Assembly (NCBI GenBank): GCA_947494145.1
Contig: CANLTZ010000001.1
Span: forward strand, 124,001 to 188,000
Direction of reading: 5' to 3'
Source of the DNA: an uncultured Jannaschia sp.
Lineage (GTDB): Bacteria > Pseudomonadota > Alphaproteobacteria > Rhodobacterales > Rhodobacteraceae
Length of the DNA stretch: 64,000 bases
The notes beneath the pieces were generated by a model. It did no database searches and was not told the origin of the DNA. It saw nothing but the letters and a program-made list of their open reading frames with translations. Numbering within the stretch: position 1 is the stretch's first letter; each line of letters starts with the position of its first letter. The translations under genes were made by a program, and so were the position numbers. Of the stretch, positions 1 to 64,000 are shown one piece after another.

Positions 1-507
1 TTGCTGGCGGTGTTGGATCGGGCCTTTGGGGTCGTGTCCGGGTCTATGACCACGATCCATTGCTATACCGGTAGCCAGCCCACGGTCGACATGCCGCGCG
101 GCGATCTGGCCCGGTCGCGGGCGGCGGCCCTGTCCATGGTGCCCACGACGACCAGCGCGGGCCGCTTGGTGGATGAGGTGCTGCCCCACCTGGCGGGCCG
201 CGTCCCTTGTCAGTCGGTGCGGGTGCCCGTGGCTTCGGTTTCAGCGGTGGATTTGGTGTTTCAGCCGGGGCGTATTGCGAATGTGGATGCGGTCAACGGG
301 GCGCTGCGCGAGGCGGGCGGCGTGATCGGGGTGGAGGATATGCCCGTGGTGTCCTCAGACATGCGGGGGCGGGCGGAAAGCTTCATTCACATGCCACGGG
401 AAACCCGGATGGCGGGCGGCGGCTTGATCCGCGTGTTCGGCTGGTATGACAACGAATGGGGCTTTGCGAACCGGATGTTGGAGCTTGGGCGCCTGATGGT
501 GGCCTGA
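1..507 (+). CDS. GAPDH-family dehydrogenase, C-terminal part (5' end outside window)
   Basis: This is the last 168 residues of a glyceraldehyde-3-phosphate dehydrogenase family protein. The visible part begins just after the place where the catalytic Cys motif would lie. It contains the family segments SMTTIHCYTGSQPTVD, DLARSRAAALSMVPT, a VSAVDLV strand and the C-terminal WYDNEWGFANRM motif. The frame is open to the window edge, so the leading TTG is probably internal rather than a start. The enzyme oxidises glyceraldehyde-3-phosphate or a close relative such as erythrose-4-phosphate, and the fragment cannot separate these. It is convergent with the GH42 gene and belongs to another transcription unit. 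Confidence 0.85.
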   Translation: MLAVLDRAFGVVSGSMTTIHCYTGSQPTVDMPRGDLARSRAAALSMVPTTTSAGRLVDEVLPHLAGRVPCQSVRVPVASVSAVDLVFQPGRIANVDAVNGALREAGGVIGVEDMPVVSSDMRGRAESFIHMPRETRMAGGGLIRVFGWYDNEWGFANRMLELGRLMVA

Positions 508-524
508 GCTGCGCGGTCAGGCAT

Positions 525-574
525 GCGAGGGGCCAACCCCTCGCGCTCCCCGGAGTATTTTAGCCAGGATGAAG
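525..574 (-). repeat. Dispersed gene-end element, copy A (hairpin plus conserved tail)
   Basis: A perfect 8-bp hairpin (GCGAGGGG, loop CCAA, CCCCTCGC, 525-544) is followed by the tail GGAGTATTTTAGCCAGGATG (552-571). On the minus strand the tail supplies the last codons and the TAA stop of the GH42 gene, and the hairpin follows it. The same tail recurs at 5708, 14438, 14602, 28131 and 31811. It probably acts as a transcript end for both convergent genes; that role is inferred. Confidence 0.7.
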
Positions 575-2458
575 GGGCAGGCGCAGGAAATCGGCGGGGG
601 CGATTGTTTGGCCTTCAAACAAGGCGGGGGTGGCGGCGTAGTTGAAGACGAAGCGCTCGGAGCCCGTGTCGCGGATGCGCAGGCCCGGGGGCAGGTCGTG
701 GGTGTCGAGGCTCGCTTCGCGGGCCAGAGCGCCCAGGATGCGGCGGGCGGCGGCCGGGTCGGGCCACGTAGTGAGATGCAGGCGATTGTCGCTGTGGATG
801 AGGGCGGGGGTGCCGTCGGTGGTGGTCTCGATCACGCGGGCCCTGGTTTCGAGATGTTCTAGCCAAAGCGTGGCGTGGCCGCCACCGGTAAGGGGGCGGG
901 GCGCGTTCGGGGGGAAGGTTTCTTCCATGATTGACGTAGCGTCGAGGCCGGGGATATCGGGGCCTAGCGGGTCTTTGAAGCGGAGCGTGTCGGTCTTGAG
1001 GTCGGTGCGGGGGCCAGTGAGGACGAGACCATCGGCGACGGCGATGGCGGCGCGGAGGGGTGGGCTGAGCGTTAGGAGACCCGGGATGAGCGTCAGTTTG
1101 TAGCCCTCCAGGGTGGTGGCGTCGGGGGGCAGGATGTCGATGCTGAGGCCTAGGCTGCGCAGGGCGCGGTAGAGATTGAAGCAGAGCGCGAAATGGTCGA
1201 AGCCCGCGCCTTGGGGCTGCACCTCCCACGCCCATTGGGAGGTGTAGTCGAAGACGAGCGCCACGGGGGCTTGGGCGGCTTCAACGTCGGGGGTGTCGGC
1301 CAGGTCGCGGGCGACTTGGGCGGCCTCGGCATGGCCTTGGGCGGGCACGGAATCGGGGCGCAGCAGGCCTGCATGTTGTTGTTCCTGCGCGAAGGGGGCC
1401 TGGCGCCAGCGGAACCAGCAAACCGCTTCGGCGCCGTGGGCGAACGCCTCCCACGTCCAGAGGCGGACCATGCCGGGTAGGGGGGCAGGGTTCCAGGGGG
1501 CCCAGTTCACGGGACCGGGCTGTTGTTCCATGACCCACCAGCGGCCCCGCCCCACGGCGCGGTAAAGGTCATGGTGGAAGGCTTGGAAATCCGGGTCGCC
1601 CTGGCGCAAAAAAGCCTGCTTGTCGCCGCCGGGCACGCGGTCCAGCAGGAAGCCCATAGGATAGCTGTCCCAAGTGGCGATCTCCATATCCGCGCCGGTG
1701 GCGTAATGGTCGAATTCGGTGACGCGGCCCATGTAGTTGTGGCTGATCGGCGCGTCGGAATGGCGGCGGATGGCGTCGACCTGGGCGCGGTTCCAGCGCA
1801 CGACCTGATCGGAGGAAAAGCGGCGGAAGGCCAGGGCGTGGGCTGGGTTCGGCTCGGTCACCGTCAGGTTGGGCAGGTCGATCTGGTCGAAGTCGGAATA
1901 GTCCATGGACCAGAAGACGTTGCCCCAGGCAGAGTTCAGCGCCTCGGGCGTCTGGTAGCGGTGGCGCAGCCAGTCGCGGAAGGCGTCGCGGGCGGATTCG
2001 GAATAGCTGAGCACCGTGTCGTGGCAGCCATATTCGTTGTCGGTCTGCCAGGCTGAGACGCGGTCGGCATAGCGTTCGGCCATGAGGCCCGCCATGCGCG
2101 CGGCCTCATCGCGATAAGCTTCGTGGCTGAAGCAGTAATGCCGGCGGGAGCCGAAGCCGCGGGAATGTCCCGTCGCGTCCACGGCCAGCATGTCGGGCCA
2201 TTTGTCCAGCATCCAACGCGGCGGCGTGGCCGAGGGCGTGCCCATGACGATCTGAAGGCCCGCGCCGGTCAGGATATCGACAGCGCGGTCGAGCCAGCCC
2301 CAGTCAAGCTGACGCGGGGCGGGTTCAATCCGGGACCAGGCGAATTCGCCGATGCGGACCCAGGTCAGGCCCAGTTCGACCATGCGGCGCGCATCGTCGG
2401 GCCAGATATCTTCCGGCCAGTGTTCGGGGTAGTAGCAGGTGCCCAGCGTACGCTTCAC
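560..2458 (-). CDS. Beta-galactosidase, glycoside hydrolase family 42
   Basis: A 632-residue cytoplasmic glycosidase predicted to release galactose from beta-galactosides. The N-terminal TIM barrel starts with GTCYYPEHW, typical of GH42. The acid/base Glu is visible in TDNEYG (about E142) and the nucleophile Glu in WWVMEQQPG (about E311). A trimerisation-like domain and a small C-terminal domain follow, and the length fits the family. The start chosen is GTG at 2458, which overlaps the stop of the upstream lactonase gene as GTGA. A longer reading to 2797 would run antiparallel-frame through that gene and is not credible. It is the last gene of the galactoside operon. No signal peptide is seen, so its substrates must be imported first. 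Confidence 0.93.
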   Translation of the reverse strand: MKRTLGTCYYPEHWPEDIWPDDARRMVELGLTWVRIGEFAWSRIEPAPRQLDWGWLDRAVDILTGAGLQIVMGTPSATPPRWMLDKWPDMLAVDATGHSRGFGSRRHYCFSHEAYRDEAARMAGLMAERYADRVSAWQTDNEYGCHDTVLSYSESARDAFRDWLRHRYQTPEALNSAWGNVFWSMDYSDFDQIDLPNLTVTEPNPAHALAFRRFSSDQVVRWNRAQVDAIRRHSDAPISHNYMGRVTEFDHYATGADMEIATWDSYPMGFLLDRVPGGDKQAFLRQGDPDFQAFHHDLYRAVGRGRWWVMEQQPGPVNWAPWNPAPLPGMVRLWTWEAFAHGAEAVCWFRWRQAPFAQEQQHAGLLRPDSVPAQGHAEAAQVARDLADTPDVEAAQAPVALVFDYTSQWAWEVQPQGAGFDHFALCFNLYRALRSLGLSIDILPPDATTLEGYKLTLIPGLLTLSPPLRAAIAVADGLVLTGPRTDLKTDTLRFKDPLGPDIPGLDATSIMEETFPPNAPRPLTGGGHATLWLEHLETRARVIETTTDGTPALIHSDNRLHLTTWPDPAAARRILGALAREASLDTHDLPPGLRIRDTGSERFVFNYAATPALFEGQTIAPADFLRLPLHPG

Positions 2459-3318
2459 AGCACGACCTTGTGTTCGGCTTGGCCGCGCTGGGCCATGTCG
2501 GCCACCCAGGTTCGACCGGCGCCGGGCTGATGGGGCAGCGCATTGTCGGGCAGACCTTGCAGGGCGGAGGTCACGTGGAGTTGGCGAAGCTCTGGCCCGC
2601 CGAAAGCGGGGCAGGTGGTCTGTGCTGCGCCGCAATGGACGGCGTCGCGAAAACGACCATCGGGGCCGTGGCAGGCCACGCGGCCCGCGCCCCATTGGGC
2701 CACCCAGACATTGCCGTCGGCATCGCAGACAGCGCCGTCGGGGGCGAGGCCGACATTGGAATAGTTCACGAAGATCTCGGGCTTGCCGGACGGCCAACCA
2801 GCGCGGTCGATATGCTGTTTCCAGATGGCACCCTTGGCGGTGTCGGCGAAATAGGCGGTGTCACCGGCGGGCGAAAAGCAGATGGAATTGGGGATGGTCA
2901 TGGCTTCGTAAAGCTTGCGGACCTCGCCCCGGAAATAGCGATAGATACCGCCCGCCTCGGGCTCGGCCTGCTTGCCCATGGTGCCGACCCAGAAGCCACC
3001 CAGCGGATCCGCGCGGCCATCGTTGGAACGGTTGGCGGGTGTGTCGGCTTCCAGATCGATGAGCTTTTCGCGCGTGCTGGTGGGGACGTCGAAGCGCCAG
3101 AAGGCGGTTTCCCCGGCCACCAGCAGGGTGTCGCGGTCGACCCAACCGGCGGCGCTGACCATCTCTTCCCATTCCCAATGAATGGGGGTGTCGCCTTCGC
3201 GGCTGAGCAGGTGGCGGCGCAGAATGTCGAACCAGAAAAGCTGCTTGCGCTCTGGGTGCCAAAGGGGGCCTTCGCCCAACTGACAGGCGCGATCATCATA
3301 CAATCGGGCATGGGTCAT
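2455..3318 (-). CDS. SMP-30/gluconolactonase family sugar lactonase
   Basis: A 287-residue six-bladed beta-propeller lactonase of the SMP-30/regucalcin family. It hydrolyses aldonolactones in a metal-dependent way. The first metal-binding Glu is in [10 protein letters not shown] (about E16), the Asn/Asp region is [18 protein letters not shown], and a further Asp lies in [13 protein letters not shown]. Next to KDGal kinase and KDPGal aldolase genes, its likely substrate is galactono-lactone made by a galactose 1-dehydrogenase. L-arabinonolactone cannot be excluded. The start overlaps the aldolase stop (ATGA), so the two are translationally coupled. Confidence 0.88.
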
Positions 3319-3935
3319 GCGATGCGACCTTGGCCTGCGGCTTGGTCGAAGGCATCGACGATGTGACGCGCGCGCTGGGCGATCTGGTCAATGGCAAGGC
3401 CCGGGGTGTAGAGCGCGGTGCCCAGCCCGAAACCATCGGCGCCCGCGGTCAGCCAGTCGGCGAAGTTCGCGGGCCCCGCGCCGCCCACGGCATAGACTTG
3501 AGCGGTGCCCGGCAAGATGGCGCGCATGGCCTGGAGGCCGGAGGGGCCCGCCATGGCGCCGGGGAAAAGCTTCAGCCCCGTGGCCCCGGCGCGCAAGGCG
3601 GCGAAGGCTTCGGTGGGGGTAAAGATGCCCGGCCAGCTTTCGAGCCCCATTTCCACCGTCTTGCCAATGACCTCTGGGTCCATGTTGGGGGAAACGACGA
3701 TGCGGCCCCCGGCCTCGGCCACGGCTTGAACTTCGGCCACTGTCAGCACCGTGCCCGCGCCGATGGTGGCGTGGTCGCCGCAGGTTTTGACCATGGCGGA
3801 GATGGATTTCAGCGGCTCGGGTGAGTTGAGCGGGACTTCGATGGTGGTGATGCCCGCGGAGATGAGCGCCTCGGCGGCGGGGGCGGCATCGTCGGGGGTG
3901 ATGCCGCGCAGAATGGCGATGAGGGGGCGGGTCAT
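3315..3935 (-). CDS. dgoA: 2-dehydro-3-deoxy-6-phosphogalactonate (KDPGal) aldolase
   Basis: A 206-residue class I aldolase of the KDPG/KDPGal family, the usual length. It cleaves KDPGal to pyruvate and glyceraldehyde-3-phosphate. The Schiff-base Lys is in GLKLFPG (about K122), the family Glu is in TIEVPLNS (about E33), and GAGTVL and the phosphate-binding GGAGPANF segment are present. Replacement of the usual KDPG-type loop together with the adjacent kinase favours the galactonate rather than the gluconate branch. Start ATG at 3935 overlaps the kinase stop (ATGA). A longer frame to 4085 lacks support. Confidence 0.93.
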
Positions 3936-4810
3936 GTCATGTCCTTGGCGGCGGCCAGACCGGCAAGGGTCATGGCGTCGGCGGGAAGAATGCGGGGCGA
4001 AAGGCCTTGTGATTTCAGTGCGGTGACATAGGCCGCCGTCGTCGTCTCGGACCCCGTGACGACGACGTCGCGACCCAGCCACCACGGTTTGGTGGCGGCC
4101 AGTTCCGCGCCGATCAAGAGGCCCGACAGGATGGCGCGCGCGGTGGCGGGTTCCTGCCCGAGCAGAAGATCAGCGGCGCGCAATTCAAAGAGCCGGGCGG
4201 TGAGGGTTTCTGGGCGGGACAGGGCGTCGGAGACGGCTTCGAGGAAGGGACCCTCGGCCCAATCGCTACCGGTAAGCGAATGGCGAAGAACGGTTTGGGA
4301 ACAGATGGTTGCAAATAGCTCACCAGTCATGGCGGTGCGGAAGCTGACCACCTCGCCCGCGCTGATATGGGCCCATTTGGTATGGGTGCCCGGCAGGCAG
4401 GCAATGCCGTCAAAGTCCTTGATTTCACTTATGATCCCGGCGATTTGCGTTTCCTCGCCCCGCATGACGTCCGGGTGGGGTTTCAACTGGCGCAGGCCGG
4501 GCACGATGCGGATATTGAGCCGCCTATCCGACGTCTCGACCGGCACGAGGCCCACAGGTGGCGGGCAGGGCACGGTGTGGTAGGGCGCCTCGGCCCAGCC
4601 CTGGCGGGCGCCGACCATGCCGCAGCAGAGAATTTCGGTTTTGTCCGTCAACCAATCGTCGATGAGGGCGATGAGCGCCGGCTCAAACGCGTCGCGGGCC
4701 AAGCCGTTCATGCCATCGCCGCTTTGGCGGGTATCAACGGGCGCGCGGCCCTCCATCAAGGTGGCGCGGAGCGTGGTTGTGCCCCAATCGACGGCGATCC
4801 AGCGAGCCAT
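3932..4810 (-). CDS. dgoK: 2-dehydro-3-deoxygalactonokinase
   Basis: A 292-residue sugar acid kinase of the DgoK family that phosphorylates 2-dehydro-3-deoxygalactonate at C6. The N-terminal [10 protein letters not shown] matches the phosphate-1 loop of the actin-like kinase fold. Other DgoK-typical segments are [18 protein letters not shown] and PGTHTKWA. It sits between the SDR dehydrogenase (1-nt gap) and the KDPGal aldolase (ATGA overlap). With them it forms the lower part of a De Ley-Doudoroff galactose pathway. Confidence 0.93.
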
Positions 4811-4811
4811 G

Positions 4812-5597
4812 TCAGCCGGTCACCACGACGCCGCCATCCACGACCATGGCCTGGCCGGTCATCATCCGGCTGGCCTCGGACGCGAGGAAAAGCGTGGGGT
4901 TTACGATGTCGTCGGGTGTCAGATGTTCCTTGAGGCATTGCCGGTCCAGATGGGCGGCAAGGCTGTCTGGGTCGGCCCATTTGTTCAGTTGCTTCTGGGT
5001 CAGCACCCAGCCCGGGGCCAGGCAGTTGAGGCGGATATTGTCGGGCCCGAATTCCCGGGCCAGCGAGCGGGTCATGCCGTTGATGGCGGAATTGGACGCG
5101 GTGTAGAGCGCGTAGCCCGCATTGCCCATCATGTAGGAGATGGAACTGAAATTGACGATATGGCCGTAGCCTACAGATTTCATTGTGCGAATGGCGTGCT
5201 GGCAGGCAAAGAAATAAGCTTTGAAGTTGATCGAGGTGGACCAGTCGTAAAACGCCTCATCCACGTCGAGCGAGGCGTGCCGCTGGTCGTTGGCGGCATT
5301 GTTGACGAGGCGGGTGATGGGGCCATGGGTGGTGGAGGCCAGATCCATGGCGGCGCGGAGTTGCGTGATGTCGGTGATGTCGCCCTGGATGAAAAGCGGC
5401 GTGTTTCCGGTGGCGTCAGCCATGTCAGCCACAAAGGCAGACGCGTCGGAGCGGCCGATGAAGGCCACCTTCGCGCCCTGGTGCAGGAAGCCTTCGGTGA
5501 GGTTCGCCCCGATGCCCGAGCCGCCGCCGGTGATGAAGACGGAGGCGTCTTTCAGATCGGGATAATTTGGGGCGGTCATGGTGTGAGGCTCCGTCAT
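4812..5597 (-). CDS. Short-chain aldose 1-dehydrogenase (probable galactose dehydrogenase), catalytic Lys replaced by Asn
   Basis: A 261-residue classical SDR with TGGGSGIG at the nucleotide-binding turn and NNAAND after strand 4. The overall pattern (YPDLK start, NDQRH, QCLKEHL) resembles bacterial D-xylose/aldose 1-dehydrogenases such as Caulobacter XylB. The operon context points to oxidation of galactose to its lactone. Ser152 and Tyr165 are spaced as usual, but the YxxxK motif reads YTASN, so Asn169 stands where the catalytic Lys should be. Two in-frame starts exist, 5597 and 5579 (MTAPNY); the second gives a more typical N-terminus. The gene is 1 nt from dgoK. Confidence 0.85.
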   Translation of the reverse strand: MTEPHTMTAPNYPDLKDASVFITGGGSGIGANLTEGFLHQGAKVAFIGRSDASAFVADMADATGNTPLFIQGDITDITQLRAAMDLASTTHGPITRLVNNAANDQRHASLDVDEAFYDWSTSINFKAYFFACQHAIRTMKSVGYGHIVNFSSISYMMGNAGYALYTASNSAINGMTRSLAREFGPDNIRLNCLAPGWVLTQKQLNKWADPDSLAAHLDRQCLKEHLTPDDIVNPTLFLASEASRMMTGQAMVVDGGVVVTG

Positions 5598-5684
5598 GTC
5601 GTGTGCATATCTTTCGTATGCTTGGGGGGTGCTGTTTGGGCGCTGTGTAAGGGTCGCGTGGGTCTGCGGGTGGATGGGGCGGGC

Positions 5685-5734
5685 GTGAGGGGCCAGCCCC
5701 TCACACTCCCCGGAGTATTTTCACCAGGATGAAG
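5685..5734 (-). repeat. Dispersed gene-end element, copy B (hairpin plus conserved tail)
   Basis: A perfect 8-bp hairpin GTGAGGGG/CCCCTCAC (5685-5704, loop CCAG) is followed by GGAGTATTTTCACCAGGATG (5712-5731). On the minus strand it lies 5 nt beyond the TGA stop of the GH36 gene. The order is the same as in copy A: stop, conserved tail, hairpin. It sits inside the galactoside operon, so if it stops or trims transcripts it would change the ratio of the genes on either side. Confidence 0.7.
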
Positions 5735-5739
5735 GGGCA

Positions 5740-7887
5740 TCAGAGCCGGGTTCCTTCGATCACCCACATGGTTTCTGGGTAGGTCCAGGGCAGGGTCACG
5801 CCGTGATGCATCAGATAGGTGCCCGACACTTCGATGGGTTGGTCCTTGAGGACGGGACGGCCGCGGCTGAGCGCCGGGGCGGTGCCGCGGTTGATCAGGT
5901 CGATGCGGTATGTGGTATCCGGCTCCAGCGCGGTGAGGCGCAGAGGGCGTGGCGCGATCTGGGTGCTGGTGGTGGCCTTGCCTGCGAAGACCACGAAGCG
6001 GGCGCCGTCGCGGTGCTGGTGTTGTTCGGCCAGGATGGCGGGGTCGGGGCTGTCGAGGCGGTGGATATCGGCCAGGGTCAGCCATTGGCGGTTGTGCTTC
6101 CACCAGGCGGTGACCTCGGTGAGGACGACGGCTTCGTGGTCATCGAGTTCGCGGGGATCCATTTCGAACCCCATGTGGCGCTGGGCGGCGACCCAGGCGC
6201 GGAAGGAGATGTCGAGGATGCGGCCGGAGGTGTGGCAGCGGCGGGGCCCCACATGGGAACCGGTGACGGCCATGGGCAGGAAAAGCGCCGCATCGTGCTG
6301 GATGCGCAGCCGTTCGAGCGCGTCGTTGCTGTCGGACAGCCAAACGCGCTGGGTGCGCTTGAGGATGCCGAAATCGATGCGGCCTCCTCCGCTGGCGCAA
6401 CTTTCGATTTCCACGCGGGGAAAATCGGCGCGGAGCCGGTCGATCAGCGCATAGGAGCCGCGGGTCTGGTCGGCGTCGGGCATGGGCAGGACGCGGTTAT
6501 GGTCCCATTTGATGTAGTCGACTTCGTGGCGCGACAGGATGGCGGCCATGCGGTCGTAGATGAAGTCGCGCACCTCGGGCAGGCCCATGTTGAGCGCCTT
6601 CTGCTGGCGGCCCAGCGTCTGGTCTTCGGAGCCCAGGGCCCAGTCTGGATGGGCGCGGTGGATGTCGCTATCGGGGTTGATCATCTCTGGCTCGAACCAG
6701 ATGCCGAAGGACATGCCCAGATCGTGGACATGGTCGATCAGGGGGTGGAGGCCTTCGGGGTATTTGCGGGGGTCGACTTCCCAATCGGAGAGTGAGCGGG
6801 TGTCGTCGTCGCGCTGACCGAACCAGCCATCATCGAGGACGAAGCGTTCTGCGCCCAGCTTGGCGGCCCGAGTGGCGATGTCTTGTAGGACCGGGATCTT
6901 GTGGTCGAAATAGACAGCCTCCCAGCAATTGTAATGCACCGGGCGGAGTGCGCTGGGTTTGGGCCAGGTGACGATGCGGTCGCGCACATGGCGTTGGAAG
7001 GCCACGGCGCAGCCATTGAGACCGTAGCCGGAATAGGTGGCGTAGAGCGTGGCGCTTTCAAACCGGGTGCCGGGTTTGGTTTCCATGCGCGAGGCGTGGC
7101 CCCATTGGATCTGGCGGCGCCCATCGGGCAGTTCTTCGGCAATCATACGGTGGCCGCCGGACCAACCGTAATGGAAGCCGTAGGCCTCGCCTTGGGTATT
7201 GGTGGCGCCGAAACAGGGGATGATCAGGCCGGGGAAGTGTTCATGCCCCGTGCGCCCGGTGCGGTTTTCGCGGTAGCGGATGCCGGGCGACCAGGCGGTG
7301 CGGTTGAGCTGGAATTCGCCACACCAGCGGCCCGAGACGTCGATCATCTCGGCCGATTGCTGGGGCGCGGGCAGGACGGGGGCGGCCAGCCAGTGCAGGT
7401 GGACGGGGTTGTTGGCGGTCAACATCGTCTTGGCGGTGATGATCCGGGTGGATGGGTCGGGCGCAAACAGGAATTGCAGCGTCAGACCTGCGGCGTGATC
7501 GGCATAGGTGAGGGTCAGGCCGTCGCTGTCATCGGCGTCCACGTAGTGAAACTTGGGCAGAAGCGGCGCGCCACCATGGTCGCGCAGGATGAGGCCGGGC
7601 TGGCCGGGAAAGCTGCGGCTGGCCTCGGGGCAGAGCGACAGATCGGGGTTTTCATCGAGCATACCGCCGGTGACGTCGATGGCATGGGCCGCGGCGAGGG
7701 TTTCCAGCGGCGCGTCATCGGGCAGCGGTGCGCCCCAATAGATGACTTGGGGCAGGCGGTCATGCGTGGCCGCCAGCACCATGGTCTGGCGTGGGCCGGT
7801 ATCGGGGTGGTGGTCGTCCAGCCGCCACGTGCGGATTGGCGCGGCGGCCTGGATGTTGGCCTCTAGGGGCAGGGCGGTTGCGGTCAT
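5740..7887 (-). CDS. Alpha-galactosidase, glycoside hydrolase family 36
   Basis: A 715-residue GH36 enzyme of standard length that cleaves terminal alpha-galactosyl residues (melibiose, raffinose, galactosylglycerol types). It has an N-terminal beta-supersandwich, a TIM barrel with LDDGWFG (about D352/D353), the nucleophile Asp in YIKWDHNR (about D462), the acid/base Asp in LSDSND (about D522), and a C-terminal beta domain. No signal peptide is seen, so it acts in the cytoplasm on imported galactosides. It lies between the ABC permease and the SDR gene. The 5' side carries an 82-bp spacer with a REP-like repeat. Confidence 0.94.
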   Translation of the reverse strand: MTATALPLEANIQAAAPIRTWRLDDHHPDTGPRQTMVLAATHDRLPQVIYWGAPLPDDAPLETLAAAHAIDVTGGMLDENPDLSLCPEASRSFPGQPGLILRDHGGAPLLPKFHYVDADDSDGLTLTYADHAAGLTLQFLFAPDPSTRIITAKTMLTANNPVHLHWLAAPVLPAPQQSAEMIDVSGRWCGEFQLNRTAWSPGIRYRENRTGRTGHEHFPGLIIPCFGATNTQGEAYGFHYGWSGGHRMIAEELPDGRRQIQWGHASRMETKPGTRFESATLYATYSGYGLNGCAVAFQRHVRDRIVTWPKPSALRPVHYNCWEAVYFDHKIPVLQDIATRAAKLGAERFVLDDGWFGQRDDDTRSLSDWEVDPRKYPEGLHPLIDHVHDLGMSFGIWFEPEMINPDSDIHRAHPDWALGSEDQTLGRQQKALNMGLPEVRDFIYDRMAAILSRHEVDYIKWDHNRVLPMPDADQTRGSYALIDRLRADFPRVEIESCASGGGRIDFGILKRTQRVWLSDSNDALERLRIQHDAALFLPMAVTGSHVGPRRCHTSGRILDISFRAWVAAQRHMGFEMDPRELDDHEAVVLTEVTAWWKHNRQWLTLADIHRLDSPDPAILAEQHQHRDGARFVVFAGKATTSTQIAPRPLRLTALEPDTTYRIDLINRGTAPALSRGRPVLKDQPIEVSGTYLMHHGVTLPWTYPETMWVIEGTRL

Positions 7888-7895
7888 GGCGCGGC

Positions 7896-7932
7896 CATGG
7901 CGGGGCTGAAGCCCTTTGATTCCATGCCTGAG
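7896..7932 (-). repeat. REP-like repeat, degenerate copy 1
   Basis: On the minus strand this stretch reads GGCATGGAATCAAAGGGCTT followed by CAGCCCCGCCATG. It matches the minus-strand reading of 22011-22050 (GGCATGGCATCAAGGGGCTT) and resembles 38779-38819. It lies between the GH36 and permease genes. Its own stem is weak, so it is probably a decayed copy. Confidence 0.5.
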
Positions 7933-7969
7933 CGGCGTAGGCCGTTGGATTGGTCGAGGGGCAGCATTC

Positions 7970-8818
7970 CTACTTGACCGCGCCCAGGGTGAGGCCCGCG
8001 ATGAAGTGCTTCTGCATCAGGAAGAACATAGCTACGGGCGGCAGGGCGGCAACGATGCTGCCCGCGCTCATCAGGTGATAGGCCGCGCGGAATTCGGAAT
8101 TGAATGACGTGATGCCCGCCGTCACGGGTTGGCTGTCTGGGCCTTGGGTCAGGACGATGGCCCAGAAATAATCGTTCCAGATGAAGGTGAAGACCAGCAC
8201 AGCCAGGGCCGCGATGGCCGGTTTCATCAGGGGCAAGACGACGAAGACGAAGATGCGCCATTCGGCGACGCCTTCGACCCGGGCGGCCTCGATCAGTGGG
8301 AAGGGCAGCGCACGGATGAAGTTACGCATGAAGAGCGTGCAGAATCCCGTCTGGAACGCGATGTGGAACAGCACCAGCCCCGTCTTGGTGTCGTAAAGGT
8401 TCAGCGTCAGCGTCAGGTCGCGCACCGGCACCATCAGGATTTGGAAGGGCACGAAGTTGCCCGCGATGAACATGAAGAAGATCAGCAGATTGCCGCGGAA
8501 CTTGTAGATGCCCAAGGCAAAGCCGGTCATGCAGCTTAGCGCGATGGTGCCGATGACGGTGGGCACCGTGATCAACAGGGAGTTGAGCAGGTAGCGCGGC
8601 ATGTCGCTGTCGAAGAAGACGCGGCCGTAATTGGTGAAGCCTTCGAAGCTGGAAGGCACGCCCCAGTAATTGCCGTTGGTGAAATCGGCATCGGGTTTGA
8701 TCGAGAAGACCATCACCGCGATGAGTGGCGCGAGCCAGACGATAAGGGCGACCGGCAAAAGCGACTGATAGGTCAGTTGCCATTGGCGAGAGGTCTGCTG
8801 GATAGGGGTTGGGAACAT
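7970..8818 (-). CDS. Sugar ABC transporter permease, MalG/UgpE type
   Basis: A 282-residue inner-membrane permease with six predicted hydrophobic helices. The cytoplasmic EAA loop, EAARVEGVAEWRIF, contacts the ATPase. It belongs to the carbohydrate CUT1 class, and pairs with the MalF-type permease at 9503, the binding protein at 11184 and the ATPase at 13355. The start codon shares one base with the stop of the YjbR gene (TAATG). The transported sugar is inferred to be a galactoside from the GH36 and GH42 genes downstream. Confidence 0.92.
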   Translation of the reverse strand: MFPTPIQQTSRQWQLTYQSLLPVALIVWLAPLIAVMVFSIKPDADFTNGNYWGVPSSFEGFTNYGRVFFDSDMPRYLLNSLLITVPTVIGTIALSCMTGFALGIYKFRGNLLIFFMFIAGNFVPFQILMVPVRDLTLTLNLYDTKTGLVLFHIAFQTGFCTLFMRNFIRALPFPLIEAARVEGVAEWRIFVFVVLPLMKPAIAALAVLVFTFIWNDYFWAIVLTQGPDSQPVTAGITSFNSEFRAAYHLMSAGSIVAALPPVAMFFLMQKHFIAGLTLGAVK

Positions 8819-9186
8819 TACTCGGCCTCCGGGACAGGCGGGAGCGTCGCTTGCAGCTTCTTGGTCAGCGTGCCGCGGATGGTGGTGTAGCTGACGGCGA
8901 TGCGGTGGGCGGCTTCGCCTTCCTCCAGGTCGGGAAGGGACAGGGCCACCCAGGCCCCACGGAAATAGGCGGGCTTGGAGGCCGCGCCTGTGTCGATGAG
9001 CATTTGGGCCGTCTCATTGTCGGTGACGCGGACGACGGCTTGGTCCGTGTTCTGGTCCCGCGTGTCGACATGGCCGAAACAGGCGAACATCTTGCCGCCG
9101 ATCTTCCAGGCGTCCAGTTCGCCGGGGCCGGAGAGGACCGCGCCGGGTTGGGTGGCGCAGAGGGCGTCGAATTCGGCGCGGGTCAT
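8818..9186 (-). CDS. MmcQ/YjbR family (DUF419-like) small protein
   Basis: A 122-residue soluble protein matching the MmcQ/YjbR (CyaY-like, DNA-binding fold) family by its layout: an N-terminal helix with FDALCATQPGA, a central beta region GKMFACFG, and late LIDTGAASKPAYFRGAWVAL. The biochemical function of the family is not settled. It overlaps both neighbours by 1-4 nt (TAATG and ATGA), so it is translated as part of the ABC operon although it is not a transport component. Confidence 0.72.
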   Translation of the reverse strand: MTRAEFDALCATQPGAVLSGPGELDAWKIGGKMFACFGHVDTRDQNTDQAVVRVTDNETAQMLIDTGAASKPAYFRGAWVALSLPDLEEGEAAHRIAVSYTTIRGTLTKKLQATLPPVPEAE

Positions 9187-9500
9187 AAGCGGTGTTCCTT
9201 AGTTTTGTCCGCGCGGATAGCAAACAAGCGAATAAGGAGCCGCACGCCAGCATAGCGGGGTTTCGCGAGGTGTGTTGGAGGCGTGGTGTCGCGGAGTTGC
9301 GAGGCGCCTAGCGGTACCATAACCCCGAATATGACCAGCATGGCGGAAAGGAACCCAACGGCATTCAAAAGGATGCCAAGAACGCCGATACCTTGCTTCG
9401 GCAGCAACCCGAGCCAGTGGCCCAAGACAACGGATGCGAGCCAGAATGTTGTCCCGGCAAGGCCCAATTTGAGATTTCGCCGAAAGGTGGAAGGGCGCAT
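9183..9500 (-). CDS. Small membrane protein of unknown function in ABC operon
   Basis: A 105-residue protein with two clear hydrophobic stretches (about residues 11-35 and 37-66) and a basic C-terminus. I do not recognise a family. The stop overlaps the YjbR start (ATGA). The start is ATG at 9500, or the in-frame GTG at 9507 that would overlap the permease stop as GTGA, so coupling to the permease is likely either way. GC-rich third positions support real coding. Confidence 0.6.
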   Translation of the reverse strand: MRPSTFRRNLKLGLAGTTFWLASVVLGHWLGLLPKQGIGVLGILLNAVGFLSAMLVIFGVMVPLGASQLRDTTPPTHLAKPRYAGVRLLIRLFAIRADKTKEHRL

Positions 9501-9502
9501 CG

Positions 9503-10435
9503 TCACCGCTCTGCCCTTTCTTCGCGCCACATGGAGAAGAGGAAGTAGGCGATAAAGAACAGCATGATGAGGAACAGGACCACCGCGATGGCCGCGCCGT
9601 AGCCCATGCGGAAGCCGAATTCGGCCAGGGCCTTTTCGTACATGTAGAAGCTGAGCACCCGGGTCGATCCGAAGGGGCCGCCATTGGTCATGATCGAGAT
9701 CAGGTCGAAGCTGCGCAGCGCGCCGATGATGGTGACCACGAAGGCGATGAAGGTCGCGGGCTTGAGCTGGGGCAGGATGACATACCACAGCATCTTGTGG
9801 CCCTTGGCGCCGTCGAGACGCGCGGCCTCCACCTGTTCGGGGTCAACGGCGTTGAGCCCGGTGAGGTAGAGGATCATGCAATATGCCGTCTGCGGCCAGA
9901 GGCCGGCGGCGATGATGCCGTAGGTTGCCAGCGTTGGGTCGCCCAGGATGTTGATGGGGCCCAGGCCCACCACGCCCAGGGCCGCGTTCAGCAGGCCTTC
10001 CTTGGGCAGGTAGAACCACGAAAAGACCAAGCCGACGACGACTTGGCTGATGACGAAGGGAAAGAAGAACAGTGACTTGTAAAGCCGGATGCCTGTTACC
10101 GTCTGGTTGAGAAACAGCGCGATGCCCAGCCCCATGGGAATGGCCAGCAAGTAAAGTGCCAGCCATTTGACGTTGTTCCAAAGGCTGATCTCAAACGCCC
10201 GGTCGGTGGTCAGTTCCTGATAATTGGCGAGCCCGATATAGGTCGCCTCGCCCAGCCCGTCCCAGCGGTAGAGCGAGATGTTGAAGGACTGAAAGATCGG
10301 GATGATGACGTAGACCGCAAAGAACAGGATGCCGGGAGCCAGGAACAGCCAGGGCGTCACCGCGATCTGGTTGCGGGCATACCAGCCGCGCTTGTCCGTC
10401 GTGGCGGTGGAGATGGCGGGTGCGACGTTGGTCAT
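9503..10435 (-). CDS. Sugar ABC transporter permease, MalF/UgpA type
   Basis: A 310-residue CUT1 permease with six predicted membrane helices. The EAA loop reads VEAARLDGAKGHKML, followed by VILPQLKP. The N-terminal cytoplasmic tail is about 25 residues before the first helix (VTPWLFLAPGILFF). A strong AAGGAGA site sits just upstream of ATG 10435. It is the partner of the permease at 7970. Three small genes separate the two permeases or the permease from the binding protein, an unusually loose arrangement for this transporter class. Confidence 0.92.
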   Translation of the reverse strand: MTNVAPAISTATTDKRGWYARNQIAVTPWLFLAPGILFFAVYVIIPIFQSFNISLYRWDGLGEATYIGLANYQELTTDRAFEISLWNNVKWLALYLLAIPMGLGIALFLNQTVTGIRLYKSLFFFPFVISQVVVGLVFSWFYLPKEGLLNAALGVVGLGPINILGDPTLATYGIIAAGLWPQTAYCMILYLTGLNAVDPEQVEAARLDGAKGHKMLWYVILPQLKPATFIAFVVTIIGALRSFDLISIMTNGGPFGSTRVLSFYMYEKALAEFGFRMGYGAAIAVVLFLIMLFFIAYFLFSMWREERAER

Positions 10436-10725
10436 GGGCCGGGTCTCCTTGGGGCGAAGCGGGCGGTGAGCGCGAAAGCGCGCCGGGCGATCTCTCGGCG
10501 CAGGCGTTCGAGTCGCAGGATGCAGGTGATGGAGGCAGCGCGGCCTCGCGCCGAAACGTGGGCTTGGCGCGGGTTCCGCTTGTAGTATCGCGCGGCGGCC
10601 CGGGCACGGGTAATGTCTTGCGGGTTGGGGAACGCGGCGCGCAGGGCCGTGGGGATGTTCGCGCCGGCTGTCTTCGGGACCTGCGGAAAGCAGGGGGCGT
10701 GGCTGGGGGCGAAGACACTGCTCAT
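10432..10725 (-). CDS. Hypothetical basic protein, possibly coding
   Basis: A 97-residue frame whose stop overlaps the permease start (ATGA). Its codons are GC-rich at third positions like the neighbours. The product is Arg-rich in the second half (ARGRAASITCILRLERLRRE) with no recognised domain. An AGGG lies a few bases before ATG 10725. I cannot assign a function. The alternative is that this is leader sequence with a chance open frame. Confidence 0.42.
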   Translation of the reverse strand: MSSVFAPSHAPCFPQVPKTAGANIPTALRAAFPNPQDITRARAAARYYKRNPRQAHVSARGRAASITCILRLERLRREIARRAFALTARFAPRRPGP

Positions 10726-10804
10726 CGCCCTGGAGCCTGGGTCAGACGTGGCAGCGTTATCTGGGCTCGCACCTTGCAAGCAGTCCGGCGGCGGCGTCCT
10801 GCGA

Positions 10805-11062
10805 TCAGCGCAGGTCGAATACCCGGGTGAAGGCGGTGAAGACTTGGCCGAATTCGAAGGGGCCTGATGTGTCGGCTGAATGCGGGTAGTCCTGGAACCA
10901 TAGGCCGCCGACGAACATGATCAGAAGTATCGCCCAGAAAAGACGTCCAACCTTGTTCGGCAAGAAATAGAAATCCACGGGACCGGACCAAGGTTCGCGC
11001 GCTGCGGCGAGCGGCATAAGCAGCAACGCGGCCACCACTGCGAAATCTGCCCAGGTCGTCAT
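10805..11062 (-). CDS. Small membrane protein of unknown function
   Basis: An 85-residue frame with two hydrophobic segments (about 5-20 and 39-54: WADFAVVAALLLMPLAAA and LFWAILLIMFVGGLWF). Codon use matches the neighbours. It lies between the binding protein and the first permease gene, downstream of the stem-loop at 11150-11173. I do not recognise the family. It may be an accessory of the transporter or an unrelated insertion. Confidence 0.55.
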   Translation of the reverse strand: MTTWADFAVVAALLLMPLAAAREPWSGPVDFYFLPNKVGRLFWAILLIMFVGGLWFQDYPHSADTSGPFEFGQVFTAFTRVFDLR

Positions 11063-11149
11063 CGCGGTCGATGCTCACATTGATCCTCGGTCATCCAGTG
11101 GCATGTCCGAACTTTGTGTTCGTATCATGACCGTGCGAAATCAGGTGCC

Positions 11150-11173
11150 GGGGGGCGAGGCATCCCGCCCCCC
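11150..11173 (-). terminator. GC stem-loop behind the sugar-binding protein gene
   Basis: GGGGGGCG and CGCCCCCC form a perfect 8-bp stem with an 8-nt loop, about 10 nt past the binding-protein stop. There is no T-run on the minus strand. A role as a partial terminator or 3' RNA stabiliser, giving more binding protein than permease, is common in such operons and is inferred here. Confidence 0.6.
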
Positions 11174-11183
11174 ACATGTCTTG

Positions 11184-12434
11184 TCAGTTGGCGTAAATAC
11201 GTTGGCGGGCCTGTTCCAGACGCTGAAGGATGTCGTCTAGATTGTCAGGGAAGACCATGAATTCCTGTAGGCCTTCCATGCCAACGGACGCCATTTCAGC
11301 CGGAAAGTCGCGGTCGAAGAACTGCGCGACACCGCCGGTGGCATTCTCCGACAGCATCGTGAAGCCTTGCTCCAGGAATTCATCGGCATCCACGGACGAG
11401 CCCGCATTCACCGGAAGTTGGCCCAGCTTGGCGCCCGAATTGATGTCGGTCTGGACATCCGCCGAGGTGACGAATTTCAGGAATTCGCGCGCGGCATCCT
11501 TGTTTTCGGCGCCTGCGGGAATGTGGAACGTATCGGTGGGCGCGTCTTCGCCCATTTCCACATCGGGGTTGATGACCGGGAACTGATAGAAGTCGATCTG
11601 ATCGTCGCTCAGACCTGCCTCGCGCATAGGGGCCACGGCAAAGTTGCCCATGAGGTAGGCGGCAGCTTCACCATTGACCATGAAGGGCAGCGCTTCCTGC
11701 CAGGAATAGTTCTGATGGTCTTCGATGTAGCCGCCCATGTCGATGAGCTGGCGCCAATTGGCGAAGGTCTGGCGCACGCGGTCATCCGTCCAGGGGACTT
11801 CGCCGCGGGCCAGTTCCATGTGGAAGTCGAAGCCGTTGGTGCGCATGTTCAGGTAATCGAACCAGCCGCCCGCCGTCCAAAGGAACTTGGACCCGATGGT
11901 ATAGCAGGCGCGGCCTGAATCGACGATGACCTGGCAATTGGCCAGTTCTTCTTCCCAGGTGGTGGGCTCTTCCAGCCCCAACTCATTGAAGATGTCTTCG
12001 CGGTAATAGACGCCCCACTGATAATAGGTATAAGGCACGCCCCATTGCTTGTCGTCGAGGGTCAGCGCGCCCTTGACGGCGTCGAGCCCTTCCAGATCGC
12101 CCCAGATGTCGGAGACGTCCTCAAAAAGGCCTGCATTGACGAAGGGCGTCATGCGGTTGGCGGCGTACCAGTTGACCACGTCCGGGGGGTTGGCACTCAG
12201 CACGTTGCGGATCTGGCTTTTCCAAGCTTCGCGGTCGACGATTTCCAACTCGACCGTCAGGTCGGGATGCAGGGCGTCGAAATCGGCGGCCAGCTGTTCC
12301 ATCACTGCGCGCGGGGCAGGGTTGGACATGTCCGACACGATCTTGAGCGTGCCCGTCAGATTGGCATGGCCATCCGCAAAGGCGGCGCCGGTCAACGCGG
12401 TCGTGGCAGCAAGGGCCGTGAGAATGGATCGCAT
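11184..12434 (-). CDS. Sugar ABC transporter substrate-binding protein
   Basis: A 416-residue periplasmic binding protein of the CUT1 (family 1 extracellular solute-binding) type. The signal peptide is MRSILTALAATTALTGAAFA with cleavage near residue 20. The mature part starts with the typical LKIVSDMSNPAPRAVME, and contains NPPDVVNWYAANRMTPFV and MVNGEAAAYLMGNFAV. Start ATG 12434 follows a good GGGAGG site; a longer frame to 12473 would bury the signal peptide. It is the first gene of the galactoside operon, immediately behind the palindromic operator at 12460-12491. Confidence 0.92.
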   Translation of the reverse strand: MRSILTALAATTALTGAAFADGHANLTGTLKIVSDMSNPAPRAVMEQLAADFDALHPDLTVELEIVDREAWKSQIRNVLSANPPDVVNWYAANRMTPFVNAGLFEDVSDIWGDLEGLDAVKGALTLDDKQWGVPYTYYQWGVYYREDIFNELGLEEPTTWEEELANCQVIVDSGRACYTIGSKFLWTAGGWFDYLNMRTNGFDFHMELARGEVPWTDDRVRQTFANWRQLIDMGGYIEDHQNYSWQEALPFMVNGEAAAYLMGNFAVAPMREAGLSDDQIDFYQFPVINPDVEMGEDAPTDTFHIPAGAENKDAAREFLKFVTSADVQTDINSGAKLGQLPVNAGSSVDADEFLEQGFTMLSENATGGVAQFFDRDFPAEMASVGMEGLQEFMVFPDNLDDILQRLEQARQRIYAN

Positions 12435-12459
12435 GAATACCTCCCAGTGTGCGTCCAGG

Positions 12460-12491
12460 GAAACCAGTTCCATTTTTCGGAACTTGGTTTC
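12460..12491. promoter_or_regulatory. Palindromic operator between the galactoside operon and the IclR gene
   Basis: GAAACCAGTTCC and GGAACTTGGTTTC form an inverted repeat around ATTTTTC, perfect apart from one inserted T. It lies 26 bp before the binding-protein start on one side and 19 bp before the upstream IclR start on the other. This is the expected spot for IclR autoregulation and control of the catabolic operon. Confidence 0.75.
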
Positions 12492-12509
12492 TTATGTTGA
12501 AAACTGACC

Positions 12510-13354
12510 ATGAGTCAGCCTAGGCTGTCAACCAGTATCGCGGCGGGGAGGGCCGGAGTGAACGTGCAGCCAACCAAGTCCGACGGCACTGTAGGCAAGG
12601 CCCTCGACGTGCTTGATCAGGTGGCAAGCCATGGGCGCCCGGTGCGGTTCAGTGAGCTTCTGGAAAGCTCCCCCTTCCCGAAGGCCACGCTGTATCGCTT
12701 GCTGCAAACGCTGACCAGTCAGGGGATGCTGGCGCTGGATCCGGACCGCGGGACCTATGCGCCCGGCATGCGGCTGGTGCGGATGGCCCATGCGGCCTGG
12801 GCGCAGTCGTCGCTGGCCCCCATCGCGCGCGATCATCTGGACGCGCTGAGCCGGGCAGTGGGTGAAACGGTGCATCTCGCACAGTTGGATGGGGGCCATG
12901 TGCTTTATGTGGATAAACGCAACGCCACGCGGCCCGTCCCGATGTATTCCGAAGCGGGCAAGGTCGGGCCCGCCTATTGCACCGGTGTTGGCAAGGCCAT
13001 GCTTGCTTTCCTGCCCGAGCCGCAGCTTGCCGCAGCACTGACCCAGCAAAGCTGGCACCGCTTTACCGACACGACGCTGACGGATGCCGCTGCCATGCGT
13101 GCCGAGCTGTCCGAGATACGGGAAATGGGCCACGCCTTCGACCGCGAAGAACATGAGCCGGGCATCCATTGCATCGCCATGCCGATCCTGTCGCCTGGCG
13201 GGCGCGTGCAGGGTGCCGTCTCGGTCACATCGGCAACGGATTGCGGCGATCCGGCCGCCCTGGAACGCCACCTGCCGGCCTTGCGCCAGGCGGTGGAACG
13301 CATTGCTGGGGACCTGCGCGACTGGCGCTTCCCCGACCAGACGGAGGAACAGGT

Positions 13355-13382
<28 letters not shown>
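12510..13382 (+). CDS. IclR-family transcriptional regulator of the galactoside locus
   Basis: A 290-residue IclR regulator. It has an N-terminal winged helix (VGKALDVLDQVASHG to ATLYRLLQTL) and a C-terminal effector domain with YCTGVGKAMLAF and the end segment CIAMPILSPGGRVQGAVSV. The effector is probably galactose or a pathway acid; that is inferred from location. ATG 12510 abuts the operator and lacks a ribosome site. GTG 12558 has GGGGAG 7 nt upstream and would remove only 16 unstructured residues, so it may be the true start. The 3' end overlaps the ATPase gene by 28 nt. Confidence 0.9.
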
Positions 13383-14410
<1,028 letters not shown>

Positions 14411-14437
14411 GGCTGTGCCGGTGGCAGCGTCGGATTT

Positions 14438-14459
14438 GAGTATTTGTGCCAGGATGAAG
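14438..14459 (-). repeat. Dispersed gene-end element, copy C
   Basis: GAGTATTTGTGCCAGGATGA matches the conserved tail seen at 552 and 5712, 28 bp past the ATPase stop. The GC hairpin found with copies A, B and F is absent or decayed. With copy D it forms an inverted pair. Confidence 0.6.
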
Positions 14460-14536
14460 GGCGCATTTACCTTTCTTCAACCAGAGCTCGCTAGCGCAAG
14501 AGCACGGTACAGGCTGGAGAGCCGATGACCGTCCAG

Positions 14537-14556
14537 GGTGAAGATCGATCTTCACC
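14537..14556. repeat. Perfect 20-bp palindrome
   Basis: GGTGAAGATCGATCTTCACC is self-complementary over its full length, with no loop. It lies almost midway between repeat copies C and D. It could be an operator or the centre of a small inverted-repeat element. There is no T-run for a terminator. Confidence 0.6.
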
Positions 14557-14601
14557 GCCCCGGCTGCGGCTTGCACGACCTGTCCGGGCCGGGGCACCCC
14601 C

Positions 14602-14634
14602 TTTCATCCTGGCGGAAATACTCCCGCCGGAGGC
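14602..14634 (+). repeat. Dispersed gene-end element, copy D
   Basis: TTCATCCTGGCGGAAATACT followed by CCCGCCGGAGG is the motif in plus orientation, inverted relative to copy C. A short CTCCCGCCGGAGG hairpin is attached at its end. Confidence 0.6.
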
Positions 14635-14892
14635 TCCCACCAAATAGGCAGGCGGTGACCGCGCCATTTTGGGCCTGTTTTCCGGTGCGGCATCCGTTCC
14701 GCTACGTCTGCGGCTCGCCAAAGATGTTGACGGCGGCGGCCTGCGCTGCGTTCACTTGGCCCAAGCATTTCGCGACGGGGTTTATGTCGCGGTGATGGGC
14801 GACGGGCGTTTCGGGGATGGCGAACGCGGCGCGCTCAGCATCGGGCAAGTTGGCCAAGGGCGAGGTGCAATCGAACGCCGGGGAGGGGTGTT

Positions 14893-15471
14893 TTGGGGGG
14901 AGTTTTGGCCATCGTGCGCGGGCTGAGCGCGCTCAACGCCGCCGTTCTCGCTGCGGGGCGCGCCATGGGGATTTTCTGCATGGCGCTCATGGTGATTTTC
15001 ATTTTGGTTCAGGTTTTCTGGCGCTACGTGCTATCGAACCCCTTGCCCTGGCCCGAGGAAGCGGCGCGTTTTCTGATGCTGTGGCTCATGGTGGTGGCGC
15101 CCACGGCGCTAAGACGCGGGGGCTTCGTGGCCATCGACATGATCCAGCTTGCCCTGCCGCGCGTGGCGGGGGGCGTGCTGACGCTGATTTTGCTGGGTCT
15201 GTCGCTTCTGGTGCTGGTCGTGGCCGTGTCCATTGGGTGGAGCGAGGTCACGGGTTTTTCGGGGCGGTTTACCACCTCATCCCTCTATTACCCGACCACC
15301 GACGGGTGGGAGAAGATGCCCCGCTCCTGGATGATGGCCTCGCTTCTGGTGGGGTGCATCATGATGGTGTCGGTGACCGTCGAGTTGATCCTGCGCCAAA
15401 TCGCCGTGCTGGGCGGGCTGGCGGATCAATTGCCGGTCATCCCGCACACCGAAACGGTGGGGGCGGAATAG
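14893..15471 (+). CDS. dctQ: TRAP transporter small membrane subunit (DctQ type)
   Basis: A 192-residue protein with four hydrophobic helices typical of TRAP small permeases: FCMALMVIFILVQVFWRYVL, RFLMLWLMVVAPTALRRG and two later ones. The family segment WPEEAARFLMLWL is present. The start is TTG at 14893 with a GGGGAGGGG stretch just upstream; later TTG and GTG codons at 14905 and 14914 are alternatives. The stop is directly followed by the dctM start. It forms an Na+-dependent acid or sugar-acid importer with the next two genes. Confidence 0.88.
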   Translation: MGGVLAIVRGLSALNAAVLAAGRAMGIFCMALMVIFILVQVFWRYVLSNPLPWPEEAARFLMLWLMVVAPTALRRGGFVAIDMIQLALPRVAGGVLTLILLGLSLLVLVVAVSIGWSEVTGFSGRFTTSSLYYPTTDGWEKMPRSWMMASLLVGCIMMVSVTVELILRQIAVLGGLADQLPVIPHTETVGAE

Positions 15472-16764
15472 ATGCTGGTCTGGTTCCTTCCGCTTTTTCT
15501 GCTGTTCCTGATGATCGGCCTGCCGGTCTTCTTCGCGCTGCTGGCCGCGCCTGGTCTGATGCTGTGGCTGAACGGGCAGGGCAGCGATCTCGTACTGCTT
15601 TATCGCAATACGTATAACGGGATGGATAGCTTCCCGCTGATGGCTATCCCGTTCTTCATGCTGGCAGGTGAGATGATGAACCGGGGCGGCATCACGCTGC
15701 GGCTGGTGGAATTCGCCCAGGCGCTAGTGGGGCACTTCCGGGCAGGCTTGGCGCAGGTGAACATTCTGTCGTCGATGTTGTTTGCGGGGCTATCTGGGTC
15801 GGCGGTGGCCGATACCTCGGCGCTCGGCTCCATGCTGATCCCGGCCATGGAGAAGGAAGGCTATACCCGCAAATTCGCCGCCGCCGTGACAGCCGCCTCC
15901 AGCGTCATTGGGCCCATCATCCCGCCCTCGGGCATCATGATCATATATGCCTACGTCATGGAACAATCGGTGGCCGCGCTTTTCCTGGCGGGCATCGTGC
16001 CGGGGGCCCTTGTCGGGATCGGGCTGATGGTGGTCACGAACATCATCGCGCGCCGCAACCCCGATGCCATGCCCGCGCTCAAGACCCGGGCGACCTGGCC
16101 CGAAAAGGGGCGCGCGTCGCTGAAGGCCTTTTTCCCACTGTTGACGCCCGTCATCATCCTGGGCGGCATCCTGGGCGGGGCGTTCACCCCGACCGAGGCC
16201 TCCGCCGTGGCAGTAGGTTACGCCGTCATCGTGTCGCTTTTCATCCTGCGCGAGATGTCGTGGCGTGACTTGCCCGATGTGCTGGGCAAGTCGGCGTTGA
16301 TTTCTTCGGTCGTGCTGCTGCTTGTTGGCGCGGCCTTGGCCTTCAAGACGGTGGTCGCGCTGAGCCATGCGCCCGAGGCGCTGGCGGCGCTGATCCTATC
16401 GCTGTCGGACAACCCGTTGATCCTGCTTTTGCTGATCAACCTGCTGCTGTTCATCGTGGGGATGTTTCTGGATGCGGGCCCGGCCATCATCATCCTGGGG
16501 CCGATCCTGGGGCCGATTTTCGTATCTCTGGGCGTGGACCCGGTGCATTTTGCCATTATCATGTCTGTCAACTTGACCGTGGGGTTGGCGACGCCGCCCA
16601 TGGGGCTTGTCTTATTCGTTGCCTCATCGGTCAGTGGTGAACGGGTGGAAACCATCGCCCGCGCCATCCTGCCCTTCCTGGCCATCCATGTCTTCGTAAT
16701 CGGGTTGATTACCTACATTCCCGCCATTTCGCTGGCGGTGCCGCGCTTCTTCGGATTTCTATGA
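15472..16764 (+). CDS. dctM: TRAP transporter large membrane subunit (DctM type)
   Basis: A 430-residue polytopic membrane protein of the DctM family and usual length. Recognisable segments are FPLMAIPFFMLAGEMM, GLSGSAVADTSALGSM, IIPPSGIMIIYA and GLATPPMGLVLFV. It forms the transport channel of the tripartite system. It follows dctQ with no gap, and the binding-protein start lies 29 nt past its stop. Confidence 0.94.
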   Translation: MLVWFLPLFLLFLMIGLPVFFALLAAPGLMLWLNGQGSDLVLLYRNTYNGMDSFPLMAIPFFMLAGEMMNRGGITLRLVEFAQALVGHFRAGLAQVNILSSMLFAGLSGSAVADTSALGSMLIPAMEKEGYTRKFAAAVTAASSVIGPIIPPSGIMIIYAYVMEQSVAALFLAGIVPGALVGIGLMVVTNIIARRNPDAMPALKTRATWPEKGRASLKAFFPLLTPVIILGGILGGAFTPTEASAVAVGYAVIVSLFILREMSWRDLPDVLGKSALISSVVLLLVGAALAFKTVVALSHAPEALAALILSLSDNPLILLLLINLLLFIVGMFLDAGPAIIILGPILGPIFVSLGVDPVHFAIIMSVNLTVGLATPPMGLVLFVASSVSGERVETIARAILPFLAIHVFVIGLITYIPAISLAVPRFFGFL

Positions 16765-16793
16765 ACCAAGGTCGAATAATAGGGAGAGAGACC

Positions 16794-17849
16794 ATGAAAC
16801 TTCTGACCACCCTGGGGGCCGCTGCGCTGGCAGCCGTTCTGGCGGTGCCAGCCATGGCGCAGGATTTCACCATCCGCGCCACGGCGAATTCAAACGAGAA
16901 CGACGAAGACTATGACGGCCTGGTCGTCTTCAAGAATTACGTTGAGGCCGCTTCGAATGGCGCCATCGCCGTGGAATTATTCATCGGTACGCAGCTTTGC
17001 TCGAACGGGGCGGAGTGTTTGCAGGGTGTGGCCGACGGGTCCATCGACGTCTTCGTGACCACGTCGGGTGGGGCGGCGGGCATCTTCCCTTACGTGCAGA
17101 TTTTCGACCTGCCCTACCTGATGGCCGATGACCGGATCGCCGAGGAAGTGCTGACCAACACCGCTTTGGTGTCGCAGATGCGGGCCAAGGCGTTGGAGGA
17201 TTCGGGCGACTCGATCCGCATCATGACCGTTGGCAACACGGGCGGCTGGCGCAACTTCGCCAACACGCAGCGCCGCGTGGCCGAGCCTTCGGATATGGAG
17301 GGCCTGAAGATCCGCACCGTGGTCGCAGACCTGCCGCAGGAATTGGTGCGCACGCTGGGTGCCGCGCCCACGCCCATCCCGTGGCCGGAACTGTTCACCT
17401 CGCTCCAGACAGGTGTCGTGGAAGGGTCCAAGAACGGGATCACCGACATCATGGGCATGAAGTTCCCCGATGCCGGGCTGCAATACCTGACGCTGGACGG
17501 GCATGCCTACATGGCGGCCATCTGGGTGATGAACAACCAGAAGTTCCAAGAGATGCCCGATGACATGAAGCGCGTCGTGGTGGACGGCTTCGCGGCCTTG
17601 CAGCAGGCGACGTTCGCGTCGCCCAAGCGCAAATCCATCCAGGCCTATGAGGATTTCGTGGCTGGCGGCGGGGATCTGTATGTGCCCACGCCCGAGCAGA
17701 AGGCGGCGTTCCAGGAAGCGGCGGCGCCGGTCTATGATTGGTTCGCGTCCAACGTGGATGGCGGTGAAGAGATGCTGGCCAACCTGCGCGCAGCCGTGGC
17801 TGAGGCGGAAGAGAACGTGAATGCCCGCCGGGCGCGCGATCTCGAATAA
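16794..17849 (+). CDS. dctP: TRAP transporter periplasmic substrate-binding protein (DctP type)
   Basis: A 351-residue periplasmic receptor with signal peptide MKLLTTLGAAALAAVLAVPAMA. The region LKIRTVVADLPQELVRTLGA carries the conserved Arg used to bind substrate carboxylates, and VEGSKNGITDIM follows. ATG 16794 has AGGGAGAGAG upstream; an in-frame start at 16761 overlaps dctM and would hide the signal peptide. The substrate is unknown. It could be an organic acid, or a sugar acid feeding the nearby carbohydrate loci. The gene ends at a good terminator. Confidence 0.92.
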   Translation: MKLLTTLGAAALAAVLAVPAMAQDFTIRATANSNENDEDYDGLVVFKNYVEAASNGAIAVELFIGTQLCSNGAECLQGVADGSIDVFVTTSGGAAGIFPYVQIFDLPYLMADDRIAEEVLTNTALVSQMRAKALEDSGDSIRIMTVGNTGGWRNFANTQRRVAEPSDMEGLKIRTVVADLPQELVRTLGAAPTPIPWPELFTSLQTGVVEGSKNGITDIMGMKFPDAGLQYLTLDGHAYMAAIWVMNNQKFQEMPDDMKRVVVDGFAALQQATFASPKRKSIQAYEDFVAGGGDLYVPTPEQKAAFQEAAAPVYDWFASNVDGGEEMLANLRAAVAEAEENVNARRARDLE

Positions 17850-17872
17850 GGCTGAGCCTCCCGTAGATTTGG

Positions 17873-17903
17873 ACGGGGGCGGCCATTGGGTCGCCCCCGT
17901 TTT
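17873..17903 (+). terminator. Rho-independent terminator of the TRAP operon
   Basis: ACGGGGGCG pairs with CGCCCCCGT over a 10-nt loop and is followed by TTTT, 23 nt past the dctP stop. The remaining bases to 18152 show no gene. They hold one stretch near 17926 (GTCACCCCGGACCGGAACCA) faintly like the REP unit. Confidence 0.85.
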
Positions 17904-18152
17904 GTCTGGGGATGTGGTGCCTAAGCCGCGTCACCCCGGACCGGAACCAAGTCCAAAGGAGGCCGGTTCATCTATGGGCCGCCCCCCCCGGCGATTTGGT
18001 TGGTGTTTGTGCCAAGCTTGGGGCTTTTGCGGATGTGGCGCGCCATAGCAGATGGGTCTGGTCACCAAGCCGCGGCCCGTCGAAGAACCGGCTTGCACCC
18101 GGGCGGACAACGTACCTGCCCGGGTACCGCATGCGCGTTTCAGGCCCGCCCC

Positions 18153-19433
18153 TCAGTTCGGCGTCAGCCGATAGATCGTTCCCTCATCCACAGCCGCGTA
18201 AAGGCTGCCGTCCGGGCCCAGTTTCAGGGACCGGAAGCGCCCGGCCTCCATCGGTAGGGTCATCTCGGTCACGTCCACGACTTCTTGGCCGTCGCGGCTG
18301 AGCTCCATCACGTCGATACGCTGGCCGATGGGCGTGCCGCCAAAGCCGATGCCCATGATGCCCACCACCATGGCGCCATCCCAATCGCCCCAGGCCTCAC
18401 CGCGCAAGAACTCCGCCGAGGACGTGCCCTGGGACCAACCGTTATTGTCCCAGATCGGCACCATCGCATCGGGATAGGTGTCGAGGTCGGTCATGGGCAT
18501 GTAGGATGCGCGCTCGAACCGGTTCATGCCGCCTTCCTGATTGGGCATGTAGCCGCAATACCCATCCGGGCAGTCACCCCGGCCCGCCATGTTGGGCCGC
18601 GGGTCCCAGCCTGCATTGCCGCCATTGACGAGCACCGTGATCTCATCGGAATGCCAGGGCCCGTGTTCGGCTGCGATGGCCGCCCCCGTTTCGGGGTGGA
18701 AGGCAATGCCCTGCACGTTGCGGTGCCCATAAGTATAGGTGCGCGCATCGAAGCCGTCGGGCGGCGCATTTTCCGCATGAGCGTTGCCATCGGTGTTGAT
18801 GCGCAGGATTTTCGAGCCCATCATGGTCGGGCTTTGCGGCACCTCTCCGTTATGGGTGTCGCCCGTCGTCAGGAAAAGCGCGCCATCGGGCCCGAACCGC
18901 ACGCGGCCGCCATTATGGGCGCCCGGGCCGCCGAAGGGGTGGTCCGATGCGGCCATCTTATAGGGCACGTCATCCACGATATCCGTGCGGTCCGACACGG
19001 TCGTGAAGTCGTCACTGACGACCAGCCGCATCAGCCTGTTGGTATGCGGGTCCGACAAGTTGGAGGTGGAATAGACATAGATGCGCCGGTTTTCCGCGAA
19101 ACCCGGGTCCACGGCGACGCCCATCATCCCCGCTTGGCCTTCGCAGAACAGGTCACCGGCATTGTCGGCATAGCCGTCGGTTTCGCCCATGCCCAGCAGG
19201 GCGTTTACCTCGCCCGAGGGCATGCGGACCGACAAGCCCTTGCATTTCTCGGTGAAGAACATGGTGCCGTCTTCCAGGAAGGCCATGTCCCAAGGGTCCT
19301 CCAACCCCGTGAGCACGGCTTCATGTCCGAGGCTTGTCGTGTTGGTGCCTGCCTGGCCAGGCCCGGTAAGCGCCGCGGCCAACGCGATGGCCGAGGCTTG
19401 CGCGAAAATGCGGCTGAAATGCTGGTTTGACAT
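18153..19433 (-). CDS. PQQ-dependent sugar dehydrogenase family protein, exported
   Basis: A 426-residue soluble glucose/sorbosone dehydrogenase-like beta-propeller with a signal peptide (about residues 1-28, ending GPGQAG). Family segments include LEDPWDMAFLEDGTMFFTEK, AHNGGRVRFGPDGALFLTTG, YGHRNVQGIAFHP and AAEHGPW. Members oxidise aldoses in the periplasm with bound PQQ, although many homologues are untested. No PQQ synthesis gene is in the window. Its operon partners are unclear, since it is followed by the TRAP operon on the other strand. Confidence 0.85.
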   Translation of the reverse strand: MSNQHFSRIFAQASAIALAAALTGPGQAGTNTTSLGHEAVLTGLEDPWDMAFLEDGTMFFTEKCKGLSVRMPSGEVNALLGMGETDGYADNAGDLFCEGQAGMMGVAVDPGFAENRRIYVYSTSNLSDPHTNRLMRLVVSDDFTTVSDRTDIVDDVPYKMAASDHPFGGPGAHNGGRVRFGPDGALFLTTGDTHNGEVPQSPTMMGSKILRINTDGNAHAENAPPDGFDARTYTYGHRNVQGIAFHPETGAAIAAEHGPWHSDEITVLVNGGNAGWDPRPNMAGRGDCPDGYCGYMPNQEGGMNRFERASYMPMTDLDTYPDAMVPIWDNNGWSQGTSSAEFLRGEAWGDWDGAMVVGIMGIGFGGTPIGQRIDVMELSRDGQEVVDVTEMTLPMEAGRFRSLKLGPDGSLYAAVDEGTIYRLTPN

Positions 19434-19601
19434 GCTGTTTCCTCCCGAATGATGCGGGCAGCGACGCGACGGGCGCCGCCGTCTCGCGCCGTAGGGTGAC
19501 GCTACGGCAAGATGACGGTAGGTCTGTTGGGCATGGCATCAACAACTTTGGCGGGGCCAGCGGGATGTTGCCTTCATGTCGGGGGCGGGCGTCGATGGCC
19601 C

Positions 19602-20543
19602 TCAAGATATGCGGTAGGCGGGCCGGTACTGCTTTTCGCCCGGCGCGCTGTCCGCGCTGCTGCCCAGAATGCCCGGAAGGTCGGGGACCCTGATATCGGT
19701 CGCCAGGCCCAACCATGCGAGGCTGCGAATGACCCACCAGCCCGGATCAATCTGGGTGGCCGTCAGGCCCATGCGCGCGGAGCGGGGAAAGGCATGGTGA
19801 TTGTTGTGAAAAGCTTCTCCAAAGGTGAAAAGGCCCAGCTTGGGCAGGTTGCGCCCGTCCACGGCGATGCCGTCCTGCACAAAAGGGCGCTCCCCCGTGG
19901 TATGGGCGAAATGCACTGTGCACCAATGGCCCGTCAGGGACACAGCGACGCGCAGGCAGATCCCCCAAAGGACGAACCCGATGCCGCCGAGCGCGAAAAG
20001 CAATAGCGCCAAGGGCAGTTGCTGCCAGCGCCAGGTCCGGTCCAGCCATTGATAGAACCGATCTTCGGTCACGCGCGGCTCGATCACCAGATCGGGCGGG
20101 TGGGTCAGCACCTGTTCGCAATGCATCTGCCAGACCGCGTCGCGCCAGAAGTCCACATCATGCTTGGCGAAGGAATGGCAATCGGGCTGCTGCTGTTGCC
20201 AGTCGCGCATTTCATGGATGTGGAACATCCCGATGGGACCGGCCATGCCCACCAGCGTGCCAAGATAGACAAGCGTGTATTCCAACCAGCGGGGCACCTC
20301 GAAGGAGCGGTGGATCAGCAGACGATGCATCCCGACCGAGTGCCCAAGGCAGAGCGTCAGAAGCATTAATCCAAGGGTAAGACTGGCGGCTTGCCATGAC
20401 GGGAAGAAGACGACCCCCACCAAGCCGCCGATCAGCATCCCGGTATACCAGATCGATTTCGCAGGGGCCCAAGCGACGTGGCCTTCTGTGGCAGAACTCG
20501 TGGCAGTGGGGGTGACGCGGTCGGTTGCACGTGTACTGGGCAT
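19602..20543 (-). CDS. Membrane fatty acid desaturase-like protein with altered His box 2
   Basis: A 313-residue di-iron membrane desaturase-like protein with four to five hydrophobic stretches. His box 1 is GHSVGMHRLLIHRSF (about H68, H73, H78) and box 3 is HNNHHAFPRSAR (about 255). The expected HxxHH of box 2 is missing; instead the protein reads FHIHEMRDWQQQQPDCH (about 108-123). It probably belongs to an acyl-CoA/acyl-lipid desaturase subfamily with a variant second box. It is divergent from an ArsR-like repressor across 71 AT-rich bp, suggesting control of membrane fluidity by that regulator. Confidence 0.85.
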   Translation of the reverse strand: MPSTRATDRVTPTATSSATEGHVAWAPAKSIWYTGMLIGGLVGVVFFPSWQAASLTLGLMLLTLCLGHSVGMHRLLIHRSFEVPRWLEYTLVYLGTLVGMAGPIGMFHIHEMRDWQQQQPDCHSFAKHDVDFWRDAVWQMHCEQVLTHPPDLVIEPRVTEDRFYQWLDRTWRWQQLPLALLLFALGGIGFVLWGICLRVAVSLTGHWCTVHFAHTTGERPFVQDGIAVDGRNLPKLGLFTFGEAFHNNHHAFPRSARMGLTATQIDPGWWVIRSLAWLGLATDIRVPDLPGILGSSADSAPGEKQYRPAYRIS

Positions 20544-20614
20544 TGCAAGCTCCCTGTTAGATAATTAACTTACAAGTGAAGCATTAATTTAACCGATTAG
20601 CTAAAAGGTTTCTT
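20544..20614. promoter_or_regulatory. AT-rich divergent promoter/operator region
   Basis: This 71-bp spacer is markedly AT-rich for the window and contains GTTAGATAATTAAC (20556-20569) and ATTAATTTAACC about 15 bp later. These look like two related TTAA-bearing half-sites. It must carry both promoters, and it is the natural binding site for the ArsR-like protein. Confidence 0.6.
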
Positions 20615-20929
20615 ATGTCAAGCCCCGATAAAGTGTTCGAAGCACTGTCATCTGCGGCGCGTCGGCGCATCTTGGCGTATTTGCGGGACCGGCCGCTCCA
20701 TGCTGGGGCAATTGCAGATCGGTTCGACATGTCGAAGCCCGCGATTTCCAAGCACCTTTCGATCCTGGAATCGGCCGGGCTGATCTGGCGCAAGCGCGAG
20801 GGTCAATTCGTGCTCTATGGGATGGAGCAAGAAAAACTAGCCGGTCATCTTTGTGCCTTCATGCAAGAAGTCTGCCCGTCCTCCCGCGGCATCCGTGGAG
20901 AGGTGAAGGATGAGATGAAGGACGAATGA
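20615..20929 (+). CDS. ArsR-family winged-helix repressor
   Basis: A 104-residue ArsR-type regulator with HTH segment AIADRFDMSKPAISKHLSIL and wing REGQFVLYGM. The Cys residues of metal-sensing ArsR/SmtB boxes (ELCVCD in helix 3) are absent, so a non-metal autorepressor type (SdpR-like) is more likely. The tail is charged. ATG 20615 follows AAAAGG. It is divergent from the desaturase gene and probably represses both itself and the desaturase. Confidence 0.87.
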   Translation: MSSPDKVFEALSSAARRRILAYLRDRPLHAGAIADRFDMSKPAISKHLSILESAGLIWRKREGQFVLYGMEQEKLAGHLCAFMQEVCPSSRGIRGEVKDEMKDE

Positions 20930-21099
20930 GGGCCAACGGCCAGCCTTTGCAGCGTTGCCGGTTCCGGACTCGGGCGGGAAGGCAAAAGGCCGTCATCCCC
21001 TGCGCAGCCGAATGACATCCGTCAATGCACCGTTCGTTTATCCCGCAACGCTAGACGCCGTTCGACAGATGTTTGGACAGATGTTTGGGAAGGCGATTC

Positions 21100-21864
21100 A
21101 TGATTGCTCCACATCGCTGCAAGAAAACCGGCAAAGACGCTCGAAGCCCCACGAACCGCCGCCATTTCGCGGCAGGAACCCTGGCCTTGCTTTGTGCCCT
21201 ATCGCTTCCTGCTGCCGGGTTTTCCCAGCCCATGCCGCGCTCTGACCCGCCGGGCCACACGTGCCCGCAAGGCGACCTGACGGTCTTTGCCGTCGATCCC
21301 GGTCTCGCGGAACGTGCCTGCGCCATTGTCCAGGCGGCGGAGCCCCTGTTCTCCGCCTGCGGCTTACCGGGTTTTGACCCACTGCGGCTCTATGTCGTGC
21401 GGCGGATCGAGGGCACGTCCGAGCATTGCCTGGGGGTCTATGTGTCCGACACAAACGAGATCGCCGTTATCGACCCGGTCGTCTTGGCAGACGATAGCGG
21501 GCCTTGGTCGATGTTCTACGGTCTTGAAGCCAATGCCTTGTTCGCAAGTCTTCTTATCCACGAAGTCACGCATGCCCGGCTGGCCAACTTGGCAGATGGA
21601 AACAGCTGTAGCCTGGCCGACCACGAATACATCGCCTACGCGATGCAACTCGCGACGCTGCCCGACGAACAGCGCGACATCATTTTGGACGGGGTCCCCG
21701 ACGGTGACGCAGGAACCTCGCTGATAAACGAAGTGACCCTGGCCATGTCCCCCCGGGTCTTCGCCGGTCTCGCCTGGCGCCACTTCGAACGACCTGAGAA
21801 CGGGTGCCGCTATGTGCGGTCCCTTCTGGACGGGTCGGTCTCGCTTGAACGGTCAGAACCTTAA
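21100..21864 (+). CDS. Exported HExxH protein (DUF6639-like), putative metallopeptidase
   Basis: A 254-residue protein with a basic N-terminus (NRRH) and hydrophobic stretch FAAGTLALLCALSLPAAGFS, so it is probably exported. The mature part has LLIHEVTHARLANL, a zinc-type HExxH, and a downstream DHEYIAYAMQ that could give the third ligand. The family is annotated, as far as I know, only as a domain of unknown function. ATG 21100 follows GGGAAGGCG; an in-frame ATG at 21073 is a less likely start. Six Cys residues in the mature part suggest disulfides. Confidence 0.65.
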   Translation: MIAPHRCKKTGKDARSPTNRRHFAAGTLALLCALSLPAAGFSQPMPRSDPPGHTCPQGDLTVFAVDPGLAERACAIVQAAEPLFSACGLPGFDPLRLYVVRRIEGTSEHCLGVYVSDTNEIAVIDPVVLADDSGPWSMFYGLEANALFASLLIHEVTHARLANLADGNSCSLADHEYIAYAMQLATLPDEQRDIILDGVPDGDAGTSLINEVTLAMSPRVFAGLAWRHFERPENGCRYVRSLLDGSVSLERSEP

Positions 21865-22010
21865 GGCGGTTCACCTCCGCACAGAACCGGAACTGTGCCA
21901 GCCCCGGTCCGGGAATCAGCGCTTCTACGGTCAAGCAATGCACTTTATGCCAACCACGTTCGTCGAACAGCCGTTCGGCGCGGGACGCCAGCCTAAGCGC
22001 CGATCCGGCG

Positions 22011-22050
22011 CTGGCACGGCGATGGCTGAAGCCCCTTGATGCCATGCCAG
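22011..22050 (-). repeat. REP-like palindromic repeat, copy 2
   Basis: CTGGCACGG and CCATGCCAG (one G-T pair) enclose GGCTGAAGCCCCTTGATG-like sequence. The minus-strand reading matches copy 3 at 38779 and copy 1 at 7896. It lies in the gap between the HExxH gene and the Sel1 gene, which are convergent, and similarity to the copy 3 flank continues weakly to about 21900. Confidence 0.65.
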
Positions 22051-22074
22051 GGTGAGCCGACATCACCCATCCGC

Positions 22075-22554
22075 TCATCGAAACGGATACATCCAGGCCT
22101 TGTAATCCTCCACCAACTCCAACGCGTGGGCGATCTGGTCGGGGGTCATCTTCTTGACCACTTCTTCCTGGGAAATCGCGGCATCGGGGTCACCGCCGAT
22201 GGCTGACAACACATACCACATATAGGCGCGCACCAAGTCCGGGGCGGGCATGCCCAGACCCACTTCGTAATACCACCCCACGCCCGATTGCGCGCCCGGA
22301 TGGCCCTTCATGGCGGAGCGCAAATACCATTCGAACGCGCGCACCTCGTCCTTTTCGACGCCAAGGCCCAAGGCGTACATCACGCCGATCAACTCCTCCG
22401 CGTCGGCATTGCCGGACCGGGCTGCGGGCCACAAAGCTTCACGGGCTTCCACGAAGCGCCCGGCCTCCATCAAATCGCGGGCATCTTCGATATCGGCGAA
22501 GGCGGGGCTGGACAGGGCCAACACAACGGACAAGATCGGGATATGAAGTTTCAA
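22075..22554 (-). CDS. Exported Sel1-repeat (tetratricopeptide-like) protein
   Basis: A 159-residue protein with signal peptide ending SSPAFA (about residue 20). Two to three Sel1-like repeats follow (AEELIGVMYALGLGVEKDEV, AQSGVGWYYEVGLGMPAPDL), suggesting a periplasmic protein-interaction role. The start is TTG at 22554 with a textbook AGGAGG 5 nt upstream. This start lies inside the first codons of the divergent peroxidase gene, so the two coding regions overlap by 12 nt at their 5' ends. Confidence 0.82.
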   Translation of the reverse strand: MKLHIPILSVVLALSSPAFADIEDARDLMEAGRFVEAREALWPAARSGNADAEELIGVMYALGLGVEKDEVRAFEWYLRSAMKGHPGAQSGVGWYYEVGLGMPAPDLVRAYMWYVLSAIGGDPDAAISQEEVVKKMTPDQIAHALELVEDYKAWMYPFR

Positions 22555-23838
22555 AGCATCCTCCTAGCGCTGACACTGGCTGCTGGCCCCGCCCATGCGC
22601 AAGGGGTCGAATTCCACCCGTTTGATGAGGCCAAGGCCGAAATCGGGCGATTGCTTTTTTACGACGCGATCCTGTCGGGGAACCAGAATATCTCCTGCGG
22701 GACGTGTCACCACCACAAGACCTTCACCGGCGACGGGCTATCGCTGGGCATCGGCGAAGGCGGGCAGGGTTTGGGGCCGGAGCGGACAGCAGGGGCGGGG
22801 GCGGACGCCATCCGCAAACGGGTGCCGCGCAACGCGCCCGCTTTGTGGAACCTGGGCGCGGTGGAATTCGAGCGACTGTTCCATGATGGCCGCGTCGGGT
22901 TTTCGGACGCCTATGGCAACGGCTATGACAGCCCGGCTGAGGAATGGCTGCCCGAGGGTCTGCCAAACCTCCTATCGGTGCAGGCTTTGTTTCCCATGAC
23001 GGCGCAGTTCGAAATGGCCGGCAATGTGGGGGAAAACGAAGTCACCGGCGCCGTCGGCGACCGCATCGACCTGGCCTGGCCCATCATCGCCAAACGGGTG
23101 CGGACGATTCCAGAATACGGCGACGCGTTCGTGGCCGCCTTTGACGATGTGGAGGCGCCCGAAGACGTCGACATCACTCATATCGCCATCGCCTTGGCCG
23201 ATTTCATCGGCTCGGAATGGCGGTCGTTGGATGCGCCCTATGATGCCTGGCTTGCGGGGACGTCCGACTTGACGGCAGCCCAGCATCGCGGGCGCGACCT
23301 GTTCTTTGGCCGCGCGAACTGTGCGTCGTGTCATTCGGGCGCTTTGTTCACTGACCACGAATTCCATGCCTTGGCCCTGCCGCCCTTCGGCCCCGGGCGC
23401 ACGCGCCGCTTCGACCCCGTGCCCCGCGATGTAGGACGCATGGCGGAAACCGATGATCTGGAAGATGCGTACCGATTCCGCACGCCGTCTTTGCGCAACG
23501 TCACGCTGACGGCCCCCTATGGCCACAATGGCGCCTATCCGACGCTGGAAGGCATCATCCGCCACCACGCTGACCCGCTTGCCGCGCTGGCCGCGTGGCA
23601 GCCCGAGATGGCTGAACTCCCCGAGGCGCCGTGGCTGGAGCCCATAGATTTCGTTATCCAATCAGACAGCCGCGAAATGGCGCGGGTGGCGGCGCGCCTC
23701 GATATCGCACCCGTGATGCTCAGCGATGCGGACATCGCCGATCTGGTGGCGTTTCTGGGCGCGTTGGAAGGCGGGGTCAGCAAGCATGGGCGCCTGGGCC
23801 GCCCCGACGCGGTGCCCAGCGGGTTGCCGGTGGATTGA
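22543..23838 (+). CDS. Di-haem cytochrome c peroxidase / MauG-family protein
   Basis: A 431-residue periplasmic protein with signal peptide MKFQSILLALTLAAGPAHA. It has two haem c sites, CGTCHH (about 52-56) and CASCH (about 259-263). The C-terminal RTPSLRNVTLTAPYGHNGAY segment is typical of the CCP/MauG family. It either reduces hydrogen peroxide with electrons from cytochrome c or modifies a protein partner. The start overlaps the divergent Sel1 gene, and the stop overlaps the kinase start (TGATG), coupling it to the carbohydrate operon that follows. Confidence 0.9.
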   Translation: MKFQSILLALTLAAGPAHAQGVEFHPFDEAKAEIGRLLFYDAILSGNQNISCGTCHHHKTFTGDGLSLGIGEGGQGLGPERTAGAGADAIRKRVPRNAPALWNLGAVEFERLFHDGRVGFSDAYGNGYDSPAEEWLPEGLPNLLSVQALFPMTAQFEMAGNVGENEVTGAVGDRIDLAWPIIAKRVRTIPEYGDAFVAAFDDVEAPEDVDITHIAIALADFIGSEWRSLDAPYDAWLAGTSDLTAAQHRGRDLFFGRANCASCHSGALFTDHEFHALALPPFGPGRTRRFDPVPRDVGRMAETDDLEDAYRFRTPSLRNVTLTAPYGHNGAYPTLEGIIRHHADPLAALAAWQPEMAELPEAPWLEPIDFVIQSDSREMARVAARLDIAPVMLSDADIADLVAFLGALEGGVSKHGRLGRPDAVPSGLPVD

Positions 23839-24680
23839 TGGCGCGCTTGCTGGTCTGCGGCATCGCCGTCATCGACTATGTCCACCGGATGGAGGCGCTG
23901 CCTTCGGGCGGGGTCAAGCACCGCTCCACCGCGTTCGACCGCATCGGGGGGGGATGCGCGGCCAATGCGGCGGTGGGGGCTGCGCGCTTGGGCGGTGACG
24001 TCACGCTCGTGTCGCGGCTGGGCCAAGACGCCGCGGGCGATGAGCTTGCCGCGATGCTGACCGCCCAGGGCCTGGCGCTGAACGTGCCGCGCGGGGGCCG
24101 CACGCCGCTCTCATCGGTCATGGTCGCCGCCGATGGCGAGCGGATGATCGTCAACTTCCCCGGCGCGGACTTACCCCAGACCCCGCCCGCCTTGCCCGAT
24201 TTCGACGCGGTGCTGTGCGACTGCCGCTGGCCCGAAGCGGCCGAGGCCGCCTTGCGCGCCGCCCGCGTCGCAGGCCGCCCCGGCGTGGTGGACGCCGAGA
24301 AGTTCACACCCTCGCAAATCGCGGCTCTGGCCTCTCACATCGTCTTCTCCGCCCCTGGCTTGCGCGACTTCGCGGGCATCGACGCGCTGCCTCGCGCCCT
24401 GTCCGATGCCGCCGCGCGCTTGCCGGGTGACGTGGCCTATACCGATGGCCCTGACGGCGTGACCTGGGCCAACGGCCTGCACGTGCCCGCTCCCGCGATC
24501 ACGCCTGTCGATACGCTGGGCGCGGGCGATCTGTGGCACGGCGCGTTCACCCTCGCGCTTGCCCGTGGGGAAGCACTGGACGCCGCCTCGCGCTTCGCCA
24601 ATGGTGCGGCCGCGATCAAATGCACGCGGCCTGGCGGGTGGGAGGCCTATCCCACGGCCCGCGATCTGGAGGATGCATGA
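23838..24680 (+). CDS. PfkB-family sugar kinase, YihV-like
   Basis: A 280-residue ribokinase-fold kinase. The N-terminal GGGCAANAAVGAARLGG glycine motif and the C-terminal DTLGAGDLWHGAF (catalytic Asp in GAGD) are intact. From memory of the E. coli sulfofructose kinase YihV, shared features are an MIVNFP-like segment, DCRW, FSAPGL and FANGAAAIKCTRPGG. That is suggestive but not proof. In its operon it would phosphorylate the ketose made by the FucI-like isomerase before aldol cleavage. Start ATG 23838 overlaps the upstream stop, and the stop overlaps the aldolase start (ATGA). Confidence 0.86.
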   Translation: MARLLVCGIAVIDYVHRMEALPSGGVKHRSTAFDRIGGGCAANAAVGAARLGGDVTLVSRLGQDAAGDELAAMLTAQGLALNVPRGGRTPLSSVMVAADGERMIVNFPGADLPQTPPALPDFDAVLCDCRWPEAAEAALRAARVAGRPGVVDAEKFTPSQIAALASHIVFSAPGLRDFAGIDALPRALSDAAARLPGDVAYTDGPDGVTWANGLHVPAPAITPVDTLGAGDLWHGAFTLALARGEALDAASRFANGAAAIKCTRPGGWEAYPTARDLEDA

Positions 24681-25711
24681 CCACGACCACCCTGACCCCC
24701 GGCAAACAGCTGGGGTTTCGCCGCATGTCCGACGGGGCCGGGCGCTTCAAGATGACCGCCGTGGACCAGCGCCCGCCGATCAAGGGCCCCATCGCCGCCC
24801 ACCATGGCGGCGATGCCCCCTGGGAAGACGTGGCTCGGGTGAAGACCCTTCTGCTGGAAGCCTTACAGCCATCCTCCACCGCCATGCTGCTGGACCCGCA
24901 TTACGCCATTCCCCATGGCTGGCAGGTCTTCGACCCGACCAAAGGTCTGATCGTCACGCTGGAGGATTCGCTTTTCCAAGACACCGGGCAGGGCCGCTAT
25001 TCGGCGGAAATCGATGACTGGTCCGTAGGCAAGATCAAACGGATGGGCGGCGACGCGGTCAAAGTGCTGGCGTGGTATCGGCCCGATATCTCGGATGCGG
25101 TGCGCACGGCCCAGCATGATTTGGTCAAGCGCACGGGCGAGGCCTGCGCGCGTTTCGACATCCCTTTCCTCTTCGAATTGCTGGTCCATCCCGTGGACAG
25201 CGATGCCGAACAGACATCCGAATATACCGAAATGGCCACGAAGCATTCCGACCACGTGCTTGCCTCGGTCGAAGCCTTTGCGGGCGCTGATTATGGCGTG
25301 GATGTCTTCAAGCTAGAAAGTCCGGTACCCGCGAAGGGAATCGCCCCCGGGTCAACCGATATCCAGGCCCTGTTCGACGAAATGGGCCGCTTGGCAGCGC
25401 GCCCTTGGGTCATGCTGTCGGCAGGCGCGGGCAAACCCGATTTCCGCACGGTGCTGGACTACGCCTATGCCGCAGGTGCCTCGGGGTATCTGGCGGGCCG
25501 TGCGATCTGGCTGGATGCGTTCACCGCCTACCCCGATTGGGACGCCATGGCGGTGGGCCTGCGCGACACATCGGTGCCTTACATGGCAGACTTGAACGCG
25601 CTGACCGATGCCAAGGCCACACCCTGGCACGCGCATGAGGTCTACGGCGGCAATGGCTTGGCCTTCGTGGAGCCGACGGCCGCGTTCCGCCAAAGCTATG
25701 GGGATATCTGA
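24677..25711 (+). CDS. LacD/YihT-type class I aldolase
   Basis: A 344-residue class I aldolase resembling tagatose-1,6-bisphosphate aldolase (LacD) and sulfofructose-1-phosphate aldolase (YihT). Visible family features are FKMTAVDQR near the N-terminus, a presumed Schiff-base Lys in DVFKLESPV, PWVMLSAGAG, and AGASGYLAGRAIW. It would split a ketose phosphate into dihydroxyacetone phosphate and an aldehyde. It is coupled to the kinase before it and the isomerase after it (TGATG). The exact substrate cannot be read from the sequence. Confidence 0.83.
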   Translation: MTTTTLTPGKQLGFRRMSDGAGRFKMTAVDQRPPIKGPIAAHHGGDAPWEDVARVKTLLLEALQPSSTAMLLDPHYAIPHGWQVFDPTKGLIVTLEDSLFQDTGQGRYSAEIDDWSVGKIKRMGGDAVKVLAWYRPDISDAVRTAQHDLVKRTGEACARFDIPFLFELLVHPVDSDAEQTSEYTEMATKHSDHVLASVEAFAGADYGVDVFKLESPVPAKGIAPGSTDIQALFDEMGRLAARPWVMLSAGAGKPDFRTVLDYAYAAGASGYLAGRAIWLDAFTAYPDWDAMAVGLRDTSVPYMADLNALTDAKATPWHAHEVYGGNGLAFVEPTAAFRQSYGDI

Positions 25712-27036
25712 TGAAGATCGGGATATTGCCGCTGGGTCGGCCCACCTTCGATTTGCCCTATGCGAAAGAAAAGCTGGCGGCGATGTTGGCGCAATTGGAT
25801 GTCAGCGGGCATGAAATCATCGGCTCGCGCAGCCTGCTGATGGGGCCAGACGATGCCGCCTTGGGCGCGGTGGCATCGGCGGACGTGCTGCTGATATTGC
25901 AGGTAACCTTCACCGACGCCGCCTTCACCACCCGCGCGGCCTGCGACTTCCCGGGTCGTGTGGCCATTTGGGCGGTGCCCGAACCGCGCCTGGGCGGGCG
26001 CCTTCGGCTCAACGCCTATTGCGGGCTCAACCTGCTCAGCCACGCGCTGGGCCTGAACGATCGCCGCTTCACCTGGGCCTATGGCGACAACGTCGACCTC
26101 GACGCCCTGCTTACTGGCCCCGAAGTCACGCCCAAGCGCGGCGTCCCCTCAGGCGCGGCCGCCATTGCCATACGCCGCGACCTCCATATCGCGCGCATCG
26201 GCGAGCGGCCCGAGGGTTTCGATACCTGCGCCTATGACAAGGCCGCGCTTGCGGGCCTGACCGGCGCCAAGGTCACCGAACTGACCTTGCCCGACCTGTT
26301 CGACCGCGCCCGCGCCCTGCCGGATGACGCGGTTGCTCCCTACGCCACCCAGGCCGAGACACTGGGCGGCGTGGCCGAGTTGGACCAAGGCGAACTCGAC
26401 CGCTCACTTCGCCTGGCAGGGGCCCTAGACCAACTCCGTCGTGAGCAGCGCTTCGACGCCATGGCTATTCGCTGCTGGCCCGAAACCTTCACCGAATATG
26501 GCGGCGCCGTCTGTGGCCCCGTCTCGATGCTGGGCGAGGCGCGCACCCCCTGCGCCTGCGAGGCCGATGTCTATGGCGCCGTGACCCAGGCCATTTTGCA
26601 AGACGTGGCCGACGCGCCGGTCTTTCTGGCGGATTTGGTGGATATGGACGACGAGACCGGCGTCGTCTGGCATTGCGGCCAGGCACCCGCATCGATGGCG
26701 GCCACCGCGCCCGGCGCTACGGTGCATACAAACCGCAAACAGGCGCTTCTGCTGGAATTCCCGCTCAAGCCCGGGCGCGTCACGCTCTTCCGTTTGAGCC
26801 AGGCCTACGGCCAGCCTCAGGCCGTCATCGCCACGGGCGAGGTGCTGGACCGACCCATGGCCTTCACCGGCACATCGGGTGTCGTGCGTTTTGATCGGGG
26901 CGCGACACAGGTCGGCGCCGATGTGATGGCCAGCGGGTTGGAGCACCACATGGCGCTGGCCTACGGCGACCACGCGGACATCTTGCGCGGCGTGGCCGCA
27001 GGCCTCGACATCCCCGTGCTGGAGCTTGGCGCATGA
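25711..27036 (+). CDS. L-fucose/L-arabinose isomerase-like protein
   Basis: A 441-residue protein with the FucI/AraA-type layout. It starts KIGILPLGRPTFDLPYAKEK and has a middle AIRCWPETFTEYGGAVCGP and a C-terminal beta-rich part with LKPGRVTLFRLSQ. Family members interconvert aldoses and ketoses with Mn2+. The central EYGGAVCGP and CACEADVYGAVTQAIL segments are the expected region for metal-binding acidic residues. Next to a kinase and an aldolase, it is likely to supply the ketose. Overlaps on both sides (TGATG, ATGA) place it firmly in the operon. Confidence 0.82.
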   Translation: MKIGILPLGRPTFDLPYAKEKLAAMLAQLDVSGHEIIGSRSLLMGPDDAALGAVASADVLLILQVTFTDAAFTTRAACDFPGRVAIWAVPEPRLGGRLRLNAYCGLNLLSHALGLNDRRFTWAYGDNVDLDALLTGPEVTPKRGVPSGAAAIAIRRDLHIARIGERPEGFDTCAYDKAALAGLTGAKVTELTLPDLFDRARALPDDAVAPYATQAETLGGVAELDQGELDRSLRLAGALDQLRREQRFDAMAIRCWPETFTEYGGAVCGPVSMLGEARTPCACEADVYGAVTQAILQDVADAPVFLADLVDMDDETGVVWHCGQAPASMAATAPGATVHTNRKQALLLEFPLKPGRVTLFRLSQAYGQPQAVIATGEVLDRPMAFTGTSGVVRFDRGATQVGADVMASGLEHHMALAYGDHADILRGVAAGLDIPVLELGA

Positions 27037-28127
27037 TCCGCTACGGCCTGATCGGCGCTGGCATGATGGGGCAGGAGCATATCCGCAACATCAACCTGCT
27101 CGCCGATGCCCGCGTCACCGCCGTGGCCGACCCCGATGCACGTATGCGCGAGCTGAGCCTCGCTACGGCGGAAAGCGCCAAGGGCTATCTGTCGGTCGAC
27201 GACCTGGTGGGCGAGGATGCCTGCGACATCTATCTGATCGCCGCGCCCAACGACCTGCATGCAGGGCTGCTGCAACAGCTTATGGCGACGGACAAACCCA
27301 TCCTGGTGGAAAAGCCGCTCGCCACGACGTCGGCGGCCTGCCGCGACCTGCTGAACATGGCCAAGGGGCGCAAGGCGCCCATCTGGGTCGCCATGGAATA
27401 CCGCTACATGCCGCCCATCCAGCGGCTTTTGCAGGCGATTGACCAGGGCGCCACGGGCGATCCGCGGATGGTGTCGATCCGCGAACACCGCTTTCCTTTT
27501 TTGCCTAAAGTGGACGATTGGAACCGCTTCAACGCCCGCACCGGCGGCACGCTGGTCGAAAAATGCTGCCACTTCTGGGACTTGATGCGGCTGATCCTGA
27601 AATCGGACCCTGTGCGCGTCTATGCCAGCGCGGGCGTGGATGTGAACCACCGGGATGAACGCTATGCGGGCGGCATACCCGATATCGTAGATAATGCCTA
27701 TGTCATCGTCGATTTCGCCAATGGGACCAGGGGTATGCTGGATCTGTGCATGTTTGCCGAAGGTTCCCACTGGCAGGAATTCGTGGCGGTGACGGGCCCC
27801 AAGGCACGCTGCGATGCGCTCATCCCGGGGCCCGCGCGCTTCGCACCCGATGGCGCCCCGCGGGAGGCTGAGTTCGTCACCTCCATCCGCGCGCTCAAAC
27901 AGGAAGTCCGCGAAATCGTCCACACCCCGCCCGAATTGCTTCTGGCGGGCGACCACCACGGTTCCACCTTCTACCAACACAAGCGCTTCCTCGACTTGGT
28001 CCGGGCGGGCAAGGGCACGCCCGAAGTCACGCTTGAAGACGGCTATTGGTCCGTTCTGGTGGGCGAAGCCGCCGAAGAATCCGCCCGCTCCGGCCAGGCG
28101 ATTTCGCTTGTGGGAAGGGGTCCCTGA
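27033..28127 (+). CDS. Gfo/Idh/MocA-family NAD-binding protein
   Basis: A 364-residue two-domain protein. The N-terminal Rossmann fold has GLIGAGMMGQEH, and the family EKP motif is in ILVEKPLA. The C-terminal domain carries GGTLVEKCCHFWDLMRLI with the conserved His. Members are sugar dehydrogenases, but some are NAD-dependent glycoside hydrolases (GH109, and the GH188 sulfoquinovosidases). Given the kinase, aldolase and isomerase alongside, a glycosidase role releasing the free sugar is a real option and would explain why no other glycosidase is in this operon. Confidence 0.85.
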   Translation: MIRYGLIGAGMMGQEHIRNINLLADARVTAVADPDARMRELSLATAESAKGYLSVDDLVGEDACDIYLIAAPNDLHAGLLQQLMATDKPILVEKPLATTSAACRDLLNMAKGRKAPIWVAMEYRYMPPIQRLLQAIDQGATGDPRMVSIREHRFPFLPKVDDWNRFNARTGGTLVEKCCHFWDLMRLILKSDPVRVYASAGVDVNHRDERYAGGIPDIVDNAYVIVDFANGTRGMLDLCMFAEGSHWQEFVAVTGPKARCDALIPGPARFAPDGAPREAEFVTSIRALKQEVREIVHTPPELLLAGDHHGSTFYQHKRFLDLVRAGKGTPEVTLEDGYWSVLVGEAAEESARSGQAISLVGRGP

Positions 28128-28130
28128 TGG

Positions 28131-28152
28131 CTTCTTCCTGGCATAAATATCC
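28131..28152 (+). repeat. Dispersed gene-end element, copy E (diverged)
   Basis: CTTCTTCCTGGCATAAATAT followed by CC lies 4 nt past the stop of the Gfo/Idh gene, in the same orientation to its gene as copies A, B and F. It differs from them at several positions and has no adjoining hairpin. Confidence 0.55.
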
Positions 28153-28209
28153 AATGGCGCAACATGGCGGCAGGCTCGACCGGTGGGCTCTGACCGGAAA
28201 GGTGGCCCC

Positions 28210-29112
28210 ATGATCCTGATCACCGAATTCATGGATGAAACCTGGGTCGATTGGCTGCGCGCGCGCGCCGACCTCACCTACGAGCCTGACCTGCCCGATC
28301 GCCCCGACGACCTGGCACGCCTGGCATCGGGCGCGCAGGCCCTCATCGTGCGCAATCGCACGCAGGTGCGCGGCGCGCTGCTCGGCGCGGGCTTTGGCTG
28401 CGTGGGGCGGCTGGGCGTGGGCCTCGACAATATCGACCTGGACGGCTGCCGCGACAGAGGCATTGCCGTCTATCCGGCCACGGGGGCCAACACCTTGTCA
28501 GTGGCAGAATACGTGATCACGACGGCGGCGCTTCTGCTGCGCGGCGCCTATCTCATGCGCCACGAGATGGAAGCGGGTGCCTGGCCCCGCGGCCCTGCGG
28601 GCCAGGGGCGAGAGATCGCGGGCAAGGTGCTGGGCCTGATCGGCTACGGAGAAATCGCGCGCAAAAGCGCAGCGCTGGGCCGGGCGCTCGGGATGGAGGT
28701 CATGGCCGCCGACCCCTATGCCACGGATTTCGACGGCGCGCGGCCTGCCAGTGTCGAAGAGGTCTTCGCCCAGGCCGATATCCTTTCGCTCCACGTGCCC
28801 CTGACCGATGAGACGCGGCGCATGGTCGATGCTGCGGCCTTGGCGCGGATGAAACCCGGCTCGGTCCTGGTGAACGCGGCGCGGGGCGGCGTGGTGGATG
28901 AGGCCGCGCTGGCGACCGCCCTGCAATCGGGGCATCTGGGGGGCGCCGCGCTCGATACGTTCGAGGCGGAGCCCTTGGGCACCGACCATGTCTTCGCCGG
29001 CGTGCCCAACTTGATTTTGACGCCTCATATCGGCGGCGTGACCGCCGAAGCCAATGCCCGCGTCTCCGAGATGACGGCCCGCAGCGTGGCGCGTCATCTG
29101 GGGTTGACATGA
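28210..29112 (+). CDS. D-2-hydroxyacid dehydrogenase (3-phosphoglycerate dehydrogenase-like)
   Basis: A 300-residue NAD-dependent dehydrogenase. The Rossmann turn is GLIGYGEIAR, the substrate Arg is in NAARGGVVDEAAL, the Glu is in FEAEPL and the catalytic His is in LTPHIGG. It starts at ATG 28210 behind AAAGGTGG; an in-frame ATG at 28183 has no site. It would oxidise or reduce a 2-hydroxy/2-oxo acid. In this operon the acid may be a product of the aldehyde formed by the aldolase, but no substrate can be assigned. Confidence 0.88.
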   Translation: MILITEFMDETWVDWLRARADLTYEPDLPDRPDDLARLASGAQALIVRNRTQVRGALLGAGFGCVGRLGVGLDNIDLDGCRDRGIAVYPATGANTLSVAEYVITTAALLLRGAYLMRHEMEAGAWPRGPAGQGREIAGKVLGLIGYGEIARKSAALGRALGMEVMAADPYATDFDGARPASVEEVFAQADILSLHVPLTDETRRMVDAAALARMKPGSVLVNAARGGVVDEAALATALQSGHLGGAALDTFEAEPLGTDHVFAGVPNLILTPHIGGVTAEANARVSEMTARSVARHLGLT

Positions 29113-29173
29113 AGCGGGGGGCGCAGACGTCGCGGCAGCGTGGGCGCGTCGGGGTGCAGGCTTTTTTGGACAG

Positions 29174-29245
29174 CGATGCGCTTGCATCGTCTGGGGACGC
29201 CACGAGTCGAGAGGTCCTGAGGGGGCAATCTGCCCCTCAGGACCT
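29174..29245 (+). repeat. Two successive hairpins between dehydrogenase and mutarotase genes
   Basis: CGATGC-GCTT-GCATCG (29174-29189) is followed by a perfect 13-bp stem, AGGTCCTGAGGGG with CCCCTCAGGACCT (29212-29245, 8-nt loop). No T-run follows. They lie in the only long gap (235 bp) of the carbohydrate operon and could be a processing site, an attenuator or a terminator that separates two transcripts. Confidence 0.6.
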
Positions 29246-29347
29246 GTTCCAGCGTGCTGTCGCCCGAACCCGCCTCAAGGACAAGCGCGGCGAAGCCGCG
29301 TCGGCTGCGCCGATCCTTGACCCGGGCCCGGGCGACGGGGGGTGCCC

Positions 29348-30307
29348 ATGAGCGGGCTGCGGGATTGGTGGATCGAAGGGCACGGGCTGCGCGCGCGGTT
29401 CACCGATTGGGGGGCCGCCCTGATGGATTTGCGGTTGGACGGCCATGACGCGCCTTTGGTGTTGGGCTTTGACGACCCGAACCTCTATCCTGATCATTCG
29501 CGCTATTTCGGCGCCACAGCGGGGCGGTTTGCCAACCGGATCGGCGACGCGCGTTTCGCGTTGGACGGCGTAACATACCAGACGGATACGAATTTTCTGG
29601 GGCGCCATACCCTCCATGGGGGCAGCAAAGGGACGGGCAAGCGCGAATGGGAGATGCTGGACCATGAGGTCGATGCAATCCGCTTCGGGGTCCGCCTGGC
29701 CGATGGGGAGATGGGGTTTCCCGGTGCCATGCGGCTCGAGGCGCTATTTACCTGCGCGCCAGGTGCTTGCCTTCGCATCGACTACCGCGCCACTTGCGAC
29801 GCGCCCACGATCTGCAACCTGGCCCACCACAGCTATTGGTGCCTTGATGATACGGGCGATCTGGCACGCCACACCCTGAAGGTGGCGGCGGATCGCTATA
29901 CGCCCGTGGACGACGGCATGATCCCCACCGGCGTGGCCCCTGTGGATGGGACGCGCTTCGATTTCCGTGGCGGGCGGGCCTTGCCCGGTGAAGGGTTGCT
30001 GGATCACAATCTGTGCCTGTCCGATGCCCGCGTGGCGTTGCGCCCTGTGGGCGTGTTACTTTCTGACGCGAGCGGTGTGCAGATGGCGATCGCCACGACC
30101 GAGCCCGGCTTGCAGGTCTATGACGGCGCGAAGCTGGACGTGCACGCACCCGGCCTAGGCGGGCGGCGCTACGGCGCCCATGCGGGCGTCGCGCTGGAGC
30201 CGCAGATCTGGCCAGATGCGCCGAACCATGCCGATTTCCCCGACGCCACCTTGCGCCCGGGTGAGACTTACAGACAGACGACGACCTTCACCTTTTCGAA
30301 AGGATAG
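29348..30307 (+). CDS. Aldose 1-epimerase (mutarotase) family protein
   Basis: A 319-residue galactose-mutarotase-like beta-sandwich. Substrate-binding segments are AGRFANRI and HGGSKG. The catalytic His is in LAHHSYWCL and the catalytic Glu in VALEPQIWPDAPN. It interconverts alpha and beta anomers of a free sugar, which fits an operon that begins with sugar release and isomerisation. ATG 29348 follows GGGGGGT; the in-frame GTG two codons earlier is an alternative. The aldehyde dehydrogenase gene starts 4 nt after its stop. Confidence 0.88.
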   Translation: MSGLRDWWIEGHGLRARFTDWGAALMDLRLDGHDAPLVLGFDDPNLYPDHSRYFGATAGRFANRIGDARFALDGVTYQTDTNFLGRHTLHGGSKGTGKREWEMLDHEVDAIRFGVRLADGEMGFPGAMRLEALFTCAPGACLRIDYRATCDAPTICNLAHHSYWCLDDTGDLARHTLKVAADRYTPVDDGMIPTGVAPVDGTRFDFRGGRALPGEGLLDHNLCLSDARVALRPVGVLLSDASGVQMAIATTEPGLQVYDGAKLDVHAPGLGGRRYGAHAGVALEPQIWPDAPNHADFPDATLRPGETYRQTTTFTFSKG

Positions 30308-30311
30308 ACCG

Positions 30312-31769
30312 ATGCTCGACGGAACCGGCTTCAAGACCTGGATGCGGCAGGCCAACCTGATTGACGGCCAATGGGTGGGCGCTGATGGCGAGGCCACTAT
30401 CGACGTGAACAATCCGGCCACGGGCGATGTGATCGGCACGATCCCCAAATCCGGCCGGGCCGAGACCGAGCGCGCCATCGCCGCAGCTTCGGCGGCCTTT
30501 CCTGCTTTTCGCGACATGGCGCTGATGGAGCGCTGCAATCTGCTGTGGAAGCTGCACGATGCGCTGATGGACAACCAGGCCGATCTGGCCGAGTTGCTGA
30601 CCGTCGAGATGGGCAAGCCCCTGGCCGAGGCCAAGGGCGAGATCGCCATCGGCGCGCAATATGTCCGCTGGTTTGCCGAAGAAGCACGGCGCGCCAAGGG
30701 CGAAATCGTGCCCGCCGGTGTGAATGGCCGTCGCATTCTGGTGACGAAACACGCCGTTGGTGTGGTGGGCATGATCACGCCCTGGAATTTCCCTTCAAGT
30801 ATGCTGGCCCGCAAGATCGCGCCTGCCTTGGCGGCGGGTTGCACGGTGGTGGCCAAGCCCGCGACGATGACACCCTATTCCGGCCTGGCCTGGGGCGCGC
30901 TGGCCGAAGAGGTGGGCTATCCGAAGGGGGTTGTGAACATCCTGACCGGCTCAGCCCGGGACATCGCTGGCGCGATGATGGATGCGTTCGAGGTGCGGAA
31001 GGTGACGTTCACCGGCTCAACCGAGGTGGGCAAGGAGTTGATCCGCCAATCGGCGGATACGGTGAAGAAAGTGTCCATGGAACTGGGCGGCAACGCGCCC
31101 TTTGTGGTGTTCGACGATGCCGATCTGGAGCAGGCCGTGGAAGGCGCCATGGTGTCGAAATTCCGCAATGCGGGCCAGACCTGTGTCTGCGCCAATCGCA
31201 TTTATGTGCAGGCAGGGATCCACGACGCCTTCGTCAAGCGGCTGGTGGAGAAGACTGAAGCCATGAAGGTGGGCGACGGGCGCGAAGACGGGGTTGAGCA
31301 GGGCCCGATGATCGACATGGATGCCGTCGAGAAGGTTGAGGACTTCGTGGCCGACGCGAAGGACCAGGGCGGCGAAGTCGTGACCGGGGGCGCGCGGCAT
31401 GAGAAGGGTGGCACGTTTTTCCAGCCGACCGTGGTGACGGGTGCCACCCAGGCGATGAAATTCGCGACCGAGGAGATCTTTGGCCCCCTGGCCCCCGTCT
31501 TCAAATTCGAGACCGAGGAAGAGGCCATCGAGATGGCCAATGCCACGGTCTATGGGCTGGCCTGCTATGCCTATACGTCCGATCTGGGCCGGGCGTTTCG
31601 GCTGAATGAAGGGCTGCAATATGGGATGATCGGGATCAATTCGGGGCTGATCACCACCGTTGAGGCGCCCTTTGGAGGTGTGAAGGAAAGCGGCCTTGGC
31701 AAAGAGGGCGGGTCCCAGGGGTTGGAGGATTACCTGGAGACGAAATACGTCTGTATCGACGGAATTTGA
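30312..31769 (+). CDS. NAD(P)-dependent aldehyde dehydrogenase, succinate-semialdehyde dehydrogenase-like
   Basis: A 485-residue aldehyde dehydrogenase of the GabD branch. The catalytic Asn is in ITPWNFPSS, the general-base Glu in SMELGGNAP and the nucleophile Cys in AGQTCVCANR. The C-terminal EAPFGGVKESGLGKEGG is typical of SSADH. GabD-like enzymes also oxidise sulfolactaldehyde and other C3-C4 aldehydes. Here it probably oxidises the aldehyde made by the LacD-type aldolase. It is the last gene of the operon and is convergent with ogt. Confidence 0.9.
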   Translation: MLDGTGFKTWMRQANLIDGQWVGADGEATIDVNNPATGDVIGTIPKSGRAETERAIAAASAAFPAFRDMALMERCNLLWKLHDALMDNQADLAELLTVEMGKPLAEAKGEIAIGAQYVRWFAEEARRAKGEIVPAGVNGRRILVTKHAVGVVGMITPWNFPSSMLARKIAPALAAGCTVVAKPATMTPYSGLAWGALAEEVGYPKGVVNILTGSARDIAGAMMDAFEVRKVTFTGSTEVGKELIRQSADTVKKVSMELGGNAPFVVFDDADLEQAVEGAMVSKFRNAGQTCVCANRIYVQAGIHDAFVKRLVEKTEAMKVGDGREDGVEQGPMIDMDAVEKVEDFVADAKDQGGEVVTGGARHEKGGTFFQPTVVTGATQAMKFATEEIFGPLAPVFKFETEEEAIEMANATVYGLACYAYTSDLGRAFRLNEGLQYGMIGINSGLITTVEAPFGGVKESGLGKEGGSQGLEDYLETKYVCIDGI

Positions 31770-31789
31770 CTGGGTCTTTTGCGGTAAGG

Positions 31790-31835
31790 CCGGGGGCGCT
31801 GCCCCCGGACCCCCGGAGTATTTTTGCCAGGATGA
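31790..31835 (-). repeat. Dispersed gene-end element, copy F (hairpin plus conserved tail)
   Basis: CCGGGGGC-GCT-GCCCCCGG (31790-31808) is followed by GGAGTATTTTTGCCAGGATG (31815-31834). On the minus strand it begins 4 nt past the ogt stop, in the order stop, tail, hairpin. The hairpin may also end the SSADH transcript arriving from the other side. Confidence 0.7.
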
Positions 31836-31839
31836 AAAG

Positions 31840-32334
31840 CTACAGCAGGCGCGGCGTGTGGGCGTGGGCGCCTTCGATTTCGAGCAGTCGGCGCTTGACG
31901 GCCAAGCTGCCGGAGAAGCCGCCCAGCGAGCCATCGGCGGCGATGACCCGGTGGCAGGGGATAATCAGCGGGATGGGGTTGCGCCCATTGGCTAGGCCCA
32001 CCGCGCGCATGGCACCCGGTTGGCCGATTTTGCGAGCGATGTCGCCATAGCTGCGGGTTTGGCCGCGTGGGATGGCCTGGAGCGCGCGCCAGACCCTTTG
32101 CTGGAAATCGGTTCCTTTGGGGGCAAGGGGCAGGTCGAAGTCGTCGCGCTTGCCTGCCAGGTAGTCGGCGATTTGCGCGGCGGCGTCGCGCCAGTCATCG
32201 GGGCTTTCGCGCCAATCGGGATCCGGGGCCTGCAAGCCCGTGTCATCTGGTAGGCGCAGATGGGTAATCGTGCCGCCGCTGCCTGCAACCAGGACGTGGC
32301 CGATGGCGGTTTCTATGCGGGCGAATGTGATCAC
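31840..32334 (-). CDS. ogt: Methylated-DNA--protein-cysteine methyltransferase
   Basis: A 164-residue suicide DNA-repair protein that removes alkyl groups from O6-alkylguanine. The acceptor Cys is in PLIIPCHRVI (about C127), followed by GGFSG. The helix-turn-helix segment QQRVWRALQAIPRGQTRSYG precedes it. No Ada domain is fused. Its start overlaps the stop of the 2-hydroxyacid dehydrogenase gene (ATGA), so it shares a transcript with that gene, csaA, proC and the YbjN gene. Confidence 0.94.
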   Translation of the reverse strand: MITFARIETAIGHVLVAGSGGTITHLRLPDDTGLQAPDPDWRESPDDWRDAAAQIADYLAGKRDDFDLPLAPKGTDFQQRVWRALQAIPRGQTRSYGDIARKIGQPGAMRAVGLANGRNPIPLIIPCHRVIAADGSLGGFSGSLAVKRRLLEIEGAHAHTPRLL

Positions 32335-33272
32335 ACGGGGTTCGGCGGTGTGCGGCCCTCGGCAATGGCGATGGCATTGTCGAGCGCTATGCGGCCCATA
32401 TCTTCCCGCACCTCTAGCGCCGCAGTGCCCAGGTGGGGCAGCAGCGTGACGTTTTCCATTGCCTTCAGCGCGTCCGGCACATGGGGTTCGTGTTCATAGA
32501 CATCGAGGCCCGCGCCGCCGATCTGACCCGCTTGCAGGGCCTCGATCAGCGCAGCTTCGTCTACCACATCGCCGCGGGCCACGTTGACCAGTATGCCATG
32601 GGGGCGCATGGCAGCCAGCTCAGCCGCGCCCAGGATGTGCCGTGTCTCGGGTGCGGCGGCCACGGTGACCACGACGATATCAGCTGCCGCGCAGACGTCG
32701 GAGACGGATCCCATTCGCGTCGCGCCCTCCACCGCTTTCTCAGAGCGGTTGTAGAACACGACTTCCATCCCGAAGCCCGCGCGGCAGCGCTGCCCGACGG
32801 CCTGCCCGATACGTCCCATTCCAATGATGCCCACGGTCTTGCCCGTGACGTGCAACCCCAGCATCTGCACCGGGTGCCAGCCTTGCCAATCGCCCGCCCG
32901 CACCAGCCGTTCGCCTTCGCCCGCGCGCCGGGCCGTCATCAGCATCAGCGTCAGGGCAATATCCGCCGTGGCATCGGTGACCGCGCCCGGCGTGTTGGTC
33001 ACCGCCAACCCGGCAGCGCGGGCGGCGGACATGTCGATATGGTTGTAGCCCACCCCGAAATTGGCCAGGCCGCGGGCGCGGATGTTGCCCGTATAGGCCT
33101 CGGCCCCGAAGGCATCGCCCAAGGTCGGCAGGATGACGTCATAGTCGCGCAAGGCGGCCTGGCATTCCGCCAGGTCCATGGGCTGTGTCGTGTCGCGGCA
33201 GGTTACGTCGAAACGGGCGCGCGCGGCGTCCATGATGCTATCGGGCAAGGCGCGGGACACGAGCAGTTTCAA
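32331..33272 (-). CDS. D-2-hydroxyacid dehydrogenase, glyoxylate/hydroxypyruvate reductase-like
   Basis: A 313-residue NAD(P)-dependent dehydrogenase. The Rossmann turn is GIIGMGRIGQAVG, the Arg is in NVARGDVVDEAAL, the Glu in YEHEP and the His in LLPHLG. The N-terminal FGVGYNHIDM and NTPGAVTDATAD fit the GhrB/glyoxylate reductase branch. It is distinct from the enzyme at 28210 in sequence and context. It lies between ogt and csaA with 4-nt overlaps on both sides. Confidence 0.9.
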   Translation of the reverse strand: MKLLVSRALPDSIMDAARARFDVTCRDTTQPMDLAECQAALRDYDVILPTLGDAFGAEAYTGNIRARGLANFGVGYNHIDMSAARAAGLAVTNTPGAVTDATADIALTLMLMTARRAGEGERLVRAGDWQGWHPVQMLGLHVTGKTVGIIGMGRIGQAVGQRCRAGFGMEVVFYNRSEKAVEGATRMGSVSDVCAAADIVVVTVAAAPETRHILGAAELAAMRPHGILVNVARGDVVDEAALIEALQAGQIGGAGLDVYEHEPHVPDALKAMENVTLLPHLGTAALEVREDMGRIALDNAIAIAEGRTPPNPV

Positions 33273-33604
33273 TGCATCCGTCCACCATCGGGCACGTCTT
33301 GATCGGGGCGCAGCAGCACGACTTCGCCATCGGCATCGGGCAGGCCCAGCACCAGCACTTCGGACATAAACTTGCCGATCTGGCGGGGTGGGAAGTTGAC
33401 CACGGCCACCACTTGGCGGCCCACCAGGGTTTCGGGCGTGTAGTGTTTCGTGACCTGGGCGGAGGTCTTGCGTTCACCCAGCTCACCGCCGAAATCGACC
33501 CACATCTTGATTGCGGGTTTGCGGGCCTCGGGGTAGGGCTCGGCCCGTGTGACGCGGCCCACGCGGATATCGACCTTCAGGAAATCATCGAAGCTGAGGC
33601 TCAT
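33269..33604 (-). CDS. csaA: CsaA-type tRNA-binding domain protein
   Basis: A 111-residue single OB-fold protein of the tRNA-binding (EMAP/CsaA) class, beginning FDDFLKVDIRVGRV, with VNFPPRQIGKFMSEVLVLG near the end. CsaA proteins bind tRNA or act as export-related chaperones. The length is that of stand-alone CsaA. It sits between proC and the dehydrogenase gene with 4-nt overlaps. Confidence 0.9.
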   Translation of the reverse strand: MSLSFDDFLKVDIRVGRVTRAEPYPEARKPAIKMWVDFGGELGERKTSAQVTKHYTPETLVGRQVVAVVNFPPRQIGKFMSEVLVLGLPDADGEVVLLRPDQDVPDGGRMH

Positions 33605-34407
33605 CCCCGAAGCTCCCTCGAGCGGTGTGTGGCGGCGGCAACGGTGCGCGCGATCAGGTCCGGCAACTCGGGCATCAGCACGTCCAGCCCCGCTTGCGTC
33701 GTGCCGCCGGGGGAGGTGACGTTGATGCGCAAGGTGGCAGGGTCTTCGCCCGCCATGGCCAGCGCGCCTGCCCCCGCCACGGTGGCCCGCGCGAGCCGGG
33801 CCGACAGGTCGGGGGCCAGGCCCTGGGCGACGCCCGCGGCTGTCATCGTCTCGATCAAATGGAAGACATAGGCCGGGCCGGACCCCGATAGGCCCGTGAC
33901 TGCATCCATCTGGTTTTCGTGGTCTAGGTGCACGACCTCGCCCACCGCGGCCAACAGGCCATGGGCTAAGTTCATATCCGCCGTATCCGTGGCAGCATTG
34001 CCGATCAGCGCCGTGATGCCGCGGCCAATGGCGGCGGGGGTGTTGGGCATGGCGCGGACCAGGCGGATACCGCCCAACGCGGCCTCATAGGCGGCGATGG
34101 GGGTGCCCGCGGCGACCGTGACGAAGAGCGTGTCGCCCAGGCCCCGTAGAGCGGGTAGGGCGTCGCCCATCATCTGCGGCTTCACCGCAATCAGCGTGAC
34201 GGCGGGCGCGGGCGGCAAGGCGCCCCCGATCTGCACGCCCGTGCCGCGCAGCCAATCGCTCGGGGCGGGGTCGATGACGTGGACGGCGTTGGCGGGCAGG
34301 CCGTCTTCCAGCCAGCCGGCCAACAGGGCGGAGCCCATCTTGCCACAGCCCAGCAGCACGATCCCGCGCTGGGCCAGGGCGGACCAGTTGGGCTCAGGCG
34401 TGACCAT
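33601..34407 (-). CDS. proC: Pyrroline-5-carboxylate reductase
   Basis: A 268-residue enzyme for the last step of proline synthesis. The Rossmann start is VLLGCGKMGSALLAGWL; AVKPQ, RAMPNTPAAIG and the C-terminal signature TSPGGTTQAGL are present. Start ATG 34407 lies inside the end of the YbjN gene (14-nt overlap). A longer frame to 34551 would run through that gene and is rejected. The YbjN-proC pairing is common in alphaproteobacteria. Confidence 0.94.
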   Translation of the reverse strand: MVTPEPNWSALAQRGIVLLGCGKMGSALLAGWLEDGLPANAVHVIDPAPSDWLRGTGVQIGGALPPAPAVTLIAVKPQMMGDALPALRGLGDTLFVTVAAGTPIAAYEAALGGIRLVRAMPNTPAAIGRGITALIGNAATDTADMNLAHGLLAAVGEVVHLDHENQMDAVTGLSGSGPAYVFHLIETMTAAGVAQGLAPDLSARLARATVAGAGALAMAGEDPATLRINVTSPGGTTQAGLDVLMPELPDLIARTVAAATHRSRELRG

Positions 34408-34900
34408 AGGCCTCGGCCATGGCGACCTGCATCGCGTCGCTTGCACTGCGCCCACCCCAGCAGACCAGTTGGAACGCGGGGTAGTACCGTTCGCCCGCCA
34501 GAATGGCTTCGGCCACCATGTGGTTGATCTGATCCATCTGCGCGCAGGCACCGCCCGCCAGGACCAAGCCGTAGCGATAGACCATCATCTTCTGGTCCGT
34601 CCAATAGCTGAAACTGCCCGCCCAGCATTGGTCATTGGCCAGGTTCAGGACCTCGTAAAGCCCCGGCAGCGCGTCCGTCGGCGGCTCCATCTCGAAGCAG
34701 CAGATCAGCCGCAGGGTTTCGTCGGTTTCCGACCAGGCCAGCGTGACGGAATAGCTGCGCCATTGCCCTTCCACCACCATGGCGATCTGGTCTTCGCCCA
34801 CGCGGTCGAAATCCCAATCGTGGGTCTGCGCTACTGTTTCCACCAAATCAATGGGGTGGAGATCGCCTGTCTCGGAGAACTGCTGCCTCTGATAGAGCAT
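34394..34900 (-). CDS. YbjN domain-containing protein
   Basis: A 168-residue soluble protein with the YbjN fold pattern (type III secretion chaperone-like): an N-terminal helix, an IAMVVEGQWRSYSVTLAW beta segment, LRLICCFEMEPP, a long helix from LPGLYEVLNLAND, and SYWTDQKMMVYRYGLVLA. The molecular role of the family is unclear. It is the first gene of the proC-csaA-ogt transcript, and its promoter must lie in the 190 bp before 35095. Confidence 0.85.
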   Translation of the reverse strand: MLYQRQQFSETGDLHPIDLVETVAQTHDWDFDRVGEDQIAMVVEGQWRSYSVTLAWSETDETLRLICCFEMEPPTDALPGLYEVLNLANDQCWAGSFSYWTDQKMMVYRYGLVLAGGACAQMDQINHMVAEAILAGERYYPAFQLVCWGGRSASDAMQVAMAEAYGHA

Positions 34901-35094
34901 GGGTGTTGCCTTCTGCTCGGGTAATATAAATTGGGGGACGGACGAGGACTATGTTTCCTATACCCGACCCCATACCAGATATGGTGGAGCGCCCATGCAG
35001 GCCTGTAAAGGCCCGATCGCGTCCTATCCACAAGTTTGACGCAGCGGAGCCTCACGGGCACGTGACGAAACGTCGGCCGCTGGCATGGTATCGA

Positions 35095-35733
35095 ATGGCC
35101 ATGAAACGCTTCATCCTCGCCTTCGCGCTGATCCCGGCCATGGCCGCCGCCGCGCCGCTATCCTTCGACGGGTCCTGGAAAGAACAGGGCTTTTTGCGGC
35201 TTTTTTCCAACGATTACAGCCAGGGGGGCGGCACGCTGTCGGTCGTGTCCGACGGCACGGTGTCGCTGCTTTGGCGCGCGGTGCCGCAGGGCTCTCAGGG
35301 GGCGACACGTGCATCCTGGGGTTGGTCCGTGGCGGAAGGCGTGCCCGCAACCGATCTGTCGCGCAAGGGCGGCGATGACCGCAACCTGTCGATCTATTTC
35401 GCCTGGACGGATGCGGAGACGGCCACGCGGCTGAACCCCAATCGCGCCGGGCGGCTGCTGCGCGACGAAAACACCCGCATCATCGCCTATGTCTGGGGTG
35501 GCAATGCTGGGCGGGGCACGTTGCTTAATAGTCCCTACCTGCCCGGCCTCAAGACGATCGTGCTGCGGTCGGCGGGCAATGGCCAACATGTGGAACAGGT
35601 CGATCTGGCCGCCGATTACGCCCGCGCCTTCGGGGGGACACCGGGCGTGCTGGTGGGCATGGGGGTGTCCGCCGATAGCGACGACACCGATACGCTGATC
35701 CGCGCGTCGGTCACGGCACCCGATCTGCGCTAG
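35095..35733 (+). CDS. DUF3047 family exported protein
   Basis: A 212-residue protein with signal peptide MKRFILAFALIPAMAAAA. The DUF3047 pattern shows as LSIYFAWTD, IIAYVWGGN, and a late VLVGMGVSADSDDT. No enzymatic function is established. Two nearby ATGs (35095 and 35101) give the same signal peptide; neither has a strong ribosome site. Confidence 0.8.
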   Translation: MAMKRFILAFALIPAMAAAAPLSFDGSWKEQGFLRLFSNDYSQGGGTLSVVSDGTVSLLWRAVPQGSQGATRASWGWSVAEGVPATDLSRKGGDDRNLSIYFAWTDAETATRLNPNRAGRLLRDENTRIIAYVWGGNAGRGTLLNSPYLPGLKTIVLRSAGNGQHVEQVDLAADYARAFGGTPGVLVGMGVSADSDDTDTLIRASVTAPDLR

Positions 35734-35820
35734 GTCTCTCGGGCCATCGCCCGCGCCCGGTGCCGTGGCGGCCGGGGAACAGGCACGCTAGGGTCAGCGC
35801 GACGGAGCGCGGAGGACGGC

Positions 35821-36579
35821 ATGGAACTCAAAGGATGCGTGGCCGCCATCACTGGCGGCACCGGGGGGTTGGGGGCAGCCGTGGCGCGCCATGTTGCGGG
35901 TGCTGGCGGGCGCGTGGCGCTTCTGGATCTGGATGCAAGCGGCGCGGCCCTGGCTGATGAGTTGGGCGGCAGCTTTCACGCCATCGACGTTACCGATGCC
36001 GCCGCCTGTGTCTCTGCTTTGGCCGAAGTCTCGGGGCAGGGGCGGCTCGACCTGATGGTCAATTGCGCGGGCATCGCTCCGGCCGCCAAGACCGTCGGCC
36101 GCGATGGCGCACATGACCCCGCCCTGTTTGCTAAGACCATCGGCATCAACCTGATCGGCACGTTCAACTGCGCCTCGGCCGCCGCGGCCATCATGGCCCG
36201 GCAGGACGGGGTCGGCCCCGATGGCGAACGGGGCGTCATCGTCAATACCGCAAGCGTCGCCGCCTATGAGGGGCAAGTGGGGCAGGTGGCCTATGGGGCC
36301 TCCAAAGCCGGGGTTGCGGGTATGACGCTGCCCATGGCGCGCGATTTGGCGGGCTTGGGCATCCGCGTGGTGGCCATCGCGCCGGGCCTGTTCCTGACGC
36401 CCATGCTGGAAGGGTTGCCAGCAGAGGTGCAGACCTCGCTGGGCCAGCAGGTCCCGTACCCGTCGCGGCTGGGCAATCCGACGGAATTCGCGGCCCTGGT
36501 TGGGCATATCGCCGAAAACCCCATGCTGAATGGCGAGGTCATTCGCCTCGATGGCGCCATTCGGATGGCCCCGCGATGA
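35821..36579 (+). CDS. Short-chain dehydrogenase, 3-hydroxyacyl-CoA dehydrogenase type II-like
   Basis: A 252-residue SDR with AAITGGTGGLGAAV at the cofactor turn, NCAGIAPAAKT, Ser in NTASVAAYEG and an intact YGASK motif. The insert between NCAG and the GINLIGTFN segment and the tail PYPSRLGNPTEFAALV resemble HSD10-type 3-hydroxyacyl-CoA dehydrogenases. It probably works in fatty-acid or branched-chain oxidation. ATGA overlap couples it to the GNAT gene. Confidence 0.88.
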   Translation: MELKGCVAAITGGTGGLGAAVARHVAGAGGRVALLDLDASGAALADELGGSFHAIDVTDAAACVSALAEVSGQGRLDLMVNCAGIAPAAKTVGRDGAHDPALFAKTIGINLIGTFNCASAAAAIMARQDGVGPDGERGVIVNTASVAAYEGQVGQVAYGASKAGVAGMTLPMARDLAGLGIRVVAIAPGLFLTPMLEGLPAEVQTSLGQQVPYPSRLGNPTEFAALVGHIAENPMLNGEVIRLDGAIRMAPR

Positions 36580-37232
36580 GTTTGGTAGATTGGAAGCCGC
36601 TTGACTGGACGCCTGCGGCAACGATGGCGGGCCGCTACGCCCAAATGGCCCGGCTTCATGCCGACCATGCCGCGCCATTGCACGCCGCCTTCGGCTCGGA
36701 TGGCGAAACCTGGCGCTACATGCCCTACGGCCCCTTCGCCGACGCAGCAGACTATGCCGCGTGGGTGACCTCCGTGGCTGACCGGCCCGACCCGGTCTTC
36801 TACGTGATCGCCGACGGCGAGGGCTGGGCCGGTGTGGCCTCCCTCATGCGGGTCGACCGGGCCCACGGCGTGATCGAGATCGGCAACATCGCCCTCACCC
36901 CGCACCTGCGCCGCACGCCTGCCGCGACCGAGGCCATGCATCTGATGATCGACCACGCCTTCCAGTCCGGCTTCCGGCGGATGGAATGGAAATGCAATGC
37001 GCTGAACGCCCCCAGCCGCCGCGCGGCCCTGCGCTACGGCTTCACCTATGAGGGCACGTTCCGCCAGCACATGGTCGTCAAAGGCCAGAACCGGGACACC
37101 GCCTGGTTCGCAATCACCGATGGCGACTGGCCCACGCTCAGGGCAGGCCATCAAAGCTGGCTCGCGCCTGCGAATTTCGACGCCGCCGGTGCTCAGATCA
37201 AGCCGCTATCCGACTTCCTTCCCACGCCCTGA
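36576..37232 (+). CDS. GNAT acetyltransferase, RimJ/RimL type
   Basis: A 218-residue GNAT protein. The acceptor-side half has ETWRYMPYGPFAD, a motif common in this RimL-like group. Strand 4 to the CoA loop reads IEIGNIALTPHLRRTPAATE, and WKCNALNAPSRRAALRYGF forms the C-terminal part. It acetylates amines of small molecules or proteins; the substrate is unknown. It is translationally coupled to the SDR gene. Confidence 0.9.
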   Translation: MSLVDWKPLDWTPAATMAGRYAQMARLHADHAAPLHAAFGSDGETWRYMPYGPFADAADYAAWVTSVADRPDPVFYVIADGEGWAGVASLMRVDRAHGVIEIGNIALTPHLRRTPAATEAMHLMIDHAFQSGFRRMEWKCNALNAPSRRAALRYGFTYEGTFRQHMVVKGQNRDTAWFAITDGDWPTLRAGHQSWLAPANFDAAGAQIKPLSDFLPTP

Positions 37233-37245
37233 CGGGCCCGCACCG

Positions 37246-37959
37246 TCAGACGATGCGGCGTTGTTTGCCCAGGCGCGCTTCGATCATCTCGCGCAGTTTG
37301 GGGCGCATCTCATCCATGGCTTGCTTGGCCAGACCCTCTGTTTCGGCCAGCAGCGCCTCGTCATGACCCGTCCGCGCAAGTCCGGTCAGGAAATCCGCCA
37401 CGAAACGGGGCGGCACGGTTTCATCGTCCAGCAGACGGCTGGCATGGGCCAGGTCTTCATCCAGCGCCAGGCGGTCAGGCTCAACCGTTTGGTAGCCCAC
37501 CACGCGCAGGCCTTTGGGCCAGAATTCCTGCGGCAGGTGTTTCAGAATGGCTTGCTGGAAGGCGGCCAGGCTTTCGATGGGCTTGGGCAGGAAGGCATGG
37601 GCGCCTGCTGCCAGTGCCTCTGCCTCCACATCGTCGCGGGCTTGGCCGGATGTGGCCAGCAGCACATCGGGCCGCTGGGTGGCGTTGGCCAGCCGCTGGA
37701 TCAGCTCCAACCCCGACCCGTCGGGCAGGCCCAGATCGACGATGGCGATGCCCGCGCGGTAGGTGTTCAGGTGGCGTTCGGCCGAGGCGATGCAATCGGC
37801 GCGGCGGATACGTGCGCCAGACCGCATGGCCAAAAGACGCACCGCTTCCGAGGCGAAACGGCTGTCTTCCACCAGCAGCACCGTCTGGCCCAGAAGCGGG
37901 CGCTGCGGCGTGGGGGCGGGACGCGGCATCAGGTCGGTGGTGGTACTGGTGTTGGGCAT
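37246..37959 (-). CDS. Orphan response regulator with helical C-terminal domain
   Basis: A 237-residue protein. After about 23 Pro-rich residues comes a receiver domain with acidic pocket LVEDS, phospho-acceptor Asp in IVDLGLPDGSG (about D75), Thr/Ser in LLATSG and Lys in FLPKPI. The remaining ~100 residues are predicted helical with no DNA-binding or enzymatic motif I recognise. No histidine kinase gene is nearby. It is convergent with the GNAT gene and divergent from the methylmalonyl-CoA epimerase gene. Confidence 0.88.
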   Translation of the reverse strand: MPNTSTTTDLMPRPAPTPQRPLLGQTVLLVEDSRFASEAVRLLAMRSGARIRRADCIASAERHLNTYRAGIAIVDLGLPDGSGLELIQRLANATQRPDVLLATSGQARDDVEAEALAAGAHAFLPKPIESLAAFQQAILKHLPQEFWPKGLRVVGYQTVEPDRLALDEDLAHASRLLDDETVPPRFVADFLTGLARTGHDEALLAETEGLAKQAMDEMRPKLREMIEARLGKQRRIV

Positions 37960-38093
37960 CGAATCTCTCCTGCATCTGTCCCGGACACATTGCCGCTCTT
38001 AACCCTAACAGAAGGTGAACGCGGGCCGAGGAACTTGCGGGCAAGCCGTCGCAGCCCCATAACGCCGCCCAACCCCACCCGCAGGAGGTCCCG

Positions 38094-38498
38094 ATGATCG
38101 GCAAGCTTAACCACGTGGCCATCGCCGTCCCCGATCTGGAGGCCGCCGCCGCCCAATACCGCGACACGCTGGGCGCCAAGGTGAATCCGCCCCAGGATGA
38201 GCCCGATCACGGCGTCACCGTCGTCTTTATCGAGCTGCCCAACACCAAGGTCGAGCTGCTCTATCCTCTCGGCGAAGACAGCCCCATCGCGGGCTTTCTG
38301 GCTAAAAATCCGTCGGGCGGCATCCATCATATCTGCTACGAAGTGGACGATATCCTGGCCGCGCGCGACAAGCTGCAGGCCTCGGGTGCACGCGTTCTGG
38401 GCGACGGAGAACCCAAGATCGGCGCCCATGGCAAGCCCGTCCTGTTCCTGCATCCCAAGGATTTCACCGGCACGCTTGTCGAGTTGGAGCAGGTCTGA
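38094..38498 (+). CDS. mce: Methylmalonyl-CoA epimerase
   Basis: A 134-residue vicinal-oxygen-chelate protein that interconverts (R)- and (S)-methylmalonyl-CoA in propionate and ethylmalonyl-CoA metabolism. Metal ligands show in LNHVAIAVPDL, the IHHICYEVDDI segment and the terminal GTLVELEQ. The length is typical. An AGGAGG site precedes ATG 38094. The stop overlaps the DUF1467 start (TGATG), a pairing seen in related genomes. Confidence 0.93.
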   Translation: MIGKLNHVAIAVPDLEAAAAQYRDTLGAKVNPPQDEPDHGVTVVFIELPNTKVELLYPLGEDSPIAGFLAKNPSGGIHHICYEVDDILAARDKLQASGARVLGDGEPKIGAHGKPVLFLHPKDFTGTLVELEQV

Positions 38499-38764
38499 TG
38501 TCCATCTTCTCGGCCATCGTCGTCTTCGCCATGATCTGGGCGATGGTCTTCTTGCTAATGCTGCAAGTGGGCCAGGACACCCAGGGCGACCGCGGCGAAC
38601 GTGTGCCCGGCACACATGTCAGCAGCCCCGCCGATTTCCGCCTCAAGCCCCGACTGTTCTGGGCCACCGTGATCACCCTGGCCCTTTGGGTGCCGCTTAT
38701 CTGGCTCATCACCTCGGGCCTCATCACCATCGAGGGCATGCGCCGCATCACTGGACGGGATTGA
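38498..38764 (+). CDS. DUF1467 family membrane protein
   Basis: An 88-residue protein with two membrane helices (SAIVVFAMIWAMVFLLML and FWATVITLALWVPLIWLI). A polar loop with RGERVPGTHVSSPADFRLK lies between them, matching DUF1467. It is coupled to mce. No function is established. Confidence 0.87.
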   Translation: MSIFSAIVVFAMIWAMVFLLMLQVGQDTQGDRGERVPGTHVSSPADFRLKPRLFWATVITLALWVPLIWLITSGLITIEGMRRITGRD

Positions 38765-38778
38765 GGCGGGATGTCACC

Positions 38779-38819
38779 CTGGCACGGAACCAAGGACCGC
38801 TTGCGACCCGCCGTGCCAG
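38779..38819 (+). repeat. REP-like palindromic repeat, copy 3
   Basis: CTGGCACGG and CCGTGCCAG form a perfect 9-bp stem around a 23-nt loop (AACCAAGGACCGCTTGCGAC and on). It sits between the convergent DUF1467 and EI24 genes. It is the best-preserved copy of the family also found at 22011 and 7896. The 140 bp after it hold no credible gene. Confidence 0.68.
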
Positions 38820-38979
38820 CGCCGGTCCGGCCCAGCGGCCCGCCGCTTTGGCTGTTGTTCTGCGCCGAAATTTTGCCGACGGCTGTGGCGGGTATAAAGC
38901 GCTTCGCCCCCGCGACGCAGCGCCCCCCCCGCGGGCCCGGCGTTAGCACGGCCTCGGCCTATCGCGACCGGACCTCAGC

Positions 38980-39675
38980 CTAAACCCGACCCGCCCGGCT
39001 TAGCCGATGGAACAGATGCGTAAACGTCGCGGCCCCCAGCACCGGCACAAGCAGGTTCACCACGGGGATGGATAGCGGCACGGCCATCAAGACCCCCGTG
39101 GCCCAGATTTGCAGCCCGTGTTTGCGGCGGAAGGCGCGGGCCTGGGGGGCCTCCATTCGCCTTGCCGCCACCATCTGCGCGTATTCCCGGCCCAGCAGAA
39201 AGCCGTTCACTGCCCAGAACACAAACGGCGCCAGCACGGTTGAGAAGATGTAGACCACCAGCGCCAGCGCGTTCACCACGACCACCAGCGACAAAAACCC
39301 CGCACTTTCCTTCATCATTTCACCCCAGCCCTGGGCGCGGGCGGGCGGCAGGCCGGGATAGTGCTTGTCTTCCACCGCCTGCGCGATGCGGTCCAGAAAG
39401 AGCCCCGTAAACGCCGACGCCACCGGCACCATCAGGAAGACCGACGCCACCAGCACGAAGGGCACCGTTACCAGCCCCGCGGCGTTGTCGAGCCACGTGA
39501 CCTCCCCGATCCAGGGCAGGATGACCACCGGGCCCACCAACCACTGGGCGAACCACACCAGCAGCACCGAAAATCCGACCAAAAGCGCCAGCGATAGCCC
39601 GACGCCCAGGGCCAGCACGGCGCGAAAGCGGCCATCGCCCATCTGGCCGATGGCGCGCAGCACATCGGCAATCAT
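38980..39675 (-). CDS. EI24 domain membrane protein (CysZ-like)
   Basis: A 231-residue integral membrane protein with four hydrophobic regions and the EI24/CysZ layout: VPVASAFTGLFLDRIAQAVE, the amphipathic GWGEMMKESAGFLSLVVVVN, and a C-terminal GVLMAVPLSIPVVNLLVPVL. CysZ members transport sulfate; this branch is less defined. ATG 39675 overlaps the nitroreductase stop (ATGA). A longer frame to 40098 reads through that gene and is rejected. Confidence 0.82.
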   Translation of the reverse strand: MIADVLRAIGQMGDGRFRAVLALGVGLSLALLVGFSVLLVWFAQWLVGPVVILPWIGEVTWLDNAAGLVTVPFVLVASVFLMVPVASAFTGLFLDRIAQAVEDKHYPGLPPARAQGWGEMMKESAGFLSLVVVVNALALVVYIFSTVLAPFVFWAVNGFLLGREYAQMVAARRMEAPQARAFRRKHGLQIWATGVLMAVPLSIPVVNLLVPVLGAATFTHLFHRLSRAGRV

Positions 39676-40265
39676 GCGTCGACCCAAGCCACTTTGCTTG
39701 CCAGGTCGGGGCGCGGCCGCTCGGGCGGGGTGGCACCCTCTGTGCCGATGACGATGAAGCCTGCCACGAAATCGGGCGCGGCAAGCCCCATTGCCTCGGC
39801 CAGCCAGGTGCGGTCCATGGCCATCCAACCGGTCAGCCAATTGGCCCCCCAGCCTGCCGCCAGCGCGGCGTTCACCAGGCCCAGACACACCGCGCCCGCG
39901 CTCAGGATCTGTTCCATCTCGGGGATCTTTTCGCTTTCCACCGGCGCCGCGACGACCGCCACCACCAACGGCGCGTCGGCAAATTGCGCACGCGCCTTGG
40001 CCAGCTTTTCGGGTGCTTCGCCGCGCGCCTCGCCCAGCCGCTCCGTCACGTCCGCCAAACGCGCCAGCGCCGCGCCTTCCAGCACGACCAGGCGCCAAGG
40101 CTCCAACTTGCCGTGATCGGGGACGCGCAAGGCTGCGGTCAGCAACGGCTCCAAGGTGGCGCGATCCGGGCCGGGGGACTGCAGTGTTTTGGCTGGGCGG
40201 GACCGGCGATTGGCCAGAAAGTCGATCACGTCGGGGCGGGCATGCAAAGGTGTCATGGCCTGCAT
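39672..40265 (-). CDS. Nitroreductase family protein
   Basis: A 197-residue FMN-dependent nitroreductase. It has FLANRRSRPAK near the N-terminus, the FMN loop in ALRVPDHGKLEPWRLVVLEG, and WGANWLTGWMA with FIVIGTEGATPPERPRP at the end. The pattern is of the YdjA-like short branch. The start is ATG 40265 or 40256. A FNR-type box lies 111 bp upstream, in the shared region with the divergent ferredoxin gene. Confidence 0.88.
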   Translation of the reverse strand: MQAMTPLHARPDVIDFLANRRSRPAKTLQSPGPDRATLEPLLTAALRVPDHGKLEPWRLVVLEGAALARLADVTERLGEARGEAPEKLAKARAQFADAPLVVAVVAAPVESEKIPEMEQILSAGAVCLGLVNAALAAGWGANWLTGWMAMDRTWLAEAMGLAAPDFVAGFIVIGTEGATPPERPRPDLASKVAWVDA

Positions 40266-40375
40266 GTCGCAGTCCGCCCGATCTGTTTCAAGAACGGATG
40301 GCGCGGAGGCCCCCAATGCAGTGCCGAATGCAAGTCATGCGAAGATGGCGCCGCGTCGGCGGAACACCGCTGTCC

Positions 40376-40389
40376 TTGATCTGCATCAA
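40376..40389. promoter_or_regulatory. FNR/FnrL-type box
   Basis: TTGATCTGCATCAA is a perfect TTGAT-N4-ATCAA palindrome, the consensus of FNR/FnrL regulators. It lies between the divergent nitroreductase (start 40265) and ferredoxin (start 40516) genes. That suggests induction of one or both under low oxygen. Confidence 0.72.
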
Positions 40390-40515
40390 TGACCGAACCT
40401 GTCCATGCCCTAGCCTGATCACAGACCGGAGACCGGCCCGTGGGACAAAATCGTACCCACGACGATCGGCAAAAGACGGCAATTGCCGTTGCACCACCCG
40501 AAGGACCTACGACCG

Positions 40516-40818
40516 ATGGCGCATCAAGTCGCTTATATTTCTGATGATGCGGATGTTCTGCCAAGACCGCCAGGGGCTTTGCCCGGCGATGAATTCCGAG
40601 AAACATGCACCCAGTGCGGCGATTGCTCGGCCGTCTGCACGGCAAAGGCGATCACGCTGGACGATGACGGCTTCCCGGTGCTTTCGGCGCTGGCACTGTG
40701 CCAAGATTGCGGGCTCTGCGCCGATATCTGCACGCGCGGCGCGATTGCGTTCGCCGCAGTGACGTGGTCGGGCCTTCAAGACATGCTGGCGGCGGAAAAG
40801 GATTGCATCTGGATCTGA
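40516..40818 (+). CDS. Ferredoxin-type protein with two 4Fe-4S motifs (NapF-like)
   Basis: A 100-residue soluble protein with two complete CxxCxxCxxxC motifs: CTQCGDCSAVC (C31-C41) and CQDCGLCADIC (C62-C72). Both lack the Pro after the fourth Cys usual in clostridial-type ferredoxins, as in NapF-type proteins. No nap genes are nearby. The start is ATG 40516 (MAHQVAY); the ribosome site is weak. A consensus FNR box 127 bp upstream fits an anaerobic redox role. Confidence 0.85.
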   Translation: MAHQVAYISDDADVLPRPPGALPGDEFRETCTQCGDCSAVCTAKAITLDDDGFPVLSALALCQDCGLCADICTRGAIAFAAVTWSGLQDMLAAEKDCIWI

Positions 40819-40870
40819 GGCCGCAACCCTTTGACCGATAAGACCCGTAACCGACAAATTTGCCGGACTA

Positions 40871-43528
40871 CTATTCCCCCGCCGCTTTCTTCTTTGCTGG
40901 AGCTTTCTTCTTGGCCGCAGGTTTCTTGGCGGTGGTTTTCTTCGCCGCACTCTTGCGGGCAGGCTTCTTCTTGGCCGCCTTGGCGTCGATCAACTCGACC
41001 GCCTGCGCCAAAGTCAGGTCTTCGGGCGACACGTCCTTGGGCAGCGTCGCGTTCACCTTCTCCCACTTCACGTAGGGGCCATAGCGCCCCTCCATGATGC
41101 TCATGGCGCCGCCATTTTCAGGATGTTCGCCCAAATCGCGCAAGGCCTTGGCTGCTGCCCGGCCCGCGCCGCGCGGGTTGGCGCGTTTATTGGCCAGCAC
41201 CTCCACCGCGTGGTTCATGCCGATGGTGAAGACCTCGTCCTCGTCGCCCAGATTGGCATAGACTGGCTTCGCATCATCGGGACGCTTGTGCATCACGTAG
41301 GGCCCATATCGACCCAGATTGGCCTCGATGGGTTCGCCATCTTCGGGGTGATTGCCCACCAGCCGGGGCAGCGCCAGAAGCTGCATGGCGCGGTCGAAAT
41401 CCACGATGTCGGGCGACCAGGATTTGGGCAGGCTCGACCGTTTGGGCTTCTTGTTGTCCTCAGTCGGCTCGCCCAGTTGTACATAAGGCCCGAACCGGCC
41501 CGATTTCAGCCAAACCTCCAACCCGCTTTCGGGCTCGACGCCCAGCATCCTCTCATCACCGGATTGCTCGCCTTCCATGCCCGGCGGGCCGAACGGCCTC
41601 GTGTAGCGACATTCGGGGTAGTTGCCGCAGCCGATGAAGGCTCCGCCCGACCGCGCGGTGCGCATCGAAAGGCGCCCCTGGCCGCATTTCGGGCAAAGCC
41701 GCGGGTCACTGCCGTCCCCCTTGTCGGGGAACAGATGCGGCTCCAACACCTCGTTGATTTTTTCGAGTACGTCGGTGATGCGCAGCTCCGCCGTCTCATC
41801 AAGGGCGGCTTTGAAGTCGCGCCAGAACTGGTTCAGCACGTCCTTGTAATCGGCATCCCCGGCGGAGACCTGGTCAAGCTGGTCTTCCAGCCCGGCGGTG
41901 AAATCATAGCCTACGTAGCGGCGGAAATAGTTCGACAGGAACGCCGTCACCAACCGGCCCTGATCTTCAGGGAAAAGCCGGTTGCCTTCCTTGCGCACAT
42001 AGCCGCGATCCACGATCGTCGACAGGATGGACGCATAGGTCGATGGCCGCCCGATCCCCAACTCTTCCATCTTCTTGACCAGCGTCGCTTCGGTATAGCG
42101 GGGCGGGGGTTGGGTGAAACTCTGCTGGCCGATCACCGCGCCCGACGGCGCCTTGACCAATTGGTTGTCCGACGTCTCATCAGCATAGGCCGACACCTTC
42201 TTGGCCGCATCGCCTTCATGGATGGCGGGCAGGCGCTTGTCGTCGCCTTGGGCTTCATCGTCGTCGCGGCCTTCCTGATAGACCTTCATGAACCCGTCAA
42301 AGACCACGACCTGACCCGTGGCGCGCAATTCGACCTGGCCGTCACGGTCGGCGATGGAGACGGTCGTCCGCTCCAGCCGGGCGGCTTCCATCTGGCTGGC
42401 GAGGGTGCGCTTCCAGATCAGGTCATAGAGCTGCTTTTGGTCCTTTTCCAACCGCAGGTCATCGGCCGCCTTGGTCATATCCGTGGGACGGATACACTCA
42501 TGCGCTTCCTGTGCATTCTTGGCCTTGTTTTTGTATAATCTGGGTTTGGCGGGCAGGAAATTGGCCCCAAAACGTGACGAAATGGCGCTGCGCGCGTCGT
42601 CCACGGCCTCCGGCGCCATGTCGATACCGTCGGTCCGCATATAGGTGATATGCCCCGCCTCATAGAGCCGCTGGGCCGTTGACATGCACGCCTTGGCGCC
42701 CATGCCGAACTTGCGGCTGGCTTCCTGCTGCAAGGTCGAGGTCATGAAGGGCGGGGAGGGGTTGCGCGTGGCGGGCTTTGCCTCCACCGAAGTGACTGTC
42801 AAGTCGCGGCTTTCCACCGCCTGGACGGCCAATTCCGCCTGGGTCGCGTCGCTCAGGTCGAAGCGGTCCAGCTTTTTGCCCGCCAGCGCGACAAGCCGCG
42901 CCTCGAAGGTCTGGGCCCGTGGCGTTTCCAACATGGCGCGGACAGACCAATATTCCTTCGGGTCAAAGGCTTCGATCTCCATCTCGCGCTCGACGATCAG
43001 TCGCAAGCTGACCGATTGCACGCGCCCCGCCGACTTGGCCCCGGGCAGCTTGCGCCACAAAACAGGCGACAGGTTGAAGCCCACCAGATAGTCCAACGCC
43101 CGCCGCGCCAGATAGGCGTGAACCAGGGGCGTGTCGATATCCCTAGGGTTTTCAATAGCTTCCTGCACGGCTTTCTTGGTGATGGCGTTGAACGCCACCC
43201 GCCGCACCGGCATGTCCTTCTTGATGCCGCGCCGGTTCAGAAGCGCTTCCTGCAAGTGCCAGGAAATCGCCTCCCCCTCCCGGTCGGGGTCGGTGGCAAG
43301 GATGAGTTCCGGGTCATCGGCCAGCGCGTCGGCGATGTCTTTGATGCGTTTCTTGGAATCCGAAGGGATTTCCCAGGTCATGTCGAACCCGTTTTCGGTA
43401 TCGACCGACCCATCCTTGCCCACCAAGTCACGCACATGGCCATAGCTTGCCAGGACGGTATAGTCCTTCCCCAGATAGCCATTGATGGTCTTGGCCTTGG
43501 CCGGGGATTCGACGACGACAACGGGCAT
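40871..43528 (-). CDS. topA: DNA topoisomerase I
   Basis: An 885-residue type IA topoisomerase that relaxes negative supercoils. The Toprim domain starts VVVESPAKAKTINGYLG and has DPDREGEAISWHL. The active-site Tyr is in GHITYMRTDG (about Y296). A C4 zinc ribbon (CPKCGQG to CGNYPEC) follows, then topoisomerase C-terminal repeats (GRYGPYV) and a Lys/Ala-rich tail of about 35 residues probably aiding DNA binding. ATG 43528 is the conserved start; a frame reaching 43690 adds only untypical sequence. dprA lies 190 bp upstream. Confidence 0.96.
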   Translation of the reverse strand: MPVVVVESPAKAKTINGYLGKDYTVLASYGHVRDLVGKDGSVDTENGFDMTWEIPSDSKKRIKDIADALADDPELILATDPDREGEAISWHLQEALLNRRGIKKDMPVRRVAFNAITKKAVQEAIENPRDIDTPLVHAYLARRALDYLVGFNLSPVLWRKLPGAKSAGRVQSVSLRLIVEREMEIEAFDPKEYWSVRAMLETPRAQTFEARLVALAGKKLDRFDLSDATQAELAVQAVESRDLTVTSVEAKPATRNPSPPFMTSTLQQEASRKFGMGAKACMSTAQRLYEAGHITYMRTDGIDMAPEAVDDARSAISSRFGANFLPAKPRLYKNKAKNAQEAHECIRPTDMTKAADDLRLEKDQKQLYDLIWKRTLASQMEAARLERTTVSIADRDGQVELRATGQVVVFDGFMKVYQEGRDDDEAQGDDKRLPAIHEGDAAKKVSAYADETSDNQLVKAPSGAVIGQQSFTQPPPRYTEATLVKKMEELGIGRPSTYASILSTIVDRGYVRKEGNRLFPEDQGRLVTAFLSNYFRRYVGYDFTAGLEDQLDQVSAGDADYKDVLNQFWRDFKAALDETAELRITDVLEKINEVLEPHLFPDKGDGSDPRLCPKCGQGRLSMRTARSGGAFIGCGNYPECRYTRPFGPPGMEGEQSGDERMLGVEPESGLEVWLKSGRFGPYVQLGEPTEDNKKPKRSSLPKSWSPDIVDFDRAMQLLALPRLVGNHPEDGEPIEANLGRYGPYVMHKRPDDAKPVYANLGDEDEVFTIGMNHAVEVLANKRANPRGAGRAAAKALRDLGEHPENGGAMSIMEGRYGPYVKWEKVNATLPKDVSPEDLTLAQAVELIDAKAAKKKPARKSAAKKTTAKKPAAKKKAPAKKKAAGE

Positions 43529-43718
43529 TCTGGACGGACCTCGAAACTGGGTAATTGGGCCGGTTTTGCGGCCAGGGACAGCGGGGCCCCCTTGGGCCGC
43601 GGACCATGTGGGCAGGGTTTGGCGATTGTCAATGGCAGGCGTTTGGGGCCCGCTTCCGGCGCAACACTGCGCCCCAACGGCAGTGCCCACGTGGCGGGGT
43701 CATGCTTTGTCCCAGCGT

Positions 43719-44924
43719 TCAGACGCGCACGATGCCGCCCCCAGGTTGGCGCGCGACACGGCCCGAAAGCTCAAGCTCCGACAGGGCCGCGGCGAGCGAG
43801 GCGGGGGGTGCGTGAACCTGCGTCGCCAAGTCGCGAACAAGCTGGTCTTCTGCCACTGGGGTGGGGGACAGCAGCGCCAGGATATGGTCCGCCAGGGGCA
43901 TGTCAGCGGGGGGTGGCGCCTTGGGCGGGGCTGGCGCCGGGTCGGCTTGGGGCGCGGCCAGGTCTTCTTCCCCAAGGGTCGGCAAGATCTCCAGCACGTC
44001 ATCCGCGCCGCGCACCAGCGTAGCGCCATCACGCAACAGAAGGTTACAGCCGGAACTGCGCCCATCGAACGGGTGCCCCGGCACGGCCCCCACCTCTCGG
44101 CCCTGGTCCAGCGCATCGCGCGCCGTGATCATGGAGCCTGAGCGCGCTGCCGCTTCCACCACCACGACCGCTTGGCAAAGACCCGACACGATACGATTGC
44201 GGCGCGGGAAATCCCGCGCCCGCGGCGACAAACCAAAGGCCCGTTCCGAAAGGGCGCATCCCTGCGCCGCGATCTGCGCCGCCAGGTCCGCGTTTTCAGC
44301 CGGGTAAACCTGATCCAACCCGCCCGCATGGACAGCAACTGTCCCGCCCTCCATAGCGGCTTGGTGGGCTACGGTGTCGATGCCGCGAGCCAGGCCCGAA
44401 ACCACGGTTACGCCCGCCTTCGCCAAGTCCCGCGACAGGGCACGCGCCATCCGTAGTGCCAGGCTGGAGGCATTGCGCGTGCCGATGACGGCCACGCAGG
44501 GCCGCGCGAGCATGTCCGTATCGCCCTGAGCCCACATCACAGGCGGGGCATCGCCGATCCGGGCAAGCCGGGCCGGGTAGGTGGCGGCCCCCAGCGTCAG
44601 CAGTCGCGCGCCCGCTTTGCGCGCCGCCCGAATTTCCGCCTTGATCGCCCCGGGATCGGCCGCAGCATAGCCGCGATGCCCGGCTTCGGCCGCGATATCG
44701 GGCAGGGCCGCCAAGGCAGCTTCAGCCGTGCCGTGTTCTGCCAGCAAACGACGATATGTGACCGGGCCCACCCGGCGCGAGCGCGCAAGGCGTAGCCGCG
44801 CGAACAATTCTGGCTGAGTGGGCGGCAGGTCGAATAGCGGCAAAGGCGCCTCGGCCATCCCGTCAGGGACGCGCAGCAATTCCTCGGGCGGGTCATACTC
44901 CATCCCCAGAGAGTTGCCGCCCAT
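43719..44924 (-). CDS. dprA: DNA-processing protein DprA
   Basis: A 401-residue DprA/Smf protein that loads RecA on incoming single-stranded DNA. It has an N-terminal helical SAM-like region, a Rossmann-like core with AVIGTRNAS, VVSGLARGIDTVAHQAA and FPRRNRIVSGL, a Pro/Ala linker and a C-terminal winged-helix domain (MPLADHILALL onward). Several in-frame starts exist (44969, 44924, 44903). 44924 is chosen because 44969 would overlap tldD without a ribosome site. It is the upstream partner of topA, as in many alphaproteobacteria. Confidence 0.93.
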   Translation of the reverse strand: MGGNSLGMEYDPPEELLRVPDGMAEAPLPLFDLPPTQPELFARLRLARSRRVGPVTYRRLLAEHGTAEAALAALPDIAAEAGHRGYAAADPGAIKAEIRAARKAGARLLTLGAATYPARLARIGDAPPVMWAQGDTDMLARPCVAVIGTRNASSLALRMARALSRDLAKAGVTVVSGLARGIDTVAHQAAMEGGTVAVHAGGLDQVYPAENADLAAQIAAQGCALSERAFGLSPRARDFPRRNRIVSGLCQAVVVVEAAARSGSMITARDALDQGREVGAVPGHPFDGRSSGCNLLLRDGATLVRGADDVLEILPTLGEEDLAAPQADPAPAPPKAPPPADMPLADHILALLSPTPVAEDQLVRDLATQVHAPPASLAAALSELELSGRVARQPGGGIVRV

Positions 44925-44952
44925 CGGTTGAGATTCGGTTAACGCGCGTCCC

Positions 44953-46374
44953 TCAAGCCGCCGAGCCACCCACCGTCAGCCCGCCAATCAGAAGGGTTGG
45001 CTGGCCCACGCCTACGGGCACCCATTGGCCCGCCTTACCGCAATTGCCCATGCCCGGGTCCAGCGACATGTCATTGCCGATGGCACGCACCTGCTGCATG
45101 GCCGTGGCGCCGTCCCCGATCAGGGTGGCGCCCTTCACGGGCGCGCCCACTTTGCCGTTTTCGACGCGGTACGCTTCGGTGCAGCTAAAGACGAACTTGC
45201 CGCTGGTGATGTCGACCTGGCCACCGCCGAAGCCCACCGCGTAGATGCCATCCTTCACGTCGGCCACGATGTCGCCGGGGCTGGCATCGCCGCCCAGCAT
45301 ATAGGTGTTGGTCATGCGAGGCATGGGCGCGTGGGCATAGCTTTCGCGCCGCCCATTGCCCGTGGCCGCCACGCCCATCAGCCGCGCATTCTGCCGGTCC
45401 TGCATGTAGCCCACCAGAATGCCGTCTTCGATCAGCGTGGTCTTGCCCGACGGCGTGCCCTCATCATCCACCGTAAGCGACCCGCGCCGGTCCGGGATCG
45501 TCCCGTCATCAAGAACCGTCACACCGGGCGCCGCCACCCGCTGGCCCATTAGGCCCGCAAAGGCCGACTGGCCCTTTCGGTTGAAATCACCCTCCAAGCC
45601 GTGGCCCACCGCTTCATGCAGCAAGATGCCCGGCCAGCCCGGGCCGAGGGCCACATCCATCACGCCCGCCGGGGCGGGCACCGAAGATAGATTCACTACA
45701 GCCACGCGCAACGCCTCCCGCGCGGTGGCTTCCCAATGGTCCCGCTCCATCAGGCCCACAAGGCCGACGCGTCCGCCGCCACCCGCGGTGCCGGTTTCGC
45801 GGCGGCCATTTTCTTCCACGATGATCGAGACGTTGAGCCGCACCATGGGGCGAATGTCGGACACCGCACTGCCTTCGGGCCGCAGTATCGTCACCTCCTG
45901 GTGTGAGGCCGCCATGGAGGCCGTGACCTGCACAACCCGCGGGTCCAGCCCGCGGGCGAAGGCGTCGATCTCGCGCAGCGTGTCCAGCTTGACTGCAAAG
46001 GGCTGTCCCGCGATCGGGTCGTCATCGGCATAAAGCTTGCGATTGGTAAGGGCAGGGCCATGTGCCAGCGTGCCACCTCCGTCGCCCACAGCCAGGCGTG
46101 CCGTTTCGGCGGCGCGGGTCAGCGCGTGCTCCGAGATCTCGGTGGAATGGGCATAGCCGGCCGTTTCCCCACGCACGGCCCGCAGCCCGAAGCCTTCGGA
46201 GGCGTCGAAACTGGCCGTCTTCACACGCCCATCGTCGAAAACCAGCGCCTCTGAGCGTTTGCGCTCCAGAAACAGCTCTCCATCGTCGGCGCCTTCGGTG
46301 GCGGCCCGCAGGGTGGCCAGCGCGGCGTCTTGGTCGAGATGGGTTTCGAAGGGACGAAAAGGAGCGTCGGTCAT
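44953..46374 (-). CDS. tldD: Metalloprotease TldD
   Basis: A 473-residue TldD subunit of the TldD/TldE zinc protease that trims peptides and modified precursors. The zinc motif is HEAVGHGLEGD, and family segments include GSLTVDDEGTPSG, RMTNTYMLGG and GKAGQWVPVGVGQPTLL. ATG 46374 follows GAGGAT; a frame to 46401 has no site. The partner TldE is not encoded next to it. It is upstream of dprA and divergent from the oxidase cluster. Confidence 0.95.
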   Translation of the reverse strand: MTDAPFRPFETHLDQDAALATLRAATEGADDGELFLERKRSEALVFDDGRVKTASFDASEGFGLRAVRGETAGYAHSTEISEHALTRAAETARLAVGDGGGTLAHGPALTNRKLYADDDPIAGQPFAVKLDTLREIDAFARGLDPRVVQVTASMAASHQEVTILRPEGSAVSDIRPMVRLNVSIIVEENGRRETGTAGGGGRVGLVGLMERDHWEATAREALRVAVVNLSSVPAPAGVMDVALGPGWPGILLHEAVGHGLEGDFNRKGQSAFAGLMGQRVAAPGVTVLDDGTIPDRRGSLTVDDEGTPSGKTTLIEDGILVGYMQDRQNARLMGVAATGNGRRESYAHAPMPRMTNTYMLGGDASPGDIVADVKDGIYAVGFGGGQVDITSGKFVFSCTEAYRVENGKVGAPVKGATLIGDGATAMQQVRAIGNDMSLDPGMGNCGKAGQWVPVGVGQPTLLIGGLTVGGSAA

Positions 46375-46673
46375 GGAAATCCTCGCGGGTGGTTGCCCCA
46401 TAGATAGGAGCGATTGGCCGCGTCGGACAGGTGAAGATGGATGCTTGCGTCTGCTTCGCGGGCAAATGGGCTGACTCTGACGACCAATCCGCGTTTGGAC
46501 CAGCCGTGGTTTGTTAGCAAAGCGGTAACTTTCGAGGCATAGGACGGTGCGACACGTAGCCCCCGGGGCCTTGCGCGCCCCCTCGAAGATGTGATTTTAC
46601 CCGCCATGATTCAGGGGTCGGACCTTCCTGCGCCCGCAGCCCCGTCGACCAGACCGACCAACAGGACGCCAGG

Positions 46674-47555
46674 ATGACAATGACAAAGCTTTCGGCCGCT
46701 AGCGCCGCCCTGTCCGCAGCCTTCTTCGCGCTGCCCGCAAAAGCGCAGGACGCGGCGGAGCCTTTCCTGGGCGACTTGCCCATCATCGGCGTGCCGCAAC
46801 CGGGGGGCACTGGCTTCCAGCCTGCGGTCACGTCGCTGGCCGAAGATATCCACTGGCTCGACAGCTTCCTTCTTGTGATCATCACAATCATCACGCTTTT
46901 CGTGACGGGTTTGCTGGCTTGGGTGGTCTTCCGCTATCGCCGCGAAGCCAACGACAAGCCGGCTGATTTCACGCACAATTCTCCGCTGGAGGTGACTTGG
47001 ACGGTGGTTCCGATCATCATTCTTGTGGCCATCGGGGCGTTTTCCCTGCCCGTCCTGTTCGACCAGCAACGCATCCCCGAAGGCGATGTGGTGGTTAAAG
47101 TGTCCGGCTTCCAATGGGCCTGGAATTACGAATACCCGGACGAAGATATCTCGTTCGACAGCTATATGATCGGTGCCGATACCGGGAACATGCTGACCGA
47201 AGAATCGCGCGCCCAGTTGATCGAGGCAGGCTATTCCGAAGACCATTTCCGCCTTGCAACCGACACATCCATTGTCGTGCCCGTGGGCAAGACGATCGTC
47301 ATGCAGGTCACCGCTACGGACGTCATCCATTCCTGGACCATTCCGTCCTTTGGCGTGAAGCAGGACGGTATCCCCGGGCGCCTGGCGCAGCTTTGGTTCC
47401 GGCCCGAGCAGGAGGGCGTCTATTTCGGCCAATGCTCCGAGCTGTGCGGCATCAGCCACGCCTACATGCCCATCACCGTCAAGGTCGTCTCGGAAGAAAA
47501 GTATGCCGAGTGGTTGGAGATGATGAAGTCCGACGACCCGCTTCTGACCTGGTGA
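46674..47555 (+). CDS. ctaC: Cytochrome c oxidase subunit II
   Basis: A 293-residue subunit II of the aa3-type oxidase. It has a signal peptide ending ALPAKA, two membrane helices ([36 protein letters not shown]) and a periplasmic cupredoxin domain. The CuA ligands are in [14 protein letters not shown] with an upstream His in [10 protein letters not shown]. It accepts electrons from cytochrome c. The 299 bp before it contain the divergent promoters with tldD and no other gene. It is followed by ctaB after 4 nt. Confidence 0.96.
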
Positions 47556-47559
47556 TCCG

Positions 47560-48498
47560 GTGACCGACGCCACGCTCCATATCCCATCCGACGCCGCGCC
47601 CTCGGGGGAGGCGTCGCTGCGGGATTACTGGCGCCTTCTGAAACCCCGGCTCATGTCGCTGGCGATCTTCACCGCTTTGGTGGGCCTGCTCGTGGCGCCG
47701 GGTGATCTGCATCCGTTCCTGGCGGCGTCTTCGATCCTGTGGATCGCCATCGGCGCTGGGGCGTCAGGGGCGCTCAACATGTGGTTTGATGCCGATATCG
47801 ACCGCGTGATGAAGCGCACGCGGTCGCGGCCCATTCCCGCCGGGCGGGTCCGGCCATCGGACGCGCTGGCTTTGGGGCTGTTTTTGTCGGGCATATCCGT
47901 AGTGATGCTTGGGTTGACGGCCAATTGGGTCGCGGCCTTCTGGCTCGCCTTCACCATCTTCTTCTACGCGGTCATCTATTCCATGTGGCTCAAGCGCACG
48001 ACGTCTTGGAACACGGTGATCGGTGGTCTGGCCGGGGCCTTCCCACCCATGATCGGCTGGGCCGCGGCGACCGGTGGCACGCCGTTTGAGGCCTGGCTTC
48101 TGGTAGGTTTGATATTCATGTGGACGCCGCCGCATTTCTGGGCGCTCGCCCTGTTCGTGAAGCTCGACTACCACGAGGCCCGTATCCCGATGCTGACCGT
48201 CACCCATGGTCGGGCGGAGACACGCCGGCAAACATGGGCCTGGGCGCTGGGCTTGGCCGCCGTATCGCTTGTCACGGCCTTTTCCGGTCTGGGCGGACCG
48301 CTGACGCTGGCCGTAGTGCTGGGCCTCAACGGCATTTTCTTGCGCGACGCCTACGCCATCTTCCGCCGCAGCGACGCCGATAGTGAAGCCGATGGCCACG
48401 CTGCTGAAAAGCGGCTCTTCAAATGGTCCTTGGTCTACCTCTTTGCCCATTTCTCGGTCTTCGTCCTTGAAGCCATCTTACCCTTTGGAGGTTGGTAA
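47560..48498 (+). CDS. ctaB: Protohaem IX farnesyltransferase
   Basis: A 312-residue UbiA-family prenyltransferase that makes haem O for the oxidase. It has about nine hydrophobic helices. The Asp-rich prenyl-diphosphate site NMWFDADIDRVMKRT and the loop YSMWLKRTTSWNTVIGG are both present. The start is GTG 47560, 4 nt after ctaC. The stop overlaps the next small gene (TAATG). Confidence 0.95.
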   Translation: MTDATLHIPSDAAPSGEASLRDYWRLLKPRLMSLAIFTALVGLLVAPGDLHPFLAASSILWIAIGAGASGALNMWFDADIDRVMKRTRSRPIPAGRVRPSDALALGLFLSGISVVMLGLTANWVAAFWLAFTIFFYAVIYSMWLKRTTSWNTVIGGLAGAFPPMIGWAAATGGTPFEAWLLVGLIFMWTPPHFWALALFVKLDYHEARIPMLTVTHGRAETRRQTWAWALGLAAVSLVTAFSGLGGPLTLAVVLGLNGIFLRDAYAIFRRSDADSEADGHAAEKRLFKWSLVYLFAHFSVFVLEAILPFGGW

Positions 48499-48686
48499 TG
48501 CGCGTCGAGCATGAGATGCATATCCGCCGTCGCAGTCGCAATTTCGGCGTTCTAGGCGTGCTTCTGGCCTTCATCGTGATCGTCTTCGGTGTAACCGTGG
48601 TAAAGATCGAAACGGGGGGCTTCTCAGAGGGCTTCGACCATGTGGCCCGCCCCGCGTTGATCCCGGCTGAGGAGGCGTCGCAATGA
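48498..48686 (+). CDS. Small oxidase-cluster membrane protein (CoxF-like)
   Basis: A 62-residue protein with a basic N-terminus (HIRRRSRN) and one membrane helix (FGVLGVLLAFIVIVFGVTVV). It sits between ctaB and ctaG, where Paracoccus and relatives carry a short ORF of the same kind. Overlaps of 1 and 4 nt with its neighbours show coupled translation. A role in oxidase assembly is inferred from position only. Confidence 0.8.
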   Translation: MRVEHEMHIRRRSRNFGVLGVLLAFIVIVFGVTVVKIETGGFSEGFDHVARPALIPAEEASQ

Positions 48687-49273
48687 AAAGTTGGTATGCT
48701 GACCTGACCGAAAACGGCCGCGTCGTCATGTGGACCCTGGTGACCGTGATCGGCATGGGGTCGTTGGGCTGGGCAGCGGTGCCGCTTTATGACCTCTTTT
48801 GTCGTGTGACGGGCTATGGCGGTACCACATCGCGGGCTGAGGCCGGGTCCACACGTGTGCTGGAAGAAACCCTGCTTGTCCGTTTCGACGCGTCGCGCGA
48901 ACGGGGCATGCCTTGGGACTTCAAGCCTGTTCAGAACTCCATGCGCGTGCAGATCGGCGCCACCAATATCGCCTTCTATGAGGCGCATAATCCCACCGAT
49001 CAGCCCGTCGCGGGCACGGCCAGCTTCAACGTGGCGCCCTTCGCCACCGGTCCGCATTTCGTCAAGATCGACTGCTTCTGCTTCGAAGAACAAGTCCTGC
49101 AACCGGGTGAAACCGTGTCCATGCCGGTCACTTTCTTCGTGGACCCGGAAATTCTGGATGACCCCGAAGCCAAGCACATGCCCGAAATCACCCTGTCCTA
49201 CACGTTCCACGTGATGGATTTGCCCGAAGACTACGCCGCGTTGCAGACCGACGCCGCCCAGACGACCAATTGA
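48683..49273 (+). CDS. ctaG: Cytochrome c oxidase assembly protein CtaG (Cox11)
   Basis: A 196-residue copper chaperone that delivers copper to the CuB site. It has one N-terminal membrane helix ([20 protein letters not shown]), the conserved [14 protein letters not shown], and the copper-binding CFCFEEQ motif followed by PVTFFVDPE. The start overlaps the preceding small gene (ATGA) and ctaE starts 11 nt after its stop. Confidence 0.95.
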
Positions 49274-49284
49274 GAGGCACTGCA

Positions 49285-50097
49285 ATGGCCCACGCAAAAA
49301 ACCACGACTACCACATCATCCCGCCCTCGGTCTGGCCGTTCGTCGGGGCGGTCTGCGGCTTCTTCATGCTGATTGGCGCAGTCATCTGGATGTCACCAAA
49401 CGTGGAAAACAACCATCCTTGGCTTTTTGCCGCGGGCTTTGTGGGCGTGCTGGGCGTGATGTTCGCGTGGTGGTCGGATGTCGTGCGGGAATCCAATTCC
49501 GGGGACCACACACCTGTGGTGCGGATTGGCCTGCGCTATGGCTTCATCTTCTTCATCATGTCCGAGGTGATGTTTTTCGCGGCCTGGTTCTGGTCTTTCT
49601 TCAAACACGCCATCTACCCGATGGGGCCCGAAAGCCCGGCGGTGGATGGCGTCTGGCCACCCGTTGGAATTGAGACATTCGACCCCTGGCACTTGCCGCT
49701 GATCAACACGCTGATCTTGCTGTGTTCGGGCGCTGCGGCGACCTGGGCCCACCACGCGCTTGTCCATGAGAACAACCGCGAAGACATGAAGTGGGGCCTG
49801 ATCCTCGCCATTGCGCTTGGGGTGCTGTTCACCGGCTTCCAGATTTACGAATACAGCCATGCGGCCTTCGGTTTCGCTGGCAATATCTACGGCGCGAACT
49901 TCTTCATGGCGACGGGGTTCCATGGCGTTCACGTGGTCATCGGGACGATCTTCCTGGCCGTCTGTTTGCTTCGCCTCCAGCAAGGGCATTTCACGGCCGA
50001 CAAACATATCGGCTTCGAGGCCGCCGCTTGGTATTGGCACTTCGTCGATGTGGTTTGGCTGTTCCTCTTCGCCTCGATTTACATCTGGGGCAGTTGA
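49285..50097 (+). CDS. ctaE: Cytochrome c oxidase subunit III
   Basis: A 270-residue subunit III with seven hydrophobic helices. Family segments are [31 protein letters not shown], and [11 protein letters not shown] with the terminal [18 protein letters not shown] 49285 follows GAGAGG. It is the last gene of the cta set and is followed by two hairpins. Subunit I is not in the window, so ctaD must be located elsewhere. Confidence 0.96.
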
Positions 50098-50128
50098 GCG
50101 GCCCGCCACCGGCTTCCAAGCCAGTTGC

Positions 50129-50172
50129 AAATCGCCCTTAGGCGATTTGACGGCGCGGGGTTTCTGCGCCGT
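50129..50172 (+). terminator. Tandem hairpins behind ctaE
   Basis: AAATCGCC-CTTA-GGCGATTT (50129-50148) and ACGGCGC/GCGCCGT (50150-50172) stand side by side 31 nt after ctaE. Neither is followed by a T-run, so attenuation or RNA stabilisation is as likely as full termination. The following 100 bp are AT-richer and may hold a promoter for SURF1. Confidence 0.6.
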
Positions 50173-50300
50173 GTCCGTGGTGGTTCTTGGTCGATGTGAA
50201 CCAGTGTATTTTGAGAAATGTAATTGTATCAAAGTAATATGGGGGCGTTTTCGGGGTCTGCATCAGGACCTCCGAAATTCGCTGCAGTTCGGAGACGTCA

Positions 50301-50963
50301 ATGCGCTTTCTGATCCCCCTTCTCTTCGGTGTGCTGGGATGTGCCGTGCTTGCTGGCTTGGGCATCTGGCAATTGCAGCGCCTCGATCAGAAGGAAGCGC
50401 TTCTGGCCGATCTTGAGGCCAGGATTGCCGCTGCACCCGGGCCGCTGCCTTTGGCGCCTGACCCGGTAGATGACCGTTACAGGCCCGTGGCCGTGACAGG
50501 AGACCCCGCCGACATGCCGCTTCGCGTGCTGGTGAGTCAGAAGGCGAAAGGGGCGGGCTATCGCATCATCTCTCCGATAGAACTGCCGGATGGCCGGGTC
50601 ATCATGGTCGATCTTGGGATCGTGCCGACCAGTGCGCCGGACACGCCACTTCCTCCGGGTCCCTATGAAGTCACGGGGAATTTGCATTGGCCGGACGAGG
50701 TGGATGGCTTCACCCCGGCCCCGGACGGCACACTTTGGTTCGCGCGCGACGTGCCCGCCATGGCCGCGACCCTGGGGACCGAGCCCGTCCTTGTCATCGC
50801 GCGCACGGTTTCGCCCGATATCCCGCCCACGCCGCTGCCCGTGGGTGTCGAGGGTATCCCGAACAACCATCTGGGCTACGCGATCCAGTGGTTTGGCCTT
50901 GCAGCCGTCTGGCTGGGGATGACAGCGTTCCTGCTGTGGCGTATCAGACGCCGCACTCTCTGA
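50301..50963 (+). CDS. SURF1 family oxidase biogenesis protein
   Basis: A 220-residue SURF1 protein that helps place haem a in subunit I. Two terminal membrane helices (FLIPLLFGVLGCAVLAGLGI and WFGLAAVWLGMTAFLLW) flank a periplasmic domain. The family features GIWQLQRLDQKE, RYRPVAVTG and NNHLGYAIQWFGLA are present. It lies 203 bp after ctaE and 10 bp before thrC. Confidence 0.93.
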   Translation: MRFLIPLLFGVLGCAVLAGLGIWQLQRLDQKEALLADLEARIAAAPGPLPLAPDPVDDRYRPVAVTGDPADMPLRVLVSQKAKGAGYRIISPIELPDGRVIMVDLGIVPTSAPDTPLPPGPYEVTGNLHWPDEVDGFTPAPDGTLWFARDVPAMAATLGTEPVLVIARTVSPDIPPTPLPVGVEGIPNNHLGYAIQWFGLAAVWLGMTAFLLWRIRRRTL

Positions 50964-50973
50964 AAGGCGATCA

Positions 50974-52359
50974 ATGCGCTACGTCTCCACCCGCAGCCAG
51001 GCTCCCGTTCTGGGGTTTGAGGACACGATGCTGACCGGACTGGCCCGGGATGGCGGGCTCTACGTGCCGGAAACGGTGCCGGTGATGTCCCAGGCCGATA
51101 TCGCCGCCCTGGCCGGTTTGCCCTACGAAGACATCGCGTTTCGCGTCATGTGGCCCTTCGTGGCCGATGCCTTCACCGAGGATGATTTTGCCGCCATGAT
51201 CGCCCGCGCCTATGCCGGGTTTGGCCACGATGCGCGGGCGCCCTTGGTGCAACTGGCCCCGGGCCATCACCTGCTTGAGCTGTTCCACGGCCCCACCCTG
51301 GCCTTCAAAGATTTCGCCATGCAGCTGATCGGCCAGATGTTCGACCACGCCCTGACCCGGCGCGGCGACAAGGTGACGATCGTCGGCGCCACCTCGGGCG
51401 ATACCGGCTCTGCCGCCATTGAGGCGTTTCGCGGCCTCGACGCCGTGGATGTGTTCATCCTCTACCCCCATGGCCGCGTCTCGGATGTGCAGCGCCGCCA
51501 GATGACCACCCCGGTCGAGGCCAATGTCCATGCCCTGGCGCTGACCGGCCATTTCGACGATTGCCAGGCCCGCGTGAAGGATATGTTCAACGATTTCGCC
51601 TTCCGCGACCGCGTGGGGCTGGCGGGCGTGAACTCCATCAACTTCGCCCGGGTGCTGGCCCAGGTGGTGTATTACTTCGCCGCCGCCACGGCCCTGGGCG
51701 CGCCCCATCGGACCGTCAGCTTCACCGTGCCCACGGGCAATTTCGGCGATATCTTCGCGGGCCATATCGCCAAGCGCATGGGCCTGCCCATCGACAAGCT
51801 GGTGGTGGCCACCAACCAGAACGACATTCTGCATCGCTGCCTGACCACGGGCGCCTATCGGGTGGGCGATGTGACGCCCTCCATCTCGCCCAGTATGGAT
51901 ATCCAGGTTTCCTCCAATTTCGAGCGGGCATTGCACCTGGCCTATGGTGGCGACGGAAGCGCCATCGCGCAATTGATGGCTGAGTTGAAGGAGGGCGGCT
52001 TCACTGTTTCGCAAGGCGCGTTGCAAGCGTTGCAGGACACCTACGTGTCAGGCCGCGCCTCGGAGCGGGAAACATCGCAGGCCATCACCGATTACCTGCG
52101 CCGCACGGGCGAATTGCTTTGCCCCCATTCCGCCGTGGGCGTGAAGGTGGCCGAAGCCCATTTTGGCGGCGCCCCCATGGTCACGCTGGCCACGGCCCAT
52201 CCCGCCAAGTTCCCCGACGCGGTAGAGACTGCCACCGGCATCCGCCCCGCGCTGCCGCCCCGCATGGCCGACCTGTTCGACCGAGACGAACGCGTGACAC
52301 GCGTCGACAATGACCTGGCCGCCGTCGAGGCTGTCATCGAGGAAAGACGCGCCGCATGA
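50974..52359 (+). CDS. thrC: Threonine synthase
   Basis: A 461-residue PLP enzyme converting O-phosphohomoserine to threonine. The PLP Lys is in PTLAFKDFAMQ (about K112). GATSGDTGSAAIEA and PTGNFGDIFAG bind cofactor phosphate, and the N-terminal RYVSTRSQAP is typical of the long bacterial/fungal class. AAAGG precedes ATG 50974. The stop overlaps the M16 peptidase start (ATGA). Confidence 0.96.
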   Translation: MRYVSTRSQAPVLGFEDTMLTGLARDGGLYVPETVPVMSQADIAALAGLPYEDIAFRVMWPFVADAFTEDDFAAMIARAYAGFGHDARAPLVQLAPGHHLLELFHGPTLAFKDFAMQLIGQMFDHALTRRGDKVTIVGATSGDTGSAAIEAFRGLDAVDVFILYPHGRVSDVQRRQMTTPVEANVHALALTGHFDDCQARVKDMFNDFAFRDRVGLAGVNSINFARVLAQVVYYFAAATALGAPHRTVSFTVPTGNFGDIFAGHIAKRMGLPIDKLVVATNQNDILHRCLTTGAYRVGDVTPSISPSMDIQVSSNFERALHLAYGGDGSAIAQLMAELKEGGFTVSQGALQALQDTYVSGRASERETSQAITDYLRRTGELLCPHSAVGVKVAEAHFGGAPMVTLATAHPAKFPDAVETATGIRPALPPRMADLFDRDERVTRVDNDLAAVEAVIEERRAA

Positions 52360-53615
52360 CCACGCAATTGCACCGCCTGTCCAATGGCTTCCGTATCGTC
52401 ACCGAACATATGCCCGGCCTGCAATCGGCCAGCATCGGCATCTGGGTCGGCGCTGGTGGCCGCCATGAGACGCCCGAGCAAAATGGCATCGCCCACTTCT
52501 TGGAGCACATGGCCTTCAAGGGCACCGCGCGCCGCTCGGCCCTGCAGATCGCCGAACAGATCGAAGATGTGGGCGGCTATATCAACGCCTACACCTCGCG
52601 CGAGGTGACGGCCTATTACGCGCGCGTCCTGAAGGATGACGTGGCGCTTGCTGTGGATTTGATCGCCGATATCGTGCTCAACCCCGTTTTCGATCCGAAG
52701 GAGATCGAGATCGAGCGGGGCGTTATCCTGCAAGAAATCGGCCAGGCGCTGGATACGCCCGACGACATCATCTTCGACTGGTTGCAGGAAGCGGCCTATC
52801 CCGAACAGCCCATGGGCCGGACCATCCTGGGTCCGTCGGAACGGGTATCTGCCTTTTCGCGCACGGATCTGACGCGCTTCACGGGGCAGCATTACGGGCC
52901 GGGGCAGATGATTCTGTCGGCGGCAGGCGCGGTGGATCACGACACCCTCGTTGCCATGGCCGAAGACTTGTTCGGCCATCTTTCCCCAACGACACCTGCC
53001 AAGGTGGAGGAGGCCACCTATGCGGGCGGTGAAATCCGCCAGACCCGCGATTTGGAACAGGCCCATCTGGCCATGGCTTTTGCCCAACCCGGCTACCGCG
53101 ATGACGGCATCTACACCGCCCAGATCTTTGCGGGCGCCATGGGCGGGGGCATGTCGTCCCGCCTGTTCCAGGAGGCGCGGGAAAAGCGCGGCCTGTGCTA
53201 CACGATCTTTGCCAATGTGGGCGCCTATTCGGATACCGGCCTGCTGACGATCTATGCGGGCACCGCGGCCGAGGATATCGCCGATCTGGCGCACCTGACC
53301 ATTGATGAACTCAAGCGCGCCGCCGATGACATGACCGAGGTCGAAATTGCGCGCGCCCGGGCGCAGATGAAGTCGGGGATGCTCATGGGTCTGGAAAGCC
53401 CGTCTTCCCGGGCCGAGCGTCTGGCCCGCGTCGTCGCCATCTGGGACCGGGTTCCTCCCTTGTCGGAGGCCATCGCCAAGATCGATGCGGTGGACGTCGG
53501 CGCCATCCGCGCCCATGCCGCGCGTCTGACCGAGGGCAGCCCGGCTTTGGCGCTTTACGGCCCTGTGGATCATGCCCCCGACCTGGGCGTTTTGAAGGCC
53601 CGACTGGCCGCATGA
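52356..53615 (+). CDS. M16 family zinc peptidase (processing-peptidase-like)
   Basis: A 419-residue M16B peptidase related to the mitochondrial processing peptidase beta subunit. The inverted zinc motif HFLEH (about 47-51) is followed by MAFKGT, and the second Glu region is EIEIERGVILQEIGQ. The gene lies between thrC and a RimJ-like gene with 4-nt overlaps, a conserved order in this bacterial group. Confidence 0.93.
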   Translation: MTTQLHRLSNGFRIVTEHMPGLQSASIGIWVGAGGRHETPEQNGIAHFLEHMAFKGTARRSALQIAEQIEDVGGYINAYTSREVTAYYARVLKDDVALAVDLIADIVLNPVFDPKEIEIERGVILQEIGQALDTPDDIIFDWLQEAAYPEQPMGRTILGPSERVSAFSRTDLTRFTGQHYGPGQMILSAAGAVDHDTLVAMAEDLFGHLSPTTPAKVEEATYAGGEIRQTRDLEQAHLAMAFAQPGYRDDGIYTAQIFAGAMGGGMSSRLFQEAREKRGLCYTIFANVGAYSDTGLLTIYAGTAAEDIADLAHLTIDELKRAADDMTEVEIARARAQMKSGMLMGLESPSSRAERLARVVAIWDRVPPLSEAIAKIDAVDVGAIRAHAARLTEGSPALALYGPVDHAPDLGVLKARLAA

Positions 53616-54193
53616 TGCTGTCGTTTCGCAAGCCGAAGATCGAAACAGATCGGCTTCTGCTGCGTTTGCCCCAGCATTCTGACTACCGGTCTTGGGCGGC
53701 CCTGCGCGAAAGTTCCGCCCCCTTCCTTCAACCGTGGGAGCCCGCATGGGCATCTGACCATCTGAGCCGCAAATCCTTCACGAACCGCGTTTACTGGGCG
53801 CAGCGGAGCCATTCCCAGGGCACGGCCATGGCCTTGTTCCTGACCCGCAAGGGCGACGGGGCCATTATCGGCGCGATCACGCTCGACAATATCCGCCGCG
53901 GTCCGTCGCAATCGGCCACGTTGGGATATTGGATCGGCCAGCCCCATGCGCGCCAGGGCTATATGCGCGAAGGGCTGGTGGCTTTGTCGCACCACGCTTT
54001 CCGCCGATTGGACCTCAGCCGGTTGGAGGCCGCGTGCCTGGAAGAAAACACCGCCTCCCGCGGCTTGTTGGAAAAGGCCGGATTCAAATATGAGGGTGTC
54101 GCGCAGAGTTATCTGCAGATCGCCGGGCGCTGGCGCAATCACGTGCTTTACGCGCAGTTGCGGTCGGACCGGCGCGGGCGGGCGGAGACCTGA
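53612..54193 (+). CDS. RimJ/RimL-type GNAT acetyltransferase
   Basis: A 193-residue N-acetyltransferase. The start TDRLLLRLPQHSDY is typical of RimJ proteins. The CoA-binding part reads LGYWIGQPHARQGYMREGLV and the end has LEENTASRGLLEKAGFKYEG. It probably acetylates the N-terminus of a ribosomal or other protein. It overlaps the M16 peptidase gene by 4 nt. Confidence 0.92.
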   Translation: MMLSFRKPKIETDRLLLRLPQHSDYRSWAALRESSAPFLQPWEPAWASDHLSRKSFTNRVYWAQRSHSQGTAMALFLTRKGDGAIIGAITLDNIRRGPSQSATLGYWIGQPHARQGYMREGLVALSHHAFRRLDLSRLEAACLEENTASRGLLEKAGFKYEGVAQSYLQIAGRWRNHVLYAQLRSDRRGRAET

Positions 54194-54262
54194 GAACCGC
54201 CCAATTTTTGCCCGAATCTGACAATAATTGCCTTGGTGGGAGAAATACACACGGAGTCTGCC

Positions 54263-54415
54263 ATGAACGTCTGTACAGCAATTTCGTCCGGCCCTTTGGA
54301 TCAGGGCACTTTCCTGATTGCAGCAGGTCTGGGCCTGATCGCCATCGCACTTGTCGCGCGGTGGTCGAAGACCCGCGAAGCGGTTGAAATGGCCGAGAAA
54401 GCCATTCCAGCCTAA
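54263..54415 (+). CDS. Tiny single-helix membrane protein
   Basis: A 50-residue frame with one hydrophobic helix (GTFLIAAGLGLIAIALVA) and a charged tail (RWSKTREAVEMAEKA). GGAG lies 8 nt before ATG 54263, and a stem-loop follows the stop closely, so the unit looks like an independent small gene. I recognise no family. Confidence 0.55.
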   Translation: MNVCTAISSGPLDQGTFLIAAGLGLIAIALVARWSKTREAVEMAEKAIPA

Positions 54416-54427
54416 CCCTTCCAGGGG

Positions 54428-54446
54428 CCGGGCGCATGTCGCCCGG
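54428..54446 (+). terminator. Stem-loop behind the 50-residue gene
   Basis: CCGGGCG-CATGT-CGCCCGG forms a perfect 7-bp stem 12 nt past the stop, with no clear T-run. The following 147 bp to the next start show no gene. Confidence 0.55.
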
Positions 54447-54593
54447 TCCCGATGGTCTTGTCTTCTCCTGTCCGTTTATCGCGGCTCTCCACCGTGTCGG
54501 CCCTACAAAGCCGCCCACGCTTCGCGCGGCATGCCGCACTTGTCGGTGGTTCCCCCTCAGCCTACGTCCTGTAGCATTCCAGGGAGAAACGCC

Positions 54594-55418
54594 ATGCTCC
54601 GAGCTTTTGCTGCTGCGATGTTGCTTGCCATGCCCGCCGCCGCGCAGGACCAGGACCGCCGCCCAAGCCATTGCATCGCCATCGCCGAGGCGCCGGGGGT
54701 GGAATACGTCCATCGGGCCTCCTACGGGGCGCCGCTGGAGGAGTTTACCGTCCGGCTCAGCTTCATTGACCATGCCATGTTCATGCTGGAAACGCGCGGC
54801 GGGCTGCGTGCTGTCACCGACTATTCCGGCTTTATCGGCGCCGTGCCTGCCCCCGACATCGCCACCATGAATCGTGCCCATATCAGCCATTGGACGCCGA
54901 ACCCCGACCCCGACATCACCCATGTTCTGCCCGGTTGGTCCGACCGTGTGGGCGAGCCTGCGGATCACCATCTGGATCTGGGGGAAATGCTGGTGCGATC
55001 GGTGTCCACCGATATCCGGTCGCGGGCGGGCAATGGGGTGGAGTTGAACGGCAACTCCATCTTCATTTTCGAGGTGGAGGGCCTGTGCATCGGGCATCTG
55101 GGGCATCTGCACCATGAACCCAATGCCGAACAATATGCCGCCATCGGCCGGCTCGACGTGGTGATGGCACCGGTTGATGGGGGGCTGACGCTGGATCTGC
55201 CGACAATGATCCAAGTGCTGCAACGCCTGCGGTCGTCTGTGGTGATCCCCATGCATTGGTGGGGGCCAGGGTCGCTGGACCGGTTTCTGACGGGGATGCA
55301 GGACGATTTTGCCATCGACCTGCGCGACGATCATTCCATCGAGCTGTCCTTGCGGACGCTGCCTGATCGGCCCACGGTGGTTGTCCTGCGACCGTCCTAC
55401 CTTTCGGAGCCCGAATGA
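54594..55418 (+). CDS. Exported metallo-beta-lactamase-fold protein (UlaG-like)
   Basis: A 274-residue protein with signal peptide MLRAFAAAMLLAMPAAA. Its layout fits the UlaG-type metallo-hydrolase group: a strand with FIDHAMFMLET, then GHLGHLHHEPNAEQYAAIGR and VVIPMHWWGPGS carrying candidate metal His residues. The classic HxHxDH motif is not seen and is replaced by ISHWTPNPDPD, so catalysis is uncertain. ATG 54594 follows AGGGAGAAA. ATGA overlap couples it to the FAD oxidase gene. Confidence 0.68.
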   Translation: MLRAFAAAMLLAMPAAAQDQDRRPSHCIAIAEAPGVEYVHRASYGAPLEEFTVRLSFIDHAMFMLETRGGLRAVTDYSGFIGAVPAPDIATMNRAHISHWTPNPDPDITHVLPGWSDRVGEPADHHLDLGEMLVRSVSTDIRSRAGNGVELNGNSIFIFEVEGLCIGHLGHLHHEPNAEQYAAIGRLDVVMAPVDGGLTLDLPTMIQVLQRLRSSVVIPMHWWGPGSLDRFLTGMQDDFAIDLRDDHSIELSLRTLPDRPTVVVLRPSYLSEPE

Positions 55419-56827
55419 ACCCAGCCCAAGGCGCCTTCGCCGACGACCTGCGCGCCCGTCTGCCCGCCCCCGCCTTCCGGGCGCTGGAGCCCCGCTATAC
55501 CGAAGAACCCCGTGGCCGTTGGGCCGGGCAGGGCGGGTTGCTGGTCGCGCCCGGCAGCACCGATGAAGTGGCCGATCTGGTCCGCGCCTGTGCGGCGGCG
55601 CGAGTGCCGATCATCCCTTACGGCGGTGGCACGGGCTTGGTGGGGGGGCAGGTGTCGGGCGACTTGGCGGCGCCGGTCATCCTGTCGTTGGAAAGGATGA
55701 ACCGTATCCGCGACGTGGACCCGGTAGAAAATGCGCTTGTGGCCGAGGCGGGGGTGATCTTGCAGAACGTGCAAGAGGCCGCAGCCGAGGCTGACCGGCT
55801 GTTCCCGCTTACCATCGCGGCCCAGGGCTCTGCCCGGATCGGCGGGATGTTGTCGACCAATGCGGGCGGTGTGAACGTGCTGCGCTACGGCAATGCGCGC
55901 GATCTTTGCCTTGGGCTGGAAGCCGTGCTGCCCGACGGCAGCGTGCTGCGGGGGCTTAGCCCATTGCGCAAGAACAACACGGGCTATGACCTGCGCCATC
56001 TGCTCATCGGGGCCGAGGGGACGCTGGGCATCATCACGGCCGCCACGCTGAAGCTGCACCCGCGCCCAGCCCATACCGGCGCGGCGCTTTTGCAGGTGCG
56101 CGACCCGCAGGCGGCTTTGGCACTTCTTAACATGGCCCGCGACCGTATCGGCGAAGGGGTGTCCGCCTTTGAGCTGATCGGGCGCATGGGCCTCGACTTT
56201 CTGACGGAGACCATGCCGGAGGTGCGTCTACCCCTCGGCCAGCCCGATTGGTCCGTGCTGATCGATTTGGGGTTGGGCGCGTCGGGTGACCCGCAGGCCG
56301 CGTTGGAGGCGCTTTTCGAAGAAGCCCACGCGGCGGGCCTAGTGGCCGAGGGGGTCATCGCCCAGTCAGAACAGCAGCGCGCCGATTTCTGGACCTTGCG
56401 CGAAAGCATTCCGGCGGCGAACCGCAAGGTGGGCGCGGTCAGCAGCCACGACATAAGCGTGCCCACCGCCGCCATCCCCGACTTCATTGCGGAGGGGCCG
56501 GGGGTGATTGCCAAAATTGGGACATTCCGCATCAACTGCTTCGGGCATTTGGGCGACGGTAATCTGCATTACAACGTCTTCCCAATGCCGGGCCAGTCGC
56601 GGGCTGACCATGAAGGCCAGCGCGACGCGATCAAGCGGGCCGTGCATGACCTTGTGCATGCCCACTGCGGGTCAGTCAGCGCCGAGCACGGGGTTGGGCG
56701 TCTGAAGGTGGCCGACCTGGAACGCTACGTGGATCCGACCAAACTGGCTGCGATGCGCGCCATCAAGGATGCGCTTGATCCGGCGGGTATCATGAATCCG
56801 GGTGCGGTACTTCGGGCCGAGGCCTGA
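55415..56827 (+). CDS. FAD-linked 2-hydroxyacid oxidase/dehydrogenase (GlcD / D-2-hydroxyglutarate type)
   Basis: A 470-residue flavoenzyme of the vanillyl-alcohol-oxidase fold. The FAD-binding domain has PIIPYGGGTGLVGGQV, GGMLSTNAGGVNVLRYGNAR and GAEGTLGIITAATLKL. The C-terminal domain has the family INCFGHLGDGNLHYNVFP and a final DPAGIMNPGAVL. It oxidises a D-2-hydroxyacid such as lactate, glycolate or 2-hydroxyglutarate. The absence of GlcE/GlcF genes favours a stand-alone D-lactate or D-2-hydroxyglutarate dehydrogenase. Confidence 0.92.
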   Translation: MNPAQGAFADDLRARLPAPAFRALEPRYTEEPRGRWAGQGGLLVAPGSTDEVADLVRACAAARVPIIPYGGGTGLVGGQVSGDLAAPVILSLERMNRIRDVDPVENALVAEAGVILQNVQEAAAEADRLFPLTIAAQGSARIGGMLSTNAGGVNVLRYGNARDLCLGLEAVLPDGSVLRGLSPLRKNNTGYDLRHLLIGAEGTLGIITAATLKLHPRPAHTGAALLQVRDPQAALALLNMARDRIGEGVSAFELIGRMGLDFLTETMPEVRLPLGQPDWSVLIDLGLGASGDPQAALEALFEEAHAAGLVAEGVIAQSEQQRADFWTLRESIPAANRKVGAVSSHDISVPTAAIPDFIAEGPGVIAKIGTFRINCFGHLGDGNLHYNVFPMPGQSRADHEGQRDAIKRAVHDLVHAHCGSVSAEHGVGRLKVADLERYVDPTKLAAMRAIKDALDPAGIMNPGAVLRAEA

Positions 56828-57278
56828 TCTTTGGAAGGGTTGATCAGGTGCGTCCCAGCCGAAGCGGGCAGGACGCACCATCTGCCATGCAAGCAGCAAT
56901 CACCAAAAGGCAACCGCGCTGAGCCTGTACGAAAAACGCGCAAAAAACAATCATAAGGCGAGCTATGGTGATGAAATTCCCGTCCGTCTTGCCAGCGGTA
57001 ACATCCGTCCAGAAAGGGTGGGGATGCGCCCTGCCGGGGGAGGGCAGGGCGCTGGGGGGAATGGGTGGCGTCGTCTCGACCCCACAGGTTGTGTTTGGCA
57101 CCAATTAGTTAATCAAGTGTTACCGGCGCCCCAGAATTGCCCAAGAAATTGAAAGGACGTTAACGCGTAGGCCGGTCACCAAAGGTGTCCTGTGCCAATC
57201 GCCGTCGCTCCGGCCTTGTGGCGCCCAAATGGGCATGCCTGCGCACGGCGAGCGGCGCATTGCCACAGGAAGACTGCT
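56828..57278. other. Convergent gene-free region with hairpins
   Basis: These 451 bp separate the 3' ends of the FAD oxidase and apt genes. Two strong stems are visible: GGTGCGTCC/GGACGCACC (56847-56879) and GCGCCCTGCC/GGCAGGGCGC (57026-57052), the likely 3' ends of the two transcripts. Bases 57090-57165 are AT-rich (for example CAATTAGTTAATCAAG) and could hold a promoter, but no reading frame follows that does not simply oppose apt. Confidence 0.5.
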
Positions 57279-57815
57279 TTAAGCGCCCTCAAAGTCACAC
57301 AAGCAGTGGATTGGCATGCCCATGGCGTCCAGCGCGGCACGCCCGCCCAATTCCGGCAAGTCCACCACAAAGGCACAGCCGACAACGTCGCAACCCAGCT
57401 TCTCCAGCAAGGTAATTCCGGCCTGCGCCGTGCCGCCAGTGGCCAGAAGGTCATCCACCACAAGCACCTTGGACCCCGCAGGCAGCGCATCCACATGGAT
57501 TTCGACCGTGGCGGTCCCGTATTCGAGCGCGTAGTCCTGGGCGAAGGTTTCGCCCGGCAATTTGCCCTTCTTGCGAATCGGCACGAAGCCGATGCCCAAC
57601 TGGTGCGCCACGGCACCGCCCAGAATGAACCCGCGGGCTTCTAGCCCAGCGACGGCGTCGATCTGTTCGCCAGCGAAGGGGTCCAGCAGTTGGTCGATGC
57701 ACAACCGCATGCCCCGAGGGTCGGCGAACAGCGTCGTCACATCGCGGAACATGATGCCTTCGTGGGGAAAATCGGGAATTGTCCGAATGTAGTCTCGGAC
57801 GGTCTTCTTCTGCAT
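57279..57815 (-). CDS. apt: Adenine phosphoribosyltransferase
   Basis: A 178-residue purine salvage enzyme. It has [19 protein letters not shown] at the N-terminus, the PRPP-binding motif [16 protein letters not shown], and [17 protein letters not shown] 57815 is the conserved start; a frame to 57911 runs into the neighbouring gene. It lies 1 nt after the DUF2927 gene and downstream of mtnP. mtnP releases adenine from methylthioadenosine, so the two enzymes act in sequence. Confidence 0.95.
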
Positions 57816-57816
57816 G

Positions 57817-58491
57817 TCAGCTTTCCTCGGGGTCGTCCCCATCGTGGTGTCCATAATGGCGGCGCAGCGCCATGGCATCTTGCCCGCGCAGATGGACGAC
57901 GGAATTGCCATCCTCGGAAAAGAGCGAGCGGTGATAGGCAGGGCTGCGGATATCGGTCATCAGGCCTAGCCCCTGTACGACTTCTTCCAGCAGCACGGAT
58001 GCGATTTCGCGGCGTCGCGCTTGGCCGGAAACGGCGATAAGCGCTTCGCGGATTTCCCCGTCGCGGGCCCGCAGGGCAACGCGGCCCAAGGGCAGCAGCG
58101 CGCCGTCCAGATCCGGCACGCCAGTGTCGCGCATGATTTCACCGGGCGGGGTTGCCACCACGTGGATTTCGATATCGGCGGGGCCCGAAATCCGCCGCAA
58201 CCGCAGGCCCGCACCGGCCCCGTTGACCTGCGCCACCGCGGCGTCGAGGCCCGCGTCGTACAGCGCGCGGCGGTAGGGTTCCAAACTGTCGGTGACCGAC
58301 CGCAGCGACACGGTCAGCGCGCCTCGTTTGGCGTCAGGCCAGCGCAGAAAGGGCTTGCGGCATTCCCCGCCGGGAACGGCACCGCAAGCAACCGCGTGAT
58401 AGAAATCATCATTGCCCAAGGGGCCCGGCACCTCGATGAATTCCTGCGCCGTAGCCGGTCCCGCCAGCAAGAAGGCAAGCAACAGTCTCAC
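57817..58491 (-). CDS. DUF2927 family exported protein
   Basis: A 224-residue protein with a short signal peptide ([15 protein letters not shown]). The DUF2927 pattern shows as [16 protein letters not shown] in the first third and [17 protein letters not shown], followed by [16 protein letters not shown]. Function unknown. It is sandwiched between mtnP (ATGA overlap) and apt (1-nt gap), which makes co-transcription certain but does not reveal a role. Confidence 0.85.
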
Positions 58492-59348
58492 AGAACGCGG
58501 CCCGCAATGGGGGCAAGGCGGGTGACCATGTCGGGGTCGCGGGCATCGGGGGCAGTCATGATGGCGTGGTCCAAAGCGCGGTCGCAGCCGTCACGGCAGG
58601 CTGCGCCAAGCTGGGCGGGCAGGGCGGCAACCATGGCGGCGGCCTTGTCCACATTGCCATGGAGCGTTTCCAGAATGTCGGTGATCTGGACGGAGCCATG
58701 ACCCGGGTGCCAGCTGTCGTAATCGGTCACCATGGCGATGGAAGCATAGTGAAGCTCCGCCTCGCGGGCCAATTTGGCTTCGGGCATGTTGGTCATGCCC
58801 ACCACGTCGCAGCCCCAGACGTCGCGGTAGAGCTTCGATTCGGCTACCGACGAAAACTGCGGCCCCTCCATCGCCAGGTAGGTTCCGCCTTCATGTACCC
58901 TTGCGCCGCCCGTCCGTGCCGCCTGCGCGCAGGCCGCCGAAAGGGTTGCGCAGACTGGATGCGCGACCGAGACATGGGCCACGAGGCCGGGCCCGAAGAA
59001 GGATTTGTCGCGTGCGAAGGTGCGGTCGATGAATTGGTCCACGGCGACGAAGTCACCTGGCGCCATGGCTTCCCGGAAGGAGCCCACGGCCGAGACCGAC
59101 ACCAAATGCGTGACCCCAGCCGCTTTCAATGCAGCTACGTTGGCGCGGTAGGGCACCGATGTGGGCGTGTGGACATGGCCCCGCCCGTGGCGCGGCAGGA
59201 AGATCACCGGCATCCCTTCAATTTCGGCATGCAGAAGGGCGTCCGATGGCGCGCCCCAGGGTGTATCCGACTCGCGCCATTCGCCCGAAGCAAGACCGGG
59301 CACGCCATAAAGGCCCGAGCCGCCGATGATGCCCAATACGATATTCAT
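58488..59348 (-). CDS. mtnP: S-methyl-5'-thioadenosine phosphorylase
   Basis: A 286-residue nucleoside phosphorylase of the PNP/MTAP type II family. GIIGGSGLYGVPGL opens the protein. FLPRHGRGHVHTPTSVPYRA, YLAMEGPQFSSVAESKLYR and GMTNMPEAKLAREAE are family signatures, and a DYDSWHPGHG segment follows. It splits methylthioadenosine to adenine and methylthioribose-1-phosphate; adenine can then go to Apt two genes downstream. ATG 59348 is the natural start. Confidence 0.94.
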   Translation of the reverse strand: MNIVLGIIGGSGLYGVPGLASGEWRESDTPWGAPSDALLHAEIEGMPVIFLPRHGRGHVHTPTSVPYRANVAALKAAGVTHLVSVSAVGSFREAMAPGDFVAVDQFIDRTFARDKSFFGPGLVAHVSVAHPVCATLSAACAQAARTGGARVHEGGTYLAMEGPQFSSVAESKLYRDVWGCDVVGMTNMPEAKLAREAELHYASIAMVTDYDSWHPGHGSVQITDILETLHGNVDKAAAMVAALPAQLGAACRDGCDRALDHAIMTAPDARDPDMVTRLAPIAGRVL

Positions 59349-59482
59349 GGCGGCCTCCGTCACCTTGCCGGTTGATCCTGACCCGCGCCGGACCATTTCG
59401 CAACTTCTGGCTGACATTGCGTGAATGGCGTGACGTCAGAACACACCCGTGCAAGATTGCCGACATCTAAAGGAGACCTGCC

Positions 59483-59977
59483 ATGCGCCTCGCCCTTGCC
59501 ATCGCCCTTCTGGCTACGCCGGCGGCCGCAGAAGGTTTCGCCGTCGACAACCTTGCCGCCGTGACCTTGCCACTTAATCTGTTTGAAGGGGGGGCTGCGG
59601 TTGCCGGCGACCGCAACGATGGACGCCTGTCCGTTCTGTGCGACGGCTGCGCCGACATGCAGGCCTTGGATGTCATCCTGGGCACGAGCACCGATGGGAC
59701 GGAAGCCCGTTACCGCGCAGGCGAAACCACCATCGCCGAGATGGAAGCGCTTTGCCGCAACAACAACGACACGTGCCGCATGGATGCGCTGGAACTGGGT
59801 GGCGCGGTGGGTTGGCGATCGAGCTATGCGCTCGGCGGGACGACCGGCGCGACGGCGGTGTTGTTTCAAGATGGCGATTTGCTCACGGTCCGTGCTATCG
59901 GCCCGGACCTGGACACGACCATGGGCGTCCTGGACCGGGGTTTGGATATGGTGGCCTCCCGCATCGTGGGGCCATGA
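59483..59977 (+). CDS. Exported protein of unknown function with Cys pairs
   Basis: A 164-residue protein with signal peptide MRLALAIALLATPAAA and a good AAAGGAGA site before ATG 59483. The mature part has CDGCADM and a CRNNNDTC segment, so disulfides or metal binding are possible, and ends with a helical tail. I recognise no family. It stands alone between mtnP (divergent) and the SulP gene. Confidence 0.75.
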   Translation: MRLALAIALLATPAAAEGFAVDNLAAVTLPLNLFEGGAAVAGDRNDGRLSVLCDGCADMQALDVILGTSTDGTEARYRAGETTIAEMEALCRNNNDTCRMDALELGGAVGWRSSYALGGTTGATAVLFQDGDLLTVRAIGPDLDTTMGVLDRGLDMVASRIVGP

Positions 59978-60160
59978 TGTCCGGGGATCTTGGCGGTGTG
60001 CTGAACCGCTAGATTTTGACCTGTCGGTCGGTCGTTTGGGCTGCAATCAGAAAAACATCGTTTCATTGCATAGATGTAGCGCAGCTTCGGCGTGACCCGC
60101 CGAAATGGGTTTTTCGACAACCTCTGTTGCTGCCCCTGTTGCAGCTTGGACGAGCCTGCT

Positions 60161-61903
60161 ATGGGCGCGCAAACCCTCCTGTCTGAGAGTGCTCCGTTGC
60201 CCACATCGCTTCTGGCGAGGTTCGCCGACCGTTTCGAAGGGCCCGACCTGCGGGTCGCGCCCACCTCCACCCTGACGCCTGCGGTGCTGAGAACCGAGGT
60301 GCTGGCCGGTCTGACCGTCGCGCTGGCGCTGGTGCCGGAAGCGGTGGCCTTCGCCTTCGTGGCCGGGGTGAACCCGCTGGTGGGGCTTTACGCGGCCTTC
60401 ATTGTGGGTTTGATCACAGCGTTGATCGGCGGGCGGCCCGGCATGATCTCGGGCGCGACGGGGGCCTTGGCGGTCGTGATGATTTCGCTCGTGGCAAATC
60501 ACGGCTTCGAATATCTGTTCGCCACGGTTATCCTGATGGGGTTGATACAGATCGGCGTGGGCCTGATGCGATGGGGCAAGTTCATCCGCTTGGTGCCGCA
60601 CCCCGTCATGCTGGGCTTTGTAAACGGGCTGGCCATCGTGATCTTCCTGGCGCAGCTTGGGCAATTCCAAGTGCCCGGCACCGCGACCATCGACCCCGAT
60701 AGCCACAGCCTGCTGCCGAACGGCGAATGGCTGAGTGGCGCTACGCTCTACATCATGCTGACCTTGGTTGCTTTGACCATGGCGCTGATCTGGATCACGC
60801 CGCGCTTCACCAAGGCCTTACCCGCGCCCTTGGTGGGAATTGCCGTGGTGTCAGGGATTGTGCTTTTCCTGCAATGGGATGCGATCCCCACCGGGATCGA
60901 GATCCTGACTGTGGGCGACCTGGCGTCGGTCAGCGGCGGCATGCCCAGCTTCCACATCCCGGTCACCACATCCGAGATTCCGGTGCCAGGTATCTACCCC
61001 GATACCTTCCTCGCCCCGCTGACGCTGGAGACGCTGCAGATCGTCCTGCCCTATGCCTTGATCTTGGCGGCCATCGGCTTGATCGAGTCGCTTCTGACGC
61101 TGAACCTAGTGGGTGAAATTACGGGCCAGCGCGGCGGCGCCAGTCAGGAGTGTATCGCCCAGGGCGCGGCCAATACCGTCACCGGCTTCTTCGGCGGTAT
61201 GGGTGGCTGCGCCATGATCGGCCAGTCCATGATCAACGTAAAATCGGGGGGACGGACGCGGATTTCGGGCATCTCGGCGGCGCTGTTCCTGTTGGCTTTC
61301 ATCGTCGTCGCCGCCCCCTTGATCGAGCGTATCCCGCTCGCCGCCTTGGTGGGCGTGATGTTTATGGTTGTGATCGGGACCTTCGCCTGGAACTCCATCA
61401 AGATCTTGGCGCGTGTGCCGCGGATCGACGCCGCCGTCATCATTCTGGTCACCGTGGTCACGGTGATGACCGACCTGGCCATCGCCGTCATCGTAGGCGT
61501 GATCGTCAGCGCCCTGGCCTATGCCTGGCAGAACGCCACCCGCATCCACGCCACCAGCTATGAGACGCCGGAAGGCGCGCGGGTCTACCAAGTGAAGGGC
61601 CCGCTTTTCTTCGGCTCGGCCACTGGCTTCGTGGAATTGTTCGATCCCAAGAAAGACCCATCCCGCGTAATCGTGGACTTCGCCGAAAGCCGCGTGGCCG
61701 ACCAATCGGCCTTGCAGGCCATCGAGGCCGTGGCGCTGAAATACGAGGCCGAGGGCAAGGAAATCCAACTGCGCCACCTGACCCGGGACTGCCACAAGCT
61801 GCTGACCAAGGCGGGCCACCTGATGGTCGACAGCGATGACGACCCCGATTACGCCGTGGCCGCGAATTACGGCGTGCGGACGGGCATCCTGGGCGGCCAT
61901 TGA
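60161..61903 (+). CDS. SulP/SLC26 family anion transporter with STAS domain
   Basis: A 580-residue membrane protein with about 12-14 hydrophobic helices and a C-terminal STAS domain (about 465-565: VYQVKGPLFFGSATGFVELF, VIVDFAESRVADQSALQAIE). SulP features include ALALVPEAVAFAFVAG, VGLYAAFIVGLI and FFGGMGGCAMIGQS. It probably transports sulfate, bicarbonate or another small anion. The start chosen is ATG 60161; an in-frame GTG at 60092 would add a Cys-rich leader (NLCCCPCCSLDEP) of doubtful reality. Confidence 0.92.
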   Translation: MGAQTLLSESAPLPTSLLARFADRFEGPDLRVAPTSTLTPAVLRTEVLAGLTVALALVPEAVAFAFVAGVNPLVGLYAAFIVGLITALIGGRPGMISGATGALAVVMISLVANHGFEYLFATVILMGLIQIGVGLMRWGKFIRLVPHPVMLGFVNGLAIVIFLAQLGQFQVPGTATIDPDSHSLLPNGEWLSGATLYIMLTLVALTMALIWITPRFTKALPAPLVGIAVVSGIVLFLQWDAIPTGIEILTVGDLASVSGGMPSFHIPVTTSEIPVPGIYPDTFLAPLTLETLQIVLPYALILAAIGLIESLLTLNLVGEITGQRGGASQECIAQGAANTVTGFFGGMGGCAMIGQSMINVKSGGRTRISGISAALFLLAFIVVAAPLIERIPLAALVGVMFMVVIGTFAWNSIKILARVPRIDAAVIILVTVVTVMTDLAIAVIVGVIVSALAYAWQNATRIHATSYETPEGARVYQVKGPLFFGSATGFVELFDPKKDPSRVIVDFAESRVADQSALQAIEAVALKYEAEGKEIQLRHLTRDCHKLLTKAGHLMVDSDDDPDYAVAANYGVRTGILGGH

Positions 61904-61994
61904 CGCAGCGCACCTTGCGGCAGTAACGAAGAGATGGCGGGTGGCAGAGAGACCCGCGTTCCATTATTGCTGACGTCGAAAGGGACCTCGCGCC

Positions 61995-62270
61995 ATGCGT
62001 GCTTTCCGCCCGTTCGAGCCGCGCGTCGCCGCTTGGCTGGCGCGGCGCGAACAATCATTGAAGTGGGTCGCTTTGGGGCTGGGCATCGCAAGCACGGTGG
62101 CCATCGTGCAGGATTGGGAGCCCTGGCCCATGGTCTTCGGGCTGCCCTTCTGTCTGATCTGGATGCTATATGCGTGGCTCCGTTCGGAGCGGCAGTTGAA
62201 ATATGTCAACCTGCTATTTGCGGCGCTTTACGTATATGGGCTGCTGCGCTGGTGGGTTCTGGTGGCCTAG
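61995..62270 (+). CDS. Small membrane protein of unknown function
   Basis: A 91-residue protein with three short hydrophobic stretches (LKWVALGLGIASTVAIV, WPMVFGLPFCLIWMLYAWL, YVNLLFAALYVYGLLRWW) joined by charged turns. GAAAGGGACC precedes ATG 61995. It follows the SulP gene by 91 bp. No family recognised. The 228 bp after it carry no gene. Confidence 0.65.
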   Translation: MRAFRPFEPRVAAWLARREQSLKWVALGLGIASTVAIVQDWEPWPMVFGLPFCLIWMLYAWLRSERQLKYVNLLFAALYVYGLLRWWVLVA

Positions 62271-62498
62271 TGTTGCGTCCCTTGGCATAGCCTCGGCTGA
62301 TCCAGGCGGGAAGCACCCTGGCGGCGCCGGTATTGCATCTCCCTGACCTGTTGCCGTGCGGGACCAAGCTTCGATTGGTGGCGCAAGTCGAAACAAATCG
62401 GACTTGGCAGACGTGCTTTTCTCGCGCCGCGACTGGCATCTTCTGTTCGGAAAGTCCGGGTTCTGGCAATTGAATGACGGCGTCCCGCCCCCGCAATA

Positions 62499-62945
62499 TC
62501 ACTCCAAAGGCGGTCCCACGAAGCTGATATTATGCGCCGCCGCGATCTCGCGGACCCGGTCCATGTCGCGCGTCGGGTCGACCCCTGCGGCGGTCACGGC
62601 AGCAAAGAAGCCGCTGGCCATACCCGGTGACAATTGCACCAAGGCCACCGAAGGCTCCAACCCTTTGAACGTATGAGGCAATCCCGGAGGGATCATCATG
62701 ACGTCGCCCGCCTTGGCCACGAATTCCCGGTCCCCGGCAACGAAGCGCAGGCGGCCCGACAGGACGGTGAAAACCTCATGCTCTTTCCCATGCACATGGA
62801 GCGGCGGGCCCGCGCCCTCGGGGATCTCCTCCTCCCAAATGGCGAAGGCGCCCCCGGTGGCGTCGCTGGGGACGCGGGTGCGGCGGACAAGCCCGAAGGC
62901 GCGGTTTTCGGGGCCTGTGCCAGCGGCGGCGTGTATAGCGTCCAT
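62499..62945 (-). CDS. Cupin domain protein
   Basis: A 148-residue single cupin. Metal-binding motif 1 is PPLHVHGKEHEVFTVLSGRL, with His/His/Glu spaced as usual; motif 2 is PPGLPHTFKGL. The fold often serves as a small dioxygenase, isomerase or binding protein, and nothing here is decisive. ATG 62945 follows AGGGAGA. It lies 10 nt downstream of the glycosyltransferase gene and is probably co-transcribed with it. Confidence 0.85.
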   Translation of the reverse strand: MDAIHAAAGTGPENRAFGLVRRTRVPSDATGGAFAIWEEEIPEGAGPPLHVHGKEHEVFTVLSGRLRFVAGDREFVAKAGDVMMIPPGLPHTFKGLEPSVALVQLSPGMASGFFAAVTAAGVDPTRDMDRVREIAAAHNISFVGPPLE

Positions 62946-62955
62946 GGGTGTCTCC

Positions 62956-63789
62956 CTATCCTTTATGCAGATGATCGCGCAGCCGGTCGGCATCCAGAAA
63001 GGGGAAATCGGCCTGCAATCGACGTTTGAAATCGCCCCATTCCAGGGCTTCATGGCCACGCATTGCCGCGCTGCCTTCCTCCAGACGGGCGCTGTCATGG
63101 TGGTCCAGATGGGTCAACAGAAAGCCCGGCCCATCATTGTCGGTGATGGCGTGCCAGCGTTTGGCCAAGCTGAAATGCCCGAAGCCATAGATGGTGGCGA
63201 GCCCAGTCCATTTGGGTGGCAGACGGGCGGCGAGCCCTGCACCCAGATAGGCCATTTCCAACGCGTAGCCTTGGGCCGGGCGGTCGGAATAAAGCGACAC
63301 GACGAGGCCCCTTAGGGTGGAAAACGTCCAGGCGCGAAAGCCGTCCATGGCACGGGTCACGCGCTGCAAGCGTTCGATGTAATTGGCCGACAGGCAATCG
63401 TCGTCGTCTATGCGAAACTGCACGGCGCGCGGCATGTCCCACCGCTCCAACACGGGCAGGAAGCCGGAATCCACGTCTCGGGCCGATGAGATTTCCACCT
63501 CCACCCTTGGCTCGTCGGCCACCAATTGGCGTAGCCGCGCCCGCATCTCGGGCGGCATCAGGTCCGATGTCAGCACGATCAGCCGCCAGTCCGGGCAACT
63601 TTGTGCTTTGAGAGAGGTCAAAAGCAGATGCTCGAAGGTCCAGAACCGCGCCTCCATCCGGGCGGGATCGTAGAGCGTGTCGGCCGCTTTGTGCAGAAGT
63701 GCTACCTCATCGGCCGAGCGGTCGCGCCAGGCAACCCAATCGCCCCGGCCCACAAAGGAAAAGCGGCAGAGGCCGACGACAGGTTCCAT
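62956..63789 (-). CDS. Putative rhamnosyltransferase-type glycosyltransferase
   Basis: A 277-residue protein matching the family annotated as putative rhamnosyl transferase (GT-A-like). MEPVVGLCRFSFVGRGDW opens it, LLLTSLKAQSCPDWRLIVLT resembles a nucleotide-sugar-binding start, and QFRIDDDDCLSANYIERL holds the Asp cluster expected for the DxD metal site. It probably modifies a surface polysaccharide or protein. ATG 63789 overlaps the stop of the flavin reductase gene (TGATG). Confidence 0.82.
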   Translation of the reverse strand: MEPVVGLCRFSFVGRGDWVAWRDRSADEVALLHKAADTLYDPARMEARFWTFEHLLLTSLKAQSCPDWRLIVLTSDLMPPEMRARLRQLVADEPRVEVEISSARDVDSGFLPVLERWDMPRAVQFRIDDDDCLSANYIERLQRVTRAMDGFRAWTFSTLRGLVVSLYSDRPAQGYALEMAYLGAGLAARLPPKWTGLATIYGFGHFSLAKRWHAITDNDGPGFLLTHLDHHDSARLEEGSAAMRGHEALEWGDFKRRLQADFPFLDADRLRDHLHKG

Positions 63790-64000
63790 CACTCGTCGGG
63801 CCGTGCCAGGGAAAAGAGGCTTTCGACCCGGCAATAGTCGCGGTAGCCCAGCCGCGCCATGGGCCCGAAGGACATCACGTCGAAGCGCCCGTCGCGGATG
63901 CAATCGTCGCGCATATGGACGCCCGTGACCTGTCCGAAGACGGCGAAATTGGCTTCGCCGGGCAATTGAACGATCTGGGTCAACTTGCATTCCAGCGACG
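63789..64000 (-). CDS. Flavin reductase family protein, C-terminal part (5' end outside window)
   Basis: About 70 C-terminal residues of a flavin reductase-like FMN-binding protein. LECKLTQIVQLPG, VFGQVTGVHMRDD and the late MARLGYRDYCRVESLF match the end of that family. The frame is open to the window edge, so the N-terminal part is missing only because of the cut. It is coupled to the glycosyltransferase gene by a TGATG overlap. Confidence 0.8.
   Translation of the reverse strand, partial: SLECKLTQIVQLPGEANFAVFGQVTGVHMRDDCIRDGRFDVMSFGPMARLGYRDYCRVESLFSLARPDE

Follow-up and report, generated by a model that had tools for sequence, protein, structure and literature searches.

Plant and algal membranes contain the sulfur sugar sulfoquinovose (SQ). 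It is described as being among the most abundant organosulfur compounds (PMC12890257), and two reports link its use by members of the Roseobacter group chiefly to sulfo-SMO (PMC13372026, PMC10755693). The sulfo-EMP2 pathway uses SqiK (PF00365) and SqiA (PF01116), and YihS belongs to another family, PF07221 (PMC9594981). The Figure 5c legend of Kaur et al. 2023, on GH188-bearing SQ clusters, lists Jannaschia faecimaris (PMC10755693). Here we describe another, sulfo-EMP-like gene set in a stretch of 64,000 nucleotides (the window) from an uncultured Jannaschia sp., which in all likelihood is a hybrid sulfoglycolytic operon of the sulfo-EMP type for SQ and its glycosides. Its features are as follows.

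14893..15471, + strand, TRAP small permease (DctQ), probably for sulfonate-sugar uptake (Pfam DctQ)
15472..16764, + strand, TRAP large permease (DctM; Pfam DctM, TIGR00786)
16761..17849, + strand, TRAP solute-binding protein (DctP; Pfam DctP)
22543..23838, + strand, MauG/CCP-like di-haem protein, first gene of the core operon (PF03150; two CxxCH motifs)
23838..24680, + strand, predicted PfkB-family sulfofructose kinase of the YihV type (PfkB, PF00294; YihV match)
24677..25711, + strand, predicted class I sulfofructose-1-phosphate aldolase, LacD-like (DeoC/LacD family, PF01791)
25711..27036, + strand, predicted sulfoquinovose-sulfofructose isomerase, FucI/AraA fold, distant SftI relative (Fucose_iso_C, PF02952)
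27033..28127, + strand, predicted NAD-dependent sulfoquinovosidase of the GH188 (SqgA) family (GFO_IDH_MocA; PDB matches, motifs)
28210..29112, + strand, D-2-hydroxyacid dehydrogenase, probable sulfolactate dehydrogenase with an SlcC-like role (2-Hacid_dh; gene neighbourhood)
29348..30307, + strand, galactose-mutarotase-like aldose 1-epimerase (Aldose_epim, PF01263)
30312..31769, + strand, GabD-like aldehyde dehydrogenase, probable sulfolactaldehyde dehydrogenase (Aldedh; SSADH match)

The original prediction had placed a sulfo-EMP-like operon of seven genes at 23838-31769, and the open reading frames and family matches confirm this same-strand set at the same positions. Its kinase, aldolase, isomerase and Gfo/Idh genes are joined by successive overlaps of 1-4 nt, and the hydroxyacid dehydrogenase, mutarotase and GabD-like genes follow after spacers of about 80, 230 and 4 nt, respectively. 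The operon is nevertheless bigger than was proposed, given that the MauG-like gene (22543-23838), which overlaps the kinase gene by 1 nt, and the TRAP transporter genes (14893-17849) had both been missed. DctM scores 424.6 bits against TIGR00786 (cut-off 268.45). An isomerase search confirmed 198 relatives, and the loci compared here are those of the best 80 named ones that it retained; among these best 80, DctM homologues occur in 65 and DctP homologues in 66 (median identity for DctP, 81%), and the TRAP transporter is part of the same cluster in relatives. The MauG-like gene, whose product has a signal-peptide-like start as judged by eye, is present in 61 of the best 80. A literature search on SQ and TRAP transporters gave a match on taurine respiration.

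The likeness of the kinase to YihV, as first proposed, is borne out: its best PDB match is YihV (7ag6, E 5e-50), and it is 39% identical to E. coli YihV, compared with 27% for RbsK and 28% for PfkB. Sequence comparison with LacC gave no significant match, and a LacC (tagatose) reading of the kinase was rejected on this ground. By these comparisons the kinase is nearer to YihV than to ribokinase, LacC or PfkB, and it does not cluster with characterised tagatose, inositol or fucose enzymes. The equivalents of YihV Lys27, Asn109 and Arg138, which we take to be functional positions, are K, N and R in the window kinase. Among relatives, K and R are kept in 71 of 71 sequences and N in 55 of 71; the remaining 16 have A or S, which counts against the SQ reading. 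The same positions are T/I/E in RbsK, K/V/S in PfkB and K/L/R in a Cereibacter kinase. Because Asn109 varies in relatives and a Shinella kinase from another cluster type also has K/N/R, the triad is not specific to this operon. In a kinase tree with long branches, for which LacC and PfkB were chosen as outgroup, the window kinase and 16 of 17 relatives form one group (97/98), with locus L083 outside it; 16 of the 30 inner forks are open, as is the placement of YihV beside the window group, and among the rows own2 is in the wrong frame and own6, the window's own copy, was left out.

The Gfo/Idh protein matches PDB entries 8zn9 (E 7e-117), 8qc3 (E 9e-105, residues 2-361) and 8qc2 (E 8e-104), and is a full-length homologue of the characterised SqgA of family GH188, with the corresponding activity predicted. 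In GH188 enzymes Arg166, Leu170 (through its backbone) and Lys172 form a sulfonate triad, and Glu189 and His193 lie in the catalytic site (PMC10755693, PMC11465081). Alignment of the window protein to 8qc3 places the sulfonate loop EHRFPFLPK at 151 and VEKCCH at 175; the triad and the catalytic-site Glu and His are all kept, and these residues together with the GH188 matches uphold the proposed assignment as a sulfoquinovosidase. The loop is found in 68 of the 73 relatives with a GH188 match, and one of the five sequences without it is cut short. The Zymomonas plasmid GH188 has the motif EHRFPFLKK, and the loop pattern did not match the GH188-like protein of Arthrobacter plasmid pYA7-1a. In the available account of the GH188 enzyme described in detail, SQ glycosides were cleaved but nitrophenyl glucosides or glucuronide were not, and a Glu contacts the sugar C4-OH (PMC10755693). 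The association of such enzymes with sulfo-EMP2 in particular, as initially put forward, does not stand, for GH188 has been reported with sulfo-EMP, ED, SFT, SMO and SDO clusters (PMC10755693).

Kinase, aldolase, isomerase and GH188 genes occur together in one fetched stretch in 63 of the 80 related loci. Of the 80, 73 carry GH188 within that stretch; its absence from the other seven counts against the SQ reading. We also surveyed 295 genomes drawn evenly from the window's family, the window's own genome included, and found the isomerase (E 1e-30) in 25. A GH188 homologue (E 1e-60) is present in all 25 of these versus 120 of the 270 genomes without the isomerase (Fisher p 6e-9, kinship uncorrected), and it adjoins the isomerase in 21 of the 25 (coordinates read by eye). 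The clustering of the core genes exceeds chance.

The sole NCBIfam match of the isomerase is SftI (NF048012), with a score of 243.9 against an equivalog cut-off of 700; because this lies far under the cut-off, the protein is classed as a distant SftI relative and not as SftI. Its predicted fold is that of AraA/FucI, although a sequence-profile comparison with E. coli FucI returned a probability of 0.4% and an unusable alignment, and a search of PDB sequences yielded nothing meaningful (two chance-level rows). No YihS-type (PF07221) isomerase was found in the window's own genome, a weak result given that the control was also silent in E. coli. The protein is a predicted SQ-sulfofructose isomerase; it and the MauG-like gene are the least secure parts of the SQ reading.

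The gene neighbourhood also bears on the later steps. Among the best 80 of the 198 loci, homologues of sulfopyruvate decarboxylase occur in 13 and SuyB homologues in seven others; the beta subunit at locus L033 scores 231.1 against a curated cut-off of 221.5. A homologue of the 2-hydroxyacid dehydrogenase is found in 20 of 20 loci with either gene and in 31 of the 60 others, a co-occurrence suggesting that this enzyme probably makes sulfopyruvate. The earlier proposal that it acts on sulfolactate is thus likely, and we regard the enzyme as a probable sulfolactate dehydrogenase with an SlcC-like role. The best sulfopyruvate decarboxylase candidate in the window's own genome scores 32.8 bits against the cut-off of 221.5 (two of 14 controls pass), which counts against the SQ reading. 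SuyB-like, ComC-like and Xsc genes do occur elsewhere in this genome, with SuyAB-like and ComC-like genes at a second locus (G000:C18). The best PDB match of the GabD-like dehydrogenase, whose gene is in 45 of the best 80 loci, is E. coli SSADH (3jz4, E 1e-170); an Arg pair and a Cys-x-Cys are present in the alignment, but the arginines are common to ordinary SSADH and count against the SQ reading. The mutarotase (48 of the best 80) scores best with GalM models, and its identity of 17.5% to E. coli YihR, a distance that also counts against the SQ reading, leaves YihR orthology unsupported.

The aldolase had been predicted to be a LacD-fold enzyme of the YihT kind. The class I aldolase fold holds, but YihT orthology is ruled out by an identity of 28% and by a tree in which the YihT rows split off at 100/100. 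The nearest solved structure is 8tnf (46%), titled sulfohexulose-1-phosphate aldolase, to which the window protein is closely similar; the word sulfohexulose was borne by no paper among the matches listed in a literature search. LacD (28-33%) is a cousin, nearer than YihT yet farther than 8tnf. It is very unlikely that the operon degrades a non-sulfonated sugar such as tagatose, fucose or an inositol-type or acidic sugar, even though the aldolase falls within the NCBIfam 'tagatose 1,6-diphosphate aldolase' subfamily (309.6 against a cut-off of 184) and the isomerase has the arabinose/fucose isomerase fold: YihV is the best kinase match and LacC gives no significant one, the sulfonate residues are kept, GH188 accompanies the set in most of the best 80 loci, and 20 of these 80 carry sulfopyruvate decarboxylase or SuyB homologues.

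The source of 8tnf, 'Paracoccus onubensis strain Merri', raises the alternative that the substrate is another sulfo-hexose, for example sulfofucose (6-deoxy-6-sulfo-galactose) degraded via sulfotagatose, or that both sugars are used. The same-named Paracoccus wurundjeri Merri was isolated on sulfofucose, and its authors weighed whether the kinase/aldolase pair of the strain could serve in an EMP-like route for sulfofucose (PMC12421959); a mutarotase of the galactose type would also fit. We consider this unlikely, although sulfofucose might be a second substrate, which counts against the SQ reading. In Merri, growth on sulfofucose did not raise the levels of the pair, and the sugar is degraded by an ED route (PMC12421959); the cleavage of SQ glycosides by the GH188 enzyme described in detail and the conservation in the window protein of the Glu that contacts the C4-OH also speak against this alternative. 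With SQ as the substrate, the dedicated aldolase might instead be dispensable, another aldolase cutting sulfofructose-1-phosphate. Six genomes that keep the isomerase show no full-length aldolase orthologue, which counts against the SQ reading as such; however, the window aldolase is intact and overlaps both neighbouring genes, and the gene is present in 71 of the best 80 loci, making its dispensability extremely improbable.

The sulfo-EMP-type SQ operon first predicted agrees with the sequence, the predicted folds of aldolase and isomerase, the active-site residues and the neighbourhood. The sulfo-EMP2 label, to which the prediction had also linked it, is ruled out because the sulfo-EMP2 kinase and aldolase come from other families than PF00294 and PF01791: neither PF00365 nor PF01116 was found among the ten window proteins scanned. 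In the broad sense the set is sulfo-EMP, with genes for an isomerase, a sulfofructose kinase and a sulfofructose-1-phosphate aldolase present together and overlapping, their activities being predicted; the family assignments make it a hybrid whose isomerase is of the EMP2 type and whose kinase is of the EMP type.

We propose the following order of flow. The TRAP transporter would import SQ or SQ-glycerol, the GH188 enzyme would cleave SQ glycosides with NAD as a catalytic cofactor, and the mutarotase would interconvert the anomers. The FucI/AraA-fold isomerase would then give sulfofructose, the YihV-type kinase sulfofructose-1-phosphate, and the LacD-like class I aldolase DHAP and (S)-sulfolactaldehyde, which the GabD-like enzyme may oxidise to sulfolactate and the 2-hydroxyacid dehydrogenase in turn to sulfopyruvate. 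Given the SuyAB-like and ComC-like genes at the second locus, sulfopyruvate could be turned back into (R)-sulfolactate, the cleavage of which would yield pyruvate and sulfite. More speculatively, and with low probability in our view, Rhodobacterales and relatives may have a recurrent hybrid sulfo-EMP of their own (own isomerase clade, 8tnf-type aldolase, GH188, SlcC-like step and TRAP uptake), in which the MauG-like enzyme is exported and carries out an unrecognised periplasmic redox step required for sulfoquinovoside use. Matches to a literature search on SQ and MauG were unrelated by title. The operon offers testable roles for a TRAP transporter, a database-labelled tagatose aldolase and a dehydrogenase resembling phosphoglycerate dehydrogenase.

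The gene set looks complete for SQ use and mixes parts from two known pathway versions. With the E. coli yih operon it shares the overall logic, the YihV-type kinase, the class I aldolase fold and a mutarotase gene; it differs in that YihS is of another family and YihT and YihR are distant, and GH188 replaces YihQ, the GabD-like dehydrogenase replaces YihU and the TRAP transporter replaces YihO. The FucI-type isomerase (PF02952) is shared with sulfo-EMP2 and sulfo-TAL (SqvD/SftI), but SqiK and SqiA are of other families, the isomerase score is far under the SftI cut-off, and none of the ten window proteins scanned is a transaldolase. Clusters with the actinobacterial GH188 'Tyr variant' likewise contain a sulfofructose kinase, a sulfofructose-1-phosphate aldolase, a fucose isomerase, a phosphoglycerate-type dehydrogenase and a sulfolactaldehyde dehydrogenase; there the GH188 variable site is Tyr and the transporter is of the ABC type, whereas the window has Leu, a TRAP transporter and SuyAB-like genes at a separate locus (PMC11465081). 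Arthrobacter pYA7-1a was rejected as a sulfo-EMP reference because it carries the GH188-like gene within an ED-like set, next to a kinase and an aldolase gene; that kinase has other residues at each of the three YihV positions. The sulfofucose cluster of P. wurundjeri Merri shares the kinase/aldolase pair, whose aldolase may, from the strain name, be 8tnf, and the sulfolactate mineralisation genes, but as described it serves an ED-type route and has no isomerase (PMC12421959). In J. faecimaris one locus (L014) matches the window in all seven genes and in their order, with an isomerase 80% identical to that of the window; since the GH188 cluster of this species is already in print (PMC10755693), the window operon adds one more case to a kind already reported and is not a new system.

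The seven ORFs at 23838-31769 (forward strand) are all real and lie in the order originally predicted: kinase, aldolase, isomerase, Gfo/Idh protein, 2-hydroxyacid dehydrogenase, mutarotase and GabD-like dehydrogenase, which fall into the Pfam families PfkB, DeoC/LacD, Fucose_iso_C, GFO_IDH_MocA, 2-Hacid_dh, Aldose_epim and Aldedh, respectively. The first four genes are joined, as proposed, by overlaps of 1–4 nt, and the other three follow gaps of about 80, 230 and 4 nt. The set is consistent with a hybrid sulfo-EMP-type operon for sulfoquinovose (SQ).

The top PDB match of the Gfo/Idh protein is 8zn9 (E 7e-117), titled 'Oxidoreductase, putative', and it also matches the GH188 NAD-dependent sulfoquinovosidases 8qc3 and 8qc2 at about 1e-104; the next family, inositol dehydrogenase, is far weaker (8e-24). 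Alignment reveals that two elements are retained, the R-F-P-F-L-x-K sulfonate loop and an E-K-C-C-H stretch, whose roles are described in PMC10755693 and PMC11465081. Because Leu occupies the variable site, the protein is not a Tyr variant. The 8qc3/8qc2 matches and the retained loop, which is found in 68 of the 73 relatives with a GH188 match, thus back its proposed assignment as a putative sulfoquinovosidase.

The claimed likeness of the kinase to YihV likewise held at the sequence level. YihV, sulfofructose kinase, is the top PDB match (5e-50), ahead of 2rbc, 'Sugar kinase' (1e-37), and ribokinase (1e-20); the kinase is 39% identical to E. coli YihV versus 27% to RbsK, and the match to LacC in sequence comparison is not significant. 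At the positions of YihV K27, N109 and R138, which we take to be the sulfonate contacts, the window kinase has K, N and R. Both K and R are kept in 71/71 relatives with a usable kinase and N in 55/71, with A or S in the other 16. All three are also present in a kinase of Shinella that belongs to another kind of cluster. In the kinase tree, the window protein and 16 of 17 relatives form one group (97/98), whose position relative to YihV the tree leaves open. The Shinella plasmid stretch (8084-14249 of L125) carries a kinase/aldolase pair (40% and 48%) with an SSADH, an SDR, a mandelate-racemase-type enzyme and a TSUP transporter, and is possibly another sulfosugar cluster. Plasmid pB of Cereibacter sphaeroides 2.4.1 (3570-7891 of L128) carries genes for an aldolase that clusters phylogenetically with YihT, a sugar kinase, an SSADH and a tartrate-dehydrogenase-type enzyme.

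The nearest named genomes are Jannaschia species, with isomerase identity of up to 84% among the best 80 of 198 confirmed isomerase relatives in named genomes. In these 80 loci, some of which end at contig ends, we found the kinase in 73, the aldolase in 71 and GH188 in 73, and all three share the fetched stretch with the isomerase in 63. Further genes are the hydroxyacid dehydrogenase (51), mutarotase (48), GabD-like dehydrogenase (45), DctP (66), DctM (65) and a DeoR-type regulator (46). A survey of 295 Rhodobacteraceae genomes (isomerase at E 1e-30, GH188 at E 1e-60) detected the isomerase in 25, with GH188 in 25/25 of these and adjacent by coordinates in 21. Nine of the 80 loci have no aldolase nearby; genome-wide searches of six such isomerase-keeping genomes (those of L016, L018, L027, L039, L054 and L066) found no full-length orthologue, four having no match and two weak or short matches only. 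In the L054 and L066 genomes these are pieces of about 40 residues at 50–53% identity, or weak matches. GH188 is absent from 7 of the 80 fetched stretches, two of them on short contigs. In loci without aldolase or GH188, the cluster may be in decay, or different enzymes may do the work.

Upstream of the core set lie transport and haem-protein genes:

14893-17849, TRAP transporter genes, with other genes intervening before the core set
22543-23838, MauG/CCP-like di-haem gene, which shares 1 nt with the kinase gene

A MauG-like homologue occurs in 61/80 relatives, with two CxxCH motifs in 57 and none in 4; DctP ends <800 nt upstream of it in 39. In 47 of 53 measurable loci (both genes are present in 56), at most 14 nt separate the end of the MauG-like gene from the start of the kinase gene, and with this tight spacing it looks like part of the operon. 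Among open-licence papers, we found none that links a TRAP transporter or a MauG-like gene to SQ. The region 5740-14410 (GH36 alpha-galactosidase, ABC permeases, binding protein, IclR regulator, ABC ATPase) is probably a separate galactoside locus.

The GabD-like protein is a close relative of SSADH; the two arginines proposed to bind sulfonate (PMC10599462) are present but also occur in E. coli SSADH, and are therefore not discriminating. GalM models fit the mutarotase best in profile searches, with scores under their cut-offs, and it shares 17.5% identity with YihR. Phosphoglycerate dehydrogenases are the nearest relatives of the 2-hydroxyacid dehydrogenase, and the best evidence for its putative conversion of sulfolactate to sulfopyruvate is neighbourhood co-occurrence. 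Sulfopyruvate decarboxylase subunits occur in 13/80 loci (in one pair, at L033, beta exceeds the curated cut-off and alpha falls slightly under, 144.0 versus 147.95) and SuyB homologues in 7 others; the dehydrogenase is present in 20/20 of these loci versus 31/60 of the rest (Fisher 3e-5, kinship ignored).

Elsewhere in the window's own genome, contig C18 holds a probable DHPS/sulfolactate cluster (5700-11430 of stretch L111):

HisD-family gene, over the hisD cut-off
SDR gene
SuyB-like gene
two ORFs assigned on visual inspection, one zinc alcohol dehydrogenase-like and the other short and SuyA-like

The names HpsN, for the HisD-family gene, and SuyB are our own readings; in NCBIfam the SuyB-like protein has only a distant galactarate dehydratase match (133 versus 731). 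For a ComC-like gene on C18, L-sulfolactate dehydrogenase is the best NCBIfam match (187.8 bits versus a cut-off of 500). Xsc on contig C4 scores 952 bits, over its cut-off of 676. A profile search of this genome gave no sulfopyruvate decarboxylase match at cut-off, which would make exit via (R)-sulfolactate/SuyAB the likelier route there.

Related isomerases also occur in other settings. Zymomonas mobilis plasmid pZZM402 (128-11361 of L115) encodes one (38%) with a class II aldolase, an epimerase, an MFS transporter, a TonB receptor, an SSADH and a GH188-like Gfo/Idh protein with the sulfonate loop, and looks like another SQ set. On a Candidatus Chlorohelix plasmid (3425-17987 of L116), the isomerase (36%) lies near a PPi-type phosphofructokinase, SSADH, Gfo/Idh, phosphoglycerate dehydrogenase and nitrite/sulfite reductase. 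A GH188 protein of Jannaschia faecimaris is included with the representative clusters in a figure legend of PMC10755693, and both PMC10599462 and PMC12890257 refer to hybrid sulfo-EMP clusters from Proteobacteria; the set in the window is thus a further instance of a reported kind.
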